Positions 1 through 64,000 of a stretch of 64,000 bases of DNA are shown piece by piece. Every line of letters begins with the position of its first letter. The first letter of the stretch is position 1. The notes beneath the pieces are model-generated. The model was not told where the DNA came from. It saw nothing but the letters and a program-made list of their open reading frames with translations, and searched no databases. Made by a program: the position numbers and the translations under genes. Source of the DNA: Hygrophila difformis (Eukaryota > Streptophyta > Magnoliopsida > Lamiales > Acanthaceae); contig JAOANR010000014.1 in the NCBI GenBank assembly GCA_030278955.1, forward strand, positions 23,810,068-23,874,067. Reading direction: 5' to 3'.

Positions 1-1562
1 CATTCTTTTTGGATTGGGATAAGACAATCAAAAACTACAAGTATTAAATTCCCTTGATTGCAGTGTTTAATGAAATGATACTTGCTCACTATATCGGGCC
101 TACAACTCAAACATTATTATCAATCCTTCATGAATATTATGTTCGAAAAATGCAAGGATTAAGAATCAGAAATTAGGTATGACACGAACATAATTCAAGA
201 AATAGAACCTCACATATAGTAGAAACGAATTTCACTCACTCTCAAAATGGGTTTCATCGTTGAACGCTCAAAATCAATTTTGATTAAATTATCCCATAAG
301 CTTGCAATCAGACCAACTCGCCACCGGCTCATTTCCTCAAATCGAGATCTCGAGGTCTTATTTAAGGGTTATAATGGGGCATACGGTTGTAACATCAAGT
401 AGGAAAGGGAAATTATTGGGCTAAGAAGTGACAAGAATTAATTCTATCATAACTTGGCATATTTTTATTTAAAATTTATGATCATCAATATATTTCTTCT
501 TTCTTTTTTTTTTTGCTTTTCTTTTCTATTGCATGAAATTAGACTATGTCTAATTTGCTTTGTCAATTGCAATTTATGTGTGTTGAATTGAATTCAACTC
601 TTTTTTCTTTTCTTTTTTTTGAATCGGTTTATTGAATACCGATTTGATGAATTGATGATCATAAATTTAATGCCTTTGATAGAATTTATCATTGCACACT
701 TGGGTTTGAATATTTTGGTCTTTTTGTAAGGATAGGGATAATATAGTGGGCTTCAAAGAAGAAGTAGGCTTAAGGCACAATTGGGTTAATCCTAAAGGGA
801 AAATGTTTTTGGTTTGGAATTCAAACGAAGGCCAAAAATTTGGGTTTTTCTAGGTGCCTTGATCATATGCCCGATTTTAGGAATATGGCATGGTCTTGAA
901 TCGGTCCCAATTGCAAGTTCTAGTTTCCTTTAATCAAAATGATCCATACATCAAAGAAATAAATGAGTAAAAGTGACTCATGGCTCAAATCTCACAAGGT
1001 TGGATTGATTCATGTCATACAATATTCTCAAATTTAATCAGAGCTTAATTCTAACAATTTATTCAATCAAAATTTCTAACATGCAGATTTATTACCCAAT
1101 AAGCTGATCGCATCATTAAATTTTTATAGCTCAAAACCTTGGGAATCCATGTCATGCATGTTCTCAATTATATTATCCCAATTTAAAAGTTTGAAAATTT
1201 AATCACAAGCCTAAATTCAACATGTGAATTTAGAGCAGGTTTATGCACATTTTTGCTGGTTATTTAATTTAAAGTAGTAAAGAGGCACTGCTGACATACG
1301 GAGCATGTCAACAACATATTTTTGGTCTGACAGTCACTTATTCATCTCGGGCTGTCAGACATCTTTTCAAAAAAGAAAGCGAATAAAAATTGTTGTGGAT
1401 CTCAAACTTGTGTGCCATTCGTGGAAAACAATAAATTACATTAATTACGAGAGATTCCTATGCAGTTAGTGCGAACCTGCATGCAAAAGAGGAAATCCCT
1501 TATATGATGCCGATACTAGGGTTTAAATAAGATAGAACATTTCAGAATTCACCCTTCTTCTC
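1..1562 (-). other. 3' noncoding tract of element A
   Basis: No coding region is visible. The stretch matches, by eye, 17247-18778 (element B), 40842-41516 (element E) and, reverse-complemented, about 31860-33140 in element C, so it is the conserved 3' untranslated part between the accessory stop codon and the 3' LTR. It is AT-rich with pyrimidine runs. A well conserved segment around 290-395 contains the sense-strand equivalent of a GTTACAACCG motif. Confidence 0.8.
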
Positions 1563-3411
1563 CTAGAGCATGTATCTGAGCCAGTGGATGTAGCTGGTCA
1601 GTTCACAGCGCAGACACCAGCCATTGTGGTCTCTCAGGGGTTCATGCATCCTTGTCCAGTAGACTCGGGGTGGTTGATCCGCAAATAAGTAGGGGGTGTT
1701 TGGATCGTCCGACATCCATGAGAGAGTGTTGGCAGACGTGTAGCTCAGGACCGACCGATCGGTCACCATTCTCTCTATCATTGCGATCCCCTGATTAACC
1801 TGGCCTTCGTCCATTTTGCTCATAAGCATCAGTCCACGGGTGAAGATTGACGCTTTGTGATTGTCTTCGATGCCTGGCCGCAACAGTTCACATGCTCGCT
1901 CCTCATCCTCTTCTGCAAATGCCAGGAGTGCTGGAACAATTTGGAGGTTGAAGTTTCCAGCCTCCGTGCACGTGTTCAGAAATCTCTCTTTCTGCCACCG
2001 TATCCTCCCTTGCCACTGCCTCACCCTAGAAGTATCCAACTCGCATCGCTTGTACACGATGGCAAGATTTCCTGCGTCCCTGAATTTTTTGCATGTTTCT
2101 TGTGCAGTGAACACTTCCCTGATTTCATCCTCTCCAATTCGGGAGAGGATTTCACCTAGGAGCTCTAGTGGTAAGTCAAGCAGCTGAGTTCCCTCGGGTG
2201 CAGGATCCGGGATAGGAAGATTGCCCCTGAAAAGATAAGAAGTGATTAATCCAATTTTTATAATTTTCTCAGAAATTATTCAAGTTTAGGAACCAACATC
2301 CTCACATTTAGAGTTTTGCTCTAAATGTGAGATTATTAAGTTTCTGACTTGAACTGAGTATAAAGCATAAGTAAAATAGATTTTTGTGAAGAGATAGGGG
2401 TCATTGGGCCCCTATATATTTTTAATGGGCCATCGGGCCCAAAGTTCGATTTTCCAATTTTATTTAACAAGTCGAGACACTTGTTGAAAATGGAATGAGA
2501 TGGATGGGTGGGGTGAAATGCTCGAATTTTGGAGTGTGCGGTGGAGGCGTGGCGAAATGGATTTGCTGTTCCCGGATTGCTTTGACTGTGTTTGGTCAGT
2601 TAAAACATCCAGAAATCTTGCAAACACTATTTTTAATTTTAAAGAGTTGACTTGTTTTATTAAGAAAAGTGGGGTGTGAGTGGCCCCATTTTAGATTTTT
2701 GAAAAGGATAGCAGTTGGGTGACAAAAATACTGCTATTTACTCACACTATAGTTCCATTGGGAACAAAAAGAACACAAGTCAATTATTGCACCCATTAAC
2801 TATTTTTGTCTTTTTCCAAAAGGTCACTTTTATTAAAAAGTGGAAGTCTCCTATTGGGTGTTTGTACTATGTTTCCATAAACAAACAAACATTTATTCCT
2901 ACAAGGTTGTAACATGTGGAAACAAATATGCCCAAAAAGATCTTCCACTTGAATGCCTCAAACCAACACTGCAGAAGCATTTATTTCAAAATCAAAAGCA
3001 AAATTAAACAAGAAAAATCAAATACACAACCCTAAAACTCAAGAATAGAAAAACCAACAACATCATGGTGTTCAAAACAACACCCCAACGTTCATTAGTT
3101 TATTCTTCCAAGTTTTTAAACTTCCAAAATCTTACTCTTGACAGTTTTCTTTTAAAAAGATGAGTTCTAGACAGATTTCAAAAAAATCTCAAAACGATGT
3201 TCAAACCGAGAGCACTCAAAAACTTTGAAAACAGAAAACACAAGTGCACACAAACTACATTATATTCTTCTCAAAACCAAATAAAGGCAAAAGAACACAG
3301 AAGCTAGGAAGAGCCCTGAACAGGAGGAAAAGTGGGTTTCTACCCTGCCCTCCATGGTTCAGGTCTGGGTAGAGGTCCCAGATTTGGAAGGAGCCTGTAG
3401 AATCGGTCCAT
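1563..3411 (-). CDS. Accessory (cargo) gene of element A: F-box-like protein, two exons
   Basis: Proposed exon 1 is 3411-3344 (68 nt, ATG at 3411) and exon 2 is 2226-1563. The acceptor TTTTCAG ends at 2227; the donor is GTAGAA at 3343. The junction keeps frame (phase 2), giving about 243 residues. Early in exon 2 comes LLDLPLELLGEILSRIG, then an Ile/Val-rich helix and TCKKFRDA...VYKRCEL. This fits an F-box (LPxELLxEIL core) of the plant subgroup in which the box is followed by a RFLxxCxEAGN segment and Sel1-like helices, here about residues 85-160. F-box proteins bind SKP1 and select targets for SCF ubiquitin ligases; targets here are unknown. The gene occupies the place where elements B and E carry a much longer protein. 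Exon 2 is free of lesions although gag-pol is broken. The F-box call rests on motif reading; exon 1 is the weaker part because its donor is not ideal. Confidence 0.6.
2227..2331 (-). promoter_or_regulatory. Intron hairpin and splice acceptor ahead of F-box exon 2
   Basis: The 13-bp perfect inverted repeat CTCACATTTAGAG (2301-2313 with 2319-2331, 5-nt loop) is followed in sense direction by GAGGATGTTG and, 73 nt on, by the acceptor TTTTCAG. The same order and nearly the same spacing occur in elements B and E. Confidence 0.7.
2332..3343 (-). other. Intron of the accessory gene of element A
   Basis: No coding potential is visible. It is AT-rich and, by eye, shares blocks with the introns of B (23200-24548), E (45919-47263) and F (63041-64000), such as the tract around 2640-2760. 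This shows that the F-box exon sits in the same intron framework as the other cargo genes. Confidence 0.6.
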
Positions 3412-3554
3412 AGTTTCCCTTTGAAAACGGATGGTTGAGTGCGAAGAACACGGTGGTGTTCGTTCGGTAAGGCAGAGAATGAGAAGGGGGAGATGAAAAG
3501 ATGAAGGTCGAATGAAACTGACGTGAGTGCAGGGAAAGGAGGTGAGGAGGGGGG

Positions 3555-3564
3555 GTATAAATAC
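3555..3564 (-). promoter_or_regulatory. TATA-like box of the internal promoter, element A
   Basis: GTATTTATAC on the minus strand is followed by a C/T-rich leader and lies about 145 nt before the accessory ATG at 3411. Elements B, E and F have a comparable box 135-165 nt before their own first ATG. Promoter activity is inferred. Confidence 0.5.
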
Positions 3565-3575
3565 TGAAAAAGCCG

Positions 3576-3882
3576 GTCGCGGAACCCCAGACCGTGTCGT
3601 GGAACAAGGTTCCTCGACCAGGGCATAGCGACATTAGACATGTCGCGGAATCGGAGTACGGTCGCGGAGCCATGCCTCGCGACAGGGGTATCGCGACCAA
3701 TATCTGCAAGGGTAAAAGTCAACGGGAGACGGTGTCGCGGAGTGGGAGGCCGGTCGCGGAGCCATGGCCCGCGACAGGGGTTCCGCGACATCGTCAGAAA
3801 GAGTGATAAATGCGAGTGTGTCGCGGGACCATGCCTGGTCGCGGAGCATTGCTTCGCGACACAGTGGTTGCTTTGCGACATG
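3576..3882. repeat. GTCGCGG-type palindrome array, internal copy of element A
   Basis: About ten half-sites of the type GTCGCGG or its complement stand in inverted pairs separated by short spacers, directly upstream of the accessory TATA-like box. The same half-sites make up the arrays in element A's LTR (13413-13932 and 14644-14893). Several half-sites have decayed by C-to-T or G-to-A changes at CpG. Confidence 0.8.
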
Positions 3883-4034
3883 AAATTTTTGAATTTTCAA
3901 ATTTTTCTTGAACTGGGCCCGAGTGTGATGTTGGGCTTGAGTTCATTTTATTTGATTTGGGCCTGAATAAATTCAGTCCAAATAAATTCAAAACATTGGG
4001 CTGAAATTAAAGAAAGATCCACTTGCATAAATTA
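3883..4034 (-). other. Spacer between palindrome array and post-pol stem, element A
   Basis: A short AT-rich stretch of element interior with no gene and no recognisable motif. Confidence 0.6.
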
Positions 4035-4271
4035 GGTTGTGTTAATTCCATTCGTTTGCAAGAATTATTCCGTATTTAAATTGCTTTAAATTCCGGAAAT
4101 ATTTTCTTAAATTCATGGAATTAATCCAACCAAGAACCTGGTTTTCCGTGTTACTTTTCTGCTCCTCTTTTTTTATGGTTCCGAACTTCCTGCAAGACAG
4201 GTAAATAAAACGCATTAGATTTTCTCCAAATATCAACATCCTCACATTTAGAGTCTTAGTACTCTAAATGT
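4035..4271 (-). promoter_or_regulatory. Post-pol structured module of element A (hairpin, acceptor, long stem)
   Basis: In sense order: an 11-bp perfect hairpin with arm ACATTTAGAGT (4261-4271 with 4244-4254, 6-nt loop), then 53 nt later an acceptor-like TTGCAG (ends 4190), then a long-range stem whose arms are 4114-4131 and 4035-4052 (GGTTGGATTAATTCCAT paired with its near complement). The same module follows pol in E and F and occurs twice in C. Confidence 0.75.
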
Positions 4272-4313
4272 TTAATTGATTTTTGGGTACTTTCTTGTTA
4301 TGAAATAATATAC

Positions 4314-4337
4314 TATATATATATATATATATATATA
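4314..4337. repeat. (AT)n microsatellite
   Basis: An uninterrupted TA dinucleotide run between the pol stop and the post-pol hairpin. Similar AT runs stand at the same place in F (about 61800-61820) and before the second module in C (about 31128-31150). Confidence 0.95.
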
Positions 4338-4356
4338 AAATGAAATTTTTGTGTTT

Positions 4357-5997
4357 TTAATGATGTTTCTTATTAAGTGTAAGCCGGGTCTGCCACTGCT
4401 TGGCTTCTTTCTCCGGATCGAACTGCCCGGGGTACTCTTTCAATCGTTGTCCATTCACCACTATGTTGCCCTTATCAGTTCGAATTCTGACAGCTCCATT
4501 TTCAAACACTTCTAACACTTCATGTGGTCCTTCCCATCTAGATTTAAGCTTTCCGGGGAACAGCTTTAACCTAGAATTGAACAATAATACATTTTGACCA
4601 ACATAAAAATGCTTAGGCTTAATCTGGCGATCGTGCAACTTCTGGGTCCGCTCCTTGTAAATTCGAGAGCTTTCATAAGCTAGCGCTCGTATTTCCTCAA
4701 TTTCATTGAGGTCCAACTTACGTTTGCTCTAAGCAACTTTCGGATCGAAGTTGAGCGTCTTAACGGCCCAGTAAGCTTTATGCTCTAGCTCTACGGGCAA
4801 ATGACAGGCTTTTCCGAAGACAAGTCTGTAAGGAGACATCCCAATGGGAGTCTTAAATGCAGTTTGGTATGCCCATAGAGCGTCATTGAGCTTACGTGCC
4901 CAATCCTTACGGGTTATCCCGACAGTGGCTTCGAGTATGTGTTTGATTTCGCGATTGGATACTTCGACTTGACTACTAGTCTGGGGATGATAAGGCGTGC
5001 CTATCTTATGGAGGATTCCATTTTTACTCATTAAAGTTTCAAAAGCTTTATTAATAAAGTGTGTTCCTCCATCAGATATCACCACCCTAGGTATGCCAAA
5101 TATACTGAAAATGTTGTTCTTGAGGAACTTGATGACTTGGCTACCATCATTGGTCGGTAATGCGACAGCCTCGACCCATTTGGACACGTAATCGACAGCC
5201 ACCAAGATATAGTAATTTCCACCAGATGGTGGGAACGGTCCCATGAAGTCAATGCCCCATACATCGAAAATCTCAAGTGTGAGAATTCCCTTTTGATGCA
5301 TCTCATACCTCTTTGAGAGGTTTCCTAATCTTTGGCATTTGTCGCAACCTTTTACAAATGTCCTGCAATCCTCATAGATGTGAGGCCAATAAAATCCACA
5401 TTCGAGGACCTTGTGGGCCGTTCGAGCAGGACCATGGTGACCTCCATATTCTGATTCATGGCATTTTCTGACAATTTGATAGGCTTCATGCTCGGTTACA
5501 CATCGCCTGATTATTGAATCGGCGCAGTGTTTGAAGAGATAAGGTTCTTCCCAGAAGTAGTTTAATACATCTCGGTTGAACTTATTCTTCTGATGATAGT
5601 TCGAAAACTGTGGGGTTATTCCGCATGCCAAGAAGTTAGCGATGTCGGAAAACCATGGACAAGCTTGATCGTGCAAATGCAATGCGAACAACTGTTCATC
5701 CGGGAACTCTTCATTAACGGCTTTTTCCTTTTTATCATTATCTAATCGAGATAAGTGGTCAGCAGCACCATTATCTCGACATCGCCTATCTTTTATTATG
5801 ATGTCGAATTCTTGCAACAGAAGTACCCACCTGATTAATCGAGGTTTTGCATCTTGTTTGCTAAACAAGTATCTCAATGCAGAATGATCGGTGTACACTA
5901 TAGTCTTCGTACCTATAAGATACTGTCTGAATTTATCAAACGCGAAGATTACAGCATACATCTCTTTCTCCAGTCGTGTAGTTGACTTGGGCCTCAT
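4357..5997 (-). pseudogene. Element A pol, RNase H C-terminus and integrase
   Basis: Integrase joins the cDNA to host DNA. The zinc-binding part reads H-x-C around [10 protein letters not shown] and then CDKCQRLG; the catalytic core shows [10 protein letters not shown] (first Asp), ISDGGTHF (second Asp) and QVEVSNRE (Glu). The C-terminal [13 protein letters not shown] stretch is the usual end domain; no chromodomain follows, as expected for Athila-like elements. A TAG at about 4726 interrupts the frame where elements E and F read CAG, so 4357-4716 is cut off. The frame opens after a 2-nt deletion near 5980 that separates it from the reverse transcriptase frame. Confidence 0.9.
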
Positions 5998-8152
5998 TCA
6001 GGGCATGACTTGCATAATGAATTACGCAGTGTCTCCCATCCTTATGTTGCCCGAGTACTGCACCTACGGCGAGACCACTAGCATCGCACATTACCTCGAA
6101 AGGTATTGAGCAATCGGGTGGTTGCACTATCGGTGCAGAAACCAACATCTTCTTGAGCGTGTCAAAGGCTTGGACACACGCTTCATTTATTAAAAAGGGA
6201 TTTTCTTTACAAAGCAGATTAGTGAGCGGCTTGGCAATTTTAGAGAAATCCTTAATGAATCTCCGGTAAAAACCGGCATGCCCTAAGAAGCTCCTAACTG
6301 ATTTGATCGAGTTAGGAAGAGGGAGATTGGAAATGATAGAAACTTTGGCTGGATCAACTTCGATGCCTGCACAAGAAATGCGATGACCTAACACTATGCC
6401 CTCAGTGACCATAAAATGGCACTTTTCCCAATTTAAAACAAGGTTAGTGTCCTCACACCTCTTTAAAATCTTTGCAAGATTGGTCAAACAATCTTCAAAT
6501 GTATCTCCATATACAGAGAAGTCATCCATGAAAACCTCAATGCATTTTTCGATAAATTCAGAGAATATAGACATCATGCATCTTTGAAAAGTAGCAGGTG
6601 CATTGCAAAGACCAAATGGCATGCGCCTGTAGGCAAAAGTGCCGTAAGGGCAAGTAAAAGTTGTTTTTTCATGGTCTTCGCTTGAAATAACAATCTGATT
6701 ATACCCAGAATAACCATCCAAAAAGCAATAAAATTCTCTCCCTGCCAACCTCTCAAGCATTTGATCAATGAATGGCAATGGAAAATGGTCCTTGCGGGTG
6801 GCCTCATTTAGCTTCCGGTAGTCGATACAAACTCTCCATCCGGTTACTGGCCTAGTTGCAACCTCTTCTCCTTGCTCATTCTTGGTTATGCACATCCCTC
6901 CTCGTTTTGGCACGACCTGCACTGGGCTAACCCATTTGCTGTTAGATATAGGATAGATTATACCAGCATCTAAGAGCGTGATAACCTCCTTTCTTACCAC
7001 TTCTTGCATGAGGGGGTTCAAACGCCTCTGAGGCTGACGGGAGGGTTTATACTCTTCTTCCATTAAAATCCTGTGCATGCAAATAGAAGGGCTTATTCCT
7101 TTTATATCAGAAATGGTCCAACCTATTGCATGTACATGTTTCTTAAGAACGACCACCAGAGCCTTTTCTTGCTCTTGGGAGAGCTTAGCCGAGACAATCA
7201 CAGGTAATTTTTTATGTTCTGCGAGAAACGCGTACTTGAGATGATCGGGTAATGTTTTAAGTTCAAGCTCTGGTGGGCATTCAACGGAAGGGAGTAATTT
7301 GCGAGAAATGAGTAGTGGGAGATCAGATTTACCTTCGGGACCCTGCGTCGTTACAGGGTCCTCTTCTTCCTCTTCGGTGCCATCGTTCTCCTGTGCAGTG
7401 AAATCAGCACCGTCATATGCTTCAAGGTCCCCAGACTCGGGATCCTCAAATTGGACGGCGCTGCACTGTTCCTTTGGCTCAGCACCAGCAGGCATCAGTA
7501 CCTGCTTTGAAGATTCATACAGCATCATTTCATCATTGTTTCCAGAGTCTAGCTCTTTCCTAACTATTACATCATCAAAAGAAAAACAAGAACTGTCGTT
7601 CGGGAATTTCTGCAGTTGCTCCATGTCGAAGACGACTTCATCTCCATCAACACGGAGTGTCACCCTTCCGGATTTGGCATCAATCAGTGCTCCGCCTGTG
7701 GCCAAGAATGGCCTGCCTAAGATGAGAGGCATGTCAGAGTCCTCCTCGATGTCCAGAATGATGAAATCCACTGGAAACGGAGTACTGCCAGCTTTGATTA
7801 TCACATCTTTCAAGATCCCGATTGGCTTTGTAATTGACCTATCTGCAAGCTGGAGCCTCATTTTGACAGGTTCCACCACTCCAAGCTTAAAACGTTTAAC
7901 CATGGTCAATGGCATAACGTTAATGCTGGAGCCGAGGTCACACAGTCCTTTTCCGGCGTTGTTCTGGCCAATCCGAATCGGCAATGTGTAACATCCGGGG
8001 TCTTCTTTCTTCTCTGGCAGCTTCTTCTGAATGATAGCACTGCAAGTGCTGTTGAGTACCACCAATTCGTCCTGCTCAACCTGTCTTTTTCCTGAAATCA
8101 TTTCTTTCAAGAACTTAGCATAGACTGGCATTTCAGAGATCATTTCAATCAA
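5936..8152 (-). pseudogene. Element A pol, aspartic protease, reverse transcriptase and RNase H
   Basis: Protease: GLCDLGSSINVMP carries the catalytic Asp in a DLGSS context, with LILGRPFLATGGALID as the flap-side partner motif. Reverse transcriptase: [44 protein letters not shown] and the catalytic FMDDF. RNase [19 protein letters not shown]. An Asp/Glu-rich linker separates protease from reverse transcriptase. The frame is open for 738 codons and then runs into a 2-nt deletion near 5980 (TTTEKEM region), so RNase H continues in another frame. A further frameshift near 8200 cuts the link to the upstream MPRVPYPARLKNK segment. Confidence 0.92.
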
Positions 8153-8691
8153 AGGAATGGTAATCTCAACCTCCCGCAGTCTTTTCAGAAATTTTTCAAA
8201 CTTTCAGATCTTGTTGCTTATTTTTAAGTCTAGCCGGGTAAGGAACCCTAGGCATGAACTTGTTTTTGTTATCATGTTTTGGTGGTAGATGGTTAGAGGT
8301 TGTACCTTCACCATTACCGTTTTCTGTTTCTGCCGTTCCTTTTGCAGCGTCAGTCTGCTGTTCGGCTTCTTTCTGTTCATCCATTGCTTCCTCATCAGCA
8401 TTGTCAACAGCATCATCATCTTCCTCATGAGTGTTTCCAGCATCCGCTCCTTGGTCCAGCCAGTGTCTTCCCAGATTTCAGAGTTATTGCTTTGCATTGC
8501 GGGTTCTTTTCCGCAGCGCTTGGCAATGTCCCTTTATCCCTTTTCTACATTTCATTAGCCATCTGAGTAACTTGGGTCTCCACATTTCTGATAGAGGCCT
8601 GCAGTTGAGTGTTGATCTCCTTCTGGCTAGTGATAAAATCAGTCATCAAATTTTCCAGCCTTGAAGGAGGCTTTTGATTTTGATTTTGATT
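8153..8691 (-). pseudogene. Element A gag-pol linker, degenerate
   Basis: Broken reading frames include MPRVPYPARLKNK near 8240 and, before it, an Asn/Glu-rich stretch. Minus-strand sequence near 8550-8680 still encodes PPSRLENLMTDFITSQK-like residues expected between gag and protease in this lineage. Gag and pol were therefore probably one polyprotein, and the stop at 8692 is probably secondary. Confidence 0.65.
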
Positions 8692-10323
8692 TTAGTTTTG
8701 GTTCCATTGGCCTTGGTTTGGAATGAATCGAGGCTGGAAGTTTTGGGGCTGAAAGTTCTGGGTAGGCTGTTGGAAATTTTGAGGAGGTCTCTGTTGGATC
8801 TGGGGTTGGAATCCTGGGTTCTGAAAATTCTGTCCCCTGTTCTGATTGAATCCTTGGTTCTGCTGAGGATTGAATTGCTGCTGTTGTGGTTTGTTCAAGA
8901 GGTGGGAATTAAGGGCATTGTTGTTTGAGTATGACAAGTTTGGGTGTCTGTTTGGGAAAGCCCCTGCATAGTTACAGCTTTCAGCTGTAATCTGTTCGCA
9001 TGTATCAGTTGGGTGAGCACCTTGACACAGTCCACAAATCACATCTGTTTGCTGTCCTTGAGTAGAGCTCCCAGCTCCCTGATTAACAGACAATGCTGCC
9101 ACCTGCTCTTGAAGCTTTTCAATATCTGATTTTTCTGCTGTACCTACAGCACACAAACCACGAGGGGGAGGGGAACTAACATCATCAGTTAGAACAGATC
9201 TGTTTACACTCATTGCTTCAATCTTGCCCAAGCTTGATCCATTGGAATGTATAGCAGGTGTTGACCGCCGACAGCATCAAGCATGTTTTTCCACGCTGGG
9301 GTCAAACCGCTATAGAACTTTCTCAATTTCTCCCAATCATGGAAACCATGCTGGGGGCATTTCCTGAGCAAGCTGAAGAACCGTTCCTTTGCGTCATACA
9401 GGGACTCGTCTGGCTTCATCTTGAATTCCGCAATCTTAGAGCGACATTCATCCACCTTGGACTCCGGGAAGTATTTTGTCAGGAAATTTCTGATCACGTC
9501 TTCCCATGTGGACTTCTGATTCACGGGCAGTGATTTGTACCATGTTCATGCTCCGCTAGTTAGAGAGAAAGGAAACAGCCTTAATCGAATGGTGTTAGCA
9601 GATACATTCTGGTTCTTTATAGTATCACACAATTCTAGGAACGTCTGCAGGTGATCATGGGGATCTTCATGACTTGCCCCTGCGAACTGGTTGCTCTGAA
9701 CAAGATTGATGAGGGCCGGCTTCATTTCGAAATTCCTGGCCAAGAATGGAGCTTGTCCAGGAATGTTCAAATATGGCTCTATGATTGGCTGCATGTAGTC
9801 AGCGGCTGCTGCCTGTTGATTGTTCTCAACCCCTCCTATATTGATGTGGGTAGTAGTTCTGATGCATATTATAGTTCCTTGGATCATTGAAGTCATTAGG
9901 ATTCGGGGGATTCTAATGGGGATTCTGGTACTGCTGATTCTGCTAGTTTTGGAAGTTTTGGTGGTTTTGGTTATTTGGTGGGTTTTGAGGGTTCGGGTTG
10001 GGAGGAGGTGCCTCGAAGTGTTGCTGTTCAATGTTTGGTGGGTTCCCGCCTCCCTGTATGATCTGAGGAGGGGGATCATCCAAATCATCGTTATCAGCAT
10101 CCTCGGGGTCTTCCTCGATGTTATGAAGTGGTGGATTGGGTGGGATGATTGGGGGAAGGTCAGGGTTGGCCATATCGGATACGTCGCTACTGGTGCTCGG
10201 TGAAAGTAGTGCCTGTCTTTCCCGTTCCCATCTTCGTTTAATCTCCGCTCTAAGACGTCGAGCTGTCTTTTCTATCTCTGCGTTATACGGGATTTCGGAT
10301 GGCGTCTGCTTCCTCCTTTGCAT
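8692..10323 (-). pseudogene. Element A gag
   Basis: The structural capsid/nucleocapsid protein. The best start is ATG at 10323 (MQRRKQ), matching the intact gag of element E and lying 142 nt after the primer site. Order: basic N-terminus, Pro/Asn-rich linker, capsid core (PYLNIPGQAPFLARNFEMKP ... PDESLYDAKERFFSLLRKCPQHG), a CX2CX3HX4C knuckle in CGLCQGAHPTDTC, and a Gln/Asn-rich tail. Lesions compared with element E: a frameshift near 9950, an in-frame TGA near 9544 where E reads Arg, and a frameshift near 9215. Confidence 0.88.
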
Positions 10324-10464
10324 AGAACAACGGCTTCGATAATGACGGTACCTGTACAATCCCCAGGTTAGAATTGGTTTTGGGGGTAAGTATTTATATT
10401 TATATGTATAAGCTAACTAGGAGCAATGAGGAATGTAATTCTCTAATAAAACGGCGCTGCATCC
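10324..10464 (-). other. Leader between primer site and gag, element A
   Basis: An untranslated leader of 141 nt with no recognised motif. It is similar to 54463-54591 (element E) and to 30580-30650 (element C), where it fuses directly to the post-pol module. Confidence 0.7.
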
Positions 10465-10482
10465 TCCCCGGCAACGGCGCCA
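10465..10482 (-). promoter_or_regulatory. Primer binding site for tRNA-Asp, element A
   Basis: TGGCGCCGTTGCCGGGGA on the minus strand, immediately after the LTR end ...TTTCA, is the exact complement of the 3' 18 nt (CCA included) of plant tRNA-Asp. Confidence 0.95.
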
Positions 10483-13412
10483 TGAAACTTTTGACAATTT
10501 CATCACACGAGTATTTCTAAAATATCCCAGATTAAATTTATTAAATGAAAAGAGTTATGATCCATGGGAAAGGGGTTTAAGGATATATTTCATTTTTTAT
10601 TGCTCATGTGGGGTACTCTTGATTTCAAACGGCGCTGTGGTCCTCCCTGGCATGAAACTTTTGACAACTTTCACGGTGCAGCCGGGATAGATAGTTCAAT
10701 CTTGACCTACAGTCTGTCACACTGAAGGTCCCCAGCAATTTGCATCATGAAACTTATCATAGTTTCATGTCATGAAAATCCTTGCCATGAAACTTTTAAC
10801 ACATTCCCACTATATGAGTATTTTCTTAAAAATCATAATCCTGGTTTTCAATTTTATTTAATGAAACCAATTTATGAAGGCGGAGTTGGGATTAGGGATA
10901 TATTTATAGGTTGTCACGTTTTTATTACTCGTGTTAAGAAACTGTGGCCCGAAAGCGCACGGTGTCAAAAATTGCAGTAATTTATAGTAAGACCGGATCG
11001 TTCACTGGAGGATGTGCGATGGAAGCAGGGCCCACGTCGTTTTACTAGATTTTCCATTCGTTTTGCTCCAATCGGTTTGAAAAGTGATTAACAACTACTG
11101 GCATGAATTTAAACTAAACTACAAAAGCGTTTAAATTTACGCTACAAAGCTCATGAGTTCTATTCTAGAAAGCGTGTAAAGATTATTCTAAGAATGCGAT
11201 AAATACTATCTATAAAAGCAATGAAGATCTATTCTATGCTAATTATGAAGCTGATTCACAGTGTGGACAGAAGGGACAAGAAGAAAAGAATAAAAAATGG
11301 ACAAGATTTAGATAAGGCATAATTAAACTTCCAGTTTTATACACAGATCTTTGCTTGGGATAACCTGTCAGATAGCTAATTCTCATGCTCTCAGTGCTGC
11401 GTTCCCTTTAACAGACAGGTACTTACAGTATGAGTTTACATGTTCTTAAGACCGCAAATTCTAAGATACCACCGATTTGTAACTGCCCTGGCCTGGGTGT
11501 GTCACTTCATCTGTGGTGGACAAGCAACACCTGACAAATCATTTATTGAAGTGCCAAGTACTACTATCATTCTCCCATGTCACACCCAAAGATTCTAATC
11601 AAGCCTGAACTATCCCTTAACTATCAATCCTAGTAACAGTTACGCAACTCTCAATACAACCGAGTGACCTCTAACGAAAGCATTTAAAAGAAAGCAATAA
11701 AGAAAGCAGTTAAAATCCTATCACTCGGAGGTTTTGAAGGTCTGACCCTGGTAGTAAAAGACAGCTCCCCATCAGAATGACGGAGTATGGATCAAGAATT
11801 CCCGGCTCTCGGTGAACCACTCGTGTGTTCACTTCCTTCCGGGTGGTTATGAGATACAAACTAATGAAATGAACTAATAAATTAGTTCATTCCGGATGTA
11901 CTCATTCAGGACTCAAGCATAGGCTTTGGCAGAAGAAGACAGTAGTTGAAAGAAAACTCAACCCTATCTTAGAGAATAACCAAGGCCTGGGTGTTGTTTC
12001 TCTAAGATTATTTACTACACTGTATTTGAGTCCAAGTGGACCCCATCTCGGTATAATATGTAATCTCAAATTCCCAACAATCAGCATTTTGGAAAATAAT
12101 GAATCTGAAAACCATTCCCTAAACAGGTACTAGACTCTCAATTAAAACACAGATCCTTTCAGTCTAGGTGAGACATAATCGCTGATTCTGCTTCTAATTT
12201 CCCAAAATCATCCCTTGATAGAATGTGAATTAGTCATAACTGAAGAATTTATCCCTTTCTCAGATCTGGATTTTATAAAGGAGTTTTTATCGGAAATTTA
12301 CTATGCAATATCTGTTTATAATCTAGACTTCTATTGTCCAAGGGAAGGATCCCAAAATATTATAGACCACAATTATTACATAATAATAGCATGCATACGG
12401 ATATATGGAAGTGCAAAATTAATTGACCCAAAATATAGAGGCGGGTCTAGACAGAGAGTGAAACACGAATATGAGGTGGTCAGAGGACCAAAGTAATGGC
12501 AGAATAATCGGGTGGACTGTAAACATCTACTGTCCAATTTCCCAATTACTCGGATGGAGCAAATTTAGACAGCTTAGGCTCTATAATGACAGTGTCAATG
12601 TCAGTTAGGCCTCCACTGTCTGTGAATTCAGATAAAAACCTACATGCTTCCTTTCTGCAGCACTTATCAGCTAATGTTGACAGACATTAGCAGAGTTATA
12701 CTTCAGATTGGAATTTGGTTTTGGAAATTAAGAAAAAGAAAATAAAACTGTATCTGGATAAGAGTCAGCTGAGCAACTATTATAATCCTGGATGGACGAA
12801 CCGCCAAGGCTTCCACTGACTGCCATCCAGACCATGCAAAATAACACTTAGTAACTAATACCCAGAGTACGAGCTAGTTATCCGTGAGGGAATACCTGCC
12901 AACATTAGTCTGGTGTATTCTTTACTAATTGTTGCACACAACACGCAAAAGACAAAGGGAATAAAATAAAATAAAGAAAGGGACTTGTATGAGAGACATT
13001 GGTTTCTCATGCAAGGTTATGGAATTAATCCATAACTGATAGCTTAAATAATCCCTCCTACCATAATTAATTATAGTCCGGATTATCTATTTAAGGCATC
13101 ATGGTTTGTTTATAGAGAAGTGTTTTAATGACAATTGAACAAAGATCCTTTAATCATAACAATTAGTGATTTAATCATTGCTAATTATAATCATTAATCA
13201 TTAATGAATAGAGGGTCCAATTAATTAAGTGATGGGAAATGGAGAATCAAAATTTTGGCAGCATAATGCCTTATATTGCAATTCTGGGATATTACATCTT
13301 AATCCATGGGATTAAAATGTGGGTGTTTGCAATATAATAGAGGTCAAGAAGTCAGAATTTTCAGGATTAAATAGAAGAGGAGATCCTGTCTAATTACCAT
13401 AAATTGTGTCAT

Positions 13413-13932
13413 GAGCCGAGACCCGCGACTTGAGTACCTCGACAGGTTTTCAGAAATTTTGGCAGAATTTCACCTTGTGTCGCTAAGCAAAGGGTTGTGT
13501 CGCGGACCGTGGATCCGCGACAGGAGTTTAGTGACACAAGATTTTCTGAAAAATTTCTAAGTGTTTTGGCTCCCAGTCGCTAATCTGGAAATTGAGTCGC
13601 GGACCGTGGGTCCGCGACAGGGTGTTTAGCGACTGGGTTTTCAAAATATCGACAAGGCATAACTTCCTGTCTCGGAATAAAAAGTTGAGTCGCGGACCGT
13701 GGGTCCGCGACAGGGTGTTCCGCGACAGGAGCCATGCAGAGAAAAATAACGAGAGTTTGGTTCATGGTCGCTAAGCAGTGTTTGTGTCGCGGACCGTGGG
13801 TCCGCGACAGGAGTGCCTCGCCACCAAAGGGTTTTCAGAATATTAAGACAAGTGTCCCTAGACATCCATGTCGCGGAACAGCCTCCCTGTCGATAGGCGT
13901 GGCCTAGCGACCGGAGTCGGTTAGCGACATGG
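13413..13932. repeat. Palindrome array downstream of TATA, element A LTR
   Basis: Repeated units have a central palindrome of two 10-bp arms GTCGCGGACC and its complement around a GTG spacer (for example 13595-13617). Each is flanked at 10-20 bp by single half-sites of the GTCGCTAA type in inverted orientation. At least four units are present. Confidence 0.9.
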
Positions 13933-14564
13933 ATGGTTCAGGACACAAGTCAGTAAAAGCAGAATTGAACAGTGGCATGCAAACAGCGTGATCTCACCAT
14001 ATCTCAGATTAAAAAGCACTTCTAGGCTAAAAACAACTAAACAGAAATCAAAGTCTACAAGAACATGCTTGAATAAAGGTAAACCTACCTAAAACAGAAT
14101 TTAAAAGTCAAGCAAAACCTAATCTAGGGTTTAACCACGCACTTACATAACATCATCCAAGAATAAAGAAGCAGTAAGCAATAGAGGTCAAATGACCCAA
14201 ATAAAAATGAAAGCAATAAAAATCCATGGGTAGTAACACCCATTTCATAGTTTTGGGACTCATTTCCAGATTAACTTCCCATTTTATTAGATGGGTTTGT
14301 TAATACCCATCATTTGGGTATTACAAAACCCTAGAAACAAAGAGTTTAGAATGAAAAACATGGTATGAAACTGGCTACCTAGCTGAAAAACAGAAAACAA
14401 AACTGAAATTAAGCTAAACTGGACTAAACTAGGGCAGAAATTAAATAATACATGAAAACTAAACTAAACTAAACTAAACTACCTAGAGAGAATCCTCCAA
14501 GCTGTCTTCAAGAATATTAAAAATGTCTAACTTTTCCAACCCTGAGCTCATGGGGGTCACCTCA

Positions 14565-14572
14565 TATTTATA
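14565..14572 (-). promoter_or_regulatory. TATA box of element A LTR
   Basis: TATAAATA on the minus strand is preceded by GGGCCTAGGG about 20 nt upstream. The same GGGCCTAGGG plus TATA pair occurs in element B and in both LTRs of C, so this is the conserved core promoter. Confidence 0.75.
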
Positions 14573-14643
14573 GAAGTGGAACCCTAGGCCCATGGGCTTG
14601 ATCTGAGGCCCACTGTGTCTCAAGACATCACACACATCACACT

Positions 14644-14893
14644 GTGTCGCGGAACTGGGAGTCTGTCGCGGAACATCACTGCATGTGGTAAGGCTTCTCG
14701 ACTGGGTCTTGGGTCTCTAGTGGTGCGTCTGTGTCGCTAATCAAGGGCTGTGTCGCGGAACCATGGTCCTCGACTCGGGCTTAGCGACACATCCTATCTG
14801 GACTGGTCTCTTCTTTATGCTTCTTGCTGTGTCGCTGATCCCTCCTGTGTCGCTAAGCCATGGACCGCGACACAGGAGCTTCCGCGACTGGGT
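14644..14893. repeat. Palindrome array upstream of TATA, element A LTR
   Basis: GTCGCGGAAC/GTCGCTAA half-sites in inverted pairs, of the same type as the downstream array, lie in the U3 part between the LTR start and the TATA box. Confidence 0.85.
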
Positions 14894-15257
14894 GCTCCTG
14901 GACTGGGCTGAATGGACCAGGTGGGCTGAATTTATTCTTTTTGTGGGCTTTTTCTATCTTTTCCCATCTTTTTGTATTCCTTTTTTTTTCTTTTCTTTTT
15001 CTCATGTTTTTGGATTTTTCTAACATAAATGTGTAACAAAATTACAAATTTATGCATTTTTCATACCAGCTTATTATTTTTACAATTATGCATAAATCAG
15101 TCCAATTCAACTGCTTTCTTATTTAATATAAGACCGGAATGCGATCAAATGCCCGTTTTAGACACGAAAATAGATTGAAAATAGTGGTCATTTCTGGCCA
15201 TTATCACTAGGGGTTAAGAATTCAGAATTTTTGTAATTTAATAAAGGGATGAGAACC

Positions 15258-15786
15258 CAGTCGTGAAACCATAATTTGTGTCATGAACCTAGGTTGCACG
15301 ACATGGATTTCGCGACTAGTGATTTTGAAATAAATTGCTAAGTCATGGAGCTCCAGTCGCTAGACTGGGATTGTGTCGCGAGACGTGGTCTCGTGACAGG
15401 GGTCTAGCGACTAGCATGTTTTCACAAAATATTTCCAAGTGTTTGGTTCCCATTCGCTAGACGTGGAAAGTGTGTCGCGAGACGTGGTCTCGCGACAGGA
15501 TGGTCTAGCGACTGGGTTTTCAAAATATTGCTAAGGCATAATTTCCCAGTCCTGAACCGTGGGTTCAGGACAGGAGTTACACGACTCGAGCCTTTCAGAG
15601 AAAACACAAGAGTTTGGTCCCCAGTCGCTAGGCTAGCATTGTGTCGCGAACCATGGGTTCGCGACAGGAGTGCCTCACGACTGAGGGTTTTAAACTAAAG
15701 GACAAGTGTCCTGAGACATCCGTATCGCGAGACTACCCTATAGTCGCGAGACGTGGTCAGTCTCGCGACTGGAGGCAGTTCGCGAC
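15258..15786. repeat. Palindrome array downstream of TATA, element B LTR
   Basis: Here the central arm is GTCGCGAGAC with a GTG spacer and its inverted copy, again flanked by single inverted half-sites. It differs from element A's arm at the last bases but has the same geometry. Several half-sites show CpG decay, for example GTCGTGAAAC and GTCATGAACC. Confidence 0.88.
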
Positions 15787-16383
15787 CAGGATGTGGTTCA
15801 GGACACATGTCAGGTACAGTAACATGCATTGTGCGTGATCTCACCCTGTTTCAGATCTAAAAGTGATTTTAAGCTAAAAACAACCAAACATATATTAAAT
15901 CTAACTAGAACATGCTTGAATAAAATAAGATAAACTAAGACAAACATTAAAACAAAACAAAAAGAATCCTAATCTAGGGTTTAATCACTCACTATGCATG
16001 AACCTAACCAAAAATAGTAAGCAGTAAGCATAATATGGAAAAATAAAGGTCAAATGACCACAAATAAAATGAAAGCAGTAAATCCATGGGTTTAGAACAC
16101 CCATTTCATGTTTTTGTGACACATTTTCAGATTTAACTTCCCATTTATTGAGTGGGTTTGTTATTATCCATTAAGTTGGACATTACAAACCCTAAAAACA
16201 AAGGTTTAGAAAGGAAAACATGGTAGAAAGTGGCCACCTAAAGCACTGAAATGGAAAACTAACAAGAATTTAAGCTAAACTACACTAATCTAAGAATAAA
16301 ATTTAAATAGTACAAAAAATTAAACTAACTACAGACTACCTAAGAGAGAGCTGTCTGACCCTGAGCACATAGGGATCACCATC

Positions 16384-16391
16384 TATTTATA
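16384..16391 (-). promoter_or_regulatory. TATA box of element B LTR
   Basis: TATAAATA on the minus strand, with GGGCCTAGGG upstream, about 750 bp from the LTR start. Confidence 0.7.
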
Positions 16392-16437
16392 GAAGTGAAA
16401 CCCTAGGCCCATGGGCCTTGATCCTGAGGCACACACG

Positions 16438-16799
16438 TGTCGTGAGACTCACACACATCACAGCCATGTCTTGTGTCGCGGGACTCAACTGTATGTTGCA
16501 AGACTCCTCGCCTAGTCGTGAGGCTCTCTGGACTGAGTCTCTAGTCTGCCTTCTATGTCGCTAGACCACACCCAGTCGCGAGGCCATGTTTCGCGACTGG
16601 GGTGTCTAGCGACTAGTGTCTTGAGACTGGATTTGCCTTCAATTCTTCGTGTGTCGCGGAACATCTCCCAGTCGCGAGGCCATGTTTCGCGACTGGGTGT
16701 CTAGGGACTGGCTGCTTCAGTGCACTATCTTCTTGTGTCGCGAGACTGCACCTAGTCGTGAGGCCATGTTTCGCGACTGGGTACCAGTCTCGCGACTGG
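16438..16799. repeat. Palindrome array upstream of TATA, element B LTR
   Basis: Inverted pairs of GTCGCGAGGC/GTCGTGAGGC half-sites, with a repeated unit around CCATGTTTCGCGACTGG occurring three times. Confidence 0.85.
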
Positions 16800-17143
16800 C
16801 TCTACCTTACTGGGCCTGGCGGGCTAAAATGAACATTTTGTGGGCTTTTTCTTTCTTTTCCCATCTTTTTGTATTTTGTGGGCCTGGTTTATTCTTTTGC
16901 CCATCTTTTTCATTCCTTTTTCTTTTCTTTTCTTTTTCTCATGTTTTTGGATTTTTCTAGCACAAATGTGTAATAAAATTACATATTTATGCATTTTTCA
17001 TACCAGCTTATTATTTTTATAAATATGCATAAATCAGTCTAATTCCACTGCTTTCTTATTTAATATAAGACTGGAATGCGATCAAATGCCCGTTTTAGAC
17101 ACGGAAATGGATTGAAAATAATGGACATTTCTGGCCATTATCA

Positions 17144-18778
17144 ACATCCTCACATTTAATACTGATGGTCCCCGAGTAGTTAGAGTCAATGTTCCTTAGA
17201 ACACGGACTCTACATATTCAATTCATTTTCGTGGCTTCATAAATTACATTCTTTTTGGATTAGGATAAGACAATAAAAAACTACAAGTATTAGATTCCCT
17301 TGATTGCAGTGTTTAATGAAATGATACTTGCTCACTAAATCGGGCTTACAAATCAAACATTATTGCTAACCCTTCATGAATATCATGTTTGAAAGATGCA
17401 AAGATTAAAAATTAGAATTAAGGCATGACATGGACATATTTAATGAAACAGAGCCTCACATACAGTAAACTTGGAAAATTCGCTCATTCTCAAGTGGGTT
17501 TAATCATTGTACTCTCAAAATCAAATTTGATTAAATTATCCCATAGGCTTGCAATTAGACCAACTCGCCACCGGCTCATTTCTTCAAATCGAGATCATGG
17601 GGTCTTATTTAAGGGTTATAACGGGGCATACGGTTGTAACGTTTGGTAAGAAAGGGAATTTATTGGGCTAAGAAGTGGCAAGAGTTTATTCTATCATAAC
17701 TTGCATTATTTATTAAAAATTTATGATCATCATTATTTTCTTTCATTTTCTTTTTCTATTCTTTTTCTATTGCATGACATTTAGATCAAGTCTAATTGCT
17801 TTGTCATTTGCAATTTATTCTTTGTTGAATGAAGCTCAACACATTTTTTTTTTGAATCGGTTTGTTGAATCCCGATTTAAATATATTTTTGATGATCATA
17901 AATTTAGTGCTTTTGATAGAATTTATCCTTGCACACTTGGGTTGAATGTATTGATCTTTTTGTAAGGATAAGGAAAATGTAGTGGGTTTCAAGAAAAATT
18001 AGGCTTATAGGCTCAACTTGGTTAATCCTAAAGGGAAAATATTTTTGGGTTTGGATTTCAAAAGAAGGATAAAATTTGGGTTTTTCTAAGTGCCTCGATC
18101 ATATGCTCGATTTTTGGAATGGCATGGTCTTGAATCGGTCCCAATTGCAAGTTCTAGTTTCCTTCAATCAAATTGATTCACACATCAAAGAAAATGAACG
18201 AGTAAAAGTGACTTATGGCTCAAATCTCACAAGGTTGGATTGATTAATGTCATACAATATTCTCAATTTTAATCAAAGCTTAATTATAACAATTTATTCA
18301 ATCAAAATTTTCAACATGAAGATTTATTACCCAAAAAGATGATCGCATCATTAAATCTTTATAGCTCAAAACCTTAGGAATTTATTTCATGCATGTTTTC
18401 AATTATATTATCCCAATTTAAAAGTTTGAAAATTTAATCACAAGCCTAAATTCAACATGTTAATTTAGAACAGGTTTATGCATACTTTTTGCTGGTTATT
18501 TAATTTAAAGCAGTAAGGAGGCACTGTTAACATACAAAGTATGTCAACAACATATTTTTGGCCTGACAGTCACTTATTCATCTTGGACTGTCAGACATCT
18601 TTTCAAAAATAAGAGAACAAATAAAAATAAAGATCGTTGTTTGGACTGCAAAATTGCAAATTGAAAGCAGTAAGTTATATCAATTACAAGAGATTTCATT
18701 TGCAATTAGAATGAACTTGCACGAATGAGTGGAAATTCTCTCATATGATATTTACAATTAAGCTCGCGAATGAATAGA
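17144..18778 (-). other. 3' noncoding tract of element B
   Basis: Noncoding, and similar to 1-1562. The bases next to the LTR, AAATGTGAGGATGT on the minus strand (17157-17144), take the place of the polypurine tract and repeat the flank of the internal hairpins. Confidence 0.8.
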
Positions 18779-21700
18779 TCAGGAATCACCATCTTTTTTC
18801 TCGTCCGATTTCTTGGAGGAGCCAGCATCGTCAAGAATCTTTTTGAGTAGAGTCTGCATGATCTGATTTTGGCTTTGGAGCAATGACTCTCTCATCTTTC
18901 TGTTTCGCTCATCGCTTCCTTGTCTTTCTCTTTGCATCCTCTCTTCCCTTTCCAGCATCAGCTTTATAAATTCTTCCTCCTTTCTCTCCTTCTCCAATTT
19001 CTCTTTCCTCTTCTCTTCTTTTTCTCTCCTACGCTCTTGGCGTTCTTCTTCTGCCCTCTTTCGATGTTCCTCATGACTTGATAGTATAACATCAGTTATT
19101 GATTTCATTCCTTCGAGCATAGATTGACTCATTTTGCTCATCAGTTCAATCGCTTGGGAATCAGCAGGAAATTGAGAGACATTCTGACTTCGATGAGGCA
19201 TCTGAGATTGAGGTTGAGCTGGAGGTGGAATCGGAAGTTGCTCTTGCTCTGGTTCAGGCTCTTCTTGCATTGTAGTTGAAGGTGCCGCATCAGTACGGGC
19301 TTTCTTTGTTCCCTTCTTTGCCCTAGATGGCCTGATTCTCTTGCTCGTGGAGGGTGCTCGACCACCAGATATGAACGAAGACTGAACATCAGAATCACCT
19401 TCGCCAGGCAGCTGCGGCGGGGAATACCTGATCCTTTCGCTCAAAGGGAGATTTTGCACGCTGATGGGGGGATTTACTCTTACCGGCTTGTCTTTTGCAA
19501 ATGCACTCATATTGACGCCCTGAGTAGTGCAGATTCTTCTTATCAAATTCGGATAGCATAAGACCTGTTTTTCCTCTATCCGGGTCGTCAGAACTTCAAA
19601 CACATGCTCCCCTACATTTAACTTCACTCCCTGCCACAATTTCGCAAATGCCATCAAGACGCTTCCAGACGTAGTGTTTGGGTGTGAATTGGGCCGGATC
19701 TTTGACATGTAAAATTCTTAGGTCGGCATGAAGTGCAGCTGCAACCAATTTGCATCAAGTGTGTGCTCCGAACCAGTTAGTCTCGTCATGCTGTTTGCCA
19801 ACGCAGCATACCTTGCAGCTTCCTTTGTCTTTCCCCTTTTCATCAAGATTTCTCCAACAGGGAATTCATCTCTGATGTCCGGGGTCTCAAGGAATTGGTT
19901 CAACCATTCAGGTGAGATGTTTATAACCTGACCCCGGACCCAGGTTGTCTTGTTGTTGGCATCAATGTTGCAGAAGAATTCTCGAGTCAGTTCGACGAAC
20001 CCATCTTCTTCATTGTGCATCAAAAACTTTCCCCATTCTTGATTTCTGTGAAAGGTTTCGACAGTAGGGTGGAGCAAGGCATCTGGCTTGAATCCTTTGT
20101 CTGGCACTATCATCTTTAACATTTTTGCATATCTTTCTGCCCCCTCCATCCGCCCGTTAAACTTGACCTCCAAGTCTGCATTGTCTAATTTCTTCTTTTC
20201 AAACTGCTTTGTGACTCCCATCCAATTTCTTATAGTGTTTTCAGACCAGAATTCAACTGGTCTAACAGAACCAATTGATTCTAAGTCTTCACTGGTATGT
20301 CAATCTGTTGATCCACTCTGCTGTCCTTGGATGGGTTCATCACCTGATTCTGCCTCTTGTGCCCTTTGACTCGGTTCTCCCTCTCCTTGAGCTGCTTCAT
20401 TTCTAGATTCCTCCTCAACCTGTTTAATTACATTATTCATTGTATTGTACTCAGTCATTACAGGCTTTGGAAAATTAAGTACAGGAAAGTAAGGATCATC
20501 AACACTTGTTGATACCTCCTCCTCCTCCCTAGCAGTTTGTCCAACATGACGTCGGAAGATAGGCGCCATTTGATCCATAAACTCATGTTCTTCCCTTGGG
20601 ATTTCCTCTTTTTTTTCCTCCAACATCTTCTTCCTCCTCTCAGCCATATCTTGCGGTTTATCTGTTTTAGCTTGTGGCTCCTCAGCTTTTTCTTTTACCA
20701 GTTCGGGTAATGAAATCGGGTCAGCTCTTTCCTCAGGTTCGTCACTGTCTCCAATCATGACTCTTCTCCTCTTTCTCTGCCCGGATGATGTTTCTGGAGC
20801 GATAAATGCTTCAATCCTGGCTGTGCCAACAAGTGGATCAATAATCCGATTCACCTCTGTCAGATATTTGATCTGGTCTGGCCCTTGGCCTTCATCAATT
20901 CTGGTTTCTATTTGATCATTAAGCCTCTTTCTGATGTCTCCCCGGATGGTTTCAGCGTCATGTGCAGTGGGGCCAGCCCATACAGCAGGCTCCTTCTTGA
21001 TCTTTAACCCTTGCCCTTGCACTTCCCTAGTTATCATCAGATCTTCATCATCTCCTTTATCTTTCTCAGCTTCTCCAGACTTCCTAGCTTCCAATTCAGA
21101 TTGAAGCTTTTCAGCAATTTCTCTGTCATGTGCTTCTTTCTTCTTCCGTTCTTCCTCAGCTTTTGTTTGCTGGATATTTTTCCTAATTTGCTCATCCTCT
21201 GCAGCTTTCTTTTCTTTCTCCATTTTTTCTTCTTCCAGCCTCTCTTTCTCATCAGCCAACTTCTCCTTCTTTCGCCTTTCCTTCTCGGCCTCTGAGGCCC
21301 TTTCTGCTTCCATTGATTGCTCTTGTTCTGCCAGTTTGGCATCCTCTTGTTCCTGCAGCTTCCTGGCCAGTTCAGCATCATAAGCAATCTGATCTTTTCT
21401 CTTGGGAGGTGGAGGCGGCATTGCGCTCTTGCCTTTATCTGCAGGGTTAGCTGGTTCAATTGTTTTCTTGGCTTGTGGCTCGGGCTCTTTTATTCTCACT
21501 TGAGGTTCCGGTGCCCTACCACTTTTCCCTTTTTCAGCCAATTTTACCAGCCTTCTTTTTGTTTGAGCTTGAGGCACGGGCTGGCTTTCAGCTTCTACAT
21601 CAGCAGGTGTTGGCGTTTCAGATTGAATCGGCAGTTCCGCTTGCTCTCTTGGTGGTAAAGCCGAGGCTTGCACAATTGGTTGGGTGGGCTGAACAGGTTC

Positions 21701-23089
21701 TTCTGGAAGGGGCGTGGAGATAAAGTTGTCTATTACTGCATCTGGATCTTCTTCAGTTTCTCTCTCAGTGTCGGGCTCATCTTCATAGCCCAGCTGCTTT
21801 TCAGCACGTTTCAGATAGTCTTCAATGAAGCTCCGGAAGGTAATTCGCACAAGCTGTGCTTCCCAGTCTTCTTTTATCCTTTTGCAAAACTTACTACGGC
21901 ATTGGAATTGTAATGCAAGATCTTTTTCTTCTTCGTTTTGTCATTACAATATTGGAGAGCTTCTTTGTCCATTTCCATAATAAGTTTCAAGTAAGATTCC
22001 CGGTATATATCCAGCATAGCCCCTACCAGATCTTTTCTAATCCCTTCAAGATAGGTCATGTCTTGCGCAACATTAAAGTTGAGATAAGTTCCAGCCTCAG
22101 CTTCTGACATTAGCTGGAACTGTCTCTCCCCTTTCTTTATGGGCTTCCAACTGCCCTTGTGTATGTCTACAAGTAGATGTTCCCTTAATACAGCGATGTG
22201 CCGAGGAAGCTCATCGTCCTTGGTCGTTCCAAATTGCCCGTACTTCCTGTGTGTGAAAACAGATTCAAGTTCCTCTTCAGCAGGTAGTTCCACTCCTTTA
22301 TCCACAAAGGATTTAGTGATGCTCGGGTTTCCTTTTCCCCATACAAACATGAGGTTCTCCCATTCTTCCCTTGCGTCCTTGATCATTTTCCTCATGGTGT
22401 TCAACAATGAAGTATTGTGGCCCTGTTCAAAGTTTTCTGCACTTTTGAGGTGCTTGTGCAGGTTGAAATTTAATTCTCGGTGCCTGAGACGGGCCTGATC
22501 TGTAATCCACCTTTGTTCTACAGGTCCCTTCTTCTCAAAAAGATATGAGTTCCATTTGAAGGGAAATGCTTCGTGCATCATGATGACTCCGCTGTTTAAA
22601 ATTCTGCTCAGATCAATCTGTTTGTCAGTCAAGGCCATTCTGACTTGTGGATCAATGATCTGGTTTGGGATGATGACATCAAAGTCAGCCAGATTTGGAT
22701 CTTTCGTTCCTCTTTCCACATGCCGGTTCCAAATGGCTCTGTGTTCTCTGAACTTCAGCTGGATGCGTTCGTAGTGGACATCCGGAGTTGTTAGTACATC
22801 ATTTTTGGCATGGTCCATCATCATCCCCCAAAATTTCTTTAGAAAGTGATAATAATCCCTTTCTATTGAAGCAGCAACAATTGTTCTTTCTTCTGGGGGT
22901 ATGCTCACGTCCCATCCCTGCGGAAATTCCAATTTATCTTCTGTGGTGTGATCCAGCGGGACCTTATATTCTGACATGATCGCCGTCCGTATATTCTTGA
23001 TCTCAATTCTATCCACTGAAGCCTGCTGGGCTGCTTGCTCATATGTGCAATCAGGCAGCCCGATGCCTGATTTCACTACTAATTCGTTC
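18779..23089 (-). pseudogene. Accessory gene of element B, exon 2 (about 1,437 codons, broken)
   Basis: The exon starts after the acceptor TGCCTTTTTCAG (ends 23090). The N-terminal 400 residues (NELVVKSGIGLP...) match element E's protein by eye. A Lys/Glu/Gln-rich coiled-coil region follows (about 21600-21000), then an acidic stretch, then a domain with REFFCNIDANNKTTWVRG, INISPEWLNQFL, SGSVLMAFAKLWQGVKLNVGE and CYPNLIRRIC. That pattern fits the family Pfam calls 'putative plant transposon protein' (PF20167). A second coiled coil (ERKEEEFIKLMLEREER) ends the protein. Lesions: a frameshift near 21860, a TGA near 20298 and a TAA near 19716. No signal peptide or membrane segment is visible, so 'envelope' is not supported. 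Function is unknown. Confidence 0.8.
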
Positions 23090-24548
23090 CTGAAAAAGGC
23101 AAAGGAGATTAGATACATCCAAGTTTTTATAGTTTTTAAGAATTGTTCAAGTTAAGAATCAACATCCTCACATTTTGAGCTTTGCTCGAAATGTGACTTA
23201 ATTGATCTATCTTGAATTTTATTAAGAGGCCTCAATGCAGTATTTAAAAATTGGATACCAACATATATTGAAATTCAGGTCATTGGACCCAAACATTTTT
23301 AATGGGCCATTGGGCCCAAAAATTTTGGTTTTTCAGTTTTAATAAACAAGCTCGAGGCACTTGTTGAAAAATGGGATGAGATGAAGATGTCGAAACGGAA
23401 TGCTCGAATAGGAATGTGCAGTGGAGGCGTAGCGTAATGGATTTGCTATTCTTGGGTTGCTTGGACTGTACTGGATAGTTGAAACATTCAAGAAAAATAA
23501 GCAAACACTATTTTTAATTTTGAAAAGGTTGACTTGATTTTATTAAATGAAAAGTGGGGTGTGAGTGGCCTCATTTTGGATTTTTGAAAAGAGAATAGCA
23601 GCTATAAGTGACAAAAATACTGCTATTTAACTCACACCTTAGTTCCATTGGGAACCAAAAAAAATACATTTGTCAACCAAAATTCCTATCAACTATTTTT
23701 TGTCTTCTGTGAAAAAGTGATTTCAGGAAAAGGGGATTTGTGCACAGGATGCCACAAACAACCACACAGCCACTTTCTACAGACTGCCACATATTCTCAT
23801 ATATTTGCCAAAACAGATCAAAACCAACTTTCTCAGTCTTCCAACATACAAATAATCAGACACAAAAGCTTTGCATTTAATGTGGGGAAAATGAGGACAG
23901 TGGCATGCAAGCAACATGAACATAGTGGAACACTAACACAGGATCATGCCTTCATTCTAGCCAAAACAGGGAATCAAACACACACTCATGCCTCAATATT
24001 GCAACAAAACAGGATCAAACAAAATGGCATGCTCCCACTGCAATAATTAGTAGTGACCGACTGATAACACTCAAACATTCAAAAATGCCCAAAGGTTCAT
24101 CAGTTTCCAAATTCAGATAAGGGTTTCATAACAAGGGCATGCTTAAGACAAGAAACATCTTACTTAGAACCCTAGAAAATGATCTAAAGCCTTACAATGG
24201 TGAAAACAGCTCCCTGGAGGAATCCTAATCATGCTGCTTCAAGTTTCTAACAACCTCAGATACAGAAAAACAAACTTCCAACACAGATTCGACCACTCCC
24301 TAACCCTTCATAGAAATGAAAACAGCAACATTCCCCTTTTCAAATCATGATTGGCCAACACCCTCATTTACAGGAGTAAGAACAAATACCAAACCCATAG
24401 TGCCCACTGCCTAAAATCGAACTCAGAACACAGAAAGGAACAACACAGAGGCTTATTCACACATTTCGCAAGAGCAGGACAAAAATCCCCAAAATCGCAA
24501 TAACAGGGGGGTACTGGCTATGCGCGAATCAAAGTTGAGAGGGCTTAC
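23090..24548 (-). other. Intron of the accessory gene of element B with hairpin near the acceptor
   Basis: A noncoding intron of about 1.46 kb between donor GTAAGC (24548) and the acceptor at 23090. The hairpin TCACATTTTGAGC (23168-23180) pairs with 23184-23196 with one mismatch, followed 77 nt later by the acceptor. No gene is seen in the rest. Confidence 0.65.
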
Positions 24549-24573
24549 CAGGGCTCGGCCTTTCTAGATGATG
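24549..24573 (-). pseudogene. Accessory gene of element B, exon 1, downstream part
   Basis: These 25 nt end at a good donor (CTG/GTAAGC). With the 7 nt at 38988-38994 they form a 32-nt exon (phase 2) that begins with ATG followed by Ala and Ser codons, as in elements E and F. Element C separates the two parts. Confidence 0.6.
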
Positions 24574-24578
24574 ATGCC
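24574..24578. other. Target site duplication ATGCC, left of element C
   Basis: ATGCC directly precedes the LTR start and is repeated at 38988-38992 after the second LTR. Confidence 0.95.
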
Positions 24579-25039
24579 TGATAATGGCCAAAATTGACCA
24601 TTATTTTCAATCTATTTCCGTGTCTAATACGGACATTTGATCGCATTCCGGTCTTATTTAAATAAGAAGAAGTTGAATTTGACAGATATATGCAAGTTTG
24701 TATAAATAATAAGCTGGTATTGAAAAATATAAAAATATTGCTTTTTTATTAAATTTGTGTTATAAAAATCCAAAAAAAAATGATAAAAATATTAAAAATT
24801 CCACATTTGATAATTATGGTTTGGTAGTATCTGTTCAGTGGAACACGGATCCATTAAACGGAACACACACAAAATATCAAGTGGAGCAAATATCCTTATT
24901 TATTATATTTTATATTTTATATTTTGATGTATATATTTTTAATTTTTATGTTTATTTATTTCTATTTCTGTTTTCAGCTATAATTAAGAATTAATTGGTC
25001 CACTAATCTCTTTTAATTTTAATTAATTAATTGCAGGTG

Positions 25040-26185
25040 AATTAATTTAATTTGGTCCAAGAGTTGCAGTCCAATCCAATTTGTTCCAGCCCAGCCCAAC
25101 CACAATTGATCCAATATTTTCAGTCCAATTCCCCAACCATTGTCCATAGCCCAAACCACCCTAGCCCAATTATCCAAGCCCAAGCCCACATTCACCAAAT
25201 CCTAACCCTAACCCTAACCCTAATGCTCCTACTGCCGCCACCTCCGGCGCCGCCACCGCCGCCGGCCACCATCTCCGGCGAGCCCCCTACTCTGGCGTCC
25301 CTTCTTCTCCGACCTCCTTTGCCGCCACCACCATTACCACCTCACCTCCGCAACCACATCACCACCACCACTATCCATTCGCCACCGCCTTGCCGCCCTC
25401 CTCGCGCCACCACCCAACCTCTGTGGCCGCCTCTCCGTTCACCGCCGCACCTCCGCCCTCACCTCCAAAATTCCATCTCCTCCGTCGTCACCAGCCCCCT
25501 TCTCCGGCGTCCCTTCGTCTCCGACCTCCACTGCCGCCACCACCATTACCACCTCACCTCCGCAACCACATCACCACCACCACTATCCATACGCCACCGC
25601 CTTGCCGCCCTCCTCGCGCCACCACCCAACCTCCGCAGCCGCCTCTCCGTTCACCGCCGCACCTCCGCCCTCACCTCCAAAATTCCATCTCCTCCGTCGT
25701 CACCAGCCCCTGCCGCTCCGTCCACTCGAGCCACCACCGCCAACCTCCTGCCCATCTCCGCCAACAACAGCCGACCACCACCATCCCCGTGCACCTCAAC
25801 TCCAACACATCCAAATCCGACCACCAAGCAGCAGTCGTGCTCCAACCATCATCCACTTCGCATCCCCGACGACTCCCGCGAGCTCCCCATCCCATCGCCA
25901 CCATCACCGCCGGCTACCTCCCATCCCAACAGCAGCCCTCTGCCATCGCCTCCGGTCACCTCCGCCTCCCTTAAGCGCCGCCGCACCACCGCCCTCACCT
26001 TTCCATTTCCGGCAGCCCACTAATTCAAATGGTGAAGAAGTTACCAAGAAAGAAAAGAAAACAAGAAGATAGAAATGGAGGAGGAGAAAGAAGAAGCAAG
26101 AAAGAATCTGTGAAGAAGGAAAGAATGGAACGAGAGAGGAGAGAGAAGAGAGAGGAAAGAGGAAAATAAAAGAGAGATAAAAAAT
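25040..26185 (+). other. GC-rich, proline-coding segment in U3 of the first LTR of element C
   Basis: Sharply GC-rich sequence in an AT-rich LTR, absent from the LTRs of A, B and E. It starts after TTAATTGCAG and ends in a purine-rich AGAAAGAAGAAG tract. An open frame at 25052-26023 would encode a Pro/Ser/Thr-rich, low-complexity protein. In the second LTR the corresponding frame (33712-34497) has a different middle because of the 212-bp unit, so coding is doubtful. Most likely it is a captured fragment of host genic DNA; its source is not recognised. Confidence 0.5.
25294..25717 (+). repeat. Tandem duplication of a 212-bp unit in the first LTR
   Basis: Two direct copies (25294-25505 and 25506-25717), each beginning GGCGTCCCTTC. 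The second LTR has one copy (from 33931). The length is not a multiple of three. Confidence 0.9.
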
Positions 26186-26206
26186 ATCCGGATCTCGGGA
26201 CTCCGG

Positions 26207-26427
26207 TCGCTAGACAAAATCCCATCCGGTCGCGAGACCACGCTTAGCGAAAGGAGTCTAGGGACAGAAAAATTGTTTAGGGACTGTGAGACAGAGACCC
26301 CAGTCGCTAACCGATGGCTAGCGACAGCTCCTCTAGCGACAGGGAAAATGATTAGGGACTGGGAGTATCAAGACGCAAAATCTATGTCGCGAAACAATGT
26401 TCAGCGACACGGGGATCGCGACAGCGA
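26207..26427. repeat. Palindrome array upstream of TATA, first LTR of element C
   Basis: Inverted GTCGCTAG/GTCGCGAGAC/GTCGCGAAAC half-sites, some reduced to GTCTAGGGAC. An isolated pair follows at about 26630-26660, closer to the TATA box. Confidence 0.8.
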
Positions 26428-26698
26428 CAGGAGAGAGAATGCAGCTCCCTCACGTGACTCCCATCCTCCCCTCAATTCAAATTTCCCACATGTTAAATCG
26501 AATGGAAGGTCCTGGGACCTCAAGTCCCGCAGACACAAGATTTTTGTCCTTTCTTCCCGGACCTCGAGCTCCCGCCCCCTCCTGCGCGTCATCTAAGAGC
26601 TAAAAAGTGTGTCCTGAACCAGAATTTGTTTCGCGACAAGCATAATTGTTTAGCTACTGTGTGGGCCTTGAATGGGCCTAGGGCTTAATTCTTCTCTC

Positions 26699-26706
26699 TA
26701 TAAATA
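26699..26706 (+). promoter_or_regulatory. TATA box of the first LTR of element C
   Basis: TATAAATA after GGGCCTAGGG (26675-26684), in the same arrangement as in elements A and B, about 2.1 kb from the LTR start because of the GC-rich segment. Confidence 0.75.
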
Positions 26707-27374
26707 TATTCTCCCACCCCCCTTGAACAGTAACCTGGCCACACTTGCAGTTTAATTTTTGTTCTTGGGGCACCACTGTGCTCTCAACTAGTTTTTAGTG
26801 TAGATAGTTTTATTTTTATGTAATGTAGATTGTAGTGTAGTTTTAGTTTAATTTCTGTAATAAATTAGTGTGGCTAGTGTTCACATTTTCCAGCTTATTT
26901 TATTTTTGTATTTTTGGGTTGAAAACACTTAATCAATGGGTGTGTTTAAACCATTTTTGGTTTTTGATGTTTTATGAGAAAATGTTTCACCAAAAATTTA
27001 TTATGGATCACTTCCATAATATTACTTGCTTTATTTTTGCATTTTTGGTCATTTGACCATTTTTATTATTTTTAGTTAGATTTAATGCTTTATTTAGATC
27101 TAGTAAATGTATAATCACTTGATGCTTATCCCTTGATAGGTTTAGAGTTTGTTTTTATTTTAATTTTAGTTTGTTAGGTAGTCTTTTATTTTTAGTGTTG
27201 CTGCTTCTCTAGTTTTTTTTTTTTTTTTATTCTGCTCTTGATATCTTTGGTTTTAGATAGTGTTTTTATTTACTTATTTTATTTTTATTTTAGTTCATTA
27301 GATCTAAAAAGGGATGATATTCTAGTGCTTATGCATATAGTCTAAAAATTGCATTCCTTATATTGTATTGCATC

Positions 27375-27434
27375 ACGTTGTAACCCCACGGGTTGCAACG
27401 TAACATTCCCGTTGTGATCCCACGGATCACAACG
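27375..27434. repeat. Twin palindromes in the first LTR of element C
   Basis: Two palindromes 8 bp apart: arms ACGTTGTAACCC with spacer CAC (27375-27401, one mismatch) and arms CGTTGTGATCC with spacer CAC (27410-27434, perfect). Length and spacer match the GTCGCGGACC palindromes of the arrays; the arms look like CpG-decayed versions. Confidence 0.8.
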
Positions 27435-27497
27435 CACTTCCATGCAATGCAATTTAAGGCGTTATGCTGCCAAATTTTGTAAAATTTTTAAAATCCC

Positions 27498-27860
27498 TCG
27501 GTCGCGAGGCAATCCTGTCACGAACCCACGGTTCGCGACACACTCCTTGATTAGCGACCGAGGACCCAAATACTTGCAATTTTATTCTGGAAGGGCTCTG
27601 TCGCGAAACCCCTGTCGCGGACCCACGGTCCGCGACACACCCCTTGTTCCGCGACCAGGAATTATGCCCTTGTTGAATTTTCAACCCTTTTTGTCGCTAG
27701 ACCCTTGTCGCGAGGTCACGCCTAGCGACACGGATTTTTGTCTAGCGACACAACAAACCCTAATTTTCAAATATCCAATATCTCTTATTTCCAACCTCTC
27801 TGTCATGATCCCCCTGTCGTGGACCCACGGTTCACGACACAAACTCTGTCTCATGACATG
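27498..27860. repeat. Palindrome array downstream of TATA, first LTR of element C
   Basis: Three or more units: GTCGCGAACC with spacer CAC, GTCGCGGACC with spacer CAC, and GTCGCGAGGT, each flanked by single inverted half-sites such as TTAGCGACC. Confidence 0.88.
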
Positions 27861-30561
27861 CATGGCACCTTGCCAAATTTTCATTCTCCATCTCTCCCCA
27901 TTAATTAATTGAACCTTTATATTAATATTTTGAGGTTGAAATCCAATGATCTCAACCCATGATTAATTTGATATAAAGAACTTTGTTCAATTGTCCATTA
28001 AAAGTTTCTTCAACAAAAATTAAACTCTAATGATCTAAGTGTATAATCCGGACTGTAATTAATTAATTATGGAATGAGAGATTATATAGACCATAAAGAG
28101 TGATTATGGAATTTTCCATACCCTTGCATGAGAAACCAACGTCTCTCATACAAGATGACCCAAAAATATTTTCTTTTATTTATTTTGTATGTTCTGTGTT
28201 GTGTGAAACAACTGGTAAGAGATATAACAGACTAATGTTGGCGGGTATTCCCACACGGATAAACTAGCTCGTGGTTTGTATATTAATTACTAGATGTTTC
28301 TTTGCATGGTCCGGATAGTGGTCGGTGGAAGCCTTGGCGGTTCGTCCATCCGGGATTATAATAGCTGCTCAGCTAACTCCTATCCGGATACAGTTTTATT
28401 TTCTTTATCTTAATTTCAAACCTGAATCTAGAGTTGTAGTAATGTTCGATGACATATGCCAATGTATCTAATAATTATTGCAGTAATAGAACATGTGGGT
28501 TTTTATCCAGTTCACAGAAATTGGAGTCTAAGATGACGGCGGCAACTGTCATTTAAGGCATTCCACTGTCTAAAAATCATCCCACCTGGAATAGTCAGGA
28601 CCTGGATAGCAGATGTTTGCAGTCCGGATTATCCTGATTATTTTTGTCATCTTTTTAGCCAAAATAAATCATTCTCATCTCCGGCTATTTCATCTCTGTG
28701 TATCAACTTCTGTCTAAACCCGCCTTATATTTTGGGTTATTTAATTTTACACTTCCTTATAAATTTATGCATGATAATATTATGTAACTATTGTGGTCAA
28801 GTTATTTTGGGATCCTTCCCTTGGACATAGAAGTCTAGATATTAATCAGATGCCTCACAATAAATTTCCAACAAAAATTCATTTATAAAATCCGGATCTG
28901 AGTAAGGGATAAATTCCACAGTTATGACTAGTTTATATCCGACTGGGGGTTGATTTTGGGAAATTAGAAACAGAGTCAGCGATTAGGTCTCATCTAGACT
29001 GAAAGGATCTGTGTTTTAATTGAGAGTCTAGTACCTGTTTAGGGAATGATTTTCAAATCAATTATTTTCCAAAATTGCTGTATGTTGGAAATCTTATATT
29101 AAATATCGCACTGACTCAGAGTCCGCTTGGATTCAGATGAGGTGTAATAGATAATACTAGAAGAACAACATGTGGGCCTTGGTTATTTTCTAAGGTAGGG
29201 TTGAGTTCCTTTCAACCGCTATCCTCTTCTGCCAAAGCCTATTTTTGAGTCCTGAGTGAGTGCATCCGGAATGAACTAATTTATTAGTTTATTTCATTAG
29301 TTTGTATCTCATAACCACCCGACGGGAAGTGAACACTGCGAGCGGTTCACCGAGAATAGGGAATTCTTGATCCACATCCGGTCATTCTGACTGGGGGCTC
29401 TCTTTTACTACCAGGGTCAGACTTTCATAAACCTCCAAGTGATAGGATTTTAAATGCTTTCTTTACCGCTTTCTTTTAACTGTTTTCTTTAGAGGTCACT
29501 CGGTTGTATTGAGAATTGCGTAACTGCTACTAGGACTGATAGTTAAGGGATAGTTCAGGCTTGATTAGAATCTTTGGGTGTGACATGGGGGATGATAGGA
29601 GTACTTGGCATATCAACTAATGATATGTTAGGTGTTGCTTATCCACCACAGATAAATAAAATACCTCGGCAGGGGCAGTTATTAGTTTGTGGTATCTTAG
29701 ATTTTGAGTTCTTGAGAGCATGTAAATTCTCGTTGTAAGTACCTGTCTGTTAAAGGGAACATAGTGGAGAAAGCATGAGAGTTAGCTAACTGACGAATTA
29801 TCCCAAGCAAAGATCTGTGTAATTAAAATGGAAGTTTAATTGTGTTTCATCTGAATCTTGTCCAATTTTTATTCTTTTCCTCCTGTCCCTTCTGTCACAC
29901 TTTAAATCTGCTTTCCTAGATTAATGATAGATAGCTTAGTATTATTTCATCGCTTTCTTAGAATAATTTTAATTGCTTTCTTAGATTAAATTTATCTGCT
30001 TTCTAGAATAGTTTTAATTTCCTTTCTAGAATAATTTTAATTGCTTTCATAACTTAGTTTAAATTCTGTCAAGTAGTTGATAGTCAAAACACAAACTTGA
30101 ATCGAGTAACCGAGTGGAAAATCTTATAAAACGACGTGGGCCCTGCTTCCATCGCACATCCTCCAATGAATGATCCGATACTTACTATAAATACTGCAAT
30201 TTTTGACTCCGTGCGCTTTCGGGGGCACAATTTCTCAACACGAGTAAATAAAAATGTGACAACATATAAATATATCCCTAATCCCAACTCCGCCTTCATA
30301 AATCGATTTTCATTAAATAAAAGTAAAATCAAAACCGGGATTAATATTTTTCAGAAAATACTCATATGGTGGGAAATTGTCAAAAGTTTCATGGCCGGGG
30401 ATTTTCATCGCGCCATTTGAAATCAAAGTTTCCCACATGAGTAATAAAAAGTGAAATATATCCTTAAACCCTTTCCCACGAATCATAACTCTTTTCATTT
30501 AATAAATTCAACTTGGGATATTTTAGAAAAACTCGTGTTGACGAAATTGTCAAAAGTTTCA

Positions 30562-30579
30562 TGGCGCCGTTGCCGGGGA
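30562..30579 (+). promoter_or_regulatory. Primer binding site for tRNA-Asp, element C
   Basis: TGGCGCCGTTGCCGGGGA directly after the LTR end. All 18 nt are complementary to plant tRNA-Asp. Confidence 0.96.
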
Positions 30580-30678
30580 GGATGCAGCGTCGTTTATTAA
30601 GAGAATTACACTCCTGATTACTCATAGTTAGTCTTGTGTATATATTTCAGAATAGAGAAGTACCCTCAAATTAATTAA

Positions 30679-31107
30679 ACATTTAGAGTACTAAGACTCT
30701 AAATGTGAGGATGTTGATTTGAGGGGAAAACCTAATAATTTGGGTATCTTGTCTTGCAGGAATCATGGAGCCACCAAAATTGGTATAAGGAGTTAAATGT
30801 GGAAGTGTAGCATTGGGGCTACACTAAATTGCAATTGTAAATTGCAAAACACGTGAGACTCACGTCTTTGTCATCTCCACCACCTCCGGACCACGAAGCT
30901 CCACCGCTGCTTCATCGCCAATCCACCTCATTACCACCACTGCTCTGAGGAAACCCTCATCACTGGTGAAACAACAAATGGAGCAGCAGACCTTCGGACT
31001 ACAGGTCCCCGGTTGGATTAGCTCTGTAATTGACCGAAGATTATATCCGGAATTCAAAGAAATTTAAAATCCGAAATAATTTTCACAAGCACAGAATTAA
31101 CCCAACC
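30679..31107 (+). promoter_or_regulatory. Post-pol module, copy 1, element C (with an inserted fragment)
   Basis: Hairpin ACATTTAGAGT (30679-30689 with 30696-30706), acceptor TTGCAG (ends 30759), and long stem GGTTGGATTA (31011-31020) with TTAACCCAACC (31097-31107). The leader from the gag side joins it at about 30650, which marks the gag-pol deletion. About 220 bp of unrelated sequence (30780-31001) lie between acceptor and stem and break the short reading frame seen in element F. Confidence 0.75.
30780..31001 (+). other. Foreign fragment inside the first module of element C
   Basis: Not present in the other copies of the module. It is moderately GC-rich (CCACCACCTCCGGACC...), ends CTACAG and has no convincing open frame. 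A captured host fragment is possible; the source is unknown. Confidence 0.45.
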
Positions 31108-31200
31108 TAAATTTCTGCAAGTCAAAATCATATATATATATATATATATAAACCTCTTGTGCATATTATATTAAATAATCCGGGTATTAATCAATTAAAT

Positions 31201-31433
31201 CACATTTAGAGTACTAAGACTCTAAATGTGAGGATGTTGATATTTTTTTTGAGAAAATCCGATAACTTATTTTATGTTTGCTTTGCAGGAATTTGTGGGA
31301 CCACCAAAAAGAAAATTAAAGCTTCAAAACAGGTTCCCGGTTGGATAAGTTCTTACATAATAGAAAATATTCCTGGAATTTAAAGCAATTTAAGATCCGG
31401 AATAATTTTTATAAAAGCAGAATTAATCCAACC
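31201..31433 (+). promoter_or_regulatory. Post-pol module, copy 2, element C
   Basis: Hairpin CACATTTAGAGT (31201-31212 with 31219-31230), acceptor TTTGCAG (ends 31288), and stem arms 31339-31353 and 31419-31433 (GGTTGGATAAGTTCT with AGAATTAATCCAACC). A second tandem copy, without the inserted fragment. Confidence 0.8.
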
Positions 31434-31728
31434 TAATTTTTGCAAGTAGACTAAATTTTATTTTTGTGTTTAGAAAATTCAAAAATGTGATTGAACAATT
31501 TTGATGAAAATCAGAATTTTTCTAAGTGTTGTGCATCGAACAATTGCCTTGCTCGATGAACCAAACGATCACACTTAGCCAAAATCGTCGAACATTTAAT
31601 TGGTTTGACGAAAATGGCTATCGGAAGTATGTTCTTAGTTTTTATATAAATATTTTCTCCCTCCCTCCCTCCTCTTTTATCTTATTTTATTTTGATTTTG
31701 ATAATTTGTTTAAGTAAGAGTTGATTTA

Positions 31729-31759
31729 CTCACATTTCGAGCAAGGCTCAAAATGTGAG
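31729..31759 (+). promoter_or_regulatory. Intron-type hairpin of element C
   Basis: CTCACATTTCGAGC (31729-31742) pairs with 31746-31759 with one mismatch, followed by GAGGGTGTTGAT. It resembles element B's intron hairpin, so C once had an accessory intron. The acceptor and exon are gone. Confidence 0.7.
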
Positions 31760-33228
31760 GGTGTTGATTTTTCACTTAAATATTAAAAAAAAAAGAGAGT
31801 GTGTTATTCTTATTCTTATTTTTATTTTTGTTATTATTATTATATATATATATATATATTTATATACCAGTGCAAAGCATGCATAACTCTGTCAGTTTGA
31901 ATTCACATCTTTGATTTTGGTTTATGATTAAATTTTCAAACTTTTAAATTGGGATAATATAATTGAAGACATGCATGATGAATTTTTGAGGTTTTGAGCT
32001 ATAAAAATTTAATGATATAATCATCTTGTTGGGTAATGAGTCTTCATGTTGAGAATTTAATTGAATATATTGTAAGAATTTTTCAAAGATTATATTTAAG
32101 AATATTGTATGACATGAACCAATCATTCCATGTGAGATTTGAGCCATGAGTCACTTTTACTCATTATTTCTTTGTTGTGTGAAAATCATTTGATTAAAGG
32201 AAACTAGAACTTGCGATTGGGACCGATTCAAGACCATGCCATATTCCAAAAATCGAGCTTATGATCGAGGCACCTAGAAAAACCCCAAATTTTTGGCCTT
32301 CGTTTGAATTCCAAACCCACAAATATTTTCCCTTTAGGATTAACCAATTTGAGCCTTAAGCCTAATTTTTCTTTGAAGCCCTCTATATTATTCCTAGCTT
32401 TCTAAAAAGACCAAAAATTTCAAACCCAAGTGTGCAAGAATAAATTTTATCAAGGCATTGAATTTGTGATCATCAAAGTTGTGTAAATCGGTATCTCATA
32501 AACTGATTAAAAAAAAACCGATCAAAAGAAAAAAAAAAGAAAAGAAGTCGAGTTTCAATCAACAAAAATAAATTGCAAATGACAAAGCAAATTAGACATA
32601 GTCTAATGTCATGCAATATAAAAAGAAAAGCAAAAGGAATAAGGAAATATATTGATGATCATAAATTTTTAAATAAAAATATGCCAAGTTATGATAACAT
32701 TAATTCTTGTCACTTCTAAGCCCAATAATTCCCTTTCCTACCAAATGTTACAACCGTATGCCCCATTATAACACTTAAATAAGACATCGGGATCTCGATT
32801 TGAAGAAATGAGCCGGTGGCGAGTTGGTCCAATTGCAAGCATATGGAATAATTTAATTAAATTTGATTATGAGTGTTCATTGATAAAACCCCTTTTTGAG
32901 AGTGAGTGAAATTTCCGCTTCTACCATATGTGAGGCTCTGTTTCTAATTTATGTTCATGTCATGCTTTAATTCTAGAATTAAATCAATGATTATTTCTAA
33001 ACATGATATTCATGAAGAATTGTCAATAATGACTGATTTGTAAGCCTGATTGAGTGAAAAATATCATTTTATTAAACACTGCAATCAAGAGAATTTAATA
33101 CTTGTAGTTTTTGATTGTCTTATCCCAATATAAAAAGAATGAAATTTTTGAAGCCACGAAAATAGATTGAATATGCAGAGTCTATGCTCTTAGGAGCACT
33201 CTCTGACTGCTCGGGGACGATTAGTATT
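31760..33228 (+). other. 3' noncoding tract of element C
   Basis: Includes an AT dinucleotide run near 31840-31860 and then the sense-strand counterpart of 1-1562 and 17144-18778. No gene seen. Confidence 0.8.
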
Positions 33229-33242
33229 AAATGTGAGGATGT
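33229..33242 (+). promoter_or_regulatory. Polypurine-tract position of element C
   Basis: AAATGTGAGGATGT directly before the second LTR. It is purine-rich but interrupted by T. The same word occurs as the 3' arm and flank of the internal hairpins. Confidence 0.55.
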
Positions 33243-36200
33243 TGATAATGGTCAAAATTGACCATTATTTTCAATCTATTTCCGTATCTAATACGGACAT
33301 TTGATCGCATTCCGGTCTTATTTAAATAAGAAAGCAGTTGAATTTGACAGATATATGCAAGTTTGTATAAATAATAAGCTGGTATTGAAAAATACAAAAA
33401 TATTGCTTTTTTATTAAATTTGTGTTATAAAAATCCAAAAAAAATGATAAAAATATTAAAAATTCCACATTTGATAATTATGGTTTGGTAGTATCTGTTC
33501 GGTGGAACACGGATCCATTAAACGGAACACAAACAAAATATCAAGTGGAGCAAATATCCTTATTTATTATATTTTATATTTTATATTTTGATGTATATAT
33601 TTTTAATTTTTATGTTTATTTATTTCTATTTCTGTTTTCTGCTATAATTAAGAATTAATTGGTCCACTAATCTCTTTTAATTTTAATTAATTGCAGGTGA
33701 ATTAATTTAATTTGGTCCAAGAGTTGCAGTCCAATCCAATTTGTTCCAGCCCAGCCCAACCACAATTGATCCAATATTTTCAGTCCAATTCCCCAACCAT
33801 TGTCCATAGCCCAAACCACCCTAGCCCAATTATCCAAGCCCAAGCCCACATTAACCAAATCCTAACCCTAACCCTAATGCTCCTACTGCCGCCACCTCCG
33901 GCGCCGCCACCGCCGCCGGCCACCATCTCCGGCGTCCCTTCGTCTCCGACCTCCACTGCCGCCACCACCATTACCACCTCACCTCCGCAACCACATCACC
34001 ACCACCACTATCCATTCGCCACCGCCTTGCCGCCCTCCTCGCGCCACCACCCAACCTCCGCGGCCGCCTCTCCGTTCACCGCCGCACCTCCGCCCTCACC
34101 TCCAAAATTCCATCTCCTCCGTCGTCACCAGCCCCTGCCGCTCCGTCCACTCGAGCCACCACCGCCAACCTCCTGCCCATCTCCGCCAACAACAGCCGAC
34201 CACCACCATCCCCGTGCACCTCAACTCCAACACATACAAATCCGACCACCAAGCAGCAGCCGCGCTCCAACCATCATCCTCTTCGCATCCCCGACGACTC
34301 CTGCGAGCTCCCCATCCCATTGCCACCATCACCGCCGGCTACCTCCCATCCCAACAGCAGCCCTCTGTCATCGCCTCCGGTCACCTCCGCCTCCCTTAAG
34401 CGCCGCCGCACCACCGCCCTCACCTTTCCATTTCCGGCAGCCCACTAATTCAAATGGTGAAGAAGTTACCGAGAAAGAAAAGAAAACAAGAAGATAGAAA
34501 TGGAGGAGGAGAAAGAAGAAGCAAGAAAGAATCTGTGAAGAAGGAAAGAATGGAACGAGAGAGGAGAGAAGAGAGAGAGGAAAGAGGAAAATAAAAGAGA
34601 GATAAAAAATATCCGGATCTCGGGACTCCGGTCGCTAGACAAAATCCCATCCGGTCGCGAGACCACGCTTAGCGACAGGAGTCTAGGGACAGAAAAATTG
34701 TTTAGGGACTGTGAGACAAAGACCCCAGTCGCTAAGCGATGGCTAGCGACAGCTCCTCTAGCGACAGGGAAAATGGTTAGGGACTGGGAGTATCAAGATG
34801 CAAAATCTGTGTCGCGAAACAATGTTCCGCGACATGGGGATCGCGACAGCGACAGGAGAGAGAATGCAGCTCCCTCACGTGACTCCCATCCTCCCCTCAA
34901 TTCAAATTTCCCACATGTTAAATCGAATGGAAGGTCCTGGGACCTCAAGTCCCGCAGACACAAGATTTTTGTCCTTTCTTCCCGGACCTCGAGCTCCCGC
35001 CCCCTCCTGCGCGTCATCCAAGAGCTAAAAAGTGTGTCATGAGCCAGAATTTGTTTCGCGACAAGCATAATTGTTTAGCGACTGGGTGGGCCTTGAATGG
35101 GCCTAGGGCTTAATTCTTCTCTCTATAAATATATTCTCCCACCCCCCTTGAACAGTAACCTAGCCACACTTGCAGTTTAATTTTTGTTCTTGGGGCACCA
35201 CTGTGCTCTCAAGTAGTTTTTAGTATAGATAGTTTTATTTTTATGTAATGTAGATTGTAGTGTAGTTTTAGTTTAATTTCTGTAATAAATTAGTGTGGCT
35301 AGTGTTCACATTTTCCAGCTTATTTTATTTTTGTATTTTTGGGTTGAAAACACTTAATCAATGGGTGTGTTTAAACCATTTTTGGTTTTTGATGTTTTAT
35401 GAGAAAATGTTTCACCAAAAATTTATTATGGATCACTTCCATAATATTACTTGCTTTATTTTTGCATTTTTGGTCACTTGACCATTTTTATTATTTTTAG
35501 TTAGATTTAATGCTTTATTTAGATCTAGTAAATGTATAATCACTTGATGCTTATCCCTTGATAGGTTTAGAGTTTGTTTTTATTTTAATTTTAGTTTGTT
35601 AGGTAGTCTTTTATTTTTAGTGTTGCTGCTTCTCTAGTTTTTTTTATTTTTTTTATTCTGCTCTTGATATCTTTGGTTTTAGATAGTGTTTTTATTTACT
35701 TATTTTATTTTTATTTTAGTTCATTAGATCTAAAAAGGGATGATATTCTAGTGCTTATGCATATAGTCTAAAAATTGCATTCCTTATATTGTATTGCATC
35801 ACGTTGTAACCCCACGTGTTGCAACGTAACATTCCCGTTGTGATCCCACGGATCACAACGCACTTCCATGCAATGCAATTTAAGGCGTTATGCTGCCAAA
35901 TTTTGTAAAATTTTTAAAATCCCTCGGTCGCGAGGCAATCCTGTCGCGAACCCACGGTTCGCGACGCACTCCTTGATTAGCGACCGAGGACCCAAATACT
36001 TGCAATTTTATTCTGGAAGGGCTCTGTCGCGAAACCCCTGTCGCGGACCCACGGTCCGCGACACACCCCTTGTCACGCGACCAGGAATTATGCCCTTGTT
36101 TAATTTCCAACCCTTGTGTCGCTAGACCCTTGTCGCGAGGTCACGCCTAGCGACACGGATTTTTGTCTAGCGACACAACAAACACTAATTTTCAAATATC

Positions 36201-38987
36201 CAATATCTCTTATTTCCCACCTCTCTGTCATGATCCCCTGTCGTGGACCCACAGTTCACGACACAAACTCTGTCTCATGACATGCATGGCACCTTCTTGC
36301 CAAATTTTCATTCTCCATCTCTCCCCATTAATTAATTGAACCTTTATATTAATATTTTGAGGTTGAAATCCAATGATCTCAACCCATGATTAATTTGATA
36401 TAAAGAACTTTGTTCAATTGTCCATTAAAAGATTCTTCTACAAAAATTAAACTCTAATGATCTAAGTGTATAATCCGGACTGTAATTAATTAATTATGGA
36501 ATGAGAGATTATTTAGACCATAAAGAGTGATTATGGAATTTTCCATACCCTTGCATGGGAAACCAACGTCTCTCATACAAGATGACCCAAAAATATTTTC
36601 TTTTATTTATTTTGTATGTTCTGTGTTGTGTGAAACAGCTGGTAAGAGATATAACAGACTAATGTTGGCGGGTATTCCCACACGGATAAACTAGCTCGTG
36701 GTCTGTATATTAATTACTAGATGTTATTTTGCATGGTCCGGATAGTGGTCGGTGGAAGCCTTGGCGGTTCGTCCATCTGGGATTATAATAGCTGCTCAGC
36801 TAACTCCTATCCGGATACAGTTTTATTTTCTTTATCTTAATTTCAAACCTGAATCTAGAGTTGTAGTAATGTTCGATGACATATGCCAATGTGTCTAATA
36901 ATTATTGCAGTAATAGAACATGTGGGTTTTTATCCAGTCACAGAAAGTGGAGTCTAAGATGACGGCGGCAACTGTCATTTAAGGCATTCCACTGTCTAAA
37001 AATCATCCCACCTGGAATAGTCAGGACCTGGATAGCAGATGTTTGCAGTCCGGATTATCCTGATTATTTTTGTCATCTTTTTAGCCAAAATAAATCCTTC
37101 TCATCTCCGGCTATTTCATCTCTGTGTATCAACTTCTGTCTAAACCCGCCTTATATTTTGGGTTATTTGATTTTACACTTCCTTATAAATTTATGCATAA
37201 TAATATTATGTAACTATTGGGGTCAAGTTATTTTGGGATCCTTCCCTTGGACATAGAAGTCTAGATATTAATCAGATGCCTCACAAAAATTTTCCAACAA
37301 AAATTCATTTATAAAATCCGGATCTGAGTAAGGGATAAATTCCACAGTTATGACTAATTTATATCCGACTGGGGGTTGATTTTGGGAAATTAGAAGCAGA
37401 GTCAGCGATTAGGTCTCATCTAGACTGAAAGGATCTGTGTTTTAATTGAGAGTCTAGTACCTGTTTAGGGAATGATTTTCAAATCAATTATTTTCCAAAA
37501 TTGCTGTATGTTGGAAATCTTATATTAAATATCGCACTGACTCAGAGTCCGCTTGGATTCAGATGAGGTGTAATAGATAATACTAGAAGAACAACATGTG
37601 GGCCTTGGTTATTTTCTAAGGTAGGGTTGAGTTCCTTTCAACTGCTATCCTCTTCTGCCAAAGCCTATATTTGAGTCCTGAGTGAGTGCATCCGGAATGA
37701 ACTAATTTATTAGTTTATTTCATTTGTTTGTATCTCATAACCACCCGACGGGAAGTGAACACTGCGAGCGGTTCACCGAGAATAGGGAATTCTTGATCCA
37801 CATCCGGTCATTCTGACTGGGGGCTCTCTTTTACTACCAGGGTCAGACTTTCAAAAACCTCCGAGTGATAGGATTTTAAATGCTTTCTTTATCGCTTTCT
37901 TTTAACTGCTTTCTTTAGAGGTCACTCGGTTGTATTGAGAATTGCGTAACTGCTACTAGGACTGATAGTTAAGGGATAGTTCAGGCTTGATTAGAATCTT
38001 TGGGTGTGACATGGGGGATGATAGGAGTACTTGGCATATCAACTAATGATATGTTAGGTGTTGCTTATCCACCACAGATAAATAACATACCTCGGCAGGG
38101 GCAGTTAGTAATTTGTGGTATCTTAGATTTTGAGTTCTAGAGAGCATGTAAATTCTCGCTGTAAGTACCTGTCTGTTAAAGGGAACATAGTGGAGAAAGC
38201 ATGAGAGTTAGCTTACTGACGAATTATCCCAAGCAAAGATCTGTGTAATTAAAATGGAAGTTTAATTGTGTTTCATCTGAATCTTGTCCAATTTTTATTC
38301 TTTTCCTCCTGTCCCTTCTGTGACACTTTAAATCTGCTTTCCTAGATTAATGATAGATAGCTTAGTATTATTTCATCGCTTTCTTAGAATAATTTTAATT
38401 GCTTTCTTAGATTAAATTTATCTGCTTTTTAGAATAGTTTTAATTTGCTTTCTAGAATAATTTTAATTGCTTTCGTAACTTAGTTTAAATTCTGTCAAGT
38501 AGTTGATAGTCAAAACACAAACTTGAATCGAGTAACCGAGTGGAAAATCTTATAAAACGACGTGGGCCCTGCTTCCATCGCACATCCTCCAATGAACGAT
38601 CCGGTACTTACTATAAATACTGCAATTTTTGACTCCGTGCGCTTTCGGAGGCACAGTTTCTCAACACGAGTAAATAAAAATGTGACAACCTATAAATATA
38701 TCCCTAATCCCAACTCCGCCTTCATAAATCGATTTTCATTAAATAAAAGTAAAATCAAAACCGGGATTAATATTTTTCAGAAAATACTCATATGGTGGGA
38801 AATTGTTAAAAGTTTCATGGCCGGGGATTTTCATCGCGCCATTTGAAATCAAAGTTTCCCACATGAGTAATAAAAAGTGAAATATATCCTTAAACCCTTT
38901 CCCACGAATCATAACTCTTTTCATTTAATAAATTCAATTTGGGATATTTTAGAAAAACTCGTGTTGACGAAATTGTCAAAAGTTTCA
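33243..38987 (+). repeat. 3' LTR of element C (5,745 bp)
   Basis: Nearly identical to the first LTR, with one copy of the 212-bp unit. TATAAATA at 35124-35131; palindrome arrays at about 34630-34855 and 35925-36265; GC-rich segment at about 33700-34610; twin palindromes near 35800-35865. It ends AAGTTTCA and is followed by the target duplication. Confidence 0.95.
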
Positions 38988-38994
38988 ATGCCAT
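38988..38994 (-). pseudogene. Accessory gene of element B, exon 1, first codons
   Basis: ATG at 38994 plus four bases; five of the seven are the target duplication (38988-38992). The gene is split by element C within codon 3 and resumes at 24573. Confidence 0.6.
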
Positions 38995-39153
38995 TGCGAT
39001 TCCGAAAGAAATGGACAGAGTTTCCTCTTGTTTTGAGTGCAAAAGATTGCGAAGAACATAGTGGTGTTCGTTCGGGAGTTAGGGCTCTGGTTCGAGAGTG
39101 TTTTGAAAATTTTCTAAGTGTGGGAGCGTAGGGAAGAAGGAGGCGATGGGGGA

Positions 39154-39163
39154 GTATAAATAC
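39154..39163 (-). promoter_or_regulatory. TATA-like box of the internal promoter, element B
   Basis: GTATTTATAC on the minus strand, identical to element A's box, about 160 nt before the exon 1 ATG. Confidence 0.5.
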
Positions 39164-39172
39164 TGAACGGCC

Positions 39173-39560
39173 CAGTCGCAGAACCCTAGCCCATATCGCG
39201 GAACTGGGTTCCTCGACTGGGGTCTAGCGACATTAGATGAGTCGCTAGACTGGCCACTAGTCGCGAGACAAGGTTCCGCGACTAGGGGCAGTTTCAGGAC
39301 TGGGTTTAGAAGGTAGTGGGGCCAGAGAGAAAGGCAGTCGTGAGACTCAAATCCAGTCGCGAGACCAGGTCTCGCGACTGGGGTTTTCACGACTGGGTAA
39401 AGGAATGAGAGAAAGTTTTGGGGACCCAGTCGCTAAGCTCAATCCTAGTCCCGAGACAAGGTTCCGCGACTAGGAGTGGTTTCGCGACTGGGTAAAAAGA
39501 TGAGAGAGGGTAAGGAGGCCAGTCGCTAGACTTGGTCCCAGTCGTGAGGCGTGGCCTCGC
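39173..39560. repeat. GTCGCGAGAC-type palindrome array, internal copy of element B
   Basis: Inverted half-sites GTCGCTAGAC, GTCGCGAGAC and GTCGTGAGGC in nested pairs. The half-sites are those of element B's LTR arrays. Confidence 0.82.
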
Positions 39561-39564
39561 GATT

Positions 39565-39742
39565 GGTTGAAACTTTTGACAGATTTCCCACACGAGTATT
39601 TTCGAAATAAAAAAAATCCCGGTCTTGACTTGATTTTATTTAATGAAAATCAATTTATGATCACGGAGTTGGGATTAGGGATATATGTATAGGTTGTCAC
39701 GTTTTTATTACTCGTGTTAAGAAACTGTGGTCCGAAAGCGCA
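39565..39742 (-). repeat. Remnant of an element B LTR, U5 side
   Basis: Matches 10786-10965 of element A's LTR in the same orientation (GAAACTTTT...CCGAAAGCGCA). It is cut at 39743 by element D. Confidence 0.8.
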
Positions 39743-40341
39743 TGTAACACCCCGGTTTTTGGTCACCCAGGTCGGGATGTCACCGCCACATCTCCCTAGT
39801 AAGACACGGTTTCTCCGAGCTTACTAAAGAGATGCAAGGCTAGGTATTGCAGTATTTAAAACATTTAAAGCATTCAAAATAGCCCATACAATATAATTCG
39901 AAAATAATAATAGCATAGCGCAGCGGAAATATTTAGTTTAGTACAGTATCGCAGCGGAAAATATAAAAAGGGCCGACATGGCCAAAACACGGGTTAAACA
40001 GGCCCGTTCATAATATAGTCTAAGTGCGAAATTTAAAAGCAAAATAACAATCCCCAAAATCCCATGCATGGTTCGTGCTCACACATGCTCATTCCACATA
40101 TTCTGTAAGGAAAGGAATAAAAATGGTTTTGGTCAGCAAAATTGCTGAGTAAGTTAACACATGCATGATCGTAGGGTTTAAAAGCCATAAATTTAGTAAT
40201 TTAACAAAAGCATGATAATAACGTAATATTTAGTTTCATCTAATCCATATCCAATAGCATAATTTATCTCGGGCTTTATTTAATAACACATATCACATGG
40301 TTTAATCACAAAAGCCATAATGTAAATAAAGCATTTAAATA
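39743..40341. mobile_element. Element D: start of an unrelated LTR, cut by the assembly gap
   Basis: Begins TGTAACACCCCGG, a common terminus of plant Ty3/gypsy LTRs, right inside element B's LTR remnant. No coding sequence or primer site is visible before the gap, so lineage and orientation are open. Confidence 0.55.
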
Positions 40342-40841
40342 NNNNNNNNNNNNNNNNNNNNNNNNNNNNNNNNNNNNNNNNNNNNNNNNNNNNNNNNNNN
40401 NNNNNNNNNNNNNNNNNNNNNNNNNNNNNNNNNNNNNNNNNNNNNNNNNNNNNNNNNNNNNNNNNNNNNNNNNNNNNNNNNNNNNNNNNNNNNNNNNNNN
40501 NNNNNNNNNNNNNNNNNNNNNNNNNNNNNNNNNNNNNNNNNNNNNNNNNNNNNNNNNNNNNNNNNNNNNNNNNNNNNNNNNNNNNNNNNNNNNNNNNNNN
40601 NNNNNNNNNNNNNNNNNNNNNNNNNNNNNNNNNNNNNNNNNNNNNNNNNNNNNNNNNNNNNNNNNNNNNNNNNNNNNNNNNNNNNNNNNNNNNNNNNNNN
40701 NNNNNNNNNNNNNNNNNNNNNNNNNNNNNNNNNNNNNNNNNNNNNNNNNNNNNNNNNNNNNNNNNNNNNNNNNNNNNNNNNNNNNNNNNNNNNNNNNNNN
40801 NNNNNNNNNNNNNNNNNNNNNNNNNNNNNNNNNNNNNNNNN
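40342..40841. other. Assembly gap, exactly 500 N
   Basis: The round number suggests a placeholder of unknown true length. The sequences on both sides belong to different elements. Confidence 0.98.
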
Positions 40842-41516
40842 GATCATTTGCTCGATTTCGGGAATATGGCATGGTCTTGAATCGGTCCCAATTGCAAGTT
40901 CTAGTGTCCTTTAATCGAATTGATTCACACAATCAAAGAAGTATTGAGTAAAAATGACTCGGCTCAGATCTCACATGGACGGTTTGATCATGTCATACTC
41001 TTATTCTCAAATTTAGCCTTTGGAAAATTTCTTGCAGCTTATTCAATCAAATTCTCAACATGAAAGTTTGTCAGTTTTTCAAGTGATCATATCATTGGAT
41101 TTTTATAGCTCAAAACTTCAAGAATTCATGTCATGCATATTTTTAATTGTTTTATCCCAATGTAATAATCTGAAAATTTCATCATCAGCCTAAATTCAAT
41201 ATGTGAATTTAGGTGACAGATTTATGCTTGTTTTATGCCGGTTTGTTTTGATTGAAAGCAGTAAAAAGACACTGTGAACATGCAAGCATGTCACAGCTTG
41301 TTTTTGGCGTGACAGTCACTTATTCATCTTGGACTGCCACACATCTTTTTTTTTTTCAAATAATGGAGAACTCAAGACGAAATTCTCTTGTGGAAAGCAG
41401 TAAATGTACATCAGTTACAATAGATTTCCATGGTGAGGATTGAGAGTGCACTGAATGAATGGAAAATCTAATGCATGATGTTTACAATGGAGCTCGCATG
41501 AATGTGATCACTTAGC
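40842..41516 (-). other. 3' noncoding tract of element E
   Basis: Similar to 880-1562 of element A and 18100-18778 of B. It starts abruptly at the gap. No gene. Confidence 0.8.
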
Positions 41517-44500
41517 TTAGTTCTTCTTCTCCGTGGGCTGTGTGGAGGATCCGGTGGCATCTCTTTGAGGTGATGGGAACTTGCTGAGGATGGTTTTCAT
41601 CATTTCGGCCTGATTGTCGAACATCCTGGCTTGACTGGCGAACACTGCTTCGAACATTTTTCTATTCTTTTCCTCATTCTCAATCCTTTCTTGATGCTGC
41701 CTGGCTGCTTCCTTTCTGAACTCCTCTTCTCTCTCAAACATTCTCAGCCTAAACTCTTCCTCTTTCTGCATTTGTTTCTCGTGAGTCGAAACAATGGCAT
41801 CGGCCAAAGATCTGACACTCTGCATCATTGACTCTCCCATTCTGCTCACTGCTTCTAGAGTTTGAGACTCAGCTGGGTATTGAGACACAGTTGGGCTTCT
41901 GCGCGAGGGTCGGGCTGGATGTCTTCGTGATAAACTAGGAGTGGAAACATCAGTTCCAGGATGAGTGGGAGTGGGAGCAGGTTCTGTTGGTGTGACTGCA
42001 GCTTCTTCTGTTGAAGGTACCGCTTCAATACGGTCCATCTTCTTGTGCCCTTTGCATCCGGCTGTTGGTGCCCTAGGAGTGTATCTGGATTGAGCTTCTG
42101 ATTCTTCCGGCATGATGTATGTAACTGATTTAGTTATCCTTGTTTTTGGGACTGGGATCGGCCGGCTCATATCGATAAGATCGCTCTCTGCAAAAACTGT
42201 TAGATCTACTCCTTGGGCTTCACAAATTCTCCTGATGAGGTTGGGATAGCATAAAGCAGCATCTCTAGTGCCTGTGACCTTTGTTGTCATGACATGGAAA
42301 ATCTGCTCTCCCACATTGATCTTCAGTCCATGCCAAATTTTGGCAAAACCCTTCAACATTCGACCAGATGTTTCATGTGCATGAGGATTTGGCCTAATCT
42401 TCGACATGTAGAAGTCATAGAAGGGTTGAAACTCCAGCTTCAGGTGCTTTGCTTTGAAGGGGATTTCACCAGTGTAGCTTTCAGCAGTAAGGGACCTAGT
42501 GATGTTGTCGTGATATTGCCTGTCAGCTGCCCTGCTTGCTCCCTTCTCGAAATGCTCAGATGTCGGAATTTCTGACCTCCAGTTGGGTGTGCCAAGGAAG
42601 TTGTTCAAGTATTCCCCCGAGATGTTTATGTCAACTCCTCGTACCCAACTTGTCTTTCGTGTGGCATTAATATTGCAGTAAAATTCCCGAACCAATTCTG
42701 CTATCCCGGGTTCAGCGTGATGCTTAAGGAACTCAGTCCATCCGTGGTTTTCTTTCAATGTAAGTAGCATTGGATGATCAATCAATTCTGGACTGAACCC
42801 TTTATCAGGGACAAATACTCCACTTAGTGCCATGTATAGTCCCGCATTCTGCTCATTCCCGTTGAACCTCTTCATTATGTCAGCATCATCCGTGATGCGG
42901 AATTTTCTGAACTTCTTAGTAGATACACCCAGTCTGGCCCTTGAAGTTGAGTTGGCCCAATAACCAGCCGATCGCACTGATCCGGTCGATTCTTGGGTTC
43001 CTTCAGTTCCTGCTTGTTCTCCATCAGAGTCAGAACTTTCCCGTGGCTGTTCCCTCTGTTCAGTTTGCTCGTGTTGTTTTGATTCAACCTCTGTGTTCAA
43101 TTGTGGCTCTTCCTCAGTTTGTCCCAACTCAATTTCTTCACCTCGTTGAGTTGCTCCCTGCTCGTGCAAATTACAAGGATCTTCGGGGAATACGGAGTCT
43201 AGGAAATCCTCGTGAAGATATGGATCATCTACATGTTGATATTCCTTTTGTGATGCCTCGACTTCCCTCCTGATGGTCGAGTCTCCCAATTGTTCTTCCG
43301 TGTCATCTCCTTGCTCTATGGGAATATTGAGATCGTAATGGAGAATCTGCTGAAATGTCTTGTCTTTAAAGATATCTTCTATGGTATCCATTTCTGCTTG
43401 CTCACCTCCACTGCTACCTTCAGTTCTTACTGTTTCTTGCATTGTGGGTTGCGGTTGAGTAGTGGCTGCCGCTAGAGTTTGTGCAGTTATGTCATTCAAA
43501 TCACTCGCAAGCTCGGCGAACTTCTTCTTTGATTCTTCAAATCTGACATTGCCCTCGTGCACCATTTCCTCTATCTCCTCTGTGGGCCGCATTGCCTCCA
43601 TTGTTTTCTCAACATCCGCATTTGCGTCATTTCTGCGAGCAGTTGATCTTTTTACTTGTTCCTCCTTCTTCCTTGCCCATTCTGCTGGCTCAGCTTTCAC
43701 CTTGACAGGAATAATGTCGGTTCCGCTGATTATCTGACAATCATCATCCCCGACCTCAACCTGTGTTTCAGTGTTAGCTTTTTTCTTCTTCTCCAGCTCA
43801 GCCTGCAATTTTTCAGCAGCTTTTCTATTCTCCTCTTCCTCTCGGGTTTTTCTAATGTTTTCCTCCATTTCTGCCTTCCTGGCGTCTTCTTCTGCTTTCT
43901 TGGCCTCCTCTTCAGCTGCCTTGGCCATTTGTTCTTTCCGAAGTCGATTTTTCTCGACCCTTGCAGCTTCCATTTTCTGCTTCCACTCCTCCGTCTCTTT
44001 TGCCATTTCGATCTCAGCCTCCTCCTTCTCCCTTCTTGCTCTTTCAGCTTATCGGGCATCGTATTCGGCTTTCCTCTGTTCCTCAATCATATCCATTTCA
44101 GCTTCCTCTTGAGCTATCCTTGCTGCTTCTGCATCGGCTTCTTCCTGAGCCTTCTTTGCCAATTCTGCATCGGCTTGCACTTGGGGCTTACGCTGTTGTT
44201 CTTTCTTGGATAACTCAATGGCTTGATCCTTGCCTCTGTCTTTTTGTTTGGGAGGCTCATCATAGAATTTGGGCACAGGGGGAATGATCCTTGGCTGATT
44301 CGGAGGTTCTTGGATTCTGATCTGAGGTTCAGCAGATTTTTCAGACTTTTCTTTTATCTGCCAACCTTATCAGTTTTCTCTTTTTCTTGGGTGGCTCTGG
44401 TTCGGATTCAGTCTGGGAGGGTTCAGATTCGGCAGGCTCAGATTGCTCGGAAGTCGGATCAACATAATCATCAATGATCTGTTCTTCATCCTCAACATTC

Positions 44501-45814
44501 AATCCCAATTCCGGTCCTTTGATCTTCAGAAATTTTTGGATGAATTTAGGCTCGGACATGGCTGTGAGTTGCGCAGTCCATTTTAGTGTGAAATATCTGC
44601 CTAGGACACCTTGGAATCCCGTGTTATACTGTAACCGAGGTCGGTGTTCTTGACAGTGCCTCAGACCTTCTGCGTCCATTTCACGTAGCAGGTCGAGGAA
44701 CCTCTTTTTCATCTCCGTGTACAGGGTGTCCACGATGTCTGCCTCTTTCTCCTTTAGATGTCCTAGGTCTCGGACTGGTGGAATGTTGAGATACTCCAAA
44801 CACTTGTTTTTGCCCATGACTGAGATCTGTTTCCTCTTGCGTCCCATTCTGTCCCATGATCTGTTTTGAATCATCGCGATGCATTCAGCTCTCATCAGCT
44901 CGAAATTGGGTATCCCCTTCATTGTGGTCTCTCGGGGCTCAACTGCCGGAATCCTTTGTGGTAAGAAGACTGGCAGAATCTCCACTTTTCCCGGAGGTAT
45001 TACTATTCCCGGTTTTAGTACAGACTCCCTGATGTCCTTTTCCCATTTTCCCCATGCAGTCATGTATTCCCCCCACAGTTTCCTGGCTGCTTTTGTTTTC
45101 TCAATGATCGAATCCAGCATTGGAGTGTGGTGGGCTTGTCCGTAGTTCAGTACCGCCTGGAGAGAATCCCTGAAGTTGAATGTCATTTCAGTATGACGCT
45201 CTTTTGCACGCAATGTCAGCCATAGCTGCTCCTCCGGTCCGCAAATGGTCCCATTGTCGAATAGTTCCTTCTTGTATGTAAATGGAAAGGTCTCCGGCAT
45301 GGAGAGCACACCAGTTGACGCAACTAAGTACGGTGGAGGCGTCTTGGGGGCATAGTGCATTTTTACTTCCCTTGTAATGGGTGGTTGGATGAGGACTGGA
45401 TCAAAGGCTGCAGCTCTCCTATCTCCGAAGTGGATTTCAAGCATTCTGTTCCAATAAGCCTTCTGTCGTTTCATCCTCCAAACCATCCGCTCATAGTGAA
45501 CTCTCGGCTCATTAAACTGTTGATCGTACCTTGCCTCATCGAACTCCTGCTTCCAGAAATTACATACATGTTGGCAAAAGTCTCTTTCGAGGCCCGTTGC
45601 TCTATCATTTCTTTCTTCCTCTGGAATCGTATTCCACCAATGGTCCTTCATTTCGAACCTCCATTCAATCTGGTGGTCCATAGGCAGGTTATGCTCATTT
45701 CTTATGGCCACCCTATTTTCCTCTGCTTCTTTCTTCAGCCTCTCAATTTCCAAGAAGGCACGATCTGGAGTTGTCTTCGGAAGACCCATCAGGGAATCTA
45801 TAATGAATTGATCC
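41517..45814 (-). pseudogene. Accessory gene of element E, exon 2 (about 1,430 codons, nearly intact)
   Basis: Starts after the acceptor CTCTCTAG (ends 45815); codons before the first ATG (45789) are open and align with element B. Regions in order: about 490 residues of unknown fold (MGLPKTTPDRAFLEIERL...), Pro-rich stretch, a long Glu/Lys/Ala coiled coil (44276-43730), acidic region, then a PF20167-like domain at about residues 985-1210 (VREFYCNINATRKTSWVRG, INISGEYLNNFLGTP, FYMSKIRPNPHAHETSG, KINVGEQIFHV, CYPNLIRRICEAQGVDL), Ser/Pro-rich linker and a C-terminal coiled coil. Only two lesions are seen: a frameshift near 44340 and a TAA near 44047. No signal peptide or membrane helix. The role is unknown; a nucleic-acid-binding or regulatory protein is as likely as a structural one. 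Confidence 0.82.
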
Positions 45815-45918
45815 CTAGAGAGAAAAGGGTTGGAACTATTTTTAACAAATTTTTTTGATAAGTGGATCTGAGTTGAAAGTCAACATCCTCACATTTAGAG
45901 CTAAGCTCTAAATGTGAG
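45815..45918 (-). promoter_or_regulatory. Intron hairpin and splice acceptor, element E
   Basis: CTCACATTTAGAG (45888-45900) pairs perfectly with 45906-45918; the inner bases CT and AG also pair. The acceptor follows after 72 nt, as in element A (73) and B (77). Confidence 0.7.
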
Positions 45919-47263
45919 TTAATTGGTTTCTAATCGAATTTATAGAAAGAAAAACATAGAGCTGGATTGTTAAATCTAACTCCTATTATAGCAAAAATAG
46001 GGAAAGCAAGAGAGAGATAAGGATCTTGGATCCTTAAAATTTTTCTTGGACTATAATATTCTAAGATGTTTTTTGGGTGGTCAATTGACCAAAAAGAGGA
46101 ATTTCGTGGGCTATTGAGCCTTCGAAAGGATTTTGATTTTTCATCACTAAAAAGTGATTGAAATCAGATGAGATATGGGAGATGAGAGATTAATGATGAA
46201 AAGTAAATGCAAGCGACAAATTATGCGATTACTAGTTTGTAACAGTGGACCATGACTAAAAATAAGAATAAAAATGAAAGTAAGAGAAGCATGCATACAT
46301 ACAAAAGGTGATTTTTGGATTTTTATGGAAAAGTGTTGACTTGTTTATTTAATGAAATTGAGGGTGTAAGTGGTCCTCCATTTGGATTTTGTTTTGGGAA
46401 GTGGGTTTTTAAGGAATAGAAACACAACATTCCTTGTGAGCATTCCCCACTTGTCCCAAGTTGACAAAGATCACACACTTTTAAGGCAAAGAACAATCTA
46501 CCATTTTGTCTTTTTACACATAAATGCCATACCAAAAGTGTTGGAAAAATTTTGGCATGGTTTTGTCTGTAATACCATGTTCCCGGATGTGCAAACGTCA
46601 ACTTCTAGAGTTGAAGTTGCAATGTATGGGCAACAGGTACCCAACAACAACATTTATTACTAACATACTCATATAATAATATACATGCAAACACCAAAAC
46701 AACGAGACAAAATTGGTCCATCTACACTACTGTAATGTACTAATGTTACCAACAAAACTCATGCTTTAAAAACATAAATTCTGCAGATATCATCAGTGTG
46801 CATTTTCAGTCATCACTAACAATTGTCTACTGAAAAACAACACAGTGGCTAAAGAAAGCATGACCACAGTGTTAACCCTACTCACAGGTTACTAAAACAT
46901 CAACACAGATAAACAAAATGCACACAAACAACAAAATGGACAAACCAAACCATAAAACTAAAACAGAAACCATATTTTTAAGGGTTTTGAAACCCTTATT
47001 TTCAAAATGAGAACACCCCCTATCACAGAAACGTTCGAATCCACAAACATGGCAGTTTCAACAAAAAAAACTCTAAAAATCAAAGTTCTGCCTACTCGGT
47101 TCTACCCCTTAATATACTACTCCTAATCATTTCCGACCACTTTCCGGCTCTATCCGATGTAAAATCAACGCACATTCCCCCCTTGTCCCGATTTCGCAGG
47201 GAATACGAAAAGACAGAACTGTAAACTTGAAACCAAGCGCGAAAACAAAACAGAGACACTTAC
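45919..47263 (-). other. Intron of the accessory gene of element E
   Basis: About 1.45 kb including the hairpin. The part near 46320-46680 is similar to the end of the window in element F (63700-64000). No gene seen. Confidence 0.65.
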
Positions 47264-47301
47264 CCCCGACTCCCACTAGGGTTTGACGACGACGAAGCCA
47301 T
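47264..47301 (-). pseudogene. Accessory gene of element E, exon 1 (38 nt)
   Basis: ATG at 47301, encoding a Met-Ala-Ser-rich start, ends at the donor GTAAGT (47263-47258). Length 38 nt, phase 2, exactly as in element F. The frame continues into exon 2. Classed as pseudogene because exon 2 has lesions. Confidence 0.7.
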
Positions 47302-47433
47302 TTCCGAATGGTTTGGCCGGAGGAAAGCTTGAAATGAGCGACTGGCTTCGCGAGGAAGAAGGGTTTGCGAGAGAGAGAACGGAGGATTTTGGAAATGCGA
47401 AAAGTGAAAGTGAGGGAACTGAGAGGGAAAGAG

Positions 47434-47443
47434 GGTATAAAAA
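47434..47443 (-). promoter_or_regulatory. TATA-like box of the internal promoter, element E
   Basis: TTTTTATACC on the minus strand followed by a CT-rich leader, 135 nt before the exon 1 ATG. Confidence 0.5.
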
Positions 47444-47457
47444 GGGTTCGGAAGGGG

Positions 47458-48000
47458 AGTTCGAATTATTGCATCAATTCGAATTAATTCGAATTGATGC
47501 ATTCTGTGAGGGATGCGAGTTATTCAGGCCAGTTCGAATTAATTCGAATTGGCTTGCAAGACAAAATATACGCACAAGTTCGAATTGTGAATCAATTCGA
47601 ATTAATTCGAATTGACTCATAATTCGAACTTGGTGGAGGGGAGTGACTTCGCATGGAAATGCTTTTGTGAGCTAATTCGAATTATTGGGGTGGTTCGAAT
47701 TAATTCGAACTTCCCCACAATTCGAATTGCTTACTTTCATAAGAGAATGCCTTTTGTATGCCAATTCGAATTAGTCAGGCAATTCGAATTAATTCGAATT
47801 GCCTTATAATTCGAATTGCAATACTTGGCCTACTAAAATATCCGAAAATTCTGCCTTGGGTGCCAATTCGAATATGCATGGCAATTCGAATTAATTCGAA
47901 TTGCCTGCATAATTCGAATTAACTAATCCGAATGTGAAAATTTCCAAGGCAAAATGTCTTATGTGGTATGTTCCAAGCAATTCGAATTAATTCGAACTTT
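47458..48000. repeat. AATTCGAATT palindrome array, internal copy of element E
   Basis: About seven units of a 20-bp palindrome made of two AATTCGAATT copies, each with single TTCGAATT half-sites 10-25 bp away on both sides. The spacer sequences differ between units. The same motif builds the LTR arrays at 57354-57825 and 58758-59152. Confidence 0.93.
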
Positions 48001-48124
48001 CTTGAAATGAAAAATAAACCACATTCAAGACAGGAAAATTTTTAGGTTTTCAAAAATTATATGAACTCCAAAGCAAACATATCTACACCGAATTAGAATC
48101 TAAAACATATTGCTTGCATAAATT

Positions 48125-48356
48125 AGGTTGGGTTAACAATTTTATTTTATGAATTTATTCTGGATTTTAGATTTCTCTAAATTCCATAATTAACCTCCAT
48201 TAAATATAATGTTAACCCAACCGGGAACCTGGTACTTGGAAGCTTTATCTTTCTTTTTGTTGGTTCCTCGAATTCCTGCAAAACAATTATAAAAAGGTAT
48301 TAGGTTTTCTCCAAATATCAACATCCTCACATTTAGAGTCTTAGTACTCTAAATGT
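48125..48356 (-). promoter_or_regulatory. Post-pol structured module of element E
   Basis: Hairpin ACATTTAGAGT (48346-48356 with 48329-48339), acceptor TTTGCAG (ends 48276), long stem GGTTGGGTTAAC (48211-48222 in sense) with GTTAACCCAACC (48125-48136). Compared with element F the stem has changed on both sides so that pairing is kept. Confidence 0.8.
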
Positions 48357-48443
48357 TCAATTGATTTTTGGATACTTTGTCCCAATAAAAATAAGTGGAG
48401 TAAGTAATAAATAAACAAGTAAATATAAATATATGTATAATAT

Positions 48444-49904
48444 TTATTGAGCATAAGCCGGTTCTGTTGTCCTTTGAGCTTCTTTTTCGGGGTCGAATTG
48501 CCCAAAATACTCCTTCAACCTGTGTCCATTCACTACCAGCTCTCCTTTGTCAGTTCGAATCCTGACAGCTCCACTTTCAAACACGTGCACCACTTCGTAT
48601 GGCCCTTCCCATCTGGATTTAAGCTTTCCGGGGAACAGCTTCAACCTAGAATTGAATAGCAAGACATTCTGGCCAACATAGAAGTGTTTAGACTTAATAC
48701 GAAGATCGTGTAACTTCTGGGTCCGCTCTTTATAAATCCTCGAGCTTTCATAAGCTTGCGCACGTATTTCCTCAATTTCATTGAGGTCCAACTTGCGCTT
48801 ACTCTGAGCAACTCGTGAGTCAAAATTGAGCATTCGTACGGCCCAGTAAGCCTTATGCTCTAGTTCTACGGGCAAATGACAGGCTTTTCCGAAGATGAGT
48901 CTGTATGGAGACATCCCAATGGGAGTCTTGAATGCAGTGCGGTATGCCCATAAAGCATCATTGAGCTTACGTGACCAATCTTTGCGAGTTGTCCCCACAG
49001 TGGCCTCGAGTATGTGTTTGATTTCGCGGTTTGAGACCTCGACTTGACCACTGGTTTGGGGATGGTAAGGCGTGCCGATCTTGTGGAGAATCCCATTTTT
49101 GCTCATAAGATTTGCAAATGCTTTATTAACAAAATGGGTTCCTCCATCTGATATGATTACCCTGGGTACACCAAATCTATTGAAAATGTTATTTTTCAAA
49201 AATTTGACGACCTGGTTGCCATCATTGGTTGGCAATGCAACGGCCTCAACCCACTTGGAAACGTAATCGACAGCTACCAAGATGTAATGGTTCCCATCAT
49301 ATGTCGGGAATGGTCCCATGAAGTCGATATCCCATACATCGAAAATCTCGAGAGTGAGAATTCCTTGTTGAGGCATCTCATCCCTCATGGAGATATTCCC
49401 TAATCTTTGGCATCTGTCGCAAGCTTTAACAAACGCTTTGCAATCCTCGTAAATGGTAGGCCAATAAAAACCGCATTCGAGCACCTTATGGGCTGTTCGA
49501 GTGGGGCCATGGTGACCTCCATATTCCGATTCATGACATTTCTTAGCGATTTGATAAGCCTCGTGCTCAGTTACACATCGTCTAATAATCGAATCTGCAC
49601 AATGCTTGAAGAGATAAGGATCTTCCCAGAAGTAGTTAACTACATCTCGGTTGAACCTTGCTTTGTGGCCCCTGCTTTGAAATGGTGGGGTTATTCCGCA
49701 TGCTAAAAGGTTAGCAATATCGGAAAACCACGGACAAGCTTGATCATGAAGATGCAAGGCAAACAGTTGCTCATCCGGAAAATTCTCATTTACGGCTAAC
49801 TCATTTTTATCATTTTCTAATCGAGACAAATGGTCAGCAGCACCATTGTCTCTGCCTTTTCTATCTTTATTATAATATTGAATTCTTGCAGCAAAAGTAC
49901 CCAC
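48444..49904 (-). pseudogene. Element E pol, integrase
   Basis: Complete integrase frame of about 486 codons: [16 protein letters not shown] plus CDRCQRLG zinc site, [16 protein letters not shown] and QVEVSNRE as the catalytic residues, and the C-terminal [11 protein letters not shown] domain. The reading frame is shifted from the reverse transcriptase frame near 49860, where the [15 protein letters not shown] segment begins. Confidence 0.92.
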
Positions 49905-51277
49905 CTGATTAATCGAGGTTTGGCGTCTTGTTTGCTAAACAAGTATCTCAGTGCAGAGTGATCTGTGTACACTGTGGTTTTCGTACCAATAAGATATTGT
50001 CTGAATTTATCAAACGCAAAAACCACAGCATACATCTCCTTCTCCGTGGTGGTGTAGTTAATTTGGGCCTCATTCAGGGCATGACTTGCGTAATGAATTA
50101 CACAATGCTTCCATTCCTTATGTTGCCCAAGAACTGCACCCACGGCGAGATCACTTGCATCACACATTACCTCGAAAGGCATTGACCAATCGGGTGGTTG
50201 TACTATTGGAGCAGAAATCAACATTTCTTTGAGCGTGTCAAAGGCTTGAACACACGCTTCATTTATTACAAAAGGATTTTCTTTACACAGCAAGTTAGTG
50301 AGCAGCTTGGCAATTTTAGAAAAGTCTTTAATGAATCTCCGGTAGAAACCGGCATGCCCTAAGAAACTCCTAACTGCTTTTATTGAATTAGGCAATGGTA
50401 GGTTTGAGATGACTGAGACCTTAGCCCTGTCGACTTCGATACCTGCGCGCGAGATGCGGTGACCTAACACTATTCCTTCGGTTACCATGAAATGGCACTT
50501 CTCCCAGTTCAAAACTAGGTTGGTGTCCTCACATCTTTTCAAAATTTGTGCAAGATTAGCCAAGCATTCATCAAAAGTATCTCCATACACAGAGAAGTCA
50601 TCCATGAAAACTTCAATGCATTTTTCGATAAATTCTGAGAAAATTGACATCATGCATCGTTGAAATGTGGCAGGTGCATTGCAAAGTCCAAAAGGCATGC
50701 GCCTGTACGCAAAAGTTCCATATGGGCAAGTGAATGTGGTCTTGTCATGATCCTCGCTAGCTATTACAATCTGATTATAGCCAGAGTACCCATCCAAAAA
50801 GCAGTAGTACTCCCTTCCGGCCAACCTCTCCAGCATCTGATCAATGAATGGCAAGGGGAAATGGTCCTTCCTTGTAGCGGTATTGAGCTTCCGGTAGTCG
50901 ATGCAAACTCTCCAACCGGTCACTGGACGCGTCGCCACTTCTTCTCCTTGCTCATTAGTCCTTACACAGATCCCCCCACGTTCTGGTACGACCTGCACTG
51001 GGCTAGCCCATTTGCTATCAGAGATAGGATAGATGATACCAGCATCTAAGAGCTTGATAACTTCTTTCCTTACCACTTCCTGCATATGGGGGTTCAGACG
51101 CCTTTGTGGTTGCCTTGAGGGCTTGTACTCCTCTTCCATTAAAATTCTGTGCATGCAAACAGAGGGGCTTATTCCTTTTATATCAGAAATGGTCCATCCG
51201 ATTGCATGTACATATTTCTTTAGAATGTCTACCAGAGCTTTTTCTTGTTCTTGTGTCAGCTTGGCTGACACAATCAC
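49817..51277 (-). pseudogene. Element E pol, reverse transcriptase and RNase H
   Basis: All reverse transcriptase blocks are present ([47 protein letters not shown]), then RNase H ([24 protein letters not shown]). The frame is 486 codons long and ends by a frameshift into the integrase. Upstream it is separated from the protease by a TAA at about 51461 and a frame change near a GA-repeat expansion (51390-51425). Confidence 0.93.
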
Positions 51278-51461
51278 CGGTAATCTTTTATGTTCAGCGA
51301 GAAAGACGTACTTAAGATGATCCGGAAGTGTTTTAAGTTCAAGCTCTGGTGGGCATTCAACGGAAGGCAGTAATTTGCGAGAAATGGATGGGAGAGAGAG
51401 ATCAGAATGGGAGAGAGAGATCAGATTTACCTTCAGGATCCTGTGTCAGTACAGGATCCAC

Positions 51462-52352
51462 TTACTCCTCAGCAGTGCTTTCCTCTTCCCCCGGGATGAA
51501 CTCAACTCCATCGAATTCTTCAAGATCCCCAGAGATAGGGTCCTCGAAGTGGACAGCGTTGCAGCTCCTTGGTTGCTCCGCACCTTCAGGCTTCAGTACC
51601 TGTTTTGAAACTTTGCTTGGCTCATCAGTCACAGAGTCTATGCTCTCATCCTCACTCCTACTTTCTATTACATCAAATAAGGAACAATATCCCTCAGACG
51701 GGAACTTCTGCAGCTTTCCCATGTTGAAATTCAATTCTTCTTCTCCGACTCGGAGCTTGATTTGATTAGATCGCGCGTCTATAAGTGCACCACCGGTTAA
51801 GAGAAAGGGGCGGCCTAAGATCAGAGGCATCTCGTAGTCCTCCTCTATATCCAGAATAATGAAGTCGACGGGAAAGAGGGTCCCTCCCGTCTTGACAATT
51901 ACGTCCTTCAGGATTCCGATTGGATGGGTAATTGATCGGTCTGCCAGCTGTAGCTTCATTGTAACTGGTTCAATTGTTCCCAAGTGAAGACGTTTTACCA
52001 TGGCAAGTGGCATAACGTTGATGCTCGAACCCAGATCGCACAATCCTTTTCCAACATTAGTCTTCCCAATGTGGATCGGCAGTGTAATACATCCTGGATC
52101 TTCCTTCTTCTCCGGTAGCACTCTTTGGATAATGGCACTGCAGCTGCTGTTCAAAATCACTACTTCCTCCTGCTCAATTTTTCTCTTCCCTGAAATCATT
52201 TCTTTAAGAAATTTAGCATAGACGGGCATTTCTGAAATCATTTCGACCAATGGAATAGTGATCTCGACAGCTTTCAGTCTTTCTAAAAACTTTTTAAATT
52301 TTTCATCTTGTTCCTTATTTTTAAGACGTGCCGGGTATGGCACCCTTGGCAT
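51462..52352 (-). pseudogene. Element E pol, aspartic protease
   Basis: MPRVPYPARLKNKEQ..., then GLCDLGSSINVMPLAM with the catalytic Asp, and LILGRPFLLTGGALIDA. An acidic linker ends at a premature TAA. The start at 52352 is only the first Met of the open frame; the original protein was probably continuous with gag. Confidence 0.88.
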
Positions 52353-52824
52353 GTACTTATTATTGTTTGTTTTTGGTGGTTAAGAGAAGGAAGTTGTACC
52401 TTCAACCCTACCCTTTTCAGCTCCCTTTGCAGGTTCAGCCTGCGAAATAGCTGTTTCTGATTTGTCCTCGACCAGTCCAATACCATCTCCTCCTTCGATC
52501 CTTTCATTTTCTTTTTCAACCTCCAATGGATCCTTTTCCTCCTCGGCCGTCTCTTTTCCATGTCAACCAATTCCTTTTAGAGTCTTGCCTCCCCGCAATG
52601 TGATTGCTTTACACTGTGGGTTAGCTTCAGTACTGCTTGGAAGCGTTCCTTTCCCCCTGTTCTGTAGTTCCTTGGCCAATTGGGTGACTTGTGTCTCCAC
52701 ATTCTTGATTGATGACTGCAGTTGTTGGTTTATATCCTTCTGGTTGGCTATATTGTTGTGACTCAGTCATCAGATTCTCCAGCCGAGATGGTGGCCTTTG
52801 CTTATATTGTTGATTCTGATCAGG
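52353..52824 (-). pseudogene. Element E gag-pol linker, degenerate
   Basis: Short frames with stops. Minus-strand residues PPSRLENLMT near 52790 mark the segment between gag and protease. The remainder is Lys/Glu-rich and frameshifted. Confidence 0.6.
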
Positions 52825-54462
52825 TTAGGATTGGAAATTCTGGAAATTCTGGCCTTGGTTCTGATTAGGCCTCTGTTGGATTTGAGGTTGGAAATTCTGA
52901 TTCTGATTTTGAAAGTTCTGCACTCTTTGCTGGACGAATCCTTGATTCTGAGGTCTGAAGTTTTGCTGTGGGTTTTGATTTGCGAACTGGTTGGGCTGGT
53001 TTGGCTGCAACAAATGTGCGTTAAGTGCGTTGTTGTTGGAATAAGAGAGGTTGGGATGGCGATTTTGGTAGTTCTCGGCATAATTACAACTCTCGATAGC
53101 TATCTGTTGGCATGTATCAGTTGGATGAGGTCCCTGACACAGTCCACAGACAACTCCCGATTGCTGTGTTTGAACTTGGTCAGATGAGGTTCCTGCCTGA
53201 GAAGCGTCTATTCCCTTCCCTTTATCCTGGCTCAGCTGTATCGCAGCTACCTGTTCTTGCAGTTTTTCAAAATCTGTTTTCCCTTCACTTACAGCAAAGA
53301 CTTTTCTAGGAGGATCCTCCTTCCTATCATCTGTGTTTAGGATGGATCTGTTGACAGACATTGTCTCAATCTTCTCCCAAGCTTGGTCCATAGGCAAGTG
53401 GAGTAAATGTCGTCGGCCAGCAGCGTCTAGCATTGTTCTCCATGGATGGGTGAGTCCTCCGTAGAATTTCCTCAACTGCTCCCAGGGTGCGTACCCATGT
53501 TGGGGGCATCGCCTGATGAGGCCCAAGAATCTTTCTTTCGCATCATATAATGATTCGTCTGGCTTCATTTTAAAATCTCCAATCTTAGCTCGTCCTTCCT
53601 CAATCTTTGATTCCGGAAAATACTTCAGCAAAAAACTCCTCACCAAGTCTGCCCAAGTGCTCCTCAGATTGATGGGCAATGACTTATACCAGTCTCTGGC
53701 ACCACTATATAAAGAAAATGGAAACAACATTAGCCTAATAGCATCAGGAGAGACTCCCTGATTTTTGATCGTGTCGCAGAGCTCTAGGAAGGTCTGGAGA
53801 TGATCATGAGGGTCCTCATGATTTGCCCCGCAGAACTGATTGTTTTGCACCAAATTAATGAGTGTCGGTTTGAGCTCGAAATTGCGTGCGGGAAAGTGTG
53901 CTCTCCCAGGTCCATCCAGATAGGGCTCTACTATTGGTTGCATGAAGTCTGCTGCTGCTTGCTGCTGTTGTTGATTTCCTTGTTCAGCTTGGTTCTGGTA
54001 CTGTTGGTGGTAATTGGGAAATTGCTGGAAGTTATGTGGATCTTGTGGGTTGTTCTGAAACTGATCTGGATTGAAAGCTTGGTTTTGGTATTGTTGGTTT
54101 GGTATATTTTGGTTTTGGTGAAATTGGTTTAAGGGTGGTGGTGGTTGTTGGTGGAATTGCTGGTATTGTTGCTGATTGGGATTTGGTAGATTCTCCTCTT
54201 CGTTGGCACGATTAGGATGTTCTACCATTCCTCCGTCAGCTCCATTACCAGGATTATTTGGTGGTTGGTCTATGGGTAAGATCGGGGGAATGTTCTGGTT
54301 ATCTGCCATGTCTGATAAATCGCTGCTTGATGTTTCGGGTGAAGTGCGGGTCCGACGCTCCTGCTCTTTCCGTCTTCTGGCTTCTGCCCTTAGTTGGCGA
54401 GCGGTCCTTTCTATTTCTAGATCGAACGGTAGCTCCGGTAATGTGTTCCTTCTCCGTTGCAT
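52825..54462 (-). CDS. Element E gag, intact frame (545 aa)
   Basis: Capsid and nucleocapsid protein that would package element RNA. Start MQRRRNTLPELPF at 54462, 130 nt after the primer site; the same start is seen in element A. Order: basic helix to residue about 45, Pro/Asn/Gln-rich linker to 170, capsid core about 175-365 (PYLDGPGRAHFPARNFELKP, HEDPHDHLQTFLELCDTIKN, PDESLYDAKERFLGLIRRC), a CX2CX3HX4C knuckle near 437 (CGLCQGPHPTDTC; spacing shorter than the usual CX4H), and a Gln/Asn-rich tail. It is the only full-length gag in the window, so it could in principle serve non-autonomous relatives. The stop may be a lesion relative to a gag-pol fusion. Confidence 0.92.
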   Translation of the reverse strand: MQRRRNTLPELPFDLEIERTARQLRAEARRRKEQERRTRTSPETSSSDLSDMADNQNIPPILPIDQPPNNPGNGADGGMVEHPNRANEEENLPNPNQQQYQQFHQQPPPPLNQFHQNQNIPNQQYQNQAFNPDQFQNNPQDPHNFQQFPNYHQQYQNQAEQGNQQQQQAAADFMQPIVEPYLDGPGRAHFPARNFELKPTLINLVQNNQFCGANHEDPHDHLQTFLELCDTIKNQGVSPDAIRLMLFPFSLYSGARDWYKSLPINLRSTWADLVRSFLLKYFPESKIEEGRAKIGDFKMKPDESLYDAKERFLGLIRRCPQHGYAPWEQLRKFYGGLTHPWRTMLDAAGRRHLLHLPMDQAWEKIETMSVNRSILNTDDRKEDPPRKVFAVSEGKTDFEKLQEQVAAIQLSQDKGKGIDASQAGTSSDQVQTQQSGVVCGLCQGPHPTDTCQQIAIESCNYAENYQNRHPNLSYSNNNALNAHLLQPNQPNQFANQNPQQNFRPQNQGFVQQRVQNFQNQNQNFQPQIQQRPNQNQGQNFQNFQS

Positions 54463-54591
54463 AAGCAGTTGGTATCAAGCTTTTGACAGTACCTGTACAA
54501 CCCCCAGGTTAGTAATGGTTCAAGAATATATACAAAAACTATCTATGAGTAAATCAGGAGTGTAATTCTCTTAATAAACGGCGCTGCATCC
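54463..54591 (-). other. Leader between first primer site and gag, element E
   Basis: An untranslated leader similar to that of element A. Confidence 0.7.
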
Positions 54592-54609
54592 TCCCCGGCA
54601 ACGGCGCCA
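54592..54609 (-). promoter_or_regulatory. Primer binding site 1 for tRNA-Asp, element E
   Basis: All 18 nt match; the LTR ends directly upstream at 54610. Confidence 0.95.
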
Positions 54610-54724
54610 TGAAACTTTTGCACCCTCGCAAGTTTCATGGTGCAGCCGGGGTAGACAATTAAGTCTTAACAGACATCAGCACGCAATACTTAGTAGAGTA
54701 TTATTTATTACAACTGTCTGCGTC

Positions 54725-54742
54725 TCCCCGGCAACGGCGCCA
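54725..54742 (-). promoter_or_regulatory. Primer binding site 2 for tRNA-Asp, element E
   Basis: A second exact 18-nt copy, 133 bp from the first, again preceded (in sense) by an LTR-like end TTTCA. It makes the true LTR end ambiguous (54610 or 54743). Confidence 0.9.
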
Positions 54743-57353
54743 TGAAACTTTTGACGAGCTTCATTTACACGAGTAATTTTCTGAAATATCAGGTTTGGAT
54801 TTATTAAATGAGAAGAGTTATGTTGTAGGGAAGGGGTTTAAGGATATGTTAAGTTTTCCCTTTTTATTACTCATGTGGGGTGTTTTAATTACAAACGGCG
54901 CTGTGGTCCTCCCTGCCATGAAACTTTTGACAAATATCACGGTGTAACCGGGATTGACCTTCAGTCTATCACCCTGAAAGTCCCTGGTATCTGCGCCATG
55001 ATACTTCTCATAATTTCATGTCGCGAAAGCACCTGCCATGAAGCTTTTGAACATCTTCCCACTGTATGAGTATTTTCCCAAAATGTTGTGTTTTTATTTA
55101 CTCGTGTCAAGAAACTGTGCTCCCGAAAGCGCACGGAGTCAAAAATTGCAGTAATTTATAGTAAGTACCGGATCGTTCACTGGAGGATGTGCGATGGAAG
55201 CAGGGCCCACGTCGTTTACTAAGATTTTCCACTCGGTTACTCGATTCAAGTTTTGCAAGGGTTTTCTAACAACTACTTGACATAAATTAAACCAGATCAT
55301 GAAAGCAGTAAAAAAATTATTCTACAAAGCATGGTAAACTAGATCGAGGAAAGTAATTAAATCGAAACTATGAAAGAAATATAAAATTACGCTACGCTAT
55401 CTAGAAAGCAGATTTAAATATGACAGAAGGGACAGGGAGAAAATAATAAAGATTGGACAAGATTTAGATGAAACACAATTAAACTTCCTTTTTTATACAC
55501 AGATCTTAGCTTGGGATAATCTTCTAGTTAGCTAACTCTCATGCTTTCTACACCATGTTCCCTTTAACAGACAGGTACTTACGGTAAGAATTTACATGCT
55601 CTTAAGACAACAATTTCTAAGATACCACAGACTCACAACTGCCCTCACATGGCCATGCTAAGGCGTATCATTCATCTGTGGTGGATAAGCAACACCTGAC
55701 ACATCATTAGCTGACATGGCAAGTACTCCTATCATCCCCCATGTCACACCCAAAGTTTCAAATCAAGCCCCAAACCATTCCATAACTCTCAAACCTTTTA
55801 ACAGATGGACAGCCCCTAATTCTTCCGAGTGACCTCTATGAAAGCATTTAAAGGAAAGCAGTAAGGAAAGCTGTAAAGAAAGCATTAAAATCTATCACTC
55901 GGAAGCGTTAAAAACGTCTCTTTCCGTTAGTATAAAAGAGCCCCTGGTCTTGGTGACCAGATGCAGATCAAGAACCCCCGAGATATCAATAGGCCACAAG
56001 GCTTACAACATCTGGGTAGGTATGAGATACAAACTAAATGAAACAGATCCATAAATGAACCTGTTCCGGATGCACTCACTCAAGACTCAATTCTAGACTT
56101 TGGTAGAAGAAGATAGTAGTCGAAGGAATACTCGACCCTACCTTAGAAATTCACCAAGGCCTATATGTTGTTCCTCTAGTATTATTTATCATATCTCATC
56201 TACACCCAAGTGGATATTGACTTAATGCGATATCTAATATCAGATTTCCAACACTCAGCAATTTCGAGAAGCAAATGGATATTTGAAAATCATTCCCTAG
56301 ACAGGTACTAAACTCTCAATTAAAACACAGATCCTTTCAGTCTAGATGAGACCTAATTGCTGACTCTGCTTCTAAGCTCTCAAAATCAACCCCCAGTAGA
56401 ATGTGAATTAGTCATAACTGTCGAATTTATCCCTTACTCGGATCAGGATTTTATAAAGGAATTTTTGCTGGAAATTTATTATGCAACATCCGATTTAAAT
56501 CAAGACTTCTGTGTCCAAGGGGAAGGATCCCCAAAATAATGATATGACCAGAACATCTACATAGTAGTATCATGCATACAAGTATATGAAAAGGAAAATA
56601 AAATACCCCAAAATATATGGTGGGGTTAGACAGAATGCGATACACAAAGGTGAATTAGCCTGAGATGGGAAGAAATCGGCTAAAAAGAGTGCCAGAGATA
56701 GTTGGGGTTTTCCGGACTGCAAACATCTGCTGTCTGGTTCCCAATTATCCCAGATGAATGATTTTAGACAGAAAGAATCCCAAACAACGGTGACCGCCGT
56801 CATTTAGTTTTCTTTTGTCTGTGAGTGGAAGAAAAACCCACACATTTCTTGTTGTAATATGTCTTAACTGATGTTGGTCGACATCAGTTAATACTATTGC
56901 AACTTGAAGTCAGGTTGAGAAATTAAGATAAGGAGAATTAAAACTGTATCTGATTAGGAATTGGCTGAGTGACTAATCGAAACTCTTAGTGAAGAGAACG
57001 CTCGCCGAAGCTTCCACCAACCACTAACCAGATCATGCAAAATAACAGATAATGATTGACACACAGAAGACGGGTTAGTCGATATCCCTGTGAAGGGACC
57101 TTTCACCAACATTAATCTGTGCGTTTCTCATTATCCGTTCATACACACAATGAAAGAGAAAAACATAAAAGTAAGAAAATATTTTTGGAATTGTGTGGGT
57201 GTTGAGCACACAATAAATAGACACTAATGGTTTGAAATGTGTAATGGATAAAGTTAGGTGAAATGGGCCTAGGCCCAATACACCCATGCAACTTACACAA
57301 ATCATGAAAGAAAATATTTTTTTTTGGAGTTTTCAAAATAAAAGAATAGTTCA

Positions 57354-57825
57354 ATTCGAATTATTGGGGTAATTCGAATTGAGAATGCATGAAGAATGAA
57401 GTATGATCTTACCCAATTAATCCTTGCAAAGGAATGAGATACCATCTAATTCGAATTATTGAGCAATTCGAATTAATTCGAATTGGACAACTCGAATTGA
57501 TGAAGTCCTTTCCTTGCTCAAAATTGACTAAGGCGTATACCTCAAGGGGAAGGTGAATTCGAATTGTTCAGCAATTCGAATTAATTCGAATTGCACAATT
57601 CGAATTTGGTAAGAGATGGAAAATAAACTAAGGCATGAATGGATGGTATGCAATACAATGTGGTTTCCCTTCCCAATTCGAATTGTTGAACCAATTCGAA
57701 TTAATTCGAATTAGAGAATTCAAATTGGGTGAAAACCAAATGAAGGAAATTTTTGGGTGTGCAATTCGAATTTCTTAGGCAATTCGAGATAATTCGAATT
57801 GCCTCAATTCGAATTACACATTTTC
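57354..57825. repeat. AATTCGAATT palindrome array downstream of TATA, element E LTR
   Basis: Five units, each with a central double AATTCGAATT and flanking single half-sites. It stands at the position where A, B and C have their GTCGCGG-type arrays. Confidence 0.92.
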
Positions 57826-58687
57826 AAACAACAACAATTTTTGTTCTCACAAGTATGGGTTAGGTGAACACTGTGCTGTAATGATGGTTTTAGATTTACT
57901 AAATCCCTCATCTCACATCAATGTCATTTCACAGCCACCCTAGTGAAATTTTCGAGTAATAAGCAAATACATGTCCAGTGGGTATTGGCAAGATTCAAAC
58001 CCTATTTCTACAAACAAAGGATCAAAGATCAAAGAACCTAAAACATCTAGTTATCTAAGAACTGCATGAATAAACCAAGAACACTTAAGTTATCTAAGGA
58101 CGCATAAAAGACAAATCAAGGCAGGAAAAATAAGGCATAAAAATAAATGTAAACAAACCTAAAAACATCTAAAATCTAAGAACACTTATTTGAAGCTCTA
58201 AGGTACAAAATCAAGCCAAAAACCCACTAAACATGCATTTATGAAGTTTGAATGTCAACTAGGACATAATAAATGTAACCTAGTTGAAACAAACAAACAA
58301 GCTAAGCATTTATTTCTAGAGAAAGCATTAAAGAGTGCCAAAACACATGAATAATACCATTTCTGGAAATTTTCCTTGTATTGACACTTTGAAAGCAAAA
58401 TAAAGAACCCAAGACCATCATTAACTTGAAGGTGGGGTTTATTCTAACTAGAAAGCTTGTAAAAATTCTGGAAAATGGCTACTCTAGGGGTTACACAAAC
58501 TGCTTCTACACTATACTAAAATCAAAGCATGTAAAGATTACACTACTGCAAGAAAATAAACTAAACTAAACTAACTACCTACCTAACCCTTAAGGGGTGT
58601 GGAACCTCCTGCTGTTCTTTTTGTCCCAAGCTGCTTTTTGGCAAAATTCTTGATCTAAGGATGATTCTTGTGTTGAGAGAGGTCAGC

Positions 58688-58695
58688 TTTTATAG
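58688..58695 (-). promoter_or_regulatory. TATA box of element E LTR
   Basis: TATAAAAG on the minus strand, lying between the two palindrome arrays as in elements A, B and C. Confidence 0.65.
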
Positions 58696-58757
58696 ACAAA
58701 CTTCGAAACCTTAGCCCCACCAATGTTGTGCTCATGTTCCACAGCTTCAATGAGTCA

Positions 58758-59152
58758 TGTTCGAATTATCTCAATCAATTCGAATTAATTCGAATTGTGA
58801 GATCTCTTCCTTGAGTTGGGGTTGTGGTCTTCAATCACCAATTCGTATTATTGTGAAGAATTCGAATTGGTTTTCTCGAACTGCTGGATGGCTTCTACTT
58901 GGCTCCCCTGCATGTGTGGCAATTCGAATTGTTTGTGCCAATTCGAATTAATTCGAATTGGACAATTCGAATTGCATCTTCTTCTTGTCTTTGGGTTTCT
59001 TCTCTCTTCGTTCCCTAATTCGAATTAATTCGAACTTGAACAATTCGAATTAGGCTTCTGCATCCCTTTCAACACAACCATTTCTTTGTTCTCTTCAGCA
59101 ATTCGAATTGTGTGCAATTCGAATTAACTCGAATTGCACAATTCGAATTGTG
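58758..59152. repeat. AATTCGAATT palindrome array upstream of TATA, element E LTR
   Basis: Four units of the same motif in U3. Confidence 0.92.
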
Positions 59153-59484
59153 CTTCAACACTTAACCAAATTTCAGTTTTGGGATTTTCAATCTTTTTCC
59201 CATCTTTTTGGATTTTTGTGGGCTATATTATTCTTTTGCCCATCTTTTCATTCCTTTTTCTTTTCTTTTTCCTTTTTTCATGTTTTTGGATTTTTCTAAT
59301 ACAAATACAATTTAAAATTGCATATTTTGTGTCTTTTTATTACCGGTTCAATGTTTTTACAAACTCGCATTAATCTGTCAAATTCAACTGCTTTCTTATT
59401 GAAATAAGATGGAATCACGATCAAAATGTCCGTCTCAGACATGGAAATGGATTGGAAATAATGGACGATTTTGGCCATTATCAG

Positions 59485-61800
59485 TACTCTGGTTACAATC
59501 AGATTGTAATAGCTAGTGAAGATCATGATAAGACCACTTTCACGTGCCCATATGGAACTTTTGCGTACAGGCGCATGCCTTTTGGACTTTGCAATGCACC
59601 TGCCACTTTTCAGCGATGCATGATGTCTATTTTCTCAGAATTTATCGAAAAATGCATTGAAGTTTTCATGGATGACTTCTCTGTGTATGGAGATACTTTT
59701 GATGAATGTTTGACAAATCTTGCATAAATTTTAAAAAGATGCGGGACACTAACCTAGTTTTAAACTGGGAAAAGTGCCATTTCATGGTCACCGAAGGAAT
59801 AGTGTTGGGTCACCGCATCTCGCGCGCGGGCATCAAAGTCGATAGGGCCAAAGTCTCAGTCATATCCAACCTTCCATTACCAAACTCAATAAAAGCAGTT
59901 AGGAGTTTCTTAGGGCATGCCGGTTTTTACCGGAGATTTATTAAAGACTTTTCTAAAATTGCCAAGCCGCTCACTAATTTGCTTTGTAAAGAAAATTCTT
60001 TCGTAATAAGTGAAGCGTGTGTTCAAGCCTTTGACACGCTCAAGGAGATGTTGCCTTCTGCTCCAATAGTGCAACCACCCGATTGGTCAATGCCTTTCGA
60101 GGTCATGTGCGATGCAAGTGATCTCGCCGTGGGTGCAGTTCTTGGGCAACATAAGGAAGGAAGGCACTGCGTGATTCATTACGCCAGCCATGCCCTGACT
60201 GAAGCCCGAGTCAATTACACCACCACGGAGAAAGAGATGTATGTTGTGGTTTTCGCGTTTGATAAATTCAGACAATACCTCATTGGTACGAAAACCATAG
60301 TATACACCGATCACTCTGCACTGAGATACTTGTTCAGCAAACAAGACACCAAACCTCAATTAATCAGGTGGGTACTTTTGTTGCAGGAATTTGACATCAT
60401 AATAAAAGATAGAAAAGGCAGAGACAATGGTGTTGCTGACCATTTGTCTCGAATAGAAAATGATAAAAATGAGATAGACGTCAATGAAAATTTTCCGGAT
60501 GAGCAACTGTTTGCCTTGCACCTTCATGATCAAGCTTGTCCATGGTTTTCCGACATTACTAACTTTTTAGCATGTGGAATAACTCCACCATTCCAGAGCA
60601 AGAAACAGAAAGCAAGGTTCAACCAAGATGTAGTTTAAGCATTGTGCAGATTCGATTATTAGACGATGTGTAACTGGGCATGAGGCTTATCAAATCGCTA
60701 AAAAATGTCATGAATCGGAATATGGAGGTCACCATGGCTCCACTCGAACAGCTCACAAGGTGCTCGAGTGTGGTTTCTATTGGCCTACCATTTACGAGGA
60801 TTGCAAGGCGTTTGTTAAGGCTTGCGACAGATGCCAAAGATTAGGGAATATCTCCAAAAGGGATGAAATGCCTCAAAAAGGAATTCTCATCCTTGAGATT
60901 TTCGATGTATGGGGTATTGACTTCATGGGACCATTCCCGACATCTGATGGGAATCACTACATCTTTGTAGCTGTCGATTGCGTGTCCAAGTGGGTCGAGG
61001 CGGTTGCGCTGCCAACCAGCGATGGTCACCAAGTCATCAAATTTTTGAAAAATAACATTTTCAATAGATTTGGTGTACCTAGGGTAATCATATCTGATGG
61101 AGGAACCCACTTTGTCAACAAAGCTTTTGCAAATCTCATGAGCAGAAGTGGGATTCTCCACAAGATCGGCACGCCTTATCATCCCCAAACCAGTGGCCAA
61201 GTCGAGGTATCTAACCGCGAAACCAAACACATACTCGAAGCCACTGTGGGGATAACCCGCAAAGGCTGGTCACGTAAACTCAATGATGCTCTATGTGCAT
61301 ACGGCACTGCATTTAAGACTCCCATTGGGATGTCCCCATATAGGCTTGTCTTTGGAAAAGCCTGTCATTTGCCTGTAGAACTAGAGCACAAGGCTTACTG
61401 GGCCGTAAAAACGCTTAATTTTGACCCACGAGTTGCTCAGAGTAAGCGCAAGTTGGACCTCAATGAAATTGAGGAAATACGTGCGCAAGCTTATGAAAGC
61501 TCGAGGATTTACAAAGAGCGGACCCAGAAGTTACACGATCGTCGTATAAAGTCTAAACACTTCTATGTTGGCCAAAATGTCTTGTTATTCAAATCTAGGT
61601 TAAAGCTGTTCCCCGGAAAGCTTAAATCCAGATGGGAAGGGTCATACGAAGTGGTGCACGTGTTTGAAAGTGGGGCTGTCAGGATTCGAACTGACAAAGG
61701 AGAGCTGGTGGTGAATGGGCACAGATTGAAGGAGTATCTAGGACAGCTCGACCCCGAAAAAGACGTCCAAATGACATCAGAGCCGGCCTATGCTCAATAA
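59485..61800 (+). pseudogene. Element F pol: partial reverse transcriptase, RNase H, integrase
   Basis: Starts at [19 protein letters not shown]; contains [25 protein letters not shown], RNase [15 protein letters not shown], integrase [33 protein letters not shown] and QVEVSNRE. Lesions: a TAA for Gln at about 59725 with a 1-nt loss just after it, and a 29-nt deletion at about 60637 that removes the YFWEDPYLF region and shifts frame. From about 60640 the integrase frame is open to the stop at 61798-61800. Confidence 0.92.
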
Positions 61801-61872
61801 ATATATATATCTATATAATTATTTATTACATATTTATTCGTCTCGAACGATAAGTATCCAAAAATCAACTAA

Positions 61873-62101
61873 ACATTTAGAGTACTAAGACTCTAAATGT
61901 GAGGATGTTGATATTTGGAGAAAAATTTAATATTCTTATGTTTACCTTGCAGGAATTCATGGAACCAACAAAAAGAAGGATAAAGCTCCAAAAACCAGGT
62001 TCCCGGTTGGATTAATGCTACATTTAATGGAAAGTAATTTCGGAATTTAGAGAAATTTAAAATCCGGAATAAAACCATAAAATGAGGGTGTTAATCCAAC
62101 C
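61873..62101 (+). promoter_or_regulatory. Post-pol structured module of element F
   Basis: Hairpin ACATTTAGAGT (61873-61883 with 61890-61900), GAGGATGTTGAT, acceptor CTTGCAG (ends 61952, 51 nt after the hairpin), stem GGTTGGATTAA (62005-62015) with TTAATCCAACC (62091-62101). The most regular copy. Confidence 0.8.
61959..62015 (+). CDS. Short basic reading frame after the post-pol acceptor, element F
   Basis: An 18-codon frame starting MEPTKRR, rich in Lys/Arg, begins 7 nt after the acceptor and ends inside the first stem arm. In element E the same place reads EEPTKRKIKL in frame but without Met; in C and A it is altered. It may be a small exon rather than a peptide gene, or simply part of the RNA structure. 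Confidence 0.25.
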   Translation: MEPTKRRIKLQKPGSRLD

Positions 62102-62260
62102 TAATTTATGCAAGCAATTTATAATAGAGTAATACTTCTGTTTAAATGTGTGCTTTCGGTATGCTTTTTCTTAAGAAAATCCATAATTTCAGAAAATTTG
62201 AAATTTTGAAAATTCTCAAAAATTTTCTAAGTGTTGATTGTGATCTTCTTTGTATCTCAA
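62102..62260 (+). other. Spacer, element F
   Basis: AT-rich; no gene or motif seen. Confidence 0.6.
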
Positions 62261-62833
62261 GCCAATTCGGTCTACATCGAATTGTTTGAAACAGATCACA
62301 ATGGAGGTGTACCTTGGGAATTTTAACTAATTCGATCTCCAAGCAAATTCGGTCTAGACCGAATTGGCCTAAGAGACCGAATTGGCCTCCCAAGACACAT
62401 GCTCCATCCTTGTGTAAATTTGGCCATGTAGCAATTCGGTCTATAGCAATTCGGTCTAGACCGAATTGATTTTGAATAGATCGAATTGATCTACAAAAGG
62501 CATTTGTGATTTCTTAGTTTTATTTATGCAAGTGAGCAATTCGATCTATAAGGCAATTCGGTCTAGACCGAATCGCCTCGCAAACGCATCCCCCATTATT
62601 TTTTCCTAAGTAACCAGATTCGGTCTTCTTGCTGTAATTCGGTCTCTAGACCAATTCGGTCTAGACCGAATTGACTTCAAAAGTCCACATTGCAGCAAGT
62701 GTGTGTTTGTTTCCCCTTGCAATTCGGTCTAGACCGAATTGGCCTAAGAGACCGAATCTCTCACAAACACTTGGAAACCACAATCAATTCGGTCTAGACC
62801 GAATTGATGGTTCGGTCTTCAATAGACCGAATT
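62261..62833. repeat. AATTCGGTCT palindrome array, internal copy of element F
   Basis: Six or more palindromes with arms CAATTCGGTC around TA (for example 62452-62469), flanked by single half-sites AATTCGGTC or GATCGAATT in inverted orientation. Same position and geometry as the arrays of A, B and E, with a third sequence. Confidence 0.92.
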
Positions 62834-62850
62834 AGCCCACTTTCCTAGCC

Positions 62851-62860
62851 CTTTATATTC
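62851..62860 (+). promoter_or_regulatory. TATA-like box of the internal promoter, element F
   Basis: CTTTATATTC followed by a long CT-rich leader, about 147 nt before the exon 1 ATG. Confidence 0.5.
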
Positions 62861-63002
62861 CCTTTTCCCCCTCTTTTCCCTCTTTTCCCTCACTTTCACC
62901 CTCCACACTTCGATATTTCCCCGAATCCTCTCTCGCGAACTTCGTCTTCCTCGCAAAACCAGAGCTCCTACCCACGTTTTACTCCGACTAAAGTGCTTAA
63001 GA

Positions 63003-63040
63003 ATGGCGTCTTCTTCGTCTAATCCCACTGAGAGTATCGG
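63003..63040 (+). CDS. Accessory gene of element F, exon 1 (38 nt)
   Basis: ATG GCG TCT... encodes a Met-Ala-Ser-rich start very close to element E's exon 1, ends at donor GTAAGT (63041), phase 2. The second exon lies outside the window, so the cargo type is unknown. Confidence 0.65.
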
Positions 63041-64000
63041 GTAAGTGTCCTATTTTCGATTTCGCACACCCATTTTCGTGATTTCAGTTTTGGTTTTTCC
63101 TTGTTTTGGCGAAATCGGTAATGGGGAGGGGAATGAGGCATGTTTTCGTGTTAGGCATGGTCGGGAAGTGGCCGGAATGGTTTGTGTGTGGTCAGAAATA
63201 TGATAGAACAGGGTAGTGCGAACTAGGGTTTTTCGTCCTTGAGTTCGAACCGCCATTGTTGCTGTTCGAGTTTTCTGTGGTGTAGGGATGCTCCTTTTTG
63301 AAAATTTTGGGCTTCAAAACCCACAAAAATCTGATCTTTGTTGATATTGTGAATATTTGTTGCCATTATTTTAATTTTGCATATCCTGTGTTGTTCCTGT
63401 GTTGTTTGTTTGTTCTATGCAAATATGAAAATGGGAAAACACCGTGGTTTATCTTTCCCCTGAAATCACTGTGTTATTTTACTGGTTATTTGATAATGTT
63501 GTTGGATATGCATGTTGATGATGTTGCCGAATCTATATTTTTGAAGCATGATTTATTGGCAAAGGTTTGCATGACACTGGTTATGAATGGACTATTCTCT
63601 TATGTTGTTTTGTGGTTTGCATGTACTGTATTATGCATTCCTCTTAATAAATGCTCCTGTGGGGTACCTGTTACCACCACTTGCAAACTCAACTGAAAAA
63701 GTTGATGTTTGCACATACTGGAAACATGGTATTGCAGAGGAAACCATGCCAAAATTTTTCCAAGTATTTTCCAAACACTATTGGCATGGCACTTTTGTCT
63801 AAAAAGACAATAGTTGGCAGAATTTTGTTTTTATTCAAGTGGTTGACATGTTTATTGTTGGGATATGTGGGGAATAAACAAGGGTAGCAACTTTGCTCAA
63901 CCATTAATACCCATTTCCCAAAACAAAAACTCAAATGGGGGACCACTCACACCCTCAACTTCATTAAATAAACAAGTCAACACTTTCCATAAAATCCAAA
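63041..64000 (+). other. Intron of the accessory gene of element F, incomplete
   Basis: Noncoding. The end (63700-64000) is similar, reverse-complemented, to 46320-46680 in element E, which lies about 500 nt before the acceptor there. The next exon should therefore start soon after the window. Confidence 0.65.

Follow-up and report, generated by a model that had tools for sequence, protein, structure and literature searches.

Palindrome arrays of nested Ty3/gypsy elements in Hygrophila difformis carry an element-specific motif and may be sites for a lineage-specific trans-acting factor

We analysed a 64,000-nucleotide stretch of the Hygrophila difformis genome (the window), in which related Ty3/gypsy LTR elements carry arrays of CG-containing palindromes in their LTRs and downstream of pol. 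The half-site motif of these arrays tracks the element in which an array lies, and the spacer sequence between the half-sites tracks the position of the array within the element. We propose, at a probability of about one half, that the arrays are multi-copy sites for a lineage-specific trans-acting DNA-binding factor, most likely encoded by the elements themselves, which would co-regulate both promoters, that of the LTR and a putative internal one. All results rest on single element copies in this one window.

Elements and palindrome arrays in the window

Comparing the window with itself reveals related Ty3/gypsy LTR elements on both strands, nested within one another, including:

LTR from about 15206 to 10483, PBS 10482-10465, pol to 4729, minus strand: element A
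24579-38988, plus strand: element C, with two LTRs and a short internal region, inside element B
LTR from 59483 to about 54743, minus strand: element E

Element A is inserted into an LTR of B (B on the minus strand) and E into the pol of F (F on the plus strand), while C is flanked within B by ATGCC on either side. The LTRs of C (about 5.7-6 kb, about 98% identical) are separated by 2.7 kb, and C is probably non-autonomous; a 212-bp tandem duplication is confined to its 5' LTR. A run of 500 Ns at 40342-40841 is an assembly gap, located where the 3' end of E is expected. Pfam searches of the open frames of A, E and F identified the domains RVT_1, RT_RNaseH, Integrase_H2C2 and rve, with integrase and RNase H in all three elements, reverse transcriptase in A and E, and gag in E. 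A protease match in E falls below the Pfam cut-off, the gag of A was identified through its likeness to that of E, and no chromodomain or RVT_3 was found in these frames at 0.001. The primer-binding site TGGCGCCGTTGCCGGGGA, presumably complementary to tRNA-Asp, follows the LTR in A (10465..10482, minus strand), in C (30562) and in E (54725). It occurs twice at the 5' end of the E internal region, at 54592 and 54725, 133 bp apart. Athila elements have a PBS complementary to tRNA-Asp immediately after the LTR and the order RT-RNaseH-integrase, with no chromodomain and without the second RNase H of the Tat/Retand type. From the PBS, the gene order and the absent chromodomain and RVT_3, we call the present elements Athila-type Ty3/gypsy.

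In the LTRs of A, B, C (both copies) and E, the TATA box has an array on either side, called U3 on the upstream side and U5, as a working label, on the downstream side. A, B, E and F carry an internal array after pol. The insertion of C separates the B internal array from the remainder of B. The arrays are as follows:

13413..13932, minus strand: U5 array of A, 17 exact GTCGC half-sites in 5 units, arm GTCGCGGACC, spacer CAC in sense
14640..14900, minus strand: U3 array of A, 9 exact half-sites, upstream of the TATA box TATAAATA at about 14570
3570..3880, minus strand: internal post-pol array of A, 14 exact half-sites; TATTTATA and a pyrimidine-rich stretch come next in sense
15290..15800, minus strand: U5 array of B, arm GTCGCGAGAC/GTCGCGAACC, 13 exact half-sites
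16440..16800, minus strand: U3 array of B, 11 exact half-sites, upstream of TATAAATA
39170..39570, minus strand: internal array of B, 11 exact half-sites
26150..26720, plus strand: U3 array of the C 5' LTR, 10 exact half-sites
27370..27850, plus strand: U5 array of the C 5' LTR, 11 exact half-sites
34615..35085, plus strand: U3 array of the C 3' LTR
35800..36300, plus strand: U5 array of the C 3' LTR
57355..57830, minus strand: U5 array of E, arm AATTCGAATT
58755..59150, minus strand: U3 array of E, upstream of TATAAAAG
47455..48000, minus strand: internal array of E, made of AATTCGAATT units; TTTTTATACC and a pyrimidine-rich stretch come next in sense
62260..62840, plus strand: internal array of F, AATTCGGTCT units, orthologous to the E internal array

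The arrays are real. With the N run excluded, the window contains 45 CG-containing palindromes, compared with 0-2 in 20 shuffles. At 13413-13932 there are 17 GTCGC/GCGAC words (dinucleotide-shuffle mean 1.5, maximum 6) and 5 palindromes with 10-bp arms (shuffle maximum 1). The arms named in an earlier, sequence-only reading of this DNA are found in the window. Its claim of one fixed geometry holds for the outer spacing of the units, which is shared, but not for the inner spacing, which falls into two classes (18 bp in the GTCGC class and about 10 bp in the AATTCG class).

In A, B and C, the unit consists of two GTCGC-headed half-sites face to face with one further half-site outside each. Among 19 neighbouring facing pairs (exact GTCGC, 10-25 bp apart; from A, B and the 5' LTR of C, the 3' LTR being excluded), 18 are spaced at 18 bp and one at 22 bp, and the resulting palindrome is 23 bp long. 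In E and F the 10-bp inner arms abut to form a 20-bp palindrome, with outer offsets similar to those of A, B and C. Read in sense, and counted over the 25 of 29 A/B/C units that have both outer half-sites, the outer half-site stands 14-17 bp away upstream in 21 units and 18-20 bp away downstream in 22. The upstream spacing is the shorter in 21 units, equal in one and the longer in three, namely one unit each of A and B (19 vs 18) and one of C (23 vs 14). In E and F it is shorter in 10 and equal in two of the 12 units, from a total of 22, that have both outer half-sites. These unit counts leave out the duplicate 3' LTR copy of C, units with outer half-sites failing the mismatch limit, the pair spaced at 22 bp, the GTCCTGAACC palindrome of B and the GTTGTGATCC palindromes of C. 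All arrays share this outer grammar, and in all of them the core of the half-site contains a CpG.

The CpG observed/expected ratio is 0.84-1.56 in the arrays. It is 0.08-0.10 in the sequence that separates the U3 from the U5 array in A and in E, 0.50-0.68 in the other LTR parts tested and about 0.6 in gag-pol. The richness of the arrays is partly built in, as each half-site contains one CpG. Protection of CpGs after insertion was considered and rejected: CpG transitions between the two LTRs of C amount to 4.0% in arrays and 4.3% outside, so the richness mirrors that of active copies and not post-insertion protection. The U5 array of C opens with variant-motif palindromes, for example GTTGTGATCC (27377-27433 and 35801-35859), and this variant looks as if both CpGs of both arms had changed symmetrically to TpG/CpA.

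Half-site motif follows the element, spacer sequence follows the position

We masked the half-sites and compared the intervening sequence between arrays. Six of 18 same-position pairs from different elements are clearly homologous (z 3.7-22): A-B (z 21.9), A-C (13.4) and B-C (9.6) in U5, A-B (7.7) in U3, and E-F (10.9) and A-B (3.7) among the internal arrays. Two more are borderline (B-E U5, z 3.4; B-F internal, z 3.2) and the remaining 10 are at or near chance. The U3 spacers of C could not be aligned with those of A or B (z 0.7 and -0.6). None of 10 same-element spacer pairs is homologous (z -0.4 to 2.2; unrelated pairs -2.0 to 2.6), and a separate run on the E array pairs gave z 1.9-2.4. 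Despite these non-homologous spacers, the half-site sequence is shared within elements, and this sharing is therefore not due to recent copying of arrays. The sequence-only reading had the LTR and internal arms of A as the same, which is nearly so: the internal arm is mostly GTCGCGGAGC, close to the LTR arm but not identical. In-place replacement of GTCGC by AATTCG finds no clear support in the spacers, 8 of 10 same-position pairs of A/B/C versus E/F giving z -0.5 to 1.6 and two being borderline.

The internal arrays of E and F carry different motifs at orthologous positions. Over the aligned 2.7 kb of pol and 3' flank the two elements are 88.6% identical, and their internal arrays align unit for unit, with 21 of 24 F half-sites falling on an E half-site. 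Of the 20 full-length ones (the twenty-first is aligned only in part), all show A in E against T in F at position 8, 19 show T against C at position 9 and 16 show A against G at position 7; at each of the other seven positions E and F agree in 15-20 of 20. Because the motif itself aids the aligner, we realigned the arrays with the motifs masked. This placed 16 of 24 F half-sites on E half-sites (60 spacer shuffles: mean 8.8, maximum 15) at an alignment score of 114.8, compared with a shuffle maximum of 61.6. We regard this switch as the strongest sign of a putative trans reader of the half-sites. The accessory protein of F lies outside the window, so the switch is not attributable to a change in that protein.

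A and B differ less sharply. At half-site positions 7-8 the arms of A prefer GA and those of B prefer AG, a difference that is not absolute. The GA:AG counts go from 5:0 in A to 1:6 in B in U3 (Fisher 0.015), from 10:1 to 0:9 in U5 (0.0001) and from 7:1 to 3:6 in the internal arrays (0.05), for a contrast that was picked after the half-sites had been seen. The coarser contrast at position 7 gives 0.065, 0.0003 and 0.11 respectively, significant in U5 only. In a clustering test of the A and B arrays, the partition by element ranks first among 10 distinct partitions, for which the p floor is 0.1. The arms of C are a mixture without a code of their own. Change of motif between homologous arrays combined with sharing within elements is what a co-evolving trans recogniser predicts, as in the VANDAL/VANC system, and this part of the earlier inference of a co-evolving factor is supported.

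Neutral concerted evolution could also make half-sites change together, if switching of the template from one palindrome to another, in reverse transcription or in replication, homogenised the half-sites and perfected the palindromes. The joint change of arms fits such a process, as does the B palindrome at 15549-15571, which departs from GTCGC at positions 4 and 5 symmetrically on both arms; the spacers of the E/F arrays also evolve faster than their flanks (147/280 identical, compared with 180/221 and 129/191). However, the outer half-sites, which are isolated 10-bp sequences, show the same differences between E and F as the inner ones while their flanks remain alignable, so that conversion tracts would need to match the half-site every time, and the outer spacing is preserved. 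We consider this explanation improbable.

Symmetry of the units beyond the motif

The arms of a unit need not agree beyond the core. In one U3 unit of A, from an arm comparison in which units were located via the 18-bp spacing, they match at just 1 of 5 positions beyond GTCGC, and the half-site pair is kept nonetheless. Across units, the U5 inner arms of A, B and C covary within units (7 mismatches vs 21.4 expected, 12 units, p 0.003) and those of the internal arrays do so weakly (15 vs 19.6, 9 units, p 0.036). The U5 outer half-sites covary as well (20 vs 28.1 mismatches, p 0.013), and U5 complementarity extends outside them (35/44 vs 22.5, 11 units, p 0.0013). The 22 units of E and F covary in the 3-6 bp that flank the palindrome (p 0.0001-0.001), with 43/66 within-unit matches against 31.1 for the three nearest bases (p 0.0001).

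Such symmetry would be expected had the units been selected as hairpins, either in a long LTR leader RNA or in extruded DNA, with a role in packaging, translation or processing by host small-RNA pathways. Such a hairpin would have two stems, an outer one and an inner one of about 10 bp, separated by an asymmetric internal loop, and two example units do fold as two-stem hairpins from either strand. Against this, G-U mismatches in sense are not in excess over A-C (19 vs 35), no covariation was detected in the U3 arrays (a small set of 8 units, p 0.67) or outside the outer half-sites of U3 A/B/C, internal A/B/C or E/F units (small sets, p 0.66, 0.66 and 0.18), and no Rfam family reached the gathering score. 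Hairpin selection also leaves unexplained why non-homologous arrays of one element have one sequence in common. We consider it unlikely as the main explanation, and we read the extra symmetry, which mutation that perfects palindromes would also be expected to produce, as an added layer, structural or mutational in nature, that is strongest in U5. The earlier reading of the unit as a site for a dimer or tetramer is plausible, although the unit-by-unit symmetry beyond the motif exceeds what a plain dimer would need.

Promoters, accessory genes and comparable systems

Two of the three array positions, U3 and internal, stand just upstream of TATA-like boxes. Judged by eye, TATAAATA or TATAAAAG follows the U3 array at about 40-80 bp in A, B, C and E, and TATTTATA, TTTTTATA or TTTATATT, with a pyrimidine-rich tract, follows the internal array at about 10-20 bp in A, B, E and F. 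The U5 arrays have no obvious promoter. The box after the internal array, a better TATA-like read on the opposite strand in the case of A, B and E, is a putative internal promoter for an accessory gene that we predict to be spliced and to lie in sense between pol and the 3' LTR. The parts of this gene in the window are:

47264..47301, minus strand: predicted exon 1 of E, ATG at 47301, GTAAGT donor from 47263, phase 2
63003..63040, plus strand: predicted exon 1 of F, GTAAGT donor from 63041, phase 2
3344..3411, minus strand: candidate exon 1 of A, candidate ATG, donor GTAGAA, phase 2
44341..45814, minus strand: exon 2 of E (ORF1), with an acidic tail and then a PKKKRKL-type NLS (by eye)
41517..44048, minus strand: ORF2 of E, 843 aa, PF20167, with charged, likely coiled-coil ends (by eye)
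21874..23089, minus strand: exon 2 of B (ORF1), 29% identical to E ORF1
1563..2226, minus strand: exon 2 of A, with TPR_27 (above cut-off) and an F-box (just below) in the place of ORF1

In E and F the ATG and GTAAGT donor come after a short leader downstream of the internal array, and the acceptors in E, B and A continue in phase 2 into the ORF, matching the phase-2 donors of E, F and A. PF20167 matches E ORF2 with an E-value of 8e-24, and two pieces in B match it below cut-off. No Pfam family reached the cut-off for E ORF1, an NCBIfam search returned no match, PDB sequence searches with ORF1 and ORF2 gave chance-level matches only, and none of the 7989 scored candidates passed E 0.001 in a protein database search with E ORF2. 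No recognised DNA-binding domain was found in the accessory proteins, and structure models of ORF1 and the PF20167 region were too poor to use (mean pLDDT 41 and 38). The accessory proteins diverge more (B vs E, about 28-44% aa identity overall, 29% for ORF1 and 35-44% for ORF2) than pol does (85-92% for A or F vs E, the pol of B lying outside the window); gag has diverged as well (55% and 79% in two A-E stretches).

A sequence from the junction of the internal region and 3' LTR, AATGTGAGGATGTTG, occurs 11 times in the window with at most 1 mismatch (0.27 expected with at most 2), at 2294, 4234, 17142, 23160, 30702, 31225, 31752, 33230, 45881, 48319 and 61896. An imperfect hairpin (ATTTAGAG..CTCTAAAT) lies next to most copies, among them those just before the accessory acceptor and those after pol. 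The copies are perhaps extra PPT-like sequences, such as are mentioned for Athila4 and Calypso (PMC2829016).

Under the proposal of a lineage-specific factor, one protein would control both the genomic RNA, through the LTR promoter, and the accessory gene, through the internal promoter. The likeliest candidate is the product of ORF1/ORF2, in E a protein combining an acidic tail with an NLS and probable coiled coils, and it may act on its own family as an autoregulated activator or an anti-silencing protein; a shift in its specificity would carry along all sites of that element. Two elements do not fit the simplest version of this proposal. The main difficulty is A, where each of the three positions has its GTCGC array but a match to ORF1/ORF2 was not found; the factor for A would have to be supplied in trans or be of another kind. 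C has mixed half-sites and no accessory ORF was seen in it. The exon that A has instead shares the splice phase of ORF1 in B and E, and we call it a probable accessory-exon swap. An F-box protein in a retrotransposon is reminiscent of those viral silencing suppressors that use F-boxes. Of the earlier inference, which allowed an element-encoded or a host factor, binding by an element-encoded protein is the part that meets difficulty, A using the motif with an F-box exon.

Retention of the motif in A and C, where no ORF1/ORF2 was found, would suit sites that serve host transcription factors, different for each family and recruited for germline or stress activity. The authors of the Sirevirus study likewise propose that cis-boxes in plant LTRs are often bound by host factors (PMC2829016). 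A fixed set of host factors does not, however, predict a change at about 20 sites at once between E and F, or the parallel shift between A and B at three array positions, and we regard a host-factor origin as quite unlikely.

The nearest published design is that of the Sireviruses (Ty1/copia; Bousios et al. 2010), which carry repeated CG-core palindromes. Each element has a single consensus, and the copies stand before the TATA box in the LTR and, where an env-like gene is present, also between pol and that gene (PMC2829016). Those palindromes form CpG islands, their motif varies between elements, and their role was left open in 2010 (PMC2829016). The present arrays resemble them in having a palindromic, CpG-rich motif in the LTR and upstream of a post-pol gene. 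They differ in belonging to Ty3/gypsy elements with the integrase after RNase H, in a four-half-site unit with sense-directed spacing, in an additional LTR array that follows the TATA box, and in a palindrome of 23 or 20 bp. Their cores (GTCGC.., AATTCGAATT and AATTCGGTCT) also lack the CGG-CCG found in 12 of the 13 Sirevirus motifs tabulated in PMC2829016. A further difference is the site-by-site comparison, made here, of orthologous arrays with different motifs. A 2016 paper is said to deal with palindromes and small RNAs in maize Sireviruses.

VANDAL transposons have element-specific short motifs, repeated in non-coding regions and differing between related families, which are read by rapidly diverging accessory anti-silencing proteins (VANC) with demonstrated binding and demethylation (PMC5735166, PMC10398659). 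The single copies A, B, E and F are alike in that the motif differs between related elements and is shared across the non-coding regions of one element; a fast-diverging accessory protein is a further likeness. Unlike the VANDALs, which are DNA transposons, they are LTR retrotransposons, with a putative binder; the word "palindrome" is absent from the main text of PMC5735166. Accessory genes between pol and the 3' LTR are known from Grande (gene23, a nuclear protein with its own promoter) and Retand (TRP28, a proposed DNA binder), the latter with tandem arrays in the accessory-gene region (PMC7264820, PMC11963269). Those described there are antisense and contain PF04195, whereas the gene here is in sense, predicted to be spliced and associated with PF20167, and the arrays here also lie within the LTR. 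In sunflower Athila clusters, members of the same clade, a local drop in methylation in the LTRs is reported and an encoded protein is asked about as its cause (PMC12844716), with no motif arrays in the description given. In the titles and abstract openings of the part of the literature covered, we found no description of palindrome arrays of this kind in Athila.

More tentatively, Athila-type elements may run their own regulatory circuit, for anti-silencing or transactivation, through a spliced nuclear accessory protein that would act at CpG-centred dyads of the LTR promoter and of its own promoter. Its code would shift as a whole between lineages, convergent with VANC/VANDAL and with the Sirevirus palindromes, for which it would also offer an explanation. 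Whether regulation by element-encoded, sequence-specific proteins extends to elements other than VANDALs could be tested cheaply here, with the accessory proteins of E and B and the sites of E, F and B. LTR retrotransposons make up a large share of many plant genomes. If the circuit exists, they would escape or steer host silencing through private recognition codes, and such a code would be readable straight from the DNA.
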